Source: Sipunculus nudus (Eukaryota > Annelida > Sipuncula > Golfingiida > Sipunculidae). Taken from it: 64,000 bases of DNA. Below, one piece after another: positions 1 through 64,000 of the stretch; position 1 is the stretch's first letter; each line of letters starts with the position of its first letter. The stretch covers positions 102,995,142 through 103,059,141 of the forward strand of contig CM049306.1 in assembly GCA_026874595.1 (NCBI GenBank). Reading direction: 5' to 3'. Both the position numbers and the translations under genes were made by a program. Below the pieces are notes generated by a model. The model had not been told where the DNA came from, searched no databases, and worked only from the letters and a program-made list of their open reading frames with translations.

Positions 1-49
1 CCCCCCCCCCCCCCTTGTAGATCCAGCCTTGTTTCCCTGGTTTCTATAA

Positions 50-2290
50 CAAGTGACCCATGGGTCATGACGCTCAGCTGACTGGGAAGAGATTTGCAAA
101 AGGAAATTTTATCATCTGAATGGTAGTATATAACCATTCAACTGAAGCATCAAACAGATTAACCAACAGGCTGAGATTGTGTCTGTATTAATATATCTCA
201 AAAATAGAGAAAAAATGCGTAAACTTTAAAAAAAAATACAGTTGGCTCCACCAGTCTGCAGAAATTAATAAAAACACTTAATGGTCAATATCCATGCAAA
301 GAAGCATGGTTGTCTCTGGATTAGTTGTTCAGATACTTCAGCTTTTGTATCAAATTTTCCATTATTCTGAGGGATACTTTGGAGTCCTATAGCTTGAAGG
401 ATATGGGTAACAGAGACCTAATTTCAGGTTTCCACAGACACTTTTCATGGGCCTCCTTGCATGACAAGCATGAAGATTCTAGGTCCAGTTGTTACAATTT
501 GTACCCTGTTGACAGATAACCACAACTTTAAAGGTCTCAAAAATAGAGAAAATAATTCGTAAAAATTTGAAAAAAATAGAGATGGCGCACCCAGTCTGCT
601 GAAACTGATGAAACACGTCATGATCAATATGTATGCCAAAAATCATGAGCATCAGTGTTGTAGTTATTGAGATACTGGAGTTTTTGTATCAAAATATTCA
701 TTATTCTGGGGGGTATTTTGGAGCCATACAGCTTAATGGATATAGGTAACAGAGACCTAATTTCAGGTTTCCATGAAGATTTTTCATGGGTCTCCCTGTG
801 TGTAAAGAATGAAGATTCTAGGTCAAGTTGTTATGATTTTCGCCCTGTAAACAGATGTTCATATCTTTAAAAGTCTCAAAAATAGAGAAAAAAATCGAAA
901 AAAAGCCCGAACAAATACATGTGGTGCCCCAGGCTGCAGAAACTGATGAAACACTCCATGATCAATATCCATACAAACAATTATGGTGATCTCTGCATTA
1001 GTTGTTCAGATACTTCAGCTTTTGTATTAAATTTTCCATTATTCTGAGCTGTACTTTGGAGTGCCATAGCTCAAAAGATATGGGTAACAGAGACCTGATT
1101 TCAGGTTTCAATGGAGCCTTTTCATGGGTCTCCCTGTGTGTCAAGAATGAAGATTCTAGGTCCAGTCGTTACAATTTGAACCCTGGTGACAGATAACTAC
1201 ATCCTTAAAGGTCTCAAAAATAGAAAAAAAAATTGTCAAAATTTGAAAAAATACAGGTGGCGCCACCAGTCTGCAGAAACTGATGATTATCTCATGATCA
1301 ATAGGTATGCCAAAAATCATGACCATCAGTGATGTAGTTAATCAGATATTGAAGTTTTTTATGATATTTTTCACTATTCTTGGGGGTACTTTGGTGCCCA
1401 ATAGCTCTAAGGATATGCGTAACAGAGACCTAATTTCTAGTTTGCATGGAGACTTTTCATAGGTCTCTCAGAATGTTAAGAATGAAGATTCTAGGTCCAG
1501 TCTTTACGATTTGTGCCCTGTTAACAGATGTTCACATTTTTAAAGGTCTCAAAAATAGAGAAAACAATTCGTAAAAAATCGAAAAATACAGGTGGCGCCA
1601 CCAGTCTGCAGAAACTGATGATTATCTCATGATCAATAGGTATGCCATAAATCATGACCATCAGTGATGTAGTTAATCAGATATTGAAGTTTTTTTATGA
1701 AATTTTTCACTATTCTGGGGGGGACTTTGGTGCCCCATAGCTCTAAGGATATGCGTAACAGAGACCTAATTTCTGGTTTCCATGGAGACTTTATATAGGC
1801 CTCTCAGAATGTCAAAAATGAAGATTCTAGGTCAGGTCTTTACGATTTGTGCCCTGTTAACAGATGTCCACATTTTTAAAGGTCTCAAAAATAGAGAAAA
1901 AAAATCGTAAAAAATCGAAAAATTCAGGTGGCGCCACCAGTCTGCAGGAACTGATGGAACATCTCATGATAAATATGTATGCCAAAAACATGACCATCAG
2001 TGATGTAGTTAATGAGATATTGAAATTTTTGTATGAAATTTTTCACTATTCTGGGGGGGGGGGGGTACTTTGGGGCCCCATAGCTCGAAGGATATGGGTA
2101 ACAGAGACCTAATTCCAGGTTTCCAAGGAGATTTTACATGTTCCTCTCTGGATGTTACGTAAGAAGATTCCAGGTATTGTGGTTACGATTTGTGCCTTGT
2201 TAACGGACAGATGGCCGGAAGGCCGGACGGACGACGGACAAAGAGTGATCGCTATAGCTCAGATGATTTACAGTCAGCTAAGCTAAAAAA
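50..2290 (+). mobile_element. Helentron/pearl-like element 1 (tandem ~337-bp body)
   Basis: The 5' end is AACAAGTGACCCATGGGTCA, containing a 14-bp perfect palindrome, followed by GCTCAGCTGACTG. The body has six diverged copies of a ~337-bp unit; TGGGTAACAGAGACC recurs near 404, 745, 1080, 1417, 1754 and 2096. The end is a GACGGACGACGGACAAAG tract, then CAGTCAGCTAAGCTAAAAAA. No protein is encoded. Class is inferred from structure: subterminal inverted repeats, tandem body, no transposase. Confidence 0.75.
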
Positions 2291-2678
2291 CGAACATTTC
2301 TACTGGCGATCGCGAATGTCCGAACATGGAAAATGGGCTTTTTTTAAATGACCTTGGAAAGAAGGTCAAGGTAAACAAAAAATATATAAACATGTGGTGC
2401 CGATCTGTTACCCAGGACTAATTTTGTGCCCAACTTAAAGCTTACAAAATCATCCACATCAGAGATCTAGCCAAAAAATGGCAGAAATAAGGAAAGCGAA
2501 AAAAAGAAATATTTTTTAATCGATGGTTTTCACTCGGGGAACCTACGTAAGTCCATCTCCAATTATTTTTCCCAAATATGGAGACAGAAATAAACTCATC
2601 TACCTCTAAGCATTCCCGTCCTAGGCATAAAAATTAGTGTTATATTATCTGTGGGTTACCGTCCGAGCAAACATAAAC

Positions 2679-2843
2679 ATGGCGACCGGCGGCTCCGGCC
2701 ACGCAGGCCTAAATCTGGATGAGGGCGTGGCACCGCCTGGACCTCTGGCTTGCACGGAACTGCCGCTTATTGAACAGGAAAATCCCCTTGAGCTTCCTCA
2801 ACCCCAGCCCGCACCAGACTTGATCATGCGAATCTATTTTTAG
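2679..2843 (+). CDS. small ORF, 54 aa, unknown
   Basis: ATGGCGACCGGCGGC with A at -3 starts a 54-codon frame that is markedly richer in G+C than its surroundings, ending at TAG. It is acidic and proline-rich (ELPQPQPAPDL). No splice donor is evident within the frame and no family is recognised. It could be a real micro-protein, the 5' exon of a divergent gene, or a relic of a CpG-rich promoter. Confidence 0.25.
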   Translation: MATGGSGHAGLNLDEGVAPPGPLACTELPLIEQENPLELPQPQPAPDLIMRIYF

Positions 2844-3092
2844 CAGTAACGGCTAATTAGCCTGTTTTCCTCGTCAGTCCGGGCTCAGTCGATGCCACTC
2901 TCATCCAGTATTTTTTATACTGACAATATTTCTTATTCAGCTGTGCCAAAAGCTGTGTCAATCAAACTTCCTGTAGCTGCATTCTCGTGCAGAAAATATA
3001 GCATATGATAAAAAATGAATTTTGGATCTTTTCATACATAAATAAAAGCGTTACAGTCAATTGCCCGACATCTCATTTTCTTTTACATAGTG

Positions 3093-3296
3093 TTATTTTT
3101 CCCCGAAAAAAAATTTGACAATAGTGAAGAAATACTCAGTAAAACCGTTAGCAATTTGTATACTCCTGTTCCGCCACCCATATGACCTCTGACCTCTTGC
3201 TCTCTTTTCGAGCGGGGATGCCACGATGTATTGTGATTTGATTTTCTCACTACCAGGATCGCACCACCCTTTTTTTACAAATGTAATCATTTTAGG
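3093..3296 (-). CDS. possible SLC26 terminal exon, copy b
   Basis: Duplicate of the candidate at 4074-4280: 67 codons to TAA from the same acceptor, beginning [18 protein letters not shown]. If used, the gene has two alternative ends. No convincing AATAAA was found on the minus strand just downstream. Confidence 0.33.
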   Translation of the reverse strand, partial: PKMITFVKKGWCDPGSEKIKSQYIVASPLEKRARGQRSYGWRNRSIQIANGFTEYFFTIVKFFFGEK

Positions 3297-6200
3297 CTGT
3301 CCAAGTAAAGAAGGCTAGTAGTACGATTTCCTTTACAAACATACATGTAATTTCTGTATAAATATCAACAGAGTAAATTTTAATACTGATAAAAAAATCA
3401 GATATTAAGATTTTAAAAGACAGGTATAGGTTGAGGTGAGATGGAAGTCAGCAGGGCATGTTAGACGATTAATGGTCATTCATATTTGGGAAATGATTAG
3501 ACTGACTCCCTTCTCAATTGTTAAGCAAATTATTTTATTCATTACCGTAAACAACATTTGACTCACCTTCTCCGTAGGATTTGCTGGTTCACCGTTAGGA
3601 GTGGCGCCCTTCTGCGCGAATCTGTTTTTATTGTAGTCCGCTTCCTGTAAAAAGGGAATTGTTTTAACATTATTTATACGCATTTCATATGTTATTCCAG
3701 TACATATGCTTATAGATGTTGAAGCTTAAACATTGCTGCATAAGTTATATGAGGTTATTCTTTTGTATTTTATTTAACTATTGAAATATTAAAGCCAAGT
3801 GTTGATTACCATCTTCTGGCTAAATAGCAGATGAATGGTTACACACGTTACAGGGCCTTGGTTAAAATATGCTTAAAATGTTATTAATTTTATAACTCAA
3901 TCTCATCTCTCTTTGATGACTGCAAGGAATGTCAGCTCAAATGAAGAAAGATTGAGATAAAATTATTTATATAATAAAATTATTTTCGATAAAAATGAAT
4001 TTTGGATCTTTTCATACACAAATAAGAGCGTTACAGTCAATTGCCCGACATCTAATTTTCTTTTACCTAAGTGTTATTTTTCCCCGAAAAAAAATTTGGC
4101 AATAGTGAGGAAATACTCAGTAAAACCGTTAGCAATTTGTATACTCGTGTTCCGCCACCCATATGACCTCTGACCTCTTGCTCTCCTTTCGAGCGGGGAT
4201 GCCACGATGTATTGTGATTTGATTTTCTCACTACCAGGATCGCACCACCCTTTTTTTTTTACAAATGTAATCATTTTAGGCTGTCCAAGTAAAGAAGGCT
4301 AGTAGTACTATTTCCTGTACAAACATACATGTAATTTCTGTATAAATATCAACAGAGTAAATTTTAATACTGATAAAAAAATCAGATATTAAAATTTAAA
4401 AAGACAGGTATAGGTTGAGGTGAGATGGTAGTCAGCAGGGCATGTTAGACGATTAATGGTCATTCATATTTGGGAAATGATTAGACTGACTCCCTTCTCA
4501 ATTGTTAAGCAAATTATTTTATTCATTACCGTAAACAACATTTGACTCACCTTCTCCGTAGGATTTGCTGGTTCACCGTTAGGAGTGGCGCCCTTCTGCG
4601 CGAATCTGTTTTTATTATAGTCCGCTTCCTGTAAAAAGGGAATTGTTTTAACATTATTTATACGCATTTCATATGTTATTCCAGTACATATGCTTATAGA
4701 TGTTGAAGCTTAAACATTGCTGCATAAGGTATATGAGGTTATTCTTTTGTATTTTATTTAACTATTGAAATATTAAAGCCAAGTGTTGATTACCATCTTC
4801 TGGCTAAATAGCAGATGAATGGTTAAACACGTTACAGGGCCTTGGTTAAAATATGCTTAAAATGTTATTAATTTTATAACTCAATCTCATCTCTCTTTGA
4901 TGACTGCAAGGAATGTCAGCTCAAATGAAGAAAGATTGAGATAAAATTATTTCGTGAATCTCGAATGAAATAATATTATTATGTATATGCATGATTATAA
5001 ATTAATCGTAATTCATTATTCAATTATTCATTAAATATCATTCAATATGTTAAAAGAAGAAACATAATCATATGAAAACCACGAAGGAAACAGGCGATAT
5101 CCATTTCTTGTGAGATCTTCCTTCTAACATAATACATTTCATTAAAATAAAGATATGATAAATAAATGAAGGTATGATTAAAAACAAGCCTGGATATGTT
5201 AAATCATCAAGTTGACAATGATCGGTCAATGATTACATGCCCTGAGAATCACACATTAGAAAGGAAGACATGTCGACCTGTGCCCCCCCCCCCCCCCAGT
5301 ATCCCGTACAAGCAGATAAAGCCTATATACAAAAGCTTTAAATATAACAACAAGTGGCAGGATGAAAAAATAATAGAGGAGAGTTCCGTGGACTGTTGGT
5401 AGTAGTCTCTGTTGAATGGGATTCAAGGTTACCATACGTTAAGTATAATATGTTATTATTAAGCCATCTGTATTTCAGGTATTACATGCGCAAGGAATAA
5501 TCCAGAAGTCATAACCTGTCGTTAAAACATCAAAGTGAATCTCAGATGTTCCAACGAGACACCGGAGGAGATCGACCAAGGGAAGGTCCGTGGTCAAACA
5601 CATTAACCGCATGGCTACGTCCAACCCCTGACAAGGTTTGGTCCTCTCATTGTTACCGATGAAACATACTTTAATCAAGGATAAGCTTGCATAAAGCATC
5701 TCCGCAACGAACACTGATATGTTATTAATATATATGCAGCCTAATAAAGGAAGCAGCGAACCAATCAGGCGCAATGAGGTCACTTGTCGAAGGCATAAGA
5801 GCATAAGTAGCTTCCAACAATCACATCATACAGCAATCCATATTTACAGGGTGTATAACAGGATTTATATGAAATTTTCGAGTAGAATTAACATACCCTG
5901 GTCTTCATTAAATTTGTTTTACATTTTTTTTGTCCTTGAATTACCGCAAGCTTGTATATGAGTTAAAAGTTAGGAATTTGTTAAGCCACATTTAAACCCA
6001 AACACACAGTTTTAGATAGCTCTAGGTATAGCTCCAAACTGCTCCCGAGTAATATGAGCCTAATACGGAACGAAGCCGGTAATACTGCCAGGTGGAATAT
6101 GTTATATATAGAAACGTATTAAATATTAAATATAAATTTAACTTGTTGTTCATCACCTACCTGAACCTCAGTTTGGATCTACAAATTATAAGGTTAATAT

Positions 6201-7887
6201 CCTGATGCTCAGACAAGATGATACTGTTCAAATGAAAAACTAAAAATCAATATATAACTGAAATGAAACTACTACAAAATGTATCTTATGTTTGTCACAA
6301 GATCTCTATTTATTAACTTCATCCGGTTGTCTGGGTTTATAGAACTTTGACAAAATATAAACTGAAAAAAAATGATGAAAACTCATGGAAAACGACAGTT
6401 TTCATAAAAAAAATAATGAGGGGTAAAATATACAGATTTTATATAATCTAATCGTCTATATACCATCATTTATACATTATATTTGTTCTTTTATAAGTTC
6501 TTTTGAGCACGTACCTGCTCTAGTAGTTCTGGTTCACTCTCAAGGGACACCAGAACAGCGTCATGAACAGACAAAAACATCTGGTCTTTGTCGATCTTCT
6601 CAAAGAAGCCAGCTACCTCTAACATGTCTCGTATCTGAGCTGAAGAAATATAACATTTTGTTAACGTCTAGATGCGAGCGCTGAAGTGTACAGCAAATAC
6701 AGTAGAGCGCCGTTTTTCCGAAAGCGTCGGAGTACAAGCTTTTCTTTCGGATAATCAAATTTCGGAAATTCGGTCGGGGGTCAAGGGCCAATTTCGTATG
6801 ATTGTTAATGATAAACTTACGTATTATTAATGAGGGACCACCGTATTTTTTTCGACCCACGTTATTTACGACCGGAACTTATAAAAACATCGGAATAACT
6901 GTAGAGTTTGATAGGTAAAACTCATTTTAACCTGCTTTTAGGATACTTGTGTGCCATTTTTCCAACAAATTCACGAGAGGGAAAGGTTAGTTTCTTTAAC
7001 AGCCCGCAGGCGGCGCCAGTGATGCACATGCATAACGCAGTCCGTTTTCTTTTCTTTGAATCTATATCTCTGGCAAGTGACTGCAAGCCGATCGGGTCCG
7101 ATTGGTGTTCTTCTTGGCAGTAAATAAGCTGAATAACGGCAAGTTTCAGTAAGTGCCAAAATTGCTCTCTCGGAAAGAAATGTATTGCAAGGCCCGCGTG
7201 CTATGGCCTCGCATCTAAACCAACTTGAGCACAAGCGATGTGCGAATGATACCTCACCAATACGCTTACGAGTAAACTGCTAAGTTGTTTGGCCTGACAT
7301 CCAAGCCCAAGCCGACGAACTATGCTTGCTTGAGTACAAACGAGATATGGTTGATAATACACAAGTGCTTTTGGATAAACTGCTCAGCCGCTTACTTGAG
7401 GTATACGGAGCCTGGCGTTGTGAGAATAGCTGTAGTTATCACACTTTTGGCCCGGCGACAGCATCGGCCCAGCAGAACTAATTAATTAGGGTCATTACTC
7501 GGCTTGACCACTTGACTGCAGGCCTATGTGACTCATAGTTACAAAAATTCAATTGAGGTATTAACATGCTTGAAAAATATTTCGGAAATACGAATAAATT
7601 TTGGGTTTTTAAATTTCGGAAAAACCAATTTTCGGAAATTCGGCATTCGGAAAGACGGCGGTCTACTGTAATGCCCAGAGACGGCACACCACCTGATGAG
7701 ATAGACGTGATATACCGAGAAGTGTTTAATCTTATAAATTGAACGTTGTATTATTGTGATTTTTAATGAACCAACATATAAAAAAAAAATTTTAAACAAC
7801 TTCTTCAAATTGAAATGCCCTAATCTGACAAATTTATAACACGTTAATGCTTGAAGAATATATGTGCGTCGAAGTTAAGCTGTTTTA

Positions 7888-7933
<46 letters not shown>

Positions 7934-10900
7934 TATATATATATATTTACCTTTGCAATTGGCAAGAAATACTGTAACATCAACTTCACTGTAATCCTGA
8001 ATAACCTAAATAAAATAAAAATAAAAATTGTTAGTTAACATGAAAGAGTTCCATTATGAAGACAGAAGCACAACATTAATAAATGTAAACTTACATGTCT
8101 ATTGGGATCTTGCATTTGTCACTAAGAAAATGGTTTTCTGTTATATGTCAGTAATTTAATCTATGAATGACATAAGAACAATACACAAATTTACCTCTCA
8201 GAACTTGCAATGAAAAAAGTACTGTAGATCAGCTTGAAATCCAATTTACCAAACATGCTAGCCCCTGATGAAGATTAAATCATCTGCACTTGACATTTCT
8301 TACAGTGTACCAAGGGCACCCTTAAAAATGTTCCGACATAACGGATATTTTGTCAGAAATAATGAGAGCCATGGAGATCAATGCATTAGTTTACCCCGAC
8401 AGTATTTACCTGACTGAGCGTGGAGACCCCGACGTAATCGATGAAGCCCATGGCACCACAGTCCACAATGACGTGATGGATGCTCGGCTGCGGAAGCTGG
8501 AACCTCACGCTCATCTCAATGCTCTCTCCATCCTCAATAAACGGCTCTCCCTGCGATATGAAGACTATTGAGAATACCCATTTTGCAAACAACATGAAGG
8601 GTTTAAAGCCTGAATGTTTCAAATAAGAACATTTTACATCATATGAGTCAGGTCTTTTTGAATCAGGCGATTTGTTTCATAGATAAGACTCCATTGATAT
8701 AAATCAATGTTTCATATTGGTTTTTTTTGGTGAAAACTTTTATACTAGGTACAAACCTAACTATACTAATAGTACTAATCTTTAAGCTACTATTGAATAT
8801 CTAGTTATAGCAAGTGATTATAATGTTTTTTTTTCATTTTCCAACAGATTACATTTACGTCATATTTTCACTTCAAGAGCAATAAAATGAACGAAAAAAA
8901 TATTTTATTTACATGATGGAGCCCATATATGATTAAATGAAAACCATTTGTTGCTAGAGCTATTATGATTCCCTAAAATCCATGTAAGCATCTGTAATAT
9001 CTGACAATAAACAATTTTTACATCTGTTTATGTCAGCAATAATATCGAAAGCACGACATTACCCATAATACTCAGGATAAAAGTTAAAAGGATGAAAATT
9101 ATTATAAAGCATGAAATATGACAGTAAACATTATCTTCCTTTTATATAGATAATATATATATGATGTATATAAAATTTTAACATCCCAATGTTTTATTCA
9201 AGTTGAAGTAAGACTTCACTTAGGGTGCATGTAAGTATGAACAGGTGACCCATGGGTCGTGACGCTCAACCGACTGACATGTTGACATTAAGTCCTTGCA
9301 CAGGCAACTAATTAAGATAATGTAGGTGGCATCATAGCTCATGCATATTAGCTCAAGTTCAGCAAGACCCATAAGCACACCAAATTTGATGAAAATCCAT
9401 CCAGCTCTTCCTGAAGAATCTGGCAATTTCTGTGTATTTTACATTTTTTTCTGGCGTGCTCAAACATGGACTCTAACGCAGAGAATATAGGTCACAGTGA
9501 CCTAATTTCAGGTTTCTGAGGAGAACTTTTGAGGAACTCTCAGGAATGTCAAGTTAGAAGATTCTAAGTCAAACGGTTTTGATTTGTGCCTTGCTTTAGT
9601 ATCAAATTTTCAATTATTCTGGGGGGTGCTTATAAGCTCCATAGCTAGGAGAATATGGGTAACAGAGACCTAATTTCAGGTTTCCAAGAAGACATGGATC
9701 TCCCTGGATGTCAAATCAGAAGATTCTAGGTAACGTGGTTATGATTTGTGCCCTGTTAACAGACGACTGCATCTTTAAAGGTTTCAAAAGTCTCAAAAGT
9801 ATAGAAAAAATTCTTTACAATTTTAAAAATCCAGGTGGCACTACAAATCTGCAGAAAACGATGAAACACCCCATGATCACTTTGTATGCAAAGAATGAAG
9901 ATAATCAATGCATTAGTTGTTCAGACAGTTGATCTTTTGTATCAAATTCTTAATTTTTTTGCCGATAAGTCTGAGCTTTATAGCTTCGAGGATATGGGTA
10001 ACAGAGACCTTGTTTCTGGTTTCTTTTGAGACTTTTCATTGACCTCCCTGGATATCAAGTTGAAGGTTTAAGGTCCAGTGATTAGGATCTGTGTCCACTT
10101 AACAGAAGACCACATCATTAAAGGTCTCAAGAATAGAGGAAAAAATCTGTAAAAAAATACAAATATCCAGATGGAGCCACCAATCTGCAAGGACTGATGA
10201 AACTATCCATGATCAATCTGCTTGCAAAAAATCATGGTAATCAGTGCATTAGTTGTTCAGATAATTGAGCTTTTGTATTAAATTTTTGCATTATTCTGGG
10301 GGTATTTAGGTGCATCATAGCTCAGAGGATATGGGTAACAGAGACCTAATTTCGGGTTTCCTTGGAGAATTTTCATTGACCTTCAGAATGTCAAGTTGAA
10401 AGATTCTAGTTCCAGTGATTACGATTTTTGCCCTGTTAAAAGATGACCACATCTTTAAAAGTCTCAAAAACAGAGAAAAAAGTGGGGAAAAAGTGGTGGT
10501 GGGGCCACCAGTCTGCAGAATCTGATGAAAAATTCCATGAACATTATCCAAGCAAAGAATCGTGGTGATCAATGCATTTTTTGTTCAAATACTTGAGCTT
10601 TTGTATCAAATTTTCCATTTTTCTGGGGGGTACTTCGAAGCCCCATAGCTCAGAGGTTTTGGGTAACAGATCCCTTATTTTAGGTTTGCAAGAAGACATT
10701 TGATATGCCTCCCTGCATGTCAATACAGAGGATTCTAGGTCCAGTTGTTACGATATGTGCCCTGTTGAAAGATGGAGGCATCTTTTAAGGTCTCAAAAAT
10801 AGAGAAAAAATCGTAAAAACTCGAAAAATAAAGGTGGTGCCACCAATCTATAGAAACTGATGAAACACTCCATGATCAATATCCATGCAAAGAATCACGG

Positions 10901-13309
10901 TGATCAATGCATTAGTTGTTCAGATACTTGAGCATTTGTGGCAAAATTTCCATTATTCTGGGGGGTACTTCGGAGACCAATAGCTCAAAGAATATGGGTA
11001 ACAGAGACCTATTTTCAGGTTTCCAAGGAGATTTTTCATGGACCCCTCTGGATGTAAAGTAAGAAGATTCAAGGACCAGCGGTTACGATTCGTGCCTGGT
11101 TAACGGACGGACAGACGGAATGACGGACGCCGAACAAAGGGCTAAGCTAAAAAGGACCTTGCCATGCACCGACGGCAGTGTAGCGACAAATATGAAAATG
11201 ATTCAACTTATCTCCTTCCATGTATTTTATATTAACCTGATGACGTCATTCATCTGTCTGTGCCAACCGTAAGTCTATTGACCAATGGGACAAAAGGCAA
11301 AACACGTTCGATCTAGGAACGCTTTCAGCTGAATAAATCTTAAACTTCCGGAAGACTGAATTCGCTAATTACATCAGTCAAAATGGCATCAAAAGATTTA
11401 GCTACTACATGACGTGGCGGAGGGAGAAGGGATTACATATGAAGCTTGGTGTGAGCGGTTCATTAACAAGATGGCTGTCATAGAAATCCATCCCCCATAG
11501 TCAGAGACATGCAGGCAGGCCATCTGACGCATGGATCGACACAGCAGCACGGACCATGGCTTGCTGGTGTATTAGAGATTACCCGCATGACTCCAGGGAT
11601 GCCCCGACACTACGTGCTTGTATACTGTGTGATGTGTGTTGCTGCTGACGACGATCATTAAGTCGACAGTTGACAGGAACAAATCTTTGCCCGGTCGGCG
11701 AAAGAACCAAGTATGGCCTCACTCTATGTATTGAATGGTTTCCATTAGAAACACGTACATGCAGCATCTGTTCCGATACTTGAGACCTCCAGTCAGAATA
11801 CCAGTCCCAGATAATCCCATGTTACATTGAATTGAGAAATATATATATGAAGAAAAGATAAAAAAATACAGATAAAATGTGACTATTTACCTTCTTCTCG
11901 GCCCTTTTTCTTCTATTCTCTCTTTCCTTTTTCTCTTTCTCCATCTTGTTGAGTATTTTGTTTCGCTGGATCTGTAACTTCCTCGGGTCCAGGCCTGACC
12001 TCTTGATTAATTTGTTGTAGAACTGTTCCTTATTGGCGTAATACAGCGAGGAGTCAAATCTGAAGATGTGCACCCCTGGAATCTGTTCTGCCTGTTCATT
12101 AATTACAACAATGGCATCCACGATTACTAAATGCTATAAAGTTATCCACAGTGGGGACATATAACGTCATACGAGTGCAATATACCAATGTAGGTGGCAA
12201 AAAATAAAACATTGTGTTATTATTATACTTTTCATTTAGATAATTATCATAAAATCAGACAGAGTCATTGTAAAATTAGAATATTTCCGGACAACTCAGT
12301 AAGGCGGATAACTCCCTAATGCGGACACTTAATCTCAGTCCCTTCAATTTTGTCTCTATATTATGTTTAACATAAACTCAGAAAAAAGGGACAACTCACT
12401 ATCCCGGACAACGGACAAACTATTCCGTCCCGCAAGCATATCCAGTGTATATAAAGGACCATTTAAAGCGGACGGACATCGAAAGTTCTATTTTTGTTCA
12501 TATATTTGCCAAGAGATGGCGCTCCGAGGTCGTGACCTTGTATGACCTGTTCTGGTGAAAGCGACACCCGGGGACAAGCGTAATTTTGTGAACCATTGGA
12601 ATGTTATATGTGAATAGACAGTATCGAAATTGTTGTTTATATAAATTGCAAGTGCATATTTAAGCTATTTTGAAAATGATTTAAATCAAATTTATGTAAC
12701 CTATTTCAAATTAGGCGTACATTTATTGAAAGCATAGGATAAAAAAATTCATTCAAAGATGAAATGAAATGCCAAACTCCTTAAAACAGGACAATCTACT
12801 AATACGGACACAATCCTCCAAACCCTTGAGTGCCTGGCTTAGGGGAGTTTCACTGTATGGCAATAACAATATGTAATCTACGTCATATATAACATCAGTT
12901 AGGGTGCCAACTAATCAGCAATAAAACCAAGAGTTGCAAAGATAAATGACAAGAATACACCTTCTAAAATTAATTTCTTATTTCTCATTTTTTATCGTTT
13001 TTGCTGGATATCAAAATGCTCAGATTATTTCACTCAATACAATCATTACATATATATATATATTACTACGACTGTTATAACTTGACAAAAGAAGTATTGA
13101 TATACACATTTTTTGTTAATGGCGAAATGGATTGTTAATTAACAAGCCGTGGTCACCGTATTATCAGAAAAGTGCAGCTGTGTGCACGGATAGAGCCCAC
13201 TGTGATTTTTTTATTATTATGTACAAAAGTTTAAAGGTATCAAAAGCTTCAATTAATAACTGCCTTGTGAGTCACTATTAAATGAACGAGGGCATATATA
13301 TCCATTGGT

Positions 13310-13348
<39 letters not shown>

Positions 13349-16300
13349 CCGCACTTTCCATTTTATACATGTAAATTCACGTTATTAGAATGGTTTCAAT
13401 AATGGTGAATGAAACGCTAGACGTACCGCTTTATAGACCTGGATACTCTTATATATGTCTGTGTGGGGGACCCTCCCTAGAGTACTGGTACTTGGGTTCT
13501 GAGTGCGGTACACTACGGTCAACAGGGAGAATGCTATACCAATAGCCAGCCCTATATCCACGTCCAGTACAGCAGTCGCAAGGAAAACAACCAGCCAGAT
13601 AGTCTGCAAGGTCAAAGGTCTCAGGAATAATTATGTAAACCCCCGTACTTCATCTTGAAGGGTGATTTCCTAATTATCTGATTAGCAAATAAACCGAGAA
13701 AATAAATAAGATAAAAGGAAGGCATATTTCTAACACGATACAAGGAACACTATAACACAAATTATGTTGTCTGAATCATATTTTACAGTTTCTATTAATT
13801 TGACTCTTTTGAAAATGCTCTACAGTACAGTACCCAGTCAATAAACGCCCAGAAATTAAATAAGTGAATTATCATTTACATAAATTAACAGAAATGATTT
13901 TACATAAATAATGTTTCCTTTTGAAGAATCAAATTAATACTTTTCATCACGACAGTAGAAGACAATTAAGATTTTCATGTAAATGCTACATTAATTAATA
14001 CATCAACAAGAAACATGAAGGACTAAATGAAGCAATTTTAATAGCACATAAGAATAAATAAAAAGATGATTTCCGATGAATATAGCTACACTGGTGACTT
14101 ACAAAGTCGTACTTGTTGATGAACCAGAGTTTCTTCAGATCCGTTATCTGTTTGAAAATATTCTTCAGGGCGACAATGATGACAGCGGCCAGAACTGCCT
14201 GTAAGAAAGAATTAACATCAACGAGATTATTAACATAATATATGCTTGTGCATGAGCACTGCCTCACATTATAGTTTTGTTAATTTATGGGATGCGGTGA
14301 CCACTTTTATTTAACAGCACATGGCCAAATCGTTTATAATTACCGACAAATGCCACCATTCAATATTTTTTTTATTTGTTAGATGTTTGATTCATCTAAA
14401 ACATTTATATTCTGCTTCCTAAGTGTCTTTAGCCATTTAAAATGACATAATCGATCTCAAAAACAATGAGTATACAGTAGTTTCCTCCAGAAGATAAATT
14501 TTGTGAGATTTTGTCAGGTCATTTGCTGCAATTCCATGCTTGTATTCCACGCAGCAATTTCTTTTGAGGTAAGTATGAGGTTGTGATATCATTCATCTTA
14601 TAAGATATTGATAATAATGAGATGAGAAAAAAAAACTGATGATAATAAAACTTACGTTAGGAAGCTGGGTGAAGAGTGGGCCCAACGCCAACAAAACGAC
14701 AAGAATCAATGAACAGGATACCAAACCAGCGACCTAATAACACACAAATATCGTATGTAGAAATAAATTTACTTGTTTAAATATGAAATATCGATATAAG
14801 GTAAACTCTTTTGTTAGTTCAGTGTGTTTCATGATTAATAAATATTTGTTTTCTCATATACTTCAAAGATTGCTGGTGCAGACCTTCCAGTATTGAACAA
14901 ACAAATGTCATATTTTCCTTTTAAAAATCGTATATACCGTAATAAGCGACCCGAGCGTTCTCAAAATTAAATTTTAACAAATATTTGTTTATACCCAAAA
15001 AAGCGACCCCCAGGCTCTACTATGTCCTAGTTCAGTGTGTCACGTGTTAAGATACCCTGATATTTTCACTTTCCTTTGACATCGCAATGCGTTCGCGGCA
15101 AGTTACGCACTTTTGTATGTATAACCATCTCTCACAAGTCGCAAATGCCCTTCGACGAACTCCGCAAGTCTTTTCTGACCCGCAAAGAGCAAATTAGCAG
15201 GTAAATAAAACTTTACCCAATATCTTCCAAGTGGTCTGTGCTAAAATAAGCGAGCGTTTTATCCACGTGTATTCATTATATTTCGTCAATTGTATACGTG
15301 TATGTAGATTTAAAAACAAAACGATATAGTAATTTCTGTTCCCCCTCGGCGAACTTAACAAATATTTTTTGACACGCTTATATTTTAAGCGTTCATATTT
15401 TTGACAATTAATTTTCATAAATCCTGCCCACGTGATAAGTGCAGAAACGCCGATCAGAAACGCCCTGCATGATCAATTTCATTCCTTACATTTTAAGATG
15501 AGAAAGTTTGTCAAACGACATTTTTAAACGTACATGTATTTTTTTTTCAGTGAGGCCACCATGTTTAAAGTGATATTCACTGACGATCTGTTGAGTTGTG
15601 AGTTGTCGCATCGTTTTTTCCCAGGGTTTATTTCATTTCCGAAGTATAAACGCACCATGTTATATCCAGGGGGTGCCGCACCTAAGACGTAACAGCCATT
15701 GAAATTTAGACATGCGCATTGGCAAATCATACCACTCGACTCAAACAACTTTTCACGTGAGGCTCGATAATAGCCGAAATTATCCAGTTAAAAAGCCCTG
15801 TAGATACGGTCAACCGAAATCACCAAGAGACAATTCTTATCCTATCATTTTCTGATAAACTATTGGCATTCGGACGTAAGCTGTTAATTGCTGAGAAGCT
15901 AACACGGTTTCCATGAGTCAAAAGAATCAAACACTTATGTAGCCTGGAAGACGCTATCACGCTTCTATATCGGGTACTTTTTTATAACGACTTAAATTTT
16001 CAATTGAATCCCTCCAAACTGTCATATTTTGATGTAACACTCGGCAAAAGTAAGTGAACTGGCGTGACCTATACGACGCAGTTTTCCTCGAAATTAACGC
16101 AACCGGCCAGAACGCTGATAAGTCCGTGCGAGAACACTGAAATTCCCTTCCACGGTACAAATCGTTTAGAAATAGAGTCTAACCAGTTTATTGTCATGTC
16201 GGTGGTACAATATTAAATTATGATAATAACCGGGATGTAATATTATGTGGGCTTAACATCGATGTCCTCTTGAGTTCTAGAAGAAGCATTATGTGTAACA

Positions 16301-19300
16301 TGGTATTAAATAAATCGACTTTAGACTCTTTTGAACGACTTGTGCGTACAGATTCCACTCCAAGATATTTTATATCCTGCATGGTTTCAAATAACGCTTC
16401 AACAGGGAGAAGAGGTTAACCGTTATGTGAAATGCAGTTTGAGAGGTCGGTGTCGATTTGTCTTTGTGACGTTACCCTAAGGATATAAACACGTGGGTTT
16501 ATTCTGAGTGGACCTTGAGCTCTTTGGCGGGCGTAAAGTGTAACTTCAAGGATATAGCTTAAAACGAGTAACACACGTCTTTTTTATACCCTGAAAATTA
16601 CGCAATGACAATGTAAAAAAAACTCAGCTTTTGTTGGGATCTAGATTCACAGGAATCACAAAGTTTTTTTTGCTGACGTCACTACCGAGTTGAGAGTGCA
16701 CATAGATGTGACGAATCACACTAATTCATGATATATTTTTGCAAGACAGATGTTCTCTTCCTGTCAAATCTATTTTAAGTTTTCCTACAGACGAATATGT
16801 TTAAGGATAATATAATGGGATTTCGAAAACGTTTACTTGACCTGAACCCCTTAAATTGATATGAACAAACATCAAACCGCACCTCAATTTAAACTGGCCA
16901 GCTTTGACCTGATACATAAACGAATGTGTACGGTAACATACCTGAGTGACTCCGCCGGCCCCCTCTTGGACAGCGCTCCTGGAGACGGAAGCTGCTGCCG
17001 GGTAACAGTGGAAGAATGACGTCACGGTGCTCGCAAGTCCGTATGCAAATAGTTCCTAAAAAAAACACGAGTACGTATAGATCTTATTGATTCTAAGGTA
17101 AAGTTGTCACAGTTAAAGGTTTTACTTTTTTCTTTCACTAGTTATTTGCCTAGCAATTATTTATTTTGGCTGAATGAATTTTCGTCCGTTGAATCAAATA
17201 ATGTACTAATATATCAATTTCTGAAGGAAGACAATTGATAAAAATATGTAACAAATATCACCGAAAGAAAGTAGGTAAACGGCTACAATAATGGTTTCCC
17301 ATCACTATGTTGATTTGTACTATATATTTGTAGGGTTACGCGAATTGTTCACGTAAATGTCAGTGTTTAAAAAGTCTTAACTGGGAGAAGGCCGAAAATA
17401 CTGAACTTAATTTTAAAATATTATATATAAAAGTAACCATTAGCAATGAACTGACGGGAGCTGACTGAATCATCAAAATTTAAGACTTTTGAACTAGACA
17501 GATTATGGATCGGAAAAATATGTAAAAGACTGAAGCTTCACGACCATGTAAACGAAATGACTCACCTGGTTTGAGTCCACTTCATAGTTATGTTTCTTTC
17601 CGAAGAGTTTGGCCAGGGAAACAGATATGGCAAAAGCAACGATTGCAATGGCAAAGCAGTCCCCTATCACCAAGCCGAAGTGTGCTGGTGGCGGCATCTC
17701 GGGCGGAGGGATGCTGAAAACAAAACAAATGACATTAAACACTTTTTATTACAGAGTTACATTGAAACATGTGTCTTTATTTGTCTCTTTAAACTATACA
17801 CTTGTGAAAAGTGGCTAAGAGCCTAGTCACATATTTACCGTATCCTCGGTGTTATTGTTACTAGTGCATTTTCCTGGATAATCTTTAAAAAAATCAGCAA
17901 GGTTTTCTGGATATTTTGACTAAGTTCAGATTTTTTCATATAAACCTTTTCAAGAACTGAAATGTACTGAATTCTACGAATTTGTATATATATATATATA
18001 TGTCAAACTGATTATAAGTATGCAAAATTTCAGGACAATTAACAGCCCAAATTCCAGATGTCTCACAAATACAATTAAAATTCCGTTATAAAAATCAAAA
18101 TTAGATTTTTTTTCTACTTCTACTGATAAACCATCAATTATCCATCAACCATACCACTTTTTATCATACTGTATTAATTCTTTCTGACGAATCAATGCAA
18201 AATATTTATTCAGAAACCATGGTCCCTAAAAAAATTTTTCTTGTCAGCTAAAGCAGTCTCGGGTCTTTTTCCCATAGCATTTTGGTCACTCTGCCCTAAT
18301 TTTAGGTCTGCAAAGAGATTTTCCCCAGGACCTGCCTGAACATCAAGTTAGCTATCTCTAGGACAAACAGTGGTGATTTGTCTCCTGTGCCTCGGACGAT
18401 CAGAAAGACACAGACAAAAGATGTTAATTATACCTAAAGTGACTTTCAGTCAGCTGAGCTAAATATTACCATCTTTTTGATCTCGTTGAACGCGTTTGTG
18501 TTCTTTATTTCGTGTGGCCTAAATGTGTCATGTCATATGGCAAATTGTTATGGTTATTCTTGTATACGTGTGGAAAGGAAATGTTCAAACTAAATGAAAG
18601 GCTTTGTTGTCAATACTTCCCTCTCTAAAGAGGGCCTGTATTGGGTGCTTCACACTTTAATATATTGATACACAGATGTCTGTTAATAATATTGTTTGTT
18701 TAACCAATGTGCTTTGTATATTGTAAAAGGTGGGAAGCTTAAACGTAATTTACCCTCTTGGGATATTTCCGACCACTTGTACGGCGAACCGGTCATGTAA
18801 ATGTCCGAAATGGGATGCAAGGGTAGCTACAATCACCTGAAGAGGAATACAATCAAGTGTTCATCATTTACATACTGTGTCCTTATTATATCAAGTTGTA
18901 ATGCATTAGGTATTTCACATGTAGTTTTTCTGTACTTACTTTTCATTAAATCTATATAGTGTATGGTAACTGACACCTAGGCTTTACAATAAAGCCCGAT
19001 TTGCATACTTTTGAAAGGATTATAACAAAATTTGCCAAGCAAACAATACTGACAGGAAATCCCCACTATTCTAATTACGTTTACCAATAACAAAATATTA
19101 CGTGACCTTATAAACAATCGAAATTAAGATTAGTTTTTTAGTATTAAATGTATGATGACGTAAAGTCATTTTACTTCATAACCTCTGTCGTGTTATTTCT
19201 TTGCCTGTTTCACTTACCACAATGAGTTCTATAGGCACTGGGACCTTTATGTCGTGTTATTTCTTCGCCTGTTTCACTTACCACAATGAGTTCTATTGGC

Positions 19301-22300
19301 ACTGGGACCTTTATGTCGTGTTATTTCTTTGCCTGTTTCACTTACCACAATGTGTACTATTGGCACTGGGACCTTTATGTCGTGTTATTTCTTCGCCTGT
19401 TTCACTTACCACAATGAGTTCTATTGGCACTGGGACCTTTATGTCGTGTTATTTCTTTGCCTGTTTCACTTACCACAATGTGTACTATTGGCACTGGGAC
19501 CTTTATGTCGTGTTATTTCTTTGCCTGTTTCACTTACCACAATGAGTTCTGTTGGCACTGGGACCTTTATGTCGTGTTATTTCTTTGCCTGTTTCACTTA
19601 CCACAATGAGTTCTATTGGCACTGGGACCTTTATGTCGTGTTATTTCTTTGCCTGTTTCACTTACCACAATGAGTTCTATTGGCACTGGGACCTTTATGT
19701 CGTGTTATTTCTTTGCCTGTTTCACTTACCACAATGAGTTCTATAGGCACTGGGACCTTTATGTCGTGTTATTTCTTTGCCTGTTTCACTTACCACAATG
19801 AGTTCTATTGGCACTGGGACCTTTATGTCGTGTTATTTCTTTGCCTGTTTCACTTACCACAATGAGTTCTATTGGCACTGGGACCTTTATGTCGTGTTAT
19901 TTCTTTGCCTGTTTCACTTACCACAATGAGTTCTATTGGCACTGGGACCTTTATGTCGTGTTATTTCTTTGCCTGTTTCACTTACCACAATGAGTTCTAT
20001 TGGCACTGGGACCTTTATGTCGTGTTATTTCTTTGCCTGTTTCACTTACCACAATGAGTTATATTGGCGCTGGGACCTTTATGTCGTGTTATTTCTTTGC
20101 CTGTTTCACTTACCACAATGAGTTCTATAGGCGCTGGGACCTTTATGTCGTGTTATTTCTTTGCCTGTTTCACTTACCACAATGAGTTCTATAGGCGCTG
20201 GGACCTTTATGTCGTGTTAATTCTTTGCCTGTTTCACTTACCACAATGAGTTCTATAGGCGCTGGGACCTTTATGTCGTGTTATTTCTTTGCCTGTTTCA
20301 CTTACCACAATGAGTTCTATTGGCGCTGGGACCTTTATGTCGTGTTATTTCTTCGCCTGTTTCACTTACCACAATGAGTTCTATTGGCGCTGGGACCTTT
20401 ATGTCGTGTTATTTCTTCGCCTGTTTCACTTACCACAATGAGTTCTATTGGCGCTGGGACCTTTATGTCGTGTTATTTCTTCGCCTGTTTCACTTACCAC
20501 AATGAGTTCTATTGGCGCTGGGACCTTTATGTCGTGTTATTTCTTCGCCTGTTTCACTTACCACAATGAGTTCTATTGGCGCTGGGACCTTTATGTCGTG
20601 TTATTTCTTCGCCTGTTTCACTTACCACAATGAGTTCTATTGGCGCTGGGACCTTTATGTCGTGTTATTTCTTCGCCTGTTTCACTTACCACAATGAGTT
20701 CTATTGGCGCTGGGACCTTTATGTCGTGTTATTTCTTCGCCTGTTTCACTTACCACAATGAGTTCTATTGGCGCTGGGACCTTTATGTCGTGTTATTTCT
20801 TCAACTGTTTCACTTACCACAATGAGTTCTATTGGCACTGGGACCTTTATGTCGTGTTATTCCTTTGCCTGTTTCACTTACCACAATGAGTTCTATTGGC
20901 ACTGGGACCTTTATGTCGTGTTATTCCTTTGCCTGTTTCACTTACCACAATGAGTTCTATTGGCACTGGGACCTTTATGTCGTGTTATTCCTCTGCCTGT
21001 TTCACTTACCACAATGAGTTCTATTGGCACTGGGACCTTTATGTCGTGTTATTTCTTTGCCTGTTTCACTTACCACAATGAGTTTTATTGGCACTGGGAC
21101 CTTTATGTCGTGTTATTTCTTTGCCTGTTTCACTTACCACAATGAGTTCTATTGGCACTGGGACCTTTATGTCGTGTTATTTCTTAGCCTGTTTCACTTA
21201 CCACAATGAGTTCTATTGGCACTGGGACCTTTATGTCGTGTTATTTCTTAGCCTGTTTCACTTACCACAATGAGTTCTATTGGCACTGGGACCTTTATGT
21301 CGTGTTATTTCTTTGCCTGTTTCACTTACCACAATGAGTTCTATTGGCACTGGGACCTTTATGTCGTGTTATTTCTTTGCCTGTTTCACTTACCACAATG
21401 AGTTCTATTGGCACTGGGACCTTTATGTCGTGTTATTTCTTTGCCTGTTTCACTTACCACAATGAGTTCTATTGGCACTGGGACCTTTATGTCGTGTTAT
21501 TTCTTTGCCTGTTTCACTTACCACAATGAGTTCTATAGGCACTGGGACCTTTAACTTCTTCTTTACTCTGGGATTGACGAACTCTTTAGTGAGGTACAGG
21601 ATTACCATAGATATAACCGCTATAATAACGGCCGCCCAGTTTGTCTTGGTGATCTTGCTGAACAGATCAATATACATCTAAAAATAGTCATACAACAACT
21701 AAATAAACATGTTCACATATACAATCGATATTTAAACTAAAATAAATACATGTACGGTACATGTATATATGATGCACTTGTTAAAATATCTGTTAATTTT
21801 ATCTACTGTCTGAATAGAGTCGTGCTTTTTTTATAAACCAATGTCATCACAAATTTCACCTTCAACAGAGCCTAGTTTTAAATTGGATCTTAGGTCCGGC
21901 ACATTAAGACCTTATAGGATATATCAAAAAATCTTATCCGTTCATGAAAATTCGTGTGTTCATTTATAATTGATATATATCAAGACTAAAATTAATCAAC
22001 TGAATTCTCCAAAATATAAAATTTTTAATCCCCCGCTAATGTGAACACCCGCTTATACCGTAATTAAGCGATTAATAATATACATCGAATGATATTAATA
22101 CATGTGTACTGATAATGCAAAAAATCAATATCCAACAGATTTACAATACATGCTGCTTGTGGAGCAAACATTTTTATTGGGGTCTTACCCTGACGAGTTT
22201 GAAGGCTCCGCTGAACCGTTTGACCTTGAGCCCGAAGACATACTTGACTTGACTTGAGAACACGTGACACGCGGCCCCCGTGATGAAGCCACGTGTCAGG

Positions 22301-25300
22301 GGTTCAGACAGGTAGATGGTGACGAATCCCATTTTCAGGAAACTCATTCCAAGCTGAAGAAATGAAAACATTGTAAAAGTCAAATAATACCGCTTTTTAT
22401 CCATTCATTTGTAACATGTATGAATGCTTCCATTCAGCTGATTTTTATGAAGTGCCAGAGAGGCATGAAAATAAGAAAATTTAACCGAGAATAGGTACCT
22501 CAATTGATGAGATTTGGCCTAAGAGCCCTTGCCCATATCATGGCCAAGTGATTACCGTTATATCGGCCCGGCGCTTGAGTGGATTGGCGGAAGACATAGG
22601 AATACATCATTAAAGAATACATCATTTGATGTATTAGTACGTCAATATCTGAATAAAGTTTAATGTTTGTATAATGCACACCTGTAGTAGTCCTGTCATG
22701 AGAGCTACGGCAGAAGCAATCTTCGCCTTACACTTGTCAAACTCATCAGTCTCGTAGCTGGGTTGCTCCGTCATACTGACGTTCATGAAGGAATCATTAG
22801 TCGTCATGGCACCACCATAAGTGATATTTGTCAGACCTCCAGAACCTCCGTTCGTATACTCAGAACAAAACGCGGCTTGCTTTGGACTCATCGGACTTCC
22901 ATCTACAAGCAGAATAATAATGGGCGATATATTAACAATCACAGCCAACTTTGATCAAATCACCTCAAATAAACTCTACACTGGCACCTTTTCATAAACA
23001 TAATCAAAAACCATGGTATACTCCTTGAAGTCGATTTATATTCGACCATTGCTCAGCGAAATAGCCAAAATCGTCATCAACATTCTGAGAAAAGATTAAA
23101 TACAATTGAATTACACTTGTACGTCCGTCTGACAGCTGAAATTTGAAATCCTGTACTTAAGCCACTAACATTTAATGGTACGTAAACAGACGTCGTACAT
23201 TTATATAGTTAAAAATAAATATGATTTTTTTCCCTCAGAACTTGATTTTTTATTCCCTGCTTGATACCCTAATTATGGTACAATATCCGACATATGTTTC
23301 GTTAAAATAATGGATTTTCTTAGACAGTAGAAAAATATTATTGTCAGTATTTTTGTTTTTGTTTCAGAGAATATACAAGTATATTATCAATAAAAGTACT
23401 ACTGATTTGAACACTCATTTTAACAACTACTCAAACAGTCATGTATATTTGAATAATATCAGTTTTCTCGGAACAAACAATATTAACAAAATACTGGAAT
23501 TGAAGATATACGTCAGATGTGTATAATATAGAGTTACATCTCTACAAGAGTGATATACATAAAAAAATTAATCTCTTCATGGTAATATATGAGGCAGAAT
23601 TCGAGAGAAAAAAAATCGTCACCTGTCGGGCAACAAATATGTCCATACTTGGCAACAACGCTTCCGACCATTAAACTGACAACAGCAATGCCTCCTGCAA
23701 AACAGTGTAAAATGCTGGAAAAGAGGTTTCAATGAAAGAGATCTGCTGTACTAAAATATTATACCATGATCATATGACCAATTGAGCAAAATATTGGATG
23801 AATTTGAAATTGTGTTTGTGTATGAAAGTAAAAAAAAAAAGAGAAAATTCACAAAATATAGGTCACCATGACCTAATCTCAGGTTTCCAAATAAATTTGC
23901 CTAGGACCTTCCTGCACAGTTAAAACGTTTCTTGTCTAACAGTTACCATTTTGCCTTGTAAACGGACGGACTGCTTCATCTGAGGTCTCAAAAACAGAGA
24001 AAACATGCGTAAAAATTAGAAAAAAAAATTGAGTAGCGCCACAAGTATTCAGGAAATGATGAAACACTCCATGATCAATATGCATTGAAAGAATCATGGC
24101 AATCAATGCATTAGCTATTCATATACTGGAGCTCTTGTGTCAAATTTAAATTATTCGGGAAGGTATATTCGAGCCCCATAGCTCAAAGGATATAAGTCAA
24201 AGTGACCTAATTTCAGGTTTCCATGGAGAGGAACATCCTTGATGTACAGTTAGATGTTTCTAGGGCTAACGGTTACGATTTGCGCCATATCTGACTGAGT
24301 GCTCAAAAACATTTTTTCAGTCTGTAGTTCCCAAAATATAGGTCACCATGACCTAATTTCAAGTTTCCAAATAGACTGACGTAAGACCTCCTTTGATGTA
24401 CAGTAAGAAGAGTCTAGGTCTAACGATTACGATTTGTGCTTTGTTGAGGACGAACTGCTTGATCTGAAGTTCCCAAAAATCGAGAAAAAGCGTAAAAATG
24501 AGAAAAATTACAGGTGGCGCTACTAGTCTTCAGGAAATGATGAAACACTCCATGATCAATATACATGGAAAGAATCATGGCAATCAATGCATTAGTTATT
24601 AAGATACTGGAGCTTTTGTATCATTTTTTTAATTATTTAGGGGGATACTTACGAGCCTGAGAGCTCGGAGGATAAAGGTCACAGTGACCTAATATCAGAT
24701 TTCTGAGGAAATTTTTTTTATGGACCTCGATGGATTTCAGTTAGAAGTTTCTATGTCCAGCGGTTACTAAATGTGCCATATTAACGGACAGACAGACGGA
24801 CAAAGATAACTTTAAGTCAGCTGAGCTAAAAAACTAGTTTCGAAGGAAATTTTTTTACTTAGAAATGCAGGATGCCAATGGTGTTATAAACTATACATTT
24901 TGCCAGCAGATTTGTCCATATGAAATTAAATTAAAGTCGTTGAACTTACCTAGTGAAATGTGTCTTGACGTACCGGTGAAGAAGTAGACGATGATGGGGA
25001 AGAATGAGATATACAGACCATATATAGGCGCTTGTTCTGCCAGCATGCCATAAGCCATACCTGAAAATACACGCAGACAGTGCTGGGCATTTATAAGGAT
25101 ATTAAATGGCACAAAAAGAAGAGAAAATGAAACTGTTTAACATCTCTTGGGTTAAAAGGGTCGAGCTATTGAAGGACTTGGATCGCGACTAATTTACCTT
25201 CATGGTTGAGTTTATTGTATTATTTTGATTACAAATTTAAGGGTTTTTAACAAGAATTGTTCTACATAGAAGTTAGTATTAAAGCAAACTGCCAGAAATT

Positions 25301-26124
25301 GCTTTTTTGTTCAATAAGGTACATTTATATTTTACGTTAACTTTGCAGGGATATTAACTTGTTCTTTACGTTTAGTTTAATGTTTTGCATAAGATTGGTG
25401 CAATGAATTTAAAATTGGACCATAATTAGGTGGAGGGGGGGGGGGGGGGGGCTCAAGTTAAAAGGCATAATAGGACCACTTTGGTTTATAGGTTGTTTTC
25501 TTCTTTATTATCTCAATCCTTTTGTTTAAAAGTAACCAAACCTTCAGCATACAATTTATTTGCCTTTTCATATGTTCTGTTAGGTTAAGCATGAGAGACC
25601 GATCTATATGCAAATCAAGGTCCTTTTTGTATTTTATTGATGGTTACAAGATAGCAAGAGTAAATTATGAATAATTGATATTACTAATTAATTTATCATT
25701 TTCAGGATGTGACTGACCAGGCGGTATAACTCATTACAGCAGCTTACCTTGCGGTATCTGCATAATGCCGATCGTCAGGCCTGCAATGATGTCATTTGGA
25801 AGGTCCTCTTTCACCGAGTATTTTTTCAAAATGCCGACGAACGGGAAGAGCTTCTTGATCAGAGATTTGCCACAGTCTGCCGTAAACCTCCGTTTCGACA
25901 CTTGCCGTTTCATCACATCTTTCATATGACGGGACGACTTTTCCAGCCGGTCGTAACCTTGGTCAAACTCGCGCTGGGTGAACACGGGCCTGTCGACCAC
26001 CACTGACACACGACGTGTCAGGTTGGGAGGGGGCCGCTCGTCATTGTTGAAAGCCTCGGTCTGGTCACCATTATCTTCTCCTTTATTATCGTTCATGTTT
26101 GTTCTAACGTTATTCCATCAATAT
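3093..26124 (-). CDS. SLC26: SLC26-family anion transporter gene (multi-exon, whole locus)
   Basis: Membrane anion exchanger or channel of the SLC26/SulP family. Sixteen exons join in phase from the ATG at 26096 to 6515 and give 764 residues without a stop; one or two 26-residue exons and a possible terminal exon would bring it to about 860. Residues 1-75 are cytosolic and basic. The transport core holds the family motifs [23 protein letters not shown] and AVVSLMVGS, then [29 protein letters not shown] and [19 protein letters not shown]. The STAS domain follows ([40 protein letters not shown]). The arginine in SRSAVQEG corresponds to the conserved core arginine of SLC26 proteins. The [10 protein letters not shown] stretch and short STAS loop resemble SLC26A6/A9 more than other paralogues. 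Substrate cannot be told from sequence. Exon boundaries were placed by eye without cDNA; a small extra exon between exons 13 and 14 (STAS variable loop) cannot be excluded. Confidence 0.95.
3567..3644 (-). CDS. SLC26: SLC26 exon 17, copy b (duplicate)
   Basis: Same 78-nt exon as at 4551-4628 with the same splice sites. The only difference seen is TAC for TAT at the tyrosine codon. Both copies are phase 0, so a transcript could contain either or both without a frameshift. Confidence 0.7.
4074..4280 (-). CDS. possible SLC26 terminal exon, copy a
   Basis: After the acceptor ACTTGGACAG the frame that follows exon 17 stays open for 68 codons to TAA, beginning [19 protein letters not shown]. No match to SLC26 C-termini is recognised. 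Against copy b it has four substitutions, all changing the residue, plus one extra in-frame lysine codon; that pattern does not show purifying selection. It could be a real alternative C-terminus, or a stretch where only the first few codons or none are coding. Confidence 0.35.
   Translation of the reverse strand, partial: PKMITFVKKKGWCDPGSEKIKSQYIVASPLERRARGQRSYGWRNTSIQIANGFTEYFLTIAKFFFGEK
4551..4628 (-). CDS. SLC26: SLC26 exon 17, copy a (C-terminal tail)
   Basis: 78 nt, 26 codons, phase 0 at both ends. The acceptor is CTTTTTACAG and the donor GAGAAG|GTGAGT. It encodes [18 protein letters not shown] and EPANPTEK. It follows exon 16 in phase. The other copy, 984 bases downstream in the gene, differs in this exon by one synonymous base. 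Confidence 0.75.
4952..6514. other. SLC26 intron 16, no gene recognised
   Basis: AT-rich sequence. It has a C15 run at 5283-5297 and two plus-strand acceptor-like sites (TGTATTTCAG near 5479, ATATATGCAG near 5740) before short coding-like stretches that I cannot assign. Nothing else recognisable. Confidence 0.5.
6515..6639 (-). CDS. SLC26: SLC26 exon 16 (end of STAS)
   Basis: 125 nt, phase 1 in and phase 0 out. The acceptor is ATTTCTTCAG and the donor GAGCAG|GTACGT. It encodes [20 protein letters not shown] and [29 protein letters not shown] is the terminal STAS motif of SLC26 proteins. Confidence 0.95.
6700..7669. mobile_element. 970-bp non-autonomous Tc1/mariner- or pogo-like element
   Basis: Terminal inverted repeats CAGTAGAGCGCCGTTTTTCC (left) and CAGTAGACCGCCGTCTTTCC (right, reversed) are bounded by TA on both sides (6698-6699 and 7670-7671), the expected target duplication. 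TTTCGGAAATTCGG-type repeats lie inside both ends. No transposase frame is recognised. It lies in an SLC26 intron, 60 bases upstream of the exon 16 acceptor. Confidence 0.85.
7886..7946. repeat. (AT)n microsatellite next to the exon 15 donor
   Basis: About 30 AT dinucleotides with one AA interruption. On the minus strand it starts within the first ten bases of the intron after exon 15. Confidence 0.95.
7951..8005 (-). CDS. SLC26: SLC26 exon 15 (STAS)
   Basis: 55 nt, phase 0 in and phase 1 out. The acceptor is ATTTTATTTAG and the donor GCAAAG|GTAAAT. It encodes [18 protein letters not shown], matching the STAS strand V-x-V-x-L-A-x-C. An (AT)n tract begins five bases into the following intron. 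Confidence 0.92.
8410..8550 (-). CDS. SLC26: SLC26 exon 14 (STAS core)
   Basis: 141 nt, 47 codons, phase 0. The acceptor is CATATCGCAG and the donor AGTCAG|GTAAAT. It encodes [17 protein letters not shown] and [20 protein letters not shown], the beta-strand and loop corresponding to the nucleotide-binding edge of STAS domains. The intron before it is 3.3 kb and contains a repeat element (9.2-11.2 kb). Confidence 0.94.
8551..9235. other. SLC26 intron 13, left part, nothing recognised
   Basis: AT-rich intronic sequence between exon 14 and repeat element 2. No gene, repeat or structured element seen. Confidence 0.5.
9240..11153 (+). mobile_element. Helentron/pearl-like element 2
   Basis: 5' end ACAGGTGACCCATGGGTC then GACGCTCAACCGACTG. 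A ~190-bp leader (ACATGTTGACATTAAGTCC ...) is shared with element 4. There are about five ~337-bp units (marker near 9655, 9994, 10329, 10665 and 10995). The tail is ACGGACGGACAGACGGA and GGCTAAGCTAAAAA. It lies in SLC26 intron 13, opposite to the gene. Confidence 0.8.
11154..11890. other. SLC26 intron 13, right part
   Basis: Contains ACTTCCGGAAG (ETS-like), then ATGGCATCAAAAG on the plus strand and a nearby open stretch in another frame ([17 protein letters not shown] then [12 protein letters not shown], stop at about 11500). This may be a frameshifted coding relic of unknown origin. On the minus strand 11579-11767 is open but not recognised. Confidence 0.35.
11891..12091 (-). CDS. SLC26: SLC26 exon 13 (STAS domain, first half)
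   Basis: 201 nt, 67 codons, phase 0. The acceptor is AATGAACAG, with a weak pyrimidine tract, and the donor AGAAG|GTAAAT. It encodes [30 protein letters not shown] and a charged helix of K/E/R residues, where the STAS variable loop begins. The frame is open upstream of the acceptor to an in-intron ATG, which is not used if exon 12 joins here. Confidence 0.93.
12250..12858. mobile_element. degenerate pogo/mariner-like non-autonomous copy
   Basis: Repeated CGGACAACTC / CTAATGCGGACAC / CTAATACGGACAC segments, ending in GGGGAGTTTCACTGTA. This is the end style of TA-flanked CAGTGAAAC-type elements. The left end is not clear, so it is old or truncated. Confidence 0.45.
12859..13426. repeat. SLC26 intron 12 with a (CT)n tract
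   Basis: AT-rich intron. A (CT)n run lies at about 13313-13345 and a short (AT)n at 13051-13062. No coding sequence seen. Confidence 0.7.
13427..13603 (-). CDS. SLC26: SLC26 exon 12 (last helices, entry to STAS)
   Basis: 177 nt, 59 codons, phase 0. The acceptor is GACCTTGCAG and the donor AAAGCG|GTACGT. It encodes [35 protein letters not shown] and then [17 protein letters not shown], the last transmembrane helices and the linker to STAS. Confidence 0.95.
13604..14102. other. SLC26 intron 11, nothing recognised
   Basis: AT-rich intronic sequence without recognisable repeats or exons. Confidence 0.5.
14103..14198 (-). CDS. SLC26: SLC26 exon 11
   Basis: 96 nt, 32 codons, phase 0. The acceptor is TTTCTTACAG and the donor GACTTT|GTAAGT. 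It encodes [20 protein letters not shown] and [12 protein letters not shown], near-consensus for SLC26. Confidence 0.95.
14656..14733 (-). CDS. SLC26: SLC26 exon 10
   Basis: 78 nt, 26 codons, phase 0. The acceptor is GTGTTATTAG and the donor CCTAAC|GTAAGT. It encodes [20 protein letters not shown] then FTQLPN, a hydrophobic helix with the typical GPLF-x-x-LP ending of SLC26. Confidence 0.93.
14734..16941. other. SLC26 intron 9
   Basis: 2.2 kb. The CCGTAATAAGCGACCCGAGC segment at about 14936, with ATACCCAAAAAAGCGACCC at about 14992, resembles one end of a diverged DNA transposon, but no second end was found. No exon found. Confidence 0.4.
16942..17055 (-). CDS. SLC26: SLC26 exon 9
   Basis: 114 nt, 38 codons, phase 0. 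The acceptor is GTTTTTTTTAG and the donor ACTCAG|GTATGT. It encodes [20 protein letters not shown] and [17 protein letters not shown]. It contains the substrate-site region of the family, with the conserved SR pair intact. Confidence 0.95.
17056..17565. other. SLC26 intron 8, nothing recognised
   Basis: AT-rich intronic sequence without recognisable features. Confidence 0.5.
17566..17713 (-). CDS. SLC26: SLC26 exon 8
   Basis: 148 nt, phase 2 in and phase 0 out. The acceptor is TTGTTTTCAG and the donor AACCAG|GTGAGT. It encodes the IPPPEMPPP loop, then [20 protein letters not shown] and [13 protein letters not shown], the SLC26 helix followed by the K-x-Y-x-V-D-x-N-Q motif. Confidence 0.95.
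18236..18463 (+). mobile_element. solo 3' end of a Helentron/pearl-like element
   Basis: A diverged fragment with TAATTTTAGGTCTGCAAAGA, a shortened GATCAGAAAGACACAGAC tail and the conserved end TTCAGTCAGCTGAGCTAAA. No 5' end. Confidence 0.6.
18754..18836 (-). CDS. SLC26: SLC26 exon 7
   Basis: 83 nt, phase 0 in and phase 2 out. The acceptor is TCCTCTTCAG and the donor AAGAGG|GTAAAT. It encodes [17 protein letters not shown] and [11 protein letters not shown]. Joined to exon 6 it gives [15 protein letters not shown], the SLC26 consensus, so the first array donor is the right junction. Confidence 0.94.
18837..19186. other. SLC26 intron 6, acceptor-side part
   Basis: About 350 bases between the array and the exon 7 acceptor. 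AT-rich; nothing else seen. Confidence 0.5.
19187..21553 (-). repeat. 64-bp minisatellite spanning an exon-intron boundary (~37 copies)
   Basis: GTCGTGTTATTTCTT recurs every 64 bases from 19187 to 21491 (37 occurrences), with no spacers and few substitutions. In gene orientation each unit is the end of SLC26 exon 6 (AAGGTCCCAGTGCCAATAGA, then ACTCATTGTG) followed by GTAAGTGAAACAGGC and ~18 more intron bases. The array therefore holds ~37 copies of a good 5' splice site. Variants are clustered: GGCGCTGG at about 20066-20770, CTTCGCC at about 20350-20740, TTATTCCT at about 20860-20990, and CTTAGCC at about 21185-21250. This shows local homogenisation by copy-number change. Long open frames across it on the plus strand are periodicity artefacts. 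Confidence 0.98.
21522..21677 (-). CDS. SLC26: SLC26 exon 6 (its 3' end is the first unit of the 64-bp array)
   Basis: 156 nt, 52 codons, phase 0. The acceptor is CTATTTTTAG and the donor ATTGTG|GTAAGT. It encodes [20 protein letters not shown] through a hydrophobic helix to [15 protein letters not shown]. The last ~30 coding bases and the donor are the first copy of a 64-bp repeat that continues for ~2.3 kb into the intron. Only this first donor keeps the frame to exon 7. Reading past it gives a TGA in the second unit, at the G-GT-AAG-TGA overlap. Confidence 0.94.
22189..22353 (-). CDS. SLC26: SLC26 exon 5
   Basis: 165 nt, 55 codons, phase 0. The acceptor is ATTTCTTCAG and the donor GTCAGG|GTAAGA. 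It encodes [20 protein letters not shown] and then [20 protein letters not shown], both close to SLC26 consensus. Confidence 0.95.
22682..22902 (-). CDS. SLC26: SLC26 exon 4 (glycosylated loop and TM4)
   Basis: 221 nt, enters in phase 1 and leaves in phase 0. The acceptor is CTGCTTGTAG and the donor CTACAG|GTGTGC. The loop carries three N-glycosylation sequons (NIT, NDS, NVS) within about 20 residues, as expected of the extracellular TM3-TM4 loop in SLC26A6-type proteins. It ends in [15 protein letters not shown], the start of the next helix. Confidence 0.94.
23623..23694 (-). CDS. SLC26: SLC26 exon 3
   Basis: 72 nt, phase 1 at both ends. The acceptor is TGTTTTGCAG and the donor CGACAG|GTGACG. 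It encodes [20 protein letters not shown] plus CCPTG, the rest of TM3 and the start of the second extracellular loop. Confidence 0.94.
23855..24833 (+). mobile_element. 5'-truncated Helentron/pearl-like element 3
   Basis: Three diverged ~310-340-bp units (TAGGTCACCATGACCTAAT near 23861 and 24339, AAAGGTCACAGTGACCTAAT near 24676), then GGACAGACAGACGGACAAAG and AAGTCAGCTGAGCTAAAAAA. The palindromic 5' end is missing. It lies in the SLC26 intron between exons 2 and 3. Confidence 0.7.
24950..25060 (-). CDS. SLC26: SLC26 exon 2
   Basis: 111 nt, phase 1 at both ends. The acceptor is GTATTTTCAG and the donor CACTAG|GTAAGT. It encodes [28 protein letters not shown] and TSRHISL, the most conserved SLC26 block (sulfate transporter signature region, TM1-TM3). 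Confidence 0.96.
25061..25747. other. SLC26 intron 1
   Basis: AT-rich; a G17 run at 25435-25451. No other feature. Confidence 0.6.
25748..26124 (-). CDS. SLC26: SLC26 exon 1 (first coding; N-terminus to TM1)
   Basis: The acceptor TTTATTCAG opens the exon at 26124. It has 28 bases of 5' UTR and then ATG at 26096 with A at -3. The coding part is 349 nt (116 codons plus one base). The acidic, proline-bearing N-terminus leads to a basic stretch (MKRQVSKRR), then [11 protein letters not shown] and [19 protein letters not shown], the start of the SLC26 core. The donor is GCAAG|GTAAGCT. Because the exon starts at an acceptor inside the UTR, transcription must begin upstream in at least one non-coding exon. 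Confidence 0.93.
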
Positions 26125-29100
26125 CTGAATAAAGATAGAGCATAAGGATGTTATATTATAAAGTTTACAATACATTCAGCACAGCTTCATACAACCAGGA
26201 CCATAACAACTGTGGTACAAGCGTATTATCATTATATTTGGAGAAAATATTTCTAATCTAAGTAACAGACGCATTATGCACTTTCCCTTAGTCTCCCCCC
26301 CCCCCCCCGGCACTGTTATTATAATTATGGTTATGGCACTATTAGTTCTAATTATAAATAAATCATATAACGTTACAAGGTTCATTTACCGCTAGGTTTA
26401 AATGTATAGAAGAGTTTTTATAATATTTAACGTTATCGGGTAAATCAGTTTGTACGCCGACCTGTCAATATTTGTTACAGTCACATGCTCGATCTTTTAC
26501 CCATATGTTTATGTGTTAAATAAATGATTTTTTTTTAAACACGTGCAAGGTCTTGTACTTGCCTCGTATGATCTGCATTCGAATCGATGCATCTTAGTTA
26601 CTTGCTAAAACTTCAAATATATTTTTCTTTTCAGATATGTCTCATCAATAAAGGATCAAGTGAAAAACTAAATCGGGGGGGGGGGGGGGGGGTTGGGGTT
26701 GGGGTTACCTCAACATTTTGGCAAACCCGAACAATAAGTGCTTTATACCGAAAAACAGATCAGGATATCGCATTCTTTCTTTTCGCAACTTTTGAAATAA
26801 AATATCTACACTATGTTAAGGAATAAATCCTCTCCTTTACCCTCCTTCCCCTTATTTTCAAATCCTGTATCCGCCCCTGAATGTTCACCTTAGAAGTTCA
26901 ACTGAACAAAGCGATGCTCTTTAAGAAATCTGTTTGAATCATTCACAAGCTTTGAATTCTTAATTATTATTTTTTGGGGTTTTTTCAACCTATAAACGTT
27001 CAAGTCCTTGAAAGGAGAACAGCTTCATCCAGATCCACACGTGACTGAGGTAAAGGTTAAAGTTCAAGTGGTATCCTTGCTTGATTGAAGGGTGCCGCTT
27101 CCATCATGTTGTGCTACATTATAAAGTGTAAACAGAGACTTCCTGTTGCTTACATATGAAAAGCATTTATTTTCTTATTAAATTTTTTTTAAATAATCAC
27201 AGTCGGAAAAATCTGCTACCGATGGGTTATTTTAGATTGAACAAATTAATCTACACTTGGTCTATATAAAATATCAAGAAGAAGGGTTTGTCTGGTCTAC
27301 TCGCTTTCTGTGACTTCTAGTACACAAGAACATTAAATGACCCATCACCCGACTCCAGTCTCAACTTCAATCCCATCGATAGAATGCTTCATCAGTCATA
27401 ATGCCTCGCTTTCGTGTTTTATATCCTTCTATAAGTGGGTTGAATTACTGCAATCCCATATTCACAAGATAAAAGATTTAGTTATCAGTCTCATAACTGA
27501 GAACTATCGCTGTTTTCCGCTTGATTATTAATATATGATTGTCACGTCTACTGACAAAATGAACCCATTATAGGCCTAGGTATTTATGAAAAGCCATATG
27601 TATATATATACATGTACATGAATAAATATGTTTCAGTGATATATTTAAGAACTGATTTATACATCGATCTGAAGTCCGCACTTAATATTTATTAGGTCTA
27701 TATATGCATGAATTATATATACTTTATCCTTAGGATAACCATGGGTCTGTTGGGTTTCATCAGGCCAACTGATCCCTAGTGAGTGAATCAAAAAGTAGTA
27801 CTGCTGCTCCTGACTTATTGCAACTTAATCTCCATTTTGAGGTATTTAAGTGGGCTACAGGCACGAATTCAAAGTGTTTGTAATTACTTATTATTATAAA
27901 AATATCAAATTGTAAAACGCTGCACGTGTATGTCCTATATAGATTAAATATGGTGATATCTGCAGATATATTTGATCAAGAATAATTGTACGTAGTTGAG
28001 TAATAAATTACGTAAGACCTATGTATCAGACACATGGCCCTTGCATAAAGGTGACAATATCCTATAAACAAGTGACATGACAGACCCACGGCCCATTACA
28101 TAAACAACAAAACGAACTATAAAATATAATGAAATATAGTGACTCTAAATTGTTATCGAACACTTAACGTAAAAATAACACCTTAATAATTGTCAAAGGG
28201 ACTTAATAATTTGTAGATAAATTTATTGAGTGTTAATAATTATGTGGTTTTTCCACTGTTTATGATTCGGAACCAGGACAAACCAACGGGAGTCCTGTAG
28301 TTGGGCTAAAATATCTCATCTTGACTGAAAAAAAGCTGAGCTAAAAATATGCCATACGACCTCATGTCTGAAAGGATATGAACGATCCTCCATATGCGTA
28401 TTCTAGTATGAATAATGACAGGGAAATAAATGTAGGCCTACAAAAAAATGACTCGACCGCTGACCTCTAACATGACCTTGAAGTGAAATTGTAAATGGTT
28501 CAGTATCTGGCTTGACCTGGATAGAGGCCGCCATGTGATGCATGTGTTATGCCCAGGAGGTGCATGCTTCACTTTACAAACCTTCACCCTGCTCTAAATT
28601 AACCTGTGCATCAGATATGTCATTGTCTTGAACCAAGTAAGAAGTATATGATTCATAAAAAAAAACCTTTCCATTCATAAGGCGGAGTCCTGGGCAATAA
28701 ATAACATAAAACTGTCATCACGCCTGGTGTTTTGTAGCAGTTATGGTTTAAATATGAAAACATGGCATAGTTTGTGTTTAATGATTAAGTGTAAATTCTT
28801 AAATTCTTAAAGGTCTTTACACTTAAAGGTCAGGGACCCTAAACTGACTAAATCACCTGTATGAGTCAGAAATAGACTTTGTGAGAAATCCTGAGTTTAA
28901 CAAGCCCCTCCTCATCCATATGTCTACACCACAGGCAGAGTCCATTCGGACTTGAACTCTTATGACTCCAGTCCAAGTTTCGATAGCATTATGCTGACAT
29001 TCGTTAAAATAAAAGAACTATGAGTGGTTCTGTCCATATGTTCATATCGTCTTAAATGTTTTGTTTGCAATTTAGATGCCGATTTGCTGGTCTGTAGTTG

Positions 29101-30300
29101 CATAAGGATGCAACATCTTTACAAAATGTCTATATCCACCCCGGTGATATTTTTCAGCCCAATGAAGAGAGAATATCCAGAAGACGTTCAAACCGTTCAA
29201 ATTTACTTAATCCTAGATCGCGGCACCGTCGTGGACGAGCATCCAACTATGGACGCGACAACAACCTTATGTTGTGTCATTGGGTTGTACTTAATGTTTA
29301 GTAAAATTTATCCAAAGGGACTGATAAACACGTTGGAATTTCTCCATGCACAGGTCATGAACCTGCCAGATCCACCCAAAACATAATGACCAACAGTCTT
29401 AAGGGTCTGTGGGGCCGTAGGATTGTGATTAAAGGTCAAAGGCGACAAAAGAAGAGATTGAACTGATGCGGCTGTGTGATATGCTCGGTGTGGAAAAGTT
29501 TGAAATCAACCCCTCCAATCGGACGTTTTAGGGATCATTTTAATGAAATATTGCTCATCAAACCTCTTGAATATTACCATAAAATCAACACTGTTAGAAA
29601 GATCGGTTATTGGTAATTAGGATCCAAGTTTAATTATTGTTGTTACCGAGGCTATGAAAGTGATGAGCATATTTATAGGTGTTTAATTGATGTAATCAAG
29701 TCTTGTTGTAAGGCAGTAAATAGGAAATCAAATTACATGAAAAGGGTCCGTTGCATGTGTTGTGAATTATATTATTTCAACTCTTATTGTATGGATTCAA
29801 TATATGTTACCTTTGGACTGACCGAGTGGCCGAGTATGAAGAATGGACATTGTCCCGTACTGTTTGAAAGTGTCGTTTGCGATTTAAGATATGCGATATC
29901 ATCAATCCATGCCGCATGGTCATGTTTTATATAACTGTTTACAGTTGTTTATAATATGCAAATTAAAATGTTTTAACATGGAGCACATTTGTTTTTTCAG
30001 TTAACAATCAAAGCATATTTAAACCGCAACAAATTCAGCACAAGTACAGCCTTCTACATTTTAGCAAAGAAATGAAGTTGATCCTAAAAAATATCTGCCA
30101 AATATTTTGCATGAATTGCCCAACTGTGCTTCTCTACAATACAGCTGCTTTAACACAAATTTCATCTTCACATCACAACTTAAAGCTATACCCTAAATGT
30201 ATAAGATCTGATTGGTTTAGGTAAAGTGAACCCATATCCTAAAGAATATTTCGTAAATTAATAAAAATATAAAAAGGAGTATTCATCCATATATCTATCA
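26125..30300. other. region upstream of the SLC26 start, no gene recognised
   Basis: Probably part of a 5' UTR intron. It holds C14 at 26295-26308 and G18 at 26675-26692, running into TTGGGGTTGGGGTT. A plus-strand frame at 29024-29386 is open for 120 codons but is flanked by stops and not recognised. Confidence 0.4.
26675..26706 (+). repeat. G18 run followed by TTGGGG repeats
   Basis: Eighteen Gs, then TTGGGGTTGGGGTT: four or more G-runs, enough to form a G-quadruplex on the plus strand. Confidence 0.85.
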
Positions 30301-30310
30301 TACCAAGACC

Positions 30311-30657
30311 CTGTCAGAACCCTTATCTAAAGAATCGGTTCAAGAAAGAACCTTTTAGTAGGGTTACAAGAAACACCCATTGTTAGGGTTATACAAAGAA
30401 CCCTTGGGGGTTCCATGAAGAACCATAAGAGAGGGTTCTATGAAGAACCCTGACGAACCTTTCAGTAGGGTTCTTAGAAGCACCCATGGTTAGGATTATA
30501 TATGGAACCCTTGGGGTTCCATGAAGAACCCTTAGAGAGGGTTCTATGAAGAACCCTGACCAGAGGGTTCTACCTGGAACCTTTAAGGGTTCCCCACTGG
30601 ATCCACTCTAAAGAACCCTTAAGGGTTTTACATGTAACCCTTTTTTCATAGAGTGTT
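30311..30657. mobile_element. GGTTCTTCATGGAACC-type palindromic MITE-like element
   Basis: Dense inverted motifs (GGTTCCATGAAGAACC, AGAGGGTTCTATGAAGAACC, AACCCTTAAGGG). Two imperfect ~107-bp direct units start near 30358 and 30465. It ends in AGGGTTTTACATGTAACCC and ...CATAGAGTG, giving CACTCTATGAAAAAAGGGTT as the terminal sequence on the other strand. The left end lacks a clear partner. Similar elements are known to me from fish and other animals, unverified here. Confidence 0.65.
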
Positions 30658-32352
30658 TGATTTCGATATTACAGTATGTCATACAAATATTACACAATCG
30701 CTATTTCCTTCAACAAAGAGCTTGTCTTGATAAAAAAGTAAACGAATAATTATAATTCGTATAAGGATTTAGATATAAATCACGGAAGAATTTAGATATA
30801 AAATCTACACTTTACAGTCAATAAGTCTGGACAAACTTGAGATCACATCGAGTATATAGGACTTAAGACCAAACATAACCGCATCGTCATGCTTACTATA
30901 AAGATCATATCTAATTTCGAGTTCTAAGTGGAGATCAAATTCACTTCGGAGCTACAAGTTGTCACTATATAGTAATGTTATATATGTGTGAAGACAGATA
31001 TAACGAGGCAAAGCATTAAATAGTTTCATTAAATAATTTGTTGATATTTCTTTCATTTTTGAGTGAATTCGTGAGAAAGTATTTATATTCTTTATATTTT
31101 TATAAGTAACTTACACCTGAGGCTTGTCATGGATAAATTTAGGAACATGAGGTATAGCGAGATCTGCCATGTCATTGTGTAGCATGTGCATTCATGCAGG
31201 TAAGCAGAGTTCGCCGAGCTGTTGGTGACTAACATTGTCAAAACCTTAAAAATTTAAGACTCTATCGTTCTCAGAACCGAAACATGCCAACATGGCGCAT
31301 TACACGATAAAAACAAGTTTACAAGGGTTTTAAAACTTTTAATTAAACAAATATTGTAGTTGATGACGCACAAGTAATAAATAATTATACTAGATTCGTT
31401 CACACGCAGACGCTGATATAGAATAATAAATGATAACAAAATATTTTAAAACATTGAGTAAAGGGCAAAGTAAGATCACAACAACACTAGCAGAATGCAG
31501 TCTTGAAGAACAATGTCTAAATTTATCTTTCCTTTAAAACCAGCAATAATGGCTACAAGTTTAAAATCTTCTGGAAAGCCGATCCAGAGTGGTGTTAGAA
31601 CTGATGAACATGCTCCATTTCAATACATGTTAGGCTTGGAAGCAGGCACTTTTAGAGGATAAATTGGATTTTAGTGGAGAGATATCTGTGTCGATCCTGT
31701 CTTGAGTATTTTTGCTATACAAGATCGGGCAAACATATTCCTAATCTCATTATATTATCCATAAGAAAATATTAATATAGAGATTTTACATATACTTAAC
31801 ACAAATCCTGGAAGAAAATACATTTTTTTTTTCTGTTTATTTTGAAAAAAACACGAGTTTTTGTGATTTGTTCAACATCTAATGGCACATATATGAGCAC
31901 TTTCCACTTGACAGTGACGTCACACGCAGGGAAATCACCTGTGACTAACAATTCTACATTTCATCTAAAGCTTAGTATATCTGACAGTGTCTGTCCAAAA
32001 TTTTCAGGGAACAACATGAACAACATATATCGCTAGATTAATCATTTCTTAATTTTGCCTGTGTCTTCACACTTTGCATCAGTCTGGGGCGTTAATATAT
32101 ATATGAGGGGATGGGGGTATATATATCCCCCCCCCCCACTTTTTGGCATAAATAGAATTATAGACTTTAGTTCCATTTATGAGTAAAATTTGAAATATAT
32201 CTAATTCTGGTTTCGAATTAACTTATACTGTTAAAATAATACCTTAATTTCTAAAACCTAAAACTTAATTGTAATAATTTTGAAATGTGATAATAAACAT
32301 ATATATATATATATACATATATATATTTGAAACGTGTCATACAGACATATAA

Positions 32353-32387
<35 letters not shown>

Positions 32388-35380
32388 GATGGTGTGGGTG
32401 TGTTGGTCATCCCCTACCCTGGAAGATAAGTTGACGCCATTGGCACCAGTCATTCACATCAGGTCTTTGCTTGGATGAAATCTTCCATGCACGTAACATG
32501 ACCACGTGATATTAGGTTTACTTAACCATAAACAAGTACAAGTCCATGGAGAGTCTAAATGTGAATAACAAAATGTATCAGGAGATGCACTGTTGCAAAG
32601 GAAGCCAATAGAGTTCTTACAATTAATTCTATCGAAATTTCGGCATCACAATACCGTAGCCCCTGGCCGAAGTGCATGAAATAAAGAAAAAAAAATGTTA
32701 TGCTAATTTGTGTCATGTAGAAGAAATTCTGACTCAAAGTTTCAACATAGTCACTTTCTTGCATCAATATTTGTAAAAGTAAAGACTATCTCCAGTGCGA
32801 TTAATGTACATTATTGCAGTATTTTGAATTTAGGCGAGATACTGGTATACATCATTTTAAAAAAGGTGGAACTCGTGCAACAAAAGATTACGGTTTTGTT
32901 CGAAATCTTTGTTTCTTCAGTAAGCAGAAATCTATATTTATTTATCGGAAAGATGTGCATGTTTAATCACAGTCACTCGACTCCCTCTCTCAGTAGGAAA
33001 TGGGAACAGGCAATATTACACCTCTACACTATAATGATACATGCCATCTTCGTACGAAGTAAACTACGTTAGGGAACGACTATGTACATATATAGTGCAT
33101 AGTATCGTCAATTTCTTTATAAAAAAACACAGCCACAAATAGGGATTCGAGCGACTACAGTTAAATCAATATAACTGGTCCTTAAAGTGTCTGAATTTGT
33201 TGTTATGACAGGTCCGTGCTCATTACCGCATGCAATTAAAAGTCACTTGTCTGAGACAGTAGGGACCAGTGTTGGGGAAATTCAATCATCTCATTAAATA
33301 CAGTATATGGTTTCATTGCCTTCAATCAGCCTGTTCGTAACAACCCGCCCACGGCATCCAGATTCCAATTATTTCTGTTCATTAACCGAAAGATTCCGGT
33401 CCTCTGAGGGCAGACTGACAAACCGTGGGAAGTTCAGTTGAGGAATGAGGCTCCCACGCCGAACTGGCAGCGCGGATCTCGCTCAAAGTGGACGAGCGGT
33501 CGTTTGGGTAAAATATTGTGTCCAAGGATTCCCGGTGTTTAATAAAAAGCCAACACTGGGACGAGGCAGGGCTGCTCCTGTAGGATCCAGGACGGCGGCC
33601 ACAACAGCTGGTATATCCCGGGGACAAGAATAGGGAGGTAGAGATCGGAAGGAGATGTTACCATCCATTACACTTTTGTAATTAATGAATTGACACTGGT
33701 ATCATCATGCTGAATAGTTTTATCAAATGTCTAATATATATTCTTTTTTTAGTTTGTTCCAAACGATCTACACAGTTTCACAAAATATACTTGGTATTTT
33801 ATTTTAATTTGAGTTTTATACAAAAAAAAATAAATTTCAGATATGGAGTTTGGCGATAATGATTTTTAAATCAGGAATGCTAGCTGCATTTCTTGCAGAC
33901 AACTGTGTGATCTAATCACGGACCCGATGTTGGTATTTTATCGACGGTTTGGCTGTTTGGGTCGATATCCTAAGGCATGCAGAAAGGCCAAATAAAGCCA
34001 GTCTTCTCCTCATTTACTTCTTGATGACTAGGTGTAACGTGTTTTACAAGCTTGGTATCAGTCTTAATAAAACGTTATTTTAATTTGCGTCCGGTCATCG
34101 ATAAATTTTCGTCAATGGCTAAACTTAACTGTGATTTTTCATTGTGACGTAGAACACGCCACCACGAGGACTGTGCCACGTGGGCGAATGATGAAGAAGG
34201 CGTCGGGAATGTACCTCTGGCAGTACTTGACGTCAAAGATTTCATTTGTTAACAACAATTTTGACAGACGTTTGAGACATTTCCAAACCATCTGCAACTT
34301 TAACCTCCATCTAGTAGTAAAAAAAGTTACATATACATGAAAATAATCAATCAATAGTTATAAATAGGAGGCGGGTATCGGGAGATACTTTACATTTTTT
34401 CCTTTCGTGTGAAACATGAATATAACACTTGTAGCCTCGACGTCGCTCACCAGGGCTGCGGGAAGAAACCGACAGCTTTGACACATACGGCAGCTGTATT
34501 TGGGCACGTGACCCCCCGACAGAAACAGGAAATGAAGTGCCTTGGCGAGAGGGTCTCATTTAGAGAAGCTATAAATGGAAAGGAAAGAAATAGACAGATG
34601 GAAACTAGCTATTAAATCTGTAAAAAGTTGACTAATGAAGGATATCAACAATAGCTTCAAGATATTAAGAATTTATTAAAGGATATAAAACTGCCAAAGG
34701 GTACAAATCAGCACTTAATTACAGAGGAATAATCATTTAACAGTATTTCTTATTCGCTGCAGGCGAAACTACGGGAAATTCTTGATTGATGATGGCATTG
34801 AGTCAGCATCCACTTATCATGAAATGTTACATATATCAACATACATCAATACAATATACATTTATGTATATACTTTTGGGCCTTTCTGAAATACTCGTAA
34901 AAAATTACGTTCAAGAGTATATCTTATGATCCACGGGCTGTGGGACAACAGAAATAGAACCTTTAGAGCTATTTCACTCCAATGCATGTACATAGGAAAC
35001 ACACAAGCGTTGAAACAATGAATAATATTCAGAAGATATCAATAAAATATTCCAGTGCATCTGATTTACAGCGACTTCTTGTATACGAGATAAGATGAAA
35101 TAAATATTGATCAGCGGTTCCTTTGACGTCTGTTGGAGGCTTTATGTTCCTCCAGTAGGAAGCGGCTAGGAGGAGAATGCACCTGCAAAAGCCGGGATAA
35201 ACCTGCCTTTACCCGCGCCATTCACCGCCTCTGAATCAGGGACGGATGAAACACGTCCAGTACTAAACAAAGCGAGTATATGACAACATAACCCCTTCCT
35301 ACGAATAAAATCACGGATGCTATTAGTTCTAATAAATAAATGGTTGAATACTGTTTTCCGAGGTAATCAGTGCTCTAATA
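30658..35380. other. no gene recognised; CpG-rich block at 33380-33660
   Basis: Mostly AT-rich. Contains a short (AT)n/(GT)n cluster at 32300-32400 and C11 at 32127-32137. 33380-33660 is G+C- and CpG-rich and open in several frames on both strands, with no recognised product. 34140-34520 has CACGTG and TGACGTCA motifs. Confidence 0.4.
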
Positions 35381-35383
35381 ATG

Positions 35384-35385
<2 letters not shown>

Positions 35386-35445
<60 letters not shown>

Positions 35446-35504
35446 GATTACTGGACCTTTTCCCAACACAATCCATTATTATTATTATTATTATTAATAT
35501 ATAC

Positions 35505-35551
<47 letters not shown>
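35386..35551. repeat. (AT)n-(ATT)n-(AT)n microsatellite cluster
   Basis: (AT)~28 at 35386-35441, (ATT)n at about 35475-35495 and (AT)~20 at 35512-35551. Confidence 0.95.
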
Positions 35552-35552
<1 letters not shown>

Positions 35553-38500
35553 ATGAAGTGATAACATTTGTATACATTTATTTGCTTATCTTTGGAAGAC
35601 ACTAGTATGTGCGTCGATGTTGGAATAAATTATTTCTCTGAGTAACTGAATGTCATTTATGGCAGTTCACGGTTATCTGACAGACCACAGAGACAAGAAG
35701 AATCATTATCGCCGAATTTTCAGATAGACCTACAGCGTGATTTAATTCTCCATCCGACAGCGCCCTGCTGCCAGTTTTAAGTTGATTAGGGATCAGGACC
35801 TTCATGTCTTTGGAGAAAACGTTCGGGAGAAAACGAGCACATGAAAGCCGATGACGGGCGCCAAAATCAGGCATGTGACAGATATACGGGATTTGTTCAG
35901 AAACACCCTTGTCAAATCCGTCGCTAATAAGCGAGTCTGGAAAGAAGCGCCATATGATAAACGTACAAGGACCTAGCCTTATAACTCAAGGGATGGCTTG
36001 AAAAATGCTCATATCTCACAAAACGGGTTAACTGAGGTTGCAAAACAATTATTGAGGTTGCAAAACTATTATTGTGCAAGATACCGTAATATGGGACATC
36101 CCGGAACCATTTAGTTTGATATCCACTACTTAAGGGAAAACTTTTTCGAGCCAAGCCTTTTCTCTATAACTCAGGCGAGATTTATGTCAATACCAATAGG
36201 ATATACCCGATAGGAAATACGTCAATGTGGCAAAGAAATATGGTGTTCGAGCAAATTGAAAGTTTTGCGATATGCTTACTTTTATATACACAAGGTTTAT
36301 ATACATCGTATGATTACATATGATTGGGATGAAAGTCTATGTATATCACGATATTTAAATATCGACTGATTAAATGTTTATTTGATCCTTTGAAAGAAGG
36401 GCCAAAACCCCTATAGTTTCCTTTTGTATATTCCTTATTTAATAATAAAGAAATAAAGAACCCACCATATGAAAAGAAACCCGCCCCAAACTCAGGTATC
36501 CTGTGACAATAATCTGATTATCGCAATCCTTGTACATGTTTAGGGGTCCAATCACCTATGTGACCTTTATACACTTAAGGTAATCCCTTGGAGCTTTTAA
36601 AAAAAAGGTCGGAAAACGTAGATATCACCGCACACAGGCTACTTGTTTATATCAACGTGTTTAAAATATGTTGGGCCCCGCAAAAATAATCAAATCAAAT
36701 TCAACAATTAGGACATCTAGCAGCAAGTGAGATAAGCCAGTGCTTTGCAAATGGCGTTTTGCAACAACTGACCTTTCTACCGCCGAATATGTTGAACCTA
36801 CCATCTTAGGTTACATGTTTTACCCCGTTTGTAAACATTGCTGTGTTTACCAAAAAATGTTGTTGAAAAACAAGTCCAAACTTCCTTCACGAAAGCCTTT
36901 TAAGAACTTTACACAACCAAAATTCCCCTTAGATCATTAATGTATACAAATGAAGCAAGAAATCACATGAATTCTTTTTCATAAGGTATACTATAGGTGA
37001 ATGGGCAGCTTTAACGAGCTGCCGGGTTCACTCTATATGAGTGAGTTTTTATGACATATATTAATATATCACAGAAACAAGCATTGACAATTCAAAAATG
37101 ATATAAACAATACGACGAAAGTCAAAAAGGAGATTTCCCTGTATATCCGGATTTGAAATAAATATGCCGAGCATTTGGTGTGGTACCGGCATACCGCCCA
37201 GTGACCTATAAAAGCTAAATATGAGTCGGAGTTTTGCTGAGGATATACAATATACTCTACCTCCGAATAATGCATTTATTAATTTTTTGTTACCAACCGA
37301 AGAATAGAAAAGAATCCATATTTATTCTGGAGCGGTAGCAAATTCGAGATAGTATTTTCTTGACTCTCCTCTTATTATCGTCCATTTATAACTTTAGAGA
37401 AACGCTCTATTTTCTAATATTATGGTCTAATGAATACATCTACACATATATATACTGAACGAGTTTCTGCTTCCGCGATTATAGCCTACAGTTTAGTCAT
37501 TATAAAATAAAATCAATTTTTTTAATGTTTCGCTTCCATGACTACTGACTTCATAACTGGGTTATAAACTGCTTCACATGGGCGTGTAGCGCAATAACAT
37601 AAGTCCACGGGTATTAAGACTAGCATATATAAAATCCCAAAAACAAGCGGATTGGGGTATTAATTATTGATGTTTTGTCTCTTTAAACCTGAATGTGCGT
37701 GTTTGGTCACATGTGGTTTTGAGAGTGAGACTTCTGGAGCTGAAAGATAAGCTCTCCGATGACGTTCTTGTGACCTCCTGCCGACGTGGCCATCGATCTG
37801 TTAGTCTGCATGCAACTGATACGGAATTGACGTCGTTCCTGAAGGCTGCCCAGTGCCGCCATTTTCCCCAAATGTGCACTGTCGTTAAATTATTTTGATT
37901 AACATATCAAAATGTATCCACGCTTATAAACTAATTAAAATAAACATAAAATAATAATGGTTATACATGTTTAGATATTCATGTTACCCCTTCAACTTCG
38001 CTAAGTAATAATTGACTGAACACTCGAGCCATTCATATTTATTCCCTCTGCCTGGAGGGTAAGTGATCATTTCCATTTGTGATTATTCGCAACGAAACTC
38101 ACGTAGTCATGAGCGGAATATTATGAGATTTTCAGGCCATTTCGTGAATGGCCCAATGAAAAATCGATTAGATTTTGGTGTGGATCTGACACGTGATCCG
38201 GATCCAGGAATGTCACAAGGAATATTCACATCTGTACAGTGCCTAATGAACAAATCAACGTGGAATTATGAGCCAAATGTGTGAATGGCGGAGGCTTGCA
38301 TTCATTAAAATACAGATTTCTAGTTAAGTATTTAATTTGTGTATGTGTCTGTAGGAGTGTGCATGTGTGGCTAATGAAACCATTTTGATTCACTGATTTA
38401 TATCCAAAATTCGATCAAATCAAAGAATGTTCACACTTATTATATCCGGACAGGCACTATACGTATAAGCTATGACAGTAAAATGATATATATTTATGTT

Positions 38501-38990
38501 TATTAATCTATCATAAGAAATGTACTCTAGATCTTGAGTTGCCTTTGTCCCTCGCTAGCAGGTAGGTCTGTTTCGCGGATTTGCCAGTCAGACGCTTAAC
38601 CTGTATGTAGATTTGCACCTAAATGCAGACCTTATAAATCATCTAATTAATCATTGAAATATACATGGTTTTGTTGTATAGTGACATAAATAAATCCGCT
38701 GATGTTGCGTCCATAAACTAAATGGGTCTGTGAAAAGTAAAATACATACATGCGTGTTAGCGGACATACATAAACAGGCTATACTACGTTACATTTTATA
38801 ACATGTATATTATATATGCATATCTGAAGTGTGTGATGTTATGACTCAATGAAAAAACATATTGCAGACGGCCACACCGTAAATCCTATTCTCATGGGCC
38901 CTGACCAGCAAGTCAACTGCCTCGAATGTCCTAAACGACCACAATGCACGGTGGTAACTAACATGTACATTGAAGTTTAATCGGGATTTA
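35552..38990. other. no gene recognised
   Basis: AT-rich intergenic or intronic sequence. The only coding-like stretch is the small ORF at 37707-37862 on the minus strand. Confidence 0.4.
37707..37862 (-). CDS. small ORF, 51 aa, possible orphan first exon
   Basis: On the minus strand AAAATGGCGGCACTGGGC opens a 51-codon frame (MAALGSLQERRQFRIS ... KNVIGELIFQLQKS). The start context AAAATGGCGGC is typical of animal first exons and also contains a YY1-like site. There is no good GTAAG/GTGAG donor in the frame and no family match. May be coding, a 5' leader or chance. Confidence 0.2.
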   Translation of the reverse strand: MAALGSLQERRQFRISCMQTNRSMATSAGGHKNVIGELIFQLQKSHSQNHM

Positions 38991-38993
38991 CTG

Positions 38994-38999
<6 letters not shown>

Positions 39000-39025
<26 letters not shown>

Positions 39026-39050
39026 TATATATATATATATATATATATTT
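39000..39050. repeat. (AAT)n/(AT)n microsatellite
   Basis: (AAT) repeats run into (AT)~12. Confidence 0.95.
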
Positions 39051-39585
39051 ATTTATATAAGTATATAGATATTCTCATCACCTTGTATCACGCATAACCT
39101 AAATATAGGCTAATTAAATGTTTGGTTTACATTTATTACTGGAGACACGAGAAAATTCATAGAATCTGGGTCAGTGTTTTTTTTTACAGACAGGAAAGGT
39201 ACACGTGGTTCGGCAATGAATAAATTTAATGTTGACTTGGCCATCAGTCCTGCTGACTTGAAAATCAGATTTTATCAGACCGTGCTATCGACAGACTACA
39301 TGTATAAACATAGCTCTGACAGAATCTGTTCGTGAATTGAAGAAAAGTGGCTCGCTATCGGTACAAAGTAACTGTATCAGAATGAGGTTACAAATGCACA
39401 GAATCTGCCATGTTTTTTCCCTACCAATAGATACAAGAAAGCCCACATATGTAAAAAGAACACGAGAGAAAGAGAGGGGGTGGGGGGTTGAAGCAGGCTT
39501 AAGTCGTATAAGAATCTTTGCCAATAAAGATCATGTACTTAACAGGTATTTGTATGTTATTCTCCCTCAACCCGATGAGGTAAAA

Positions 39586-39587
<2 letters not shown>

Positions 39588-39641
<54 letters not shown>

Positions 39642-39642
39642 T
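39588..39642. repeat. (AT)n microsatellite
   Basis: About 24 AT units. Confidence 0.95.
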
Positions 39643-40425
39643 TCTTTACTTCGGAAGTTCTAAATAATACTGCACCGAGTTACCGCTGGAACTTTTTTTT
39701 GGTTTTACTCGCCTTGAGGGAAATTTGAATAAAATGCAGGTCCTATATCAGCAACAAAAAACGCTGTGCATACGAATCTTTGTCAAACATGTAACCCAAA
39801 TATATACGAGAAGTATACACTTGTTCTTTATCAGAATCTTTGGCAACTTCAGTGATATGCATGGTCATTGATTATAATATTAATGATATACACCCACGCT
39901 TATCGACATCACACGTGTATAACGAGGCTTCCGACATACATCATTGACACCAAGAAAGTGTTTGACGCCAGGAAGTGTAATATCATGAATTTGTTTAGTG
40001 AAAACAAAATTAATCCTTTATATGAGGTGGTCAGCACGTACATTATATGTACAGATATCACAATGAAAGTTGCACTTTCCAGAACCTCAAGATTATATGG
40101 TCGGAAACGCTGTGTCCTCGTTCTGCTGGACTAAAGGAACACCACGCTTGACCAAACTTGACCCGGCTATCCGTCTGAAGCTCTGGCAAATGATCCATCA
40201 ATTTACGCATCTGGTCACCTCAATTAAACCCCGCAGTGTCCCCGACCCTGTCCCAGGACAGACAATACTTTACTGTAGAGGTTAATTACGCTGGCTGTTA
40301 GCAGACGACACCAGCCGGGCTCATATGACATGTCATGCAGGGATCTGATCCTTAAGTCCCATCATGCATTGGTGCAATCCTTTGATTCGATTGCATCGTA
40401 CATTTTAGTTCATCCCTTTAAATAT
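39643..40425. other. no gene recognised
   Basis: 40060-40340 is richer in G+C than its flanks and open on the plus strand in one frame, but shows no recognisable product. Confidence 0.35.
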
Positions 40426-41690
40426 ATACGGCGTTTTGGTTGACTTGTTCCCTTGTGGATGAAACTTTTCGGTTGACCACTTGGTGCTGTCACATATTTT
40501 GGTTTATCCTGGACACTCATGGCGTATATTGGTTGATCGATTAATGCTGTCACATATTTTGTTTGATCATGGAATTGAAGGCGTTTTGGTAGATCCCCGG
40601 TTATTGTAGAATGCACAACTGTGATACTATCTGTGATACCATCACATTTGTGGGGATGACCTGTACTATAAGGCCGTGCATGTAGTAGTGATAACTTGGA
40701 AGGCACCAAACAAGTCTAAAAGGGCTTAATATACATATCAAAATTCATCCGTTCTTGTCTTTGGTAGTAAAAGCGGTTTTTTTAGCAACATTACTACGTT
40801 CTTACCTCAATATTTTAATGAAACATTATCCAGTAAAGATCACTGTAAGCCCGCCATGATTTAAATATAACAACCTTAATGAACTTGTTGTGAGCGGACG
40901 TTGATCGACGGGTCCCCTGCACCGACCTTAATAAAATCCAGTTTTTTTCCCCCAGTTCCACTAGCGTTAAGATCAGAGCGGGGTCTCAGTCTATTTCACG
41001 TTGCAAAAGACTGTGGAACACTTCCGGCAATCATGGCGACATCTTCTCTATGAAAACTTAAGGGGCTGGGTAAAATAATGGATGCGTAGGGCAATTGAGC
41101 ATTACATTTGTGCTACAACCTTTCAGAAGTTTTATAAAATATCCAAAGGCAACGAAAGGTAATTATCTTATATTTACACCGCCCATAAATTCAGTTATAC
41201 GAATCCAAAGGGGTCTCCTTTTTCATAATGGTCAATCTCAAGACGTTGATGTAGAGCAGCAGAGCGAATCGGAATGAAGCGACTTTGGACGAGACAAATC
41301 TCTGGATGCTGTCACATATTTTGGTTGATCCTTTACACTCAAGACGTTTTATTTGTTCCCTTGACGATGTCCAGCTTTAGTTGATCCCTTGATGCTGTCA
41401 CAAATTTTGGTAGAAGCTGGACACTCGTGATTTTTTTTTGGTTCCCGTGACGCTGACATACGTTAGTTAAAGCACGCCAGGGGTCTAAATGACCACCAAC
41501 ACTGCCAGGACTGAGGTGGTCCATTTAAGCTGTCTTGCTTTGTGTTAATTCGATTGGGAGGTCCACCAACTTCTTTTAGTTTGGGTATATCTTTTGGAGC
41601 CTTTGATGTTGTATATAATGGTTTTGGTTGATCTCTGGATATTGTTACAGTTATATGAACATTTGAGGAGGGGGCAAACCAGATCTCAAT
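40426..41690. repeat. degenerate interspersed minisatellite (TGGTTGATCC motif)
   Basis: GCTGTCACATATTTTGGTT and TTGGTTGATC-type segments recur at about 40482, 40545, 41310 and 41395, with a ~62-bp period where two are adjacent. On the minus strand this reads as repeated K-Y-V-T-A and D-Q-P-K, but the frames are broken. Unclassified. Confidence 0.5.
41034..41054 (+). promoter_or_regulatory. ETS-like and YY1-like motif pair
   Basis: CACTTCCGGCAATCATGGCG: an ACTTCCGG ETS core next to an ATGGCG core, followed by a six-codon frame only. Similar pairs occur at other points of the window. No transcript can be attached. Confidence 0.2.
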
Positions 41691-42244
41691 ATGTGACAAA
41701 ATACATCAGGGGCTCTCGGGCTTATGGTGAATTTCTTGATGCTATCACCTGTTTAACCAATAACTTACATTCGTTAATCGTTTCCTGTTATTCCCTTTAC
41801 ACTCTTGACGAAGCAAGCTGGTTTGTTTATACGATTCGGAGAGATAAGCAAAAGGTGTCACGGTATTTTCATCCTTACAAAGGATCGGATTACCGTCACT
41901 TCATTGTTGCAGTTCGTGTAAGGGACAGTGACGTCACGTCACTTAAGAAGTAAAATGTATTTCTTTTGGAGGAAACTGCAGGATATATATTGTTATATAT
42001 ATTCCAGTAGAATTACGAAATGTACCAAAAAGGAATCTTAATTAACTGAGTCAATATAGGCATACATCCTTGCACCCAATATGAGTACGCATAAAACCCT
42101 ATAAATATGTATTGGTATTGATTAACAATGCAGGATACAGATCAAAAGGATACAGAGTTAAGATAAAGCCAATCGCCCGGGATGGCGCCCAGTAGACTCA
42201 GATTGAGCCCGCTACCCGGCCAAGGTAAAATAATCCTAGTTTGT

Positions 42245-42293
42245 CCCCCCCCCCCCCCCCCCCCCACCCCTAGTTTGTCCCCCCCCCCCCCCC
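42245..42293. repeat. paired poly-C runs
   Basis: C20 or more, then ACCCCTAGTTTGTCC and C15. The flanking CCTAGTTTGTCC is duplicated, so a 35-base unit containing the run has been copied once. Confidence 0.9.
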
Positions 42294-42626
42294 ATATCAT
42301 CCTCGTATTCCGGACTCTGGTATGACATGTATTCAATAGGTTTTACGTTAATCTAATAATATTCAAACATGGATTAAAAGATAAGCTCCTCGGATCAGCG
42401 GAAGTATAATATATGATCACTTAATATAATAATCAGTACTAGATGAGAAACACGGATAAGCCTGTAAACCATTGCAGTTTTACATATGACATAGGCTATA
42501 TACCTACCGTCCTGCCACGTGGCTGTAGCCCAGATACACAGATCCTCACAGACGAGAGATAACAAAGCTAAAACAGCCCCTGATCAGGATCTCCCCCATT
42601 TGATAATGTTTACAGTGATCACTTAC

Positions 42627-43130
42627 CTTACAGGGGCGCGCGAGCCGTCAGGGTGCCTCCAGCGCAATAGTAGGCCTATAAGTGCTGTGTGAAAGACACA
42701 ACCTTCCCACCACGAATCATTCATGCGAGGGGCCATTCATTGGACTGTAACCATGGGCGCGTTCCGTGATAGGGCGAGTCCCGCAGGGTGGGGACACGCG
42801 AGTTTGCTGTCCTGTAAGGCGTTAGTCCTTTGTGGAGAAGCAAGCGTGTCTGAACGGCAGGAAGCCGATAGCTGCAGAGATGGAGCTGCTGTTGTTGGAT
42901 CCTAATCACTACTGCTGCTGCTACAGCCAGTCAACGTGTCGTGTGTAGCCCACATCCAGCCGTATCCCAGTCCCATCGGTTCATTACAATATGTTCTTGC
43001 TTCCTGCTCGGTGAAAAATCCCCCTCGTCTCCTGTATAAACACACCGGCAATGCACAACGAGGACTAGAAATGGTCTGAACTGGGGCACGCTATCTCTTG
43101 TATAAAGCCCATTCCCATAAACAGATTATT
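42627..43130 (-). promoter_or_regulatory. CpG-rich block with a strong minus-strand donor; possible SLC26 promoter and first exon
   Basis: The block is rich in G+C and CpG against AT-rich surroundings. On the minus strand it ends at GCGCCCCTGTAAG|GTAAGTG, a strong 5' splice site at 42627/42626. No start codon with a long frame was found. SLC26 needs an upstream non-coding exon joined to the acceptor at 26124, and this is the best-looking candidate, giving a 16.5-kb intron. It could equally belong to another transcript. Confidence 0.3.
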
Positions 43131-45010
43131 GATGACACCAGAATAATAGAGCATTTCTCCTGCAGCTCTCGACTTGGCCATACAAACATTCAGTAAATGC
43201 TCCGTGCGGGGCCTTTCATCTCCCGATCCCCGCCTACGTGTCAGCTTGATATGACCACGCCCACTTGGACTGACCGCCCACGGGAGCTGGCTTCATTTAT
43301 GCATGTATATGTCCTTTATTTCTGGCCGTGTTTTTTGTTGGTCGTAGCCAGCTGTAGTATTGACGCCCGTTGTCGGCCGAGCCCACCATTCACGCACGCC
43401 AGTAATATTTATGGCCCTGATAACCTGCTGGGCCTGTGCGCGCACATGTTTGTATTGTATGAGCGTGTTGCTGTGAGTGGTGTTGATATGGGTATTCTGT
43501 ATATTCACCATGTGAAAATGCTTGAGTCAAATCATACGGTAGGAACAAAGTACGGTTCACCGTAGGTTGTTTTTCTCTTCCAAGGTAAACATAGTTCGTG
43601 GTCAAGGGATGTTTAAAATATTTAATTATGTCAATTAAGTGCAGTTGGTTTTTACTAGTCTCGCATACACAGTGATCACTGGAACAAAACAGGTTTACAG
43701 GTTTGACAAATCTACTTTATTTGTGACATATATATATATATATATAAGCGACCCTAGCTCCGGCCAGGGCTGGTGTGACAGGGCTGGTGGGTTAACTGGA
43801 ACTGGAAAAGTGACTGTAAGGTGCGTCTTCTCGATGAGATAGGTCGATGGATGGTTTCGTTGAGACTAGCCATATATCAGCCCTTCGGGTGGAACGATCT
43901 CTGGATTGGGGCCTGCTTTGAGAGCAGGATACAGAATGAAGTAATTAACGGGGAGGGGGATTGAGCAGGGGCCTAAATGTATAATAAAACTACAAATACC
44001 AATTTAAGTCATTCAGTGTATTGAATTTACACAAAAATTAAACATGAAATGGTGATGATCAGAGCACCTGTGTCATTGTAGTGGGCCAGCCAAAGTTGAT
44101 TGCTTGTTTTTAGCAGGCATCCATGCTAGATCGATCAGCCATTGAGGAAGAAAAAAAGTGTGGGCGGATATGCCACCTGAAATTTTGAATTTCACGGATA
44201 AACTGAAAAATGGGCCAGCTAAGTCCGATTTTTCACATATGTGGACATTGTTTGTTGATCAACGGACAGTGAAAGAAAAATTGTAGATGGATGCCATCTT
44301 ACATTTAAACAGTTAAGGCAATTTTCAAGGTCATATTAAAGGTCAAACTGAAGATAACCCAACCTGAACGGGTATAGTGTTACTACATATATAAAAACAA
44401 TGTATGTTCGGTAACCTTAAGCTTTAGAGATATTTTTCGTTAACTGCAACGTACCCAAGCGACGTAATAATAGTTTCCATAATTTCTTACACTTTTAAAG
44501 TATAAAAAGTACAACTTCAATGTCTGTTTTTGTTTACACAGTGATGTTTTTACTACTCTGAATCAGGATTTATATGGAAGCGGAGTATAGGGATACTTTC
44601 TATACGTGTTCCTCAGTGTCTTTATAACACACATTAATTATAACAGAAAAAAAACGGGCAACAATTTTTAAATGCAGGATAAAAGATCCATAAATAACGG
44701 ATATTTGCTTATCAAAATGTTGTTTGGGAGCGAGTTCTTGGTGTCAGAACAGGGGAGGATCCATGATTAAGGAAAAGGATAACCCAACTCGGGAGGACTA
44801 ACGATAAAAACCTGGGAAAAGGTCCAAAGGGTCCAGAAAAAGGGGTGCAGGCCGAAATTACTGGTCTGAACCACTTGAAGAGGTTGCGGAAGCTGAAGGG
44901 GGGGGGGGGGTTATGAAACCCTCCTCTGAATCCACTTCTGCAGAATACACTTGATGGACGTTTCGCATTCATCTAAAAATAGTTGTCACAATGACAAAAA
45001 AGTAGTCATG
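43131..45010. other. no gene recognised
   Basis: 43190-43570 is G+C-rich and open on the plus strand without recognised domains. 44040-44340 (GTGGGCCAGCCAAAGTTGA, GTGTGGGCGGATATGCC) is weakly similar to the reverse of 48420-48620, so both look like old copies of a dispersed repeat. A (G)n run lies at 44899-44910. Confidence 0.4.
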
Positions 45011-45551
45011 AAATATAAATGTTTTATTAGACCATCATGTTTTATAATATAAATGTTTTATTAGACCATCGTGTTTTATATTATAAATGTTTTATTAGAC
45101 CATCGTGTTTTATAATATTAATGTTTTATTAGACCATCGTGTTTTATTATATAAATGTTTTATTAGACCATCGTGTTTTATAATATAAATGTTTTATTAG
45201 ACCATCGTGTTTTATAATATAAATGTTTTATTAGACCATCGTGTTTTATAATATAAATGTATTTTTAGACCATCGTGTTTTATAATACAAATGTTTTATT
45301 AGACCATCGTGTTTTATAATATAAATGTTTTATTAGACCATCGTGTTTTATAATATAAATATTTTATTAGACCATCGTGTTTTATAATATTAATGTTTTA
45401 TTAGACCATCGTGTTTTATAATATAAATGTTTTATTAGACCGTGTTTTATAATATAAATGTTTTATTAGACCATCGTGTTTTATAATATAAATGTTTTAT
45501 TAGACCATCGTGTTTTATAATATAAATGTTTTATTAGACCATCGTGTTTTA
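45011..45551. repeat. 34-bp minisatellite, ~16 copies
   Basis: Unit AAATGTTTTATTAGACCATC plus GTGTTTTATAATAT. Nearly identical copies; one lacks ATC of ACCATCG near 45440, and others carry single changes. Confidence 0.97.
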
Positions 45552-46305
45552 GTTCAAATGGGATCATTCGGTGGCATATATCGCCAACAAAGCTCTTCAG
45601 GGAACCACACAAATTTTGTTACTAGCCATTAAGTCAGTTCATGCTTTACGTAAGGGAATTTGATAAATATAAGACGGTAAGATGACAAGGAGACGCAATA
45701 TATGCCACCATGCCTGTACCGTAACACGAGGAAAACAATTTTTCAGGGTTCCCTGAACTGTCATTGGACACCAGAATAATTTAAAAAATAACAACTGCCC
45801 TGTTAAATCCGAGATGGGGGCCAATATGTCCATTATATAGGGTAAAAGCAGGCTCTTTATCTTTTGGCGGTTATATTTGCACGATGTTAATAGATGCTCT
45901 TTTAAGGTTACGGTGTTATTTTTCTTATTATGCTTTAAGGTGTTTAAATAACAATAGATACAAGGGATCTTTAATCCTTGGATCCCCTAACCTTCCCACC
46001 AAAATGTATTATAATCTTGTTTACTGGTAACGCCTTTTAAAGCAATTTGTGGTATAGGGGAACCACTTCTATTTTCGTTATGTAACTTTTGTATCCTTAC
46101 CAACGTATACCATCAGCAGGCATGTTGGAAGTTGTGCCTGTCAGATGGCTAACGATATATAGTTAAATAAAAAGAATCGACTGTTACCAGATTTGACGCT
46201 TGATGCAAGTGTGTTTATGCCTTTTTAATCATACTGATGAAACTATGTTCAAAGATGTATACTGTATAAGAATCATCTACCACTGTGAATTGATTCAGAA
46301 CTGTA
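45552..46305. other. no gene recognised
   Basis: AT-rich; a short inverted CTTCAGGGAACC / GGTTCCCTGAA pair near 45595 and 45750. Confidence 0.4.
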
Positions 46306-46690
46306 CTTGTAGAATTACAAGCTAATTCCGATAAGTTTAAAACATTGGTTATGGGTTACTTTAATGTAATTGTACAGTTCGACAACCAACACACTGAAAT
46401 CATATATGATTATTCTGTAAAATTACTTCGGGTATCTTTTGATAATGACTTCACTTGTGATACACACAGCGGAAATGTACTCCAAAGCAAGTACACTATC
46501 AAATGCGCGTCAGCTGATATTTAATCCGTTGGACACGGATAGTCGTGTTGGTATCTACAGAGCTCTTACCTCTTGTATACGCTTTTTATGAGTGCCCTTT
46601 ATTTTTTATAACACATTTACCAGAGTGTTTAGAAAAGAGTCCAAAAAACCTTCTTAATGTTATTTTCAAGGTCAAACAGAACAAAACAGG
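46306..46690 (+). pseudogene. non-LTR retrotransposon reverse-transcriptase fragment
   Basis: The frame from 46306 reads LVELQANSDKFKTLVMG ... YSVKLLRVSFDNDFTCDTH. After a frameshift near 46480 it continues KASTLSNARQLIFNPLDTDS and RVGIYRAL, then a further interrupted stretch. N-x-D-K-F, K-L-L-x-V-x-x-D, and K-A-S-x-x-x-x-A-x-x-x-x followed by R-V-x-I-Y-x-A are the usual C-terminal order of RT domains in jockey/CR1/RTE-type elements. Stops and shifts make it dead. Confidence 0.6.
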
Positions 46691-47574
46691 AAATAGTATA
46701 TAGCATTTATTTTGCCAACTTCAAAGTTGAACACTTCATATAGAATGTACCGTTCAAACATCACAGTATAAATTCCGGTGTACATAAAAGTTTCACATCC
46801 CAGATGAATGTTGCGAAATACTGTTTAACAATAGATCACTCATTCAGCTGAACATCGTTTGTCACATCTATTGGTTGCAAAAAAAAAGGAGGCAGCATGT
46901 GTATATACCGTATATCTTCTGCTGGAGACTAGTTGAGAACGGCAGATTATTAATTTAGTACCAATCCTAGCATAAAGTATACACTCCTCCACAATATGCC
47001 AAGCTCTCACCATGTACAATGGGGAAAATATGGATACAGGTGCCCATGGATGTCAATCTTATCCAATATGTCTGTGTAGCTGACTAATTACTTATCCTTT
47101 TTGTATCCTATTTATTGCATATCAATATTGCTTTCACAAGGATTTAATTAATTAAAGCAACTGACGGATACCAGTCTTTCATGTGAGTGATTAAAATATA
47201 CCTGGCCTAGCCTAAGTGTCATTATATTTGAACATATATATTATCGAGAAAAAATATTTCATCTGGCATGGCTTTTCATCCTAACCTAAAAATAACTGAA
47301 AATAAAAATTAAAATGGCATAGAATAATAAACTATTTAAAAATTTATGTCCGAGTTATGAATCTTTATAACAACACCAGATCTGTCATGAAAGCTATTAA
47401 TGAGAGCACCAAGGTTAATATATCAAAATTTTACAGCTTATTTTAGGGTTAACTCAAATAAACACAAAAGCATACATATATGTATGCTCTGAACACAGCC
47501 CGTGACCTTCTGGTCACCGGCCACTGTGAAAGTAGCAGGATTCTTCAGGTTTGACAAGTGCCAAACACCCAGTC

Positions 47575-47940
47575 AGTTTGCGCTGTATTCACTTAAATCT
47601 GATTGGCTCTGCGTTTAAAGAATCTGCAGAATTGTTAGAAGCAATCTAATTGGCTTAGCGTGGCTGCGCCAGTGGCAAACTCGTGTAGCACGACAAAAAA
47701 GGAAATATGCAGAGAGTGGGGGATAACTGACCTGAGGCCACACCAGCAAGTCAGTATAAGGACTATGTTGAAAGTTGACGGTTGCATCGTGTGTATTCTT
47801 ACGGGATGGAAAAAGTCTGTGCTACCAAGCGCTTTCCAACGCACTGCAAAGTGACCGGAACCTCGGAGAACATCCGATTGTGCTGGTAATAAATGCAATG
47901 CTTCGTGGCAATAGGAGAGAAATAAAATGTTTATATCATT
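47575..47940 (+). pseudogene. RecQ-like helicase relic, copy 1
   Basis: The frame from about 47660 reads KEICREWGITDLRPHQQVSI ... DGCIVCILTG, matching the RecQ entry motif (L-R-x-x-Q) and the strand before Walker A. Within Walker A it shifts +1 and continues DGKSLCYQALSNAL ... HPIVLVINAML (motif Ia). It stops before DEAH and has no ATG. Inverted CCAAT boxes (GATTGGCTC, AATTGGCTTAG) lie just upstream. A truncated, frameshifted copy of an intronless RecQ-type gene, probably spread by a mobile element. Confidence 0.6.
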
Positions 47941-49495
47941 ACAATGGAAGAGTTGACAACTTAATAATGTTCAAGAAACAGCTGTCAAATTGTAAATATA
48001 TGTTAACACACTTAACAAACTGACATTTATAGCGAAAGAAAACGTAGCCGTGCCATAGTCGCCAGCGCCCTTTGGTGGCAACAGTCATATAGCAAACAAT
48101 AGGGTTCTAATATGGCCATGCTTGATAAAATGACTAAGTTTTGAGTCTCTGCTTCAAGACATCTCACACAAGAGTCAAATACAAACACACATTCCAACAG
48201 ACAGGATGATCTGACATTATACAGAATAAATTAGGTTTAAAATTCAGTGAAAACAGTCCTATATGGTGAATTAACTTTATTTTTATTCATTCCAAGATAA
48301 TTAGTTTGCAATATTATATATTCATTTGGTATTAACAAAACAATTAAAAATTTTGGACATTATAAATGGAAAAAGTGGCCTAAATAACACAAAACAAGGA
48401 AAAACCAAAAATGTTATACCTTGTGATCTTGATGACCTTCAAAATGACCTTCAGATTGAAAATTCGCGTTTGCATCCGCCCACATCTTTTTAACCTCGTA
48501 TCACTTGTTAGATCTCACAATAATGGATGTCAGCTATTAACATGTGTTGCCGTAAAAAAAATAATTCTGGAGGACTTTTCAGAGTTTGGTTGGCCCACTA
48601 TGGTAAATCAAAACTGACAAAGCTGGATTCTACAATAACAGGATTTACAATTAATAGCCCCGTAAATCTAAGTAAAACAGCCTTATTGTAAACTAGCCTA
48701 CTCCGTCACGGAAAGCCAGCTACAGTGCAACAAAATGTATTCTTACCGCGTTAATTCCGTCTTATCTTCTAATCATCAACTATGAACACGTCCGGTCCCT
48801 TCTATGTTCCGCGCACCTCTCCCCGATTTGTTAAAAAAACTGCGTAATGTCTTAACACATGGCCAGCATTTCAATATCACTCCACGTAAGGTAATTTGGT
48901 CGGATTTACATGTCATTACATTATAAGACTGCCTGTATCAATCCGCGTCAACCCTGTTACATTTCTGTCAATCATGCTTCGGCATATAGTCCCGATTTCC
49001 ATGCGTATAAAAAGTTATATATCCTAACCTTTCAATAAATCTAAAAAACAAGTCTTCCATAAAATTAATAAAATTGTTACTAGCTTTATTTGTATTTGGT
49101 TGAAAATGAACCATTAATTTTTTTTACAAAAACTGACCATAGCATGATAAACAATCGCTTGTCAAACGAAAACACGACAGCGGTACACGACTGCCGAGAC
49201 AGGTTGGTCCATTCATCAAAGACAGGGGTGTCGGGTTAAAATCACCACAGAAATAGCCCGTATTGGGAGAAGAACCCGTATTATATTATAACTAAAACCA
49301 TGAGATGATAACTAATGAAGCCTGTTGCCTGTATGGCCTAACAGCGGGCTCGGCAAATTACGAAGAACCGTGTCCCAGGTGCTGCTCACCCTACCCTGTA
49401 CATGGTTTTGACCTACACCCTTATCTCAGCAACGCTTCCCACTCAAAGAACTCAGCCAGCACCCGCTACTTTGCTTTCCTGCATTAAAAACCGTC
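47941..49495. other. no gene recognised
   Basis: AT-rich. 48420-48620 is the weak dispersed repeat noted at 44 kb, in the other orientation. Confidence 0.4.
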
Positions 49496-49564
<69 letters not shown>

Positions 49565-49600
49565 GAGAGAGAGAGACAGAGAGAAAGAGAAAGAGAGGGA
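49496..49600. repeat. (AT)~29 followed by a (GA)n-rich tract
   Basis: (AT)n at 49498-49556 passes directly into GAGAGAGAGACAGAGAGAAAG. Confidence 0.95.
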
Positions 49601-51175
49601 GAGATACCATGTATAGATATAATTAGACTGTGTATGTGTAAGGCTGTAAATTAGGCCTATGTTAGTTTCTTTGTTAATTCCAGGACAGAGACCGTGACAA
49701 AGCAATATTATAAACTACTATTAGATCAGGGGGGTTAGGAACATATGTATCACGTTCTCTGTTCATCGTACCGGTGATGTTTTTACTCGTGTATAAACGC
49801 AGTGCACCGTCCGTCATGTCCCGGAGTGCGTCAGCGGCTTCACATAGTCAACGACACATTTTCCCAAGGTCAACAGTATTCTAGGTCACTATGCCGAGTG
49901 TAATAAATGGTCTAAAAATGGGGCTACACTTTGGCCATTTATCCATAAATTGTTATTTTTTGATATAATCCCCTGCCACTGTAAATTTTACAACGGCTCT
50001 TTCCCGCGTATATATCCTAAACTCCAGTGGAATTTACATCGACTTTATATTCACCAAAATAGTTATACATGCATGTTTATGGTGCAGGAGTCGGAATGAT
50101 AATGAAAATAGAGTTTCACCTTGGGGTGTCCTGCTATTCAGCGCATGTTTGCGGTTATCATGGATATGAAAACCTTAGGAGAGAGAGAGAGAGGTACACA
50201 GGTAGATATATATATAGATATTCTGTGTATGTGTAGGGATGTAATTTATGTTAGTTTCTTTGTTTATTCCAGGACAGAGACCGTGACAAAGCAATACCAT
50301 AAACGACTTTAAGATCAGGGGGGTAAGGAACATATGTATCACGTTCTCTTTTCATCGTACCGGTGATTTTTTTACTCGTGTATATACGCAGAGCAGGCTT
50401 CACATGGTCAACGACACCGATTCCGAGGTCAACATAATTTTGATAAAAAAAGATCATTCTCGACTTGTTGTGAGAATTAAAAAAATCTATCAAAGGTGTC
50501 TTATTTTATTTAACTCCGCAAGAAAACCATGTATCTGATATATTTGCCGTTACTTTGCAACTTGTATGCTAAAAACGGAAACGGGTGTAAGACAGAATTA
50601 TTTGCATTTACCCATAGACAATATAAAGTATGTGTATGCATTTACCATAAAATTCGCTTTTTGGACGGCAATTTCGTTATTTTCAAACTGTCTTAGTATG
50701 TGCTTGGGAAAACAACAACAAGCCGTGAAGGACAAAACCGGGATTTTAGACCACGCATTATTCGGCCGGTTTAAAACTTTCATACAATCAGAACAGGCAG
50801 ATATGATGTTCCCATGGACCTTTCACGTGTTGTTTGTGCAGAACACGAGGTTATATTCATGTCGCGGGTGCATCGCACTCGTGGGAGGCTCTTTAGGTCA
50901 CTTCCAAGTGTTTAAAATGGTCTAAAAATCTACCCTTATCTACCCTTAAAGTGTCGTTTGTTGATATAACCCACTGCCACTGTTAATTTTACAACCGCTC
51001 TCTCCCGCGTATAGCCTAAACTCCTGTGGAATTTACACCGATTTTATATTCCCCAAAATAGTTTTACATGTTTACAGAGCAGTATTCGAAATAATAATGA
51101 AAATAAAGTCACTTTTGAGTGTCCTGCTATTCAGTGCATGTTAGTAATTATCGTGGATATGCAAACCTTAGGACC
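49560..51175. repeat. segmental tandem duplication with a ~450-bp presence/absence block
   Basis: 49620-50178 and 50210-51172 are direct copies, each starting after a (GA)n/(GATA)n patch. TAGTTTCTTTGTTAATTCC, TATGTATCACGTTCTC and GATATAACCCACTGCCACTG recur. Copy 2 has ~450 bases (about 50440-50890) absent from copy 1. Either copy 1 lost it or copy 2 gained it. The block is open in one plus frame but shows no domain. Confidence 0.85.
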
Positions 51176-51383
51176 TATATGGCATGAAAACAAATAAAAT
51201 TGGGGATCATGGAGTTTATAAATAGCAGTGTAAACGCCCCTCCCTCTTCATACGGGAACATATATAGATACCTACAAAAGGCTGAAGAAGAGGTGAACAT
51301 GGTCACATCAATTGTCTGTTCTTATCTCACCATCTGACTACAGAACGGAGTAAATTCATCAGCAGCTGCAGTCTGATATGCTG

Positions 51384-51434
<51 letters not shown>
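51384..51434. repeat. (AT)n microsatellite
   Basis: About 25 AT units. Confidence 0.95.
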
Positions 51435-51438
<4 letters not shown>

Positions 51439-51933
51439 ATTTAATTTTAAAATATTTTTTTTTAGGTTTCTGGTATCATGTGAGCTTAACTGAGTACATC
51501 TGCAGAATTACATTCCGGTCTCGGACTTCGTGACATTACATTAGAACACGCATCCTTTAGCTTCATGTCGTTAACCAGGCCTGGTGACTATTGCACCTGC
51601 GGGCTCTGGGTGCCTAATCTCCCCAATTCCGTAAGTCCTACCATCGAGGAAGTCCCGAAAGCGCACTCATTTGTGGTTGAAACATGGCCTTCCCATGAAG
51701 CCTGCAAAGCGCTCAACCTACGTGGTGTCTAACAGTGAAACATCTCATCGCGGGCATGGACTTTTATATATTGAAGTACTTATTATTCCAAGCCTGTTTA
51801 ATGTCACTGTCTTTTCTTATGTTGAGAGCTCCCGTTAAACAAAATGATGCCGATGTTATGTTTGGTATAAAAAAGGGTATAAATCTGACACAAGCAATTT
51901 TCTCAAATTTTATCACTCAATATTCTCTTGCAC

Positions 51934-52055
<122 letters not shown>

Positions 52056-52557
52056 TGCCAGGTATCACGGGCGGCTTCTTAAATTGGCGAAAGTTAGATT
52101 AGAAGAGACCCGGTTGCATGTGATCAGTTTCTGTTGGCTGATCAATCGCACATGGCACAAACTATAATATATGTGAAAGTACAACTGTTTATCCTTAGAA
52201 ATAATCGGGACCTTAATCTAGAGTTAACCCATATGTACGCTTCAAGCATTATAAATCTCAAAAAGCTTAAGTCCTGCAAGAGAAAATTACCCTCTAAAAT
52301 ATGGCTTATGCAGAAAATAATCCTCTATCGGAAAAAGGAATTCTATGTATTAACTAGCTCAGGCGTTTACCTTTTCGTTGGCATTTTTTTTTTCACTTGC
52401 ATTCTGGTTAGATTCAGACAGCAGTCATGCAGGGCTGTTTTCTGTTATATCTCGGCCGTCTGTCAACACCTTATCATTGAGAGGCGTTCACGTTTTTATT
52501 TTCTCAGTGGTTTTATCCCAATATAAGCAGGCCACAAGTCTCTCCTGGTCACATGTT

Positions 52558-53110
52558 TTTACTTTTATTTGGGCCCCCCTTGAAAAAGCGGGTGCTCAAG
52601 TAATCACCCTGTCCGTCAGTCTGTCCGCCAACAAATGGTTTCCGGATGATATCTCTAGTTTGGATTAACATGTGGATTTCAAACTTGTCTTAAATATGAC
52701 CCGCTATACCGAAGCAAGAATTTTATTGATCTTTTGGTCATGAGGTCAAGGTCACAGGACCCATTTTTTCAAAAATTGTGGATACATTTTAGGACACACT
52801 TTTCCTCAAAAACCTTTCATCTTGCGCATAGAACTCGCCTACCAGTAGTGAAAAAATCCTGTATATTTTACAAGATCAAATGTCAGGCTCACAGGCCCCA
52901 TCCTTCCCCTCACTTGTTCAATGACGATAACTGCAGTTTGGTTAGACATAATTCTTTCAAATTTGATTTATGTAGGACTCATCACTATAGTAAAAACCCT
53001 TATGTTTTTAGAGTCATGAGATCAAAGGTCATACTACCCACATCTTTAATAAAGTTGTGGATTCATTTTAAGTCACAAGGTCAATGGTCACAGAACCATC
53101 CTACTAAATA
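52558..53110 (-). mobile_element. tandem-repeat element of a second type (GGTCAAGGTCACAGG)
   Basis: Two imperfect ~275-bp units: GTCATGAGGTCAAGGTCACA near 52737 and GTCATGAGATCAAAGGTCAT near 53012, each followed by a TTGTGGAT-CATTTTA segment. A GTCCGTCAGTCTGTCCGCC tract at 52609 is the reverse of the GGACGGAC tails above, so the element probably lies on the minus strand. Ends not defined. Confidence 0.5.
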
Positions 53111-53419
53111 ATACCAGGCTTACAGTTTTATATATCAGATTTAATTATGCCTCTGTTGCTTTGGATGCCCCACTCCTGTGTCTTTGTACAGGACTATCTC
53201 TGATTCAAACCTTAACATCTTAGTTCAGTTAAAAACTGATTTGAGTCAGTTCCCTTAGTCAATGCATTGTGCTCAATAAGCAGCCGAGCGGTTACGCTAT
53301 GCTGAACTATTCGCTCCGCAGTAACTGCTGCACGAAAGCGCGATTGTCCGTCAAGTTTGGTCACTAGGCGGTGCTGTCTCTTTTGAATTCCTTCATGCGT
53401 AATATTTCAACACCCCCCT

Positions 53420-53670
53420 TTGGAATACACGGAATGCAGTCGTAATCTTACAGGACACTATACTAGTAACTTGATGGTGTGGCCTGAGGTCAGTTAATTA
53501 TCCCCCTCTGTTTGCAAATCTCCTATATCTTGCAGTCCCGGAGGACGAGCTCCGCATTGGCAGGCCATCTTTGTTTACAAGCTGAGCCAATAAAAATTGC
53601 TTTACAAGCTTTTTTACACGATGAGCCAATCAGATTTTGTTTTACTCAGCGTTAGTTTGCTGCGTGTTCG
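53420..53670 (-). pseudogene. RecQ-like helicase relic, copy 2
   Basis: On the minus strand it aligns at the nucleotide level with 47690-47810 (AACTGACCTCAGGCCACACC, then GTGTATTC). It is shorter and frameshifted, ending near the Walker A position. Upstream it has CTGATTGGCTCA and ATTGGCTCAGC, the same two inverted CCAAT boxes as copy 1 at similar spacing, and an ATG (AAAGATGGCC) whose frame stops after 25 codons. Confidence 0.5.
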
Positions 53671-54354
53671 GCAGCTTGCCATCATTTCCTTTCAATCCTT
53701 TCATTTCTCACATCGTTTGAGTGGAAGGTCCTAGGGAGCGAATAAATGCATGTAAACAGATAGTTTATTATATTTTCTTACATTATATATCACTCAGCCC
53801 CTACAGGTTGTCTATGGACATAGACACCTCGCCTATCAGTATTCTAGCTTTTTTTGTATTAAGCACAAAGAATGGATGTTTAGAAGACGAGTATAAATCG
53901 GGTCCTAGGCGGCAATTAAGGTAGAAACGGCATGTATGTTTTTATATATTTATATATATAAACTGCATATATATTGTGTGGTCTCGCTTATTTTTATTTA
54001 AGCTTAATGGTGCAAGTCACGATGTATGTGTTACAAGTGTTTTTATGTAACTGGTGTCAACAAATCCTGTTGACATGCCATAATAAACATTAAAGGGGCC
54101 TTTGAGCGTGGAGGAACGTGTTTTATTAGTTTTATACCATGTATTCCTTTTCACAGGCGCGTGATTTTTGCACTAGACCATGACAAAGGTGTTTTATGTG
54201 ATACTTCTTGTTATAGGTCATTCATTGTAGGAAATACGAACATGGTGGTGCATGATCACGTGACCGCCGACGCCCTCTTCCATTTAGCATGTATCCAGGA
54301 AAATTTATCTTAAGAGGAATGTCTGATACCAAAAATATTGTCCGGAGAAACAGA

Positions 54355-54425
<71 letters not shown>

Positions 54426-54577
54426 CACATACACACTTCAAAGTGTTTGACCGTTTAGGATCCGGTACTGTGAACGCTAATCTTTGAAGCGTGAGTTGTA
54501 GAAACTAATTTAGAATTATTGTACAACAAATCAAAATGTTATGCCCAATTAGACGAATTCAGTCCTGGTTTTGCAGA

Positions 54578-54630
<53 letters not shown>

Positions 54631-55370
54631 ATACATATAGTGCTGATGGCTTTCGCCCATTCCTGAACACCGGCGCTTATCCTACCCGTAAAAGATAGGC
54701 TACATAGGTTAATGCATAACACAACAACATCCCAGTGACATGTAAAACTTTTGTTGATAAGGCTATCGAAAAAACATGCCTAAAGATAAATTGTAAACTC
54801 ATATGCAACATATCAGACTTTAGTTTTACCCTACTCACCACATCCAATAATGTTTGTTGATACTCCAGGAACAACTGACCAATTTTTGACTCTAAAGATT
54901 TAAGTCTCAGAAAATTTATCAAGGTATCACCAAAAAAACCCTTTTGTTGATGGCACAAATTAGGGTCTTTTTCACGTTGTAGGTACTGATTTGTGAAGCC
55001 TAAAGTACGTCTTAGAAATGTAATTCGCCATAATGCAGGAATTACATTACTGTGAATACGTTTTGCTTATGGTTTATTATTTTCGGGATCTTAAATTTCT
55101 CCAACGTCAAGAAACATTTTCAGCATCCTCAGCTTGAACTACTAGAGGTTTCCCAAAACAGTCGCATCACAAACCGATCGGAGCACGGGCGCGGAGGGCC
55201 TCGGGCCGTCTTTCATATTACAAGCTTCTTTCTGCGAACTCGATCGGAGTTGGCGACAGGTGGCGCTGCAATAGGCCCTTCGAAATATAATTTGACGTTT
55301 TTCTAAATTTGTGGAGAAATAAGGGAAATGGCCCCCTTCGGAAAAAGTTTGCATCATCCTCGCATATCAA
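53671..55370. repeat. (AT)n microsatellites, otherwise nothing recognised
   Basis: (AT)n at 54360-54424, ending in ACACATACACAC, and at 54582-54627. 55140-55300 is G+C-richer, without a recognised product. Confidence 0.6.
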
Positions 55371-55374
55371 GACC

Positions 55375-58236
55375 AACAAGTGACCCATGGATCACGACGC
55401 TCAGCCGACTGACATGTTGACAATATGTCCTTGCACAGGCAACTAATTAAGATAATGTAGGTGGCATCATTGTTCATGCATATGCATATTAGCTTAAGCT
55501 CATCAAGACCCATAAGCACACCAAATCTGATGACAATCTAACCAGCCTTTCCTGAAGAACCTGGCAATTTGTGTGTAGTTTGCATTATTGCTGGGGTGCT
55601 CAAATATACCCCAAAACTCCTGAGAATATATGTCACATTGACCCAATTTCAGGTGTCTGGGGAGACTTTTTGAGGAACTCTCAGGATGTCAAGTTAAAAA
55701 GATTCTGGGTCCAATGGTTATGATTTGCGCCATGCTTTTGTATCACAATTTCAATTATGCTGGGGGGCGCTTATAAGCCCTATAGCTCAGAGAATATGGG
55801 TAACAGAGACCTAATCTCAGGTTTCCAAGTATATTTTTCACGGACCTATCTGGATGTCAAGTTTGAACATTCTGGGTCCAGTGGTTATGATTTGAGCCCT
55901 GTCAAGGGATGACTGCATCTTTAAAGGTCTCAAAAATAGAGAAAAAAATGCTTAAAAATTCTAAAAAAATCCAGGTGGCGCCACCAGTCTTCAGGAACTG
56001 ATTAACACTCAATGATGAATATGCATACAAAGAATCATGGTGATCAATGCATTAGTTGTTCAGATCCTGTAGCTTTCGTATTTAATTTTTAAATACTCTA
56101 GGGGGTACTCCTAAGCCCCATCGCTCGGAGAATATGGGTAACAAAGACCTTATTACAGGATTCCATGAAGATTTTTCCATGGACCTCCCTGGATGTCAAG
56201 TAATAAGATTTCCAGATCCAATGGTTACAAAATGAGCCCTGTTTACAGAAACCGAATTTTTGGAGGTCTCAAAAAAGAGAGAAAATGCGTACAAATTCGA
56301 AAAAAAAGTGTCACCACCAGTCTGCAAGAACTGATGAAACACCCCATGATAAATATGCATGCACAGAATCATGGTGATCAAAGAATTAACTGCTCAGATA
56401 CTTGAGCTTTTGTATCAAATTTCACATTATTCTGGGGGGGTATTTCGGAGCTCAATAGCTCGAAGAATTTGGGTAACAAAGACCTAATTTCAGGTTTCCA
56501 AGAAGGCTGCATGTCAAGAAAGAAGATTCAAGGTCCAGTCATTATGATTTGCGTCCCGTTAACACATGAAAGCATCTTTTAAGGTCTCAAAAAATATGGG
56601 TTTAAAATCGAAAAAATACAGGTGGCACCACCAGTCTACAGAAACTCTTGAAACACCCCATGTTCAATATTCATGCAAAGATTCATGGTGATCAATGCTA
56701 TTGCTGCTGAGATATTCGATTTTTTGTTTCAAATTTCACATTATTCTGGGGGGGGGGGGGTACTTCCGAGCCCCATAGCTCAAAGAATATGAATCATAAA
56801 GTTTCTAGGACCAGTCATTATGATTTGTGCCCTGTTAACAGAAGACTACTACAACATCAAAGGTCTCAAAAACAGAGCGAAAAATTCGTAAAATTACAGG
56901 TGGCACAACGAGTCTATAGAAACTGATGAAACACCCAATGATCAATATCCATGAACAGATTAATGGTGATCAATACATTAGTTGTTCAGATACTTGAGCT
57001 TTTTTATCAAATTTCACTTTTTTTGGCGGGGGGGGGGGGGGGGGGGGGGACTTCGGAGCCCCACAGCTCAAAGAATATGGGTAACAGAGACCTAATTTCA
57101 GGTTTCCAAGGAATCTTTTCATGGGCCTCCCTGCAAGTCAAGATACAAGATTCTAGATCCAGTCATTACAATTTGTGCCCTGTTAACAGATGACCACAAC
57201 ATTAAAGGTCTCAAAAAGAGAGGGAACAAATCGTAAAAAAATATAAAAATATAGGTGGCGCCACCAGTCTGCAGAAAATGATGAAATATTCCATTAGCAA
57301 CATCGATGCAAAAAATCATATGGTGATCAATACATTAGTTGTTCAGAAACTTCAGCTTTTGTATCAAATATTCCATTATTCTGGGGGGTACTTCAAAGCC
57401 CAATAGCTCAGAGGTTACGGAAAACAGAGACCTAATCTCAGGTTTCCAAGGAGACTTTTGATTTGCCTCACTGCATGTCAAGATAGAATATTCTAGATCC
57501 AGTTCTTATGATTTGTGTCCTGTTTACAGATGACAGCATCTTTTTAGGTCTCAAAAATAGAGAAACAAAATCGATAAAAAATACAGGAGGCGCCACCAGT
57601 CTGCAGAAACTGATGAAAACACCCCATGATCAATAACATGCAAAGATTCATGGTTATCAATGCATAAGTTGTTCATATACTTGAGCTTTTGTATTAAATT
57701 TCACATTATTCTGGGGGGTACTTCAGAGCCCCATAGCTCAAAGAATATGGGTTACAGAGACATTATTTCAGGTTTTCAAGGAGTCTGTTCATGGGCCTCC
57801 CTGCATGTCAAGATAGAAGGTTTTAGGTCCAGTCGTTATGATTTGTGCCCTGTTTACAGATAACAACATCTTACAAGGTCTCAAAAAATAGAGAAAAAAA
57901 TCGAAAAAATACAGGTGGCACCACCAGTCTGCATAAAATGATGAAACTCTCCATGATCAATATCCATGCAAAGAATCATGGTGATCAATGATTGTTCAGA
58001 TACTTGAGCTTTTGTATAAAATTATCAATTATTCTGAGGTGTACTTCGGAGCCCCATAGCTTGAAGAATATTTCTCATGGGCATACCTGCATGTCAAATA
58101 AGAAGATCCCAGCTCGAGCGGTTACGATTTGTGCCTGGTTAACGGACGGACGGAGAGCTAAACAGACAAACGGACGGACGACGGACAAAGGATGATCGAT
58201 ATAGCTCAGATGACCTACAGTCAGCTGAGCTAAAAA
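55375..58236 (+). mobile_element. Helentron/pearl-like element 4 (longest)
   Basis: 5' end AACAAGTGACCCATGGATCA, with one mismatch in the palindrome, then GACGCTCAGCCGACTG. The leader is near-identical to element 2, followed by about eight ~330-340-bp units (markers near 55797, 56137, 56470, 57079, 57415 and 57748, some shortened). The tail is ACGGACGGACGACGGACAAAG and ACAGTCAGCTGAGCTAAAAA. The poly-G of the unit is expanded to 13 (56748-56760) and 22 (57028-57049). Confidence 0.85.
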
Positions 58237-58981
58237 CGTGTATATCCGATGTGTGGCCGCAGTTTTGAAGTTCCTTGAAAAAAGTCCTGTACGACAACTG
58301 TCAATTATACTAAGTCTCAATTAGGATAACGAAGTCATGACAAGTGCCGATGCAGCCATTTTACGTTATCACAATATCTGCTGTACCGAAACTGGATGTC
58401 TAAGTATAACATGTTCGTTGCTGCCATCTAGAGGAAACAAACTGAACTGATTTGACAGAAACGAATGAAAATCTCAATTTAACCCAACTCATCTTGATGG
58501 GATAAAAATTTGGTGAGCCTGAAATCTTAGTAGAGAAATAGAACCCTAAGAATATTAAGATACATTTATTGATTTTGTGACAATCAATTAAAAAGTCTGA
58601 TGTATTTGTGTGTAATTATATATCATACAAGAAATATGATTTCTTAGAAGTTGGAAAAAAAGTGAAATAAACTCAGGGAAAACACGCTGTAATTGGTTAA
58701 ATATAAACCATTCAGTATATATTTGATTAAACAGAATATATGCTGTCTTTATTTCACTTACTCATTAATTCAATACCATATGCCATATTTTATATGAAAT
58801 AGATAAGATTTGTGTGAGCTGGGGTTAGTTTGAGCACCAAAAGTTAAATAAGACAGTAAATTTTATCCAGCTCAAGCATTAACTAATAAACCAAATAATA
58901 AAGCACATTCACCTATAAATAATATACTCTAAGACCCATTCCCCTATTACAGATTCTAAAAGATATTTAAAATTATAACAA

Positions 58982-59037
<56 letters not shown>

Positions 59038-59169
59038 AGATGATAACAAATGTAAAAGTCACACAAAATATAAATTAATGTAAATTTAATATAAGAATAA
59101 CTAATTTTTCAATGCATTAACAAAGTTGGTTATCCTTTAAAATATTAATAGACTCCACAGCATTCTTTT

Positions 59170-59226
<57 letters not shown>

Positions 59227-60088
59227 CAATATACCAAGGCAGTATGCAAAATATATATAAAGTATACAAAATACACAAGAAAGGTACTCTTCAAGCTATC
59301 TTGCACAAATGGCACTTAGCTTTCCAAGCTTTTAGACATGAAGTCCCAGTTAGGAGCACTTAAGATGACTAGAGGTTTAAATTTTTTTAAATAGCACTTT
59401 CGAAAAACTGATTCATCACTGGGATTCACAATTAGTATGTCCCTTTAGTACCAAGGGTAATTTTTTTCATATTTCACAAACACATTATCTCTGCTATTTT
59501 CTATTGTTTCTAGCTGATATTCCTCATTCTCTGGCATTATTTATAGGTACTAGGTCCTGCATGTGAGAGTGCATATGTGTGTATGTGTGCAAGCATGTGT
59601 AGGTATTTGTGAATTCTCTAACAGTGTACAAAAATACCTGATGTGAAATATATTTTTTACTTTTGAAGTGTTCATGTAGCACTCGTGCTGGGAACTAAGC
59701 CAGAAGAGGTGGGGGTTAAAATTAAACTCCAAAGTTCTAAGAGTCTGGAAAAAAGCATTTTTGGTTTATGTGGCATGCCTCCTGGTAAACTACAATGAAA
59801 GAATGTTGTAGGCAATGGATGCATAGTTTCCAAATATATGTCTGAATATTAGAACTACAACACTAAAAGAAGGTGCAATAAAGCATAGCACTCAGAATCT
59901 TTTTAAAAACTAGGCCTACAGGCCTAATGCAAACCTGTGCATTGGGAAATACACCAGGTATAATGCTTCAATGCTGGACCATTACATTTCATGTATATAA
60001 ATAATGCAATTACTAAACATTTTGAATATAAGAAACAATTACATAAACATCACTGCTGAAATTCTGGCATGGGTGCACACAACACAAA
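58237..60088. repeat. AT-rich stretch with two (AT)n microsatellites
   Basis: (AT)n at 58985-59034 and 59172-59215, the second ending in (AC)n. No gene recognised. Confidence 0.6.
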
Positions 60089-62733
60089 AACAAGGGACCC
60101 ATGGGTCACGGCGCTCAGCTGTTATATATGATAAAAAATATGATTTGGGGAAAGAGGCACATGCTGGTTTTGTGTGGTAATAAATATAAGCTTTATTATG
60201 AGTTGTTGGTGTTTAGCTTATGTATGATTTTGATAGTATCTTTGGAGACAGGGAAGAGGATTGATTTCATTTATTTTATTAACAAATGGAGTGCTATTGT
60301 CAAACAGATTTTGATTTGGCCATATAACTTATAAACAGCACATATAATAAAAGAGTTAAACTATTTATTAAAATTTAATGACAAATATTGTGCCAATATA
60401 ATTTTTATTTAAAAAAAATAATATGAAAATCATATGATTTTTTCAAATAAAATATAACTGAAATGATTATTAAAATAATATTATAGAATATATTCATGAA
60501 TGCATTCATGAATACATTTTGAAAGTATCTGCACTGGTATTCAAATACTTTCATTTTTACATGAATTCCCATTCTTAGGCAATAAAATTTTTTAATGCAG
60601 TATATATTCATGTTCGTATTCAAATTCATTTGCAAAGCATTCGCACCATGTCTATTATTTATTCAGTTTTAGCCAAACAATGATGTTGAGAATCCAGAAT
60701 ATACAAAATTCACAAATTTAAATAATGATCATAAGTACCTGGTTTTATGGCTTTTATTTATATTAAAAAAAAATAAATGTAATATATTCACTTTGGACTA
60801 CTTTCACATCAATCTACACACTAGACACAGTAGGAATCTAGATTAATATTATCAACTGCATCTTTGTCTATCATTAATTTCCTTCATATGATCCCTAATG
60901 ATTAGTAATGAATAATATGATTTATTTTTTTATCATTAAAATTTAACTGAAAAATACCATAGGTGACTGCATGGTGTTATTTGGAATAACACTGAAATTG
61001 ACATTCTATCCATCCATTAAAGATTCTTACATCATCAGTAACAGTAATTTTCTGTTACTCATCAACTAACAAATTCCTTTTCTATTAATTTTTCTTTAAT
61101 TTGTTATTAAAAAACAATAAAAAATTATTAATTTATTATTTATTGTTATGCTGTTTTTCAAAACAACTACTAGATGAGTTGGGTTGGACACCTGGATCAA
61201 CTGTGGCTGGGCATTAGCTGCCTGGCTGCTCCAGTGTATGCTTCACTCAAGTGTGCATAATCTGATGACAGGTCAACAAGGTCAACATACAGGTGACTGA
61301 AGAGGGGCTTGATTGAGCCTTGGTCTGACATGGTCTCATAAAAACATTAATAAAAGCTACAATATTTGGCCAATTTCCTTCAGCTTTCTAAACTACAAAG
61401 ATGAAATCCTTATGTGTGCATGATATAAAAATTATATCAACGGTGCTCTCAGGAAACAAACGTGCCATGGTCAAAGTTGGGCAAAATTTAAGTTACTAAT
61501 TTTATATTTATTTATCTAATAACTTATAAAATTTGAAAAATTCAGAACTAATTTTTGGTATTCAATTGAATCTTGATTAAATAATGCTACATCCCTGACA
61601 AAAAATCTCTAGCTTCTGCAATCCTCTTGTTAAGGGAGTAAATATATTTCTTGATTTTTTAAAAAGTGCATCATGTTTGGCCCATAATTAAAACAATAAC
61701 GCAATACTGACATCATTTCTGGCATGTTCATAGCGAATGTATAGAAAAATATGTTATTATATATGATCAAAGTCAGATCAGTGGTTTTGATATTAGGCAG
61801 TCTTACAGTGTAACAATGGGTTTTTAATGGGAAAATGAAGTTTTTCATTAATATTTCAAAAGGAATTAAGTCCTAGTGATCAAATTCTTGTCATGGTAGG
61901 GGATTTTGGAGACATCTAACTGTATGCCAAATACAAGGAACTTAGAGCTGAAGCTGGGGAGCTGAGCTCTAGCAAACTGCATAACACTAGCTTGATGTAA
62001 ACAATATGTGACATGGTGCTTGAAAACTTGAATAAAATCTACAGTTTTTGATCAACTGGTTTCCAATTTTTGGTGTTAACAGTTGAAATGGTGACAAAAA
62101 CATGTTTTGAAAATTAAATCCTCAGCAGTTACAGGGGAAAAAGTGCCATGGTCAAACTTGGGCAAAATTTAAGGTACCAATTTTATATTTTTGCCAATAT
62201 TTAAAAAAATTTAACAGATTTTGATCTTTTTTTTTTGGTATACAATTAAATTTTGATCAATTAAAGTGTTATTACTGAAAAAAAGTCCCCACCTTGAACA
62301 CTTTTGGTCTTAAGTGACCAAATATCTTTCCTGATTTTTTTACAAATCCATTATGTTTGGGCCCATAACTTTTTTAAATTAAATAATTCTGACTTAATTT
62401 CTGGTATGTACATAGGAACTTTAAAGAGGAATATTTATGGTAAATATGACGAAAACCAGATTTGTGGTTTTGATATTAGGCAGTCCTGAATTGTGAAAAT
62501 AGATTTCTAATAAAAATTTGAGGTTTTTCCTTAATATCTCGAAGGAACGAAGTCCTATTGACCAAATTTTCCGCATGGTAGGAGATTTTGGGGACATCTA
62601 ACTGTATGCCAAATTTCAGATTCGTAGGTCCAATGATGTCGAAACGTGCCAGTCTTACGGACAGACGGACGGACAGACAACGGACAATGGACCACGACTA
62701 CAGCTCAGATGACTTATAGTCAGCTGAGCTAAT
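60089..62733 (+). mobile_element. element with the same ends but a different body (element 6)
   Basis: 5' end AACAAGGGACCCATGGGTCA then CGGCGCTCAGCTG. The body is unrelated to the 337-bp unit: at its right it has two ~680-bp direct units (GTGCCATGGTCAAAGTTGGG near 61464, GTGCCATGGTCAAACTTGGG near 62141). The tail ACGGACAGACGGACGGACAG and TATAGTCAGCTGAGCTAA is shared with the other elements. The left 1.3 kb is very AT-rich without motifs. Confidence 0.65.
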
Positions 62734-63045
62734 GATTGTAGCTGGCACCACCAGTCTTGTATACAACGAAGCTATCAGAGATATATACATATGCCTAATT
62801 TCAGACTGTTATATCAAACCCCTCCTGAGAAATAAACAGGGACACACACTATGCAAAAATTATTGTAGGTGGCACCACCAGTCTTGTATACAACAAAGCA
62901 ATTCGATGTGTATAAATATGCCCAATTTCAGGCTTATATCTCAATTTCCTCTGTAGAAATAAGCAGGAACATACACAGTGCATAGTCATTGTAGGTGGCA
63001 ACACCTGTCTTGTGAATGAGAAAGCCATCAAAGACACATATACAG
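62734..63045 (+). repeat. 127-bp tandem repeat, about 2.4 copies
   Basis: GTAGGTGGCACCACCAGTCT begins units near 62737, 62864 and 62991. The GGTGGCACCACCAGTCT core also occurs in the 337-bp units as GGTGGCGCCACCAGTCT. Confidence 0.85.
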
Positions 63046-63109
63046 GTCAAAATATCAGGCCAATACGTCAAACTTATCTTGAGTCTGATGCATGGGGCTG
63101 ACCAGGCTT

Positions 63110-63760
63110 AGGTGAGAAAGGCAGTTGCCCGAGTGAACTGTGACAAACTGCTAGTGCTGAGTGAACTCATGACCTGCACCTGGCTAGACTGAGTGAATTT
63201 TTTACATGTACCTGGCTGCACTGAATGAACTCTTGACGTGTTGCATAATCTGGCACAGTTGGCAGTCTGCCAAAGATATAAATAGATTCAGTCTGAAGTT
63301 TGGAGCCAAATCTGATGCAGTGGGCAGTCTGCCAATGCTATAAATAGAATGCAGCTACTGCACTGAGTGAACTCCTGACCTATACCTGGCTGCACTGAGT
63401 GAACTCTTGACATGTTGCCTAATCTGATACAGTTAGGAGTCTGCCAAAGCTATAAATAGATCCAGACTGACCTTTGGCCTGTTGCCAAATCTGAAATAGT
63501 AGCCACTTTATTGCACAAGCTCACAGATTGGCTCCACATGTAGCCCTGAGGGGCATGACACACCTATGAGGTGATCACATGGTGCCCATGAGGTGTTCAC
63601 ATGTCACCCATGAGGTGATCACATGCCATGTATTTGGCTGCACTGACTGAACTCTTGACCCATATCTGGCTGCACTGAATGAACTCTTAATCTGTTGCCA
63701 AATCTGAAACAGTTGGCAGTTTCTCAACTTCAAGATACAGACAAAATCATGGCCTGTTAG
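63110..63760 (+). repeat. ~174-bp imperfect repeats and a 23-bp repeat
   Basis: CCTGGCTGCACTGA-TGAACTC recurs near 63211, 63385 and 63674, each followed by GTTGGCAGTCTGCCAA-type segments. Inside, at about 63562-63640, CATGAGGTGATCACATG is repeated three times at ~23 bp. Confidence 0.8.
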
Positions 63761-64000
63761 TAAATCTGTTTACACATACTGAAAGATTTTGGCTAAAATG
63801 CTTTTTTTTTCAAGCTGACATATTCATAAACTTTTTATCAAAATATCTAGAATAATAAAAGATGCAGTCCTTTCATTGTTAAAGATCCAATTATTCTACC
63901 AAAAATCATTCAAGTAAACTTGAACAAAGGCCACCTAAGAATAAATTTTGTGCACGTTAAAGGAGTTATAATTGAAAAATTAATTTTGTAGAAGAACACT
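63761..64000. other. right edge, nothing recognised
   Basis: AT-rich sequence without recognisable features. Confidence 0.5.

Follow-up and report, generated by a model that had tools for sequence, protein, structure and literature searches.

A window of 64 kb (64,000 nucleotides) from Sipunculus nudus, the whole stretch of DNA that was analysed, contains an SLC26 gene model of thirteen exons on the minus strand (11891..26096). The model comprises 657 codons, is open throughout, has AG acceptors and GT donors at its introns, and is read from 26096 with the ATG in the first coding exon found taken as its start. Within the product, a segment of 510 residues matches the Pfam Sulfate_transp family (PF00916) with an E value of 2e-111 over profile positions 14-379 of 380, and PDB chains of prestin, SLC26A6, SLC26A9 and pendrin were matched when an earlier, slightly misjoined version of the product served as query. 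The assignment to the SLC26 family made in a previous sequence-only reading is thereby borne out, and its numbering of the exon discussed below as exon 6 holds within the present model, which begins at the ATG of the first coding exon found.

A protein search, in which 7989 candidates were scored, yielded 1723 relatives, of which 120 are listed. The best named relatives among these 120 are those of Bugula (51% identity) and Watersipora (49%), both bryozoans, with mussel, chiton, Lingula and others close behind. By these matches the source is probably a lophotrochozoan. Residues 249-374 and 474-599 of the Mytilus coruscus SLC26A6 protein (P0004) both match exons 6-8 of the gene, which suggests that exons have been duplicated or gene models merged. 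The gene extends beyond the thirteen modelled exons, since the C-terminal part of some relatives also matches downstream of the model, at 8523-8389 (4/6 relatives compared) and at 6664-6509 (3/6). The 8523-8389 piece aligns with positions 27-64 of 106 of the Pfam STAS profile (E 0.00014; 22.0 bits, just below the cut-off of 22.6) and a STAS domain in the gene is likely on the basis of its sequence, while the 6664-6509 piece matched no Pfam family; neither exon has been joined to the model.

Several further repeats occur in the window. These include a tandem duplication of about 965 bp with 97.8% identity (3007-3968 and 3988-4952), satellite arrays with units of 330-336 bp at 9593-11103, 57043-58071 and perhaps 196-2204, and a 34-bp array of sixteen copies (45012-45551) with a unit containing TTTTATTAG/ACC, which is acceptor-like on the plus strand. 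The satellite array at 9593-11103 sits within the SLC26 gene. The consensus units of the satellites at 9.6 and 57 kb resemble each other, and translated words are common to the satellite at 0.2-2.2 kb and the region at 55-58 kb. Scans of the whole window for Rfam families and tRNAs gave no match.

A 64-bp minisatellite across the exon 6 border

Exon 6 (21522..21677, minus strand; 156 nt, beginning and ending in phase 0) is separated from exon 7 (18754..18836, minus strand; 83 nt, preceded by TTGTATTCCTCTTCAG) by intron 6 (18837..21521, minus strand), which at 2685 nt is the longest of the twelve modelled introns and consists to 87% of a tandem array. The array was placed at 19186-21553 by Tandem Repeats Finder, with a period of 64, 37.0 copies, 98% matches and 0% indels. 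Cutting at TAAAGGTCCCAG on the minus strand delimited 37 units, all of exactly 64 bp, in fifteen distinct versions with a mean pairwise identity of 97.0% and a largest difference of 6/64. Each unit is split into 32 exonic bases, corresponding to the end of exon 6, and 32 intronic bases, corresponding to the start of intron 6, and the exonic half of unit 1 is made up of the final 32 bases of exon 6 itself. The sequence-only reading had proposed some 37 copies of a 64-bp unit carrying the end of exon 6 and its 5' splice site, and both Tandem Repeats Finder and the unit cutting agree with this. Its division of the unit into about 30 coding and 33 intron bases is refined to the exact split of 32 and 32, and while the end of the array that it gave (19187..21553) stands, the start is one base off.

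Unit 1 (21553-21490) adjoins exon 6 and carries donor 1 (GTG/GTAAGTGA; 21514..21524, minus strand). Unit 37 (19249-19186), the deepest in intron 6, is identical in sequence to unit 1. Units 2-37 (19186..21489, minus strand) supply 36 further identical donors, the last exonic base of each lying at 21522 minus 64 per unit and the final one at 19218. The array thus repeats GTG/GTAAGTGA 37 times without change, and GTGGTAAGTGAAACAG is present in 37/37 units, spaced at exact 64-base steps. A search of the window for copies of the unit elsewhere gave only 10-15-base matches with E values of 0.37 or worse, and none of the six imperfect pairs of inverted repeats found at 17000-23000 closely bounds the array.

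Growth of the array and constraint on its copies

Adjacent units differ at 1.11 bases, compared to 1.95 in shuffled order, with 0/5000 shuffles as low. At unit distances of two, three, four, five and eight, respectively 0, 56, 506, 1282 and 4572 of 5000 shuffles were as low; the effect persists two units apart, fades at three and four, and has vanished at five and eight. This likeness of neighbours fits local unequal exchange or slippage, being what such processes would leave. Furthermore, it bears on the question of whether the assembly has inflated the repeat count or misplaced the array, as a run of 37 near-identical units might lead one to suspect. Such an artefact is highly improbable, given that the fifteen distinct versions occur in non-random order with variants common to neighbours, that unique flanks join the correct exon on one side and the intron on the other, and that an array of 2.4 kb is short in relation to long reads.

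Compared with unit 1, the exonic halves of the copies show one synonymous and six non-synonymous distinct substitutions, one of these six creating a stop, and copies 2-37 therefore show no sign of being maintained as protein. In another conceivable reading each unit serves as an in-frame cassette, a 27-nt exon (AG/GTCCCA...ATTGTG/GT) adding the residues VPVPIELIV, and the length of 27 nt, the phase of 0 and the AG and GT bounds in every unit would be compatible with such use. However, pyrimidines account for 25% of the bases upstream of this AG, as opposed to 75% for the exon 7 acceptor, adjacent cassettes would leave an intron of 37 nt, and copy 24 contains a stop among changes that are mostly non-synonymous, making a cassette function scarcely credible.

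Twelve of the 64 unit columns are variable and none of these falls within the 9-base donor, an outcome with a chance of 0.13. The variable columns are clustered at 13-25 and 46-54 and leave two runs, of 20 and 22 columns, without any change. The donor falls in just one of these, and the 22-column run lies across the unit border. Two such long invariant runs have a probability of 0.00015 under random placement, a value for a measure chosen after the data and for columns that are linked (copies 12, 33 and 35). Selection on the donor within the copies was considered and set aside, in view of the chance of 0.13 for donor invariance and of a long invariant run that holds no donor.

The absence of special conservation of the donor bases among the copies also weighs against the proposal, a dense U1 binding site having been suggested in the sequence-only reading too, that 37 strong donors form a platform binding U1 snRNP for roles beyond splicing, such as the suppression of premature intronic polyadenylation or an aid to exon 6 definition. 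In the window, the motif GGTAAGT occurs 39 times on the minus and twice on the plus strand. Its concentration within the array (37/39 minus-strand occurrences in 2.4 kb) favours this proposal; one of the two minus-strand occurrences outside it (24950) is the exon 2 donor of the SLC26 gene model. With a single unit, however, intron 6 would be short, at about 381 nt, and a role of this kind is very unlikely.

By our own rough estimate, in which about 26 splice sites, a 64-base seed and 64 kb are considered, the chance that any one new array covers a splice site is 2-3%. Arrays covering splice sites should thus arise occasionally where a genome is rich in repeats, as the other tandem arrays in the window show this one to be.

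Donor 1, the later donors and the choice between them

Donor 1 is the sole one of the 37 donors that leaves the modelled reading frame of 657 codons open. The junction with exon 7 is in phase 0 and gives the protein sequence ELIV/VIVA, the commonest residues at this point in the 120 listed relatives being ELIV/VVLG (25) and ELIA/VVLG (19). Pairwise alignments are free of gaps over 12 residues on each side of the junction in 118/120 listed relatives. The two exceptions are P0100, gapped at residue 347 of the model, and P0109, gapped at 340 and 349; these interruptions lie 9-18 residues upstream of the junction (358). Similarly, no gap occurs at the junction in an alignment of sixteen sequences (the model and fifteen of the 120 listed relatives). 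The exon 7 acceptor has a pyrimidine share of 0.75, the highest among eighteen AGs listed at the end of intron 6 away from the array. On the basis of the open frame and homology, donor 1 is well supported as the true end of exon 6, which is where the sequence-only reading had placed it, and judged by homology there is no indication of an exon end elsewhere.

A stop is met from 36/36 other donors. Use of donor 2 would shift the frame and lead to a stop in exon 7, at codon 394 after 393 residues. Donors 3-37, as well as full retention of the intron, would give products that end after 381 residues at codon 382, the TGA of unit 2 (21450..21452, minus strand), which is located just past donor 2. 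As 64 equals 1 modulo 3, 12/36 later donors (4, 7, ... 37) retain the phase, yet these still include the unit 2 TGA. The expectation that all donors after the first are unproductive is consequently upheld at the sequence level, with 36/36 truncated. Two details on which it was founded need amending: the phase is not changed by twelve of the later donors, and the TGA in the second unit ends the products of donors 3-37 but not that of donor 2. At least six more introns of the model follow the stops that result from the later donors, and nonsense-mediated decay is expected for mRNAs with a premature stop in such a position. Two words of the read-through sequence are absent from all 120 listed relatives, which says little, as none of these is marked as belonging to the species of the window.

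The array donor has a predicted U1 pairing energy of -9.9 kcal/mol, the third strongest of the thirteen modelled donors (range -12.2 to -5.1), and this pairing is equal for all 37 copies. Predicted donor accessibility is similar over the 37 units (0.004-0.020), with values of 0.0001-0.066 for the other donors of the gene. RNA structure hiding the later donors was rejected as a factor, with three units folding no better than shuffles (z +1.5; 186/200 shuffles fold at least as well) and with an accessibility that is similar over the array and lies inside the span of values for the remaining donors of the gene. Position must separate the 37 donors because donor sequence cannot. The length of exon 6 would be 156 nt with donor 1, then 220, 284, 348 nt and more with those that follow, and exon definition favours short internal exons. 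Where identical donors were duplicated, in work by Reed and Maniatis in 1986 and by Eperon and colleagues, the one nearest to the acceptor is said to have often been preferred; by such a preference the last, unproductive donor would be chosen here. According to a DOK7 study (PMC5585400), SRSF1 promotes intron-proximal and hnRNP A1 intron-distal donors. Since these factors push in opposite directions, the balance of donor choice is not readable from the DNA.

It is conceivable, along the lines of the copy-number tuning suggested in the sequence-only reading, that the later donors are often used, in which case copy number would set the share of degraded mRNA and array length would tune the transporter dose. 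The premature stop from each of the 36 later donors is in keeping with this, as are the identity of the donors in sequence and predicted U1 pairing, their likeness in predicted accessibility, and the use of downstream units in IFI6 (PMC4526556). Set against it are the frame, which is intact over thirteen exons and implies that the gene presumably still yields functional mRNA, and the donor bases, which are kept no better than the rest of the unit (chance 0.13; invariant 22-column run across the unit border). This poison-donor reading is thus considered rather unlikely. A rheostat of variable length, in which every extra unit would draw in more U1 and divert more splicing towards degraded mRNA and the number of units would fix the SLC26 dose of each individual, appears improbable.

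The reading that we prefer, with a probability of roughly 0.6, is that of a local minisatellite carried as a tolerated passenger, with donor 1 mainly used and some leakage to others. In this view, 64 bp spanning the boundary between exon 6 and intron 6 of the SLC26 gene would have been duplicated in tandem, and local unequal exchange or slippage would have increased the number of copies to 37. Most productive mRNA would come from donor 1, since with it exon 6 is at its shortest (156 nt), the condition that exon definition favours. A fraction of transcripts may leak to donors 2-4 and then be removed by nonsense-mediated decay. The array would be tolerated because donor 1 still makes protein, and would be mainly a passenger through which intron 6 has grown from about 380 nt to 2685 nt. 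Two further points count against this reliance on donor 1. Nothing in the donor sequence or the predicted fold marks it out, since folding predictions leave the later donors exposed to a similar degree, and two downstream units serve as donors in IFI6 (PMC4526556).

Comparison with known systems

With its 37 identical donors evenly spaced ahead of a single acceptor, the array is a ready-made series that would directly reveal whether cells select a donor on its sequence, on the length of the exon or on how far it lies from the acceptor. Were the later donors used, array length would form a simple genetic dial on gene dose. The repeat unit of IFI6 is said to be about 12 bp in length, with alternatives that are in frame, whereas the SLC26 unit has 64 bp, occurs 37 times and offers 36 alternatives, every one of them truncated. 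The unit of the intronic VNTR of ABCA7 is not known to be a copy of the neighbouring exon border with its donor. The IFI6 and SLC26 arrays are alike in that a tandem unit holds the 5' splice site at an exon end, as it does in 37/37 units here, and differ in gene and animal group.

That the minisatellite of human IFI6 supplies multiple splice donors has already been published (Turri 1995; cited in PMC2915984, PMC3618361, PMC2572611 and PMC4526556), and this provision of several donors by a minisatellite is the feature shared with SLC26. Two downstream repeat units of IFI6 are used as donors, giving three mRNAs (PMC4526556). The ABCA7 VNTR is reported to affect splicing (PMC5954066) and resembles the SLC26 array as an intronic tandem repeat linked to splicing. 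Intron 4 of DOK7 has a pair of alternative 5' splice sites under SRSF1/hnRNP A1 control (PMC5585400). As in SLC26, these donors compete before one acceptor and one of them gives a truncated protein, but DOK7 has two unequal donors 11 nt apart while SLC26 has 37 identical donors 64 nt apart. No second minisatellite supplying splice donors appeared among the open-licence papers listed in literature searches, which is weak evidence of absence. The kind of arrangement is already known from IFI6, and the SLC26 case differs in having only unproductive alternatives and, going by what is reportedly the case for IFI6, in its unit size and copy number.
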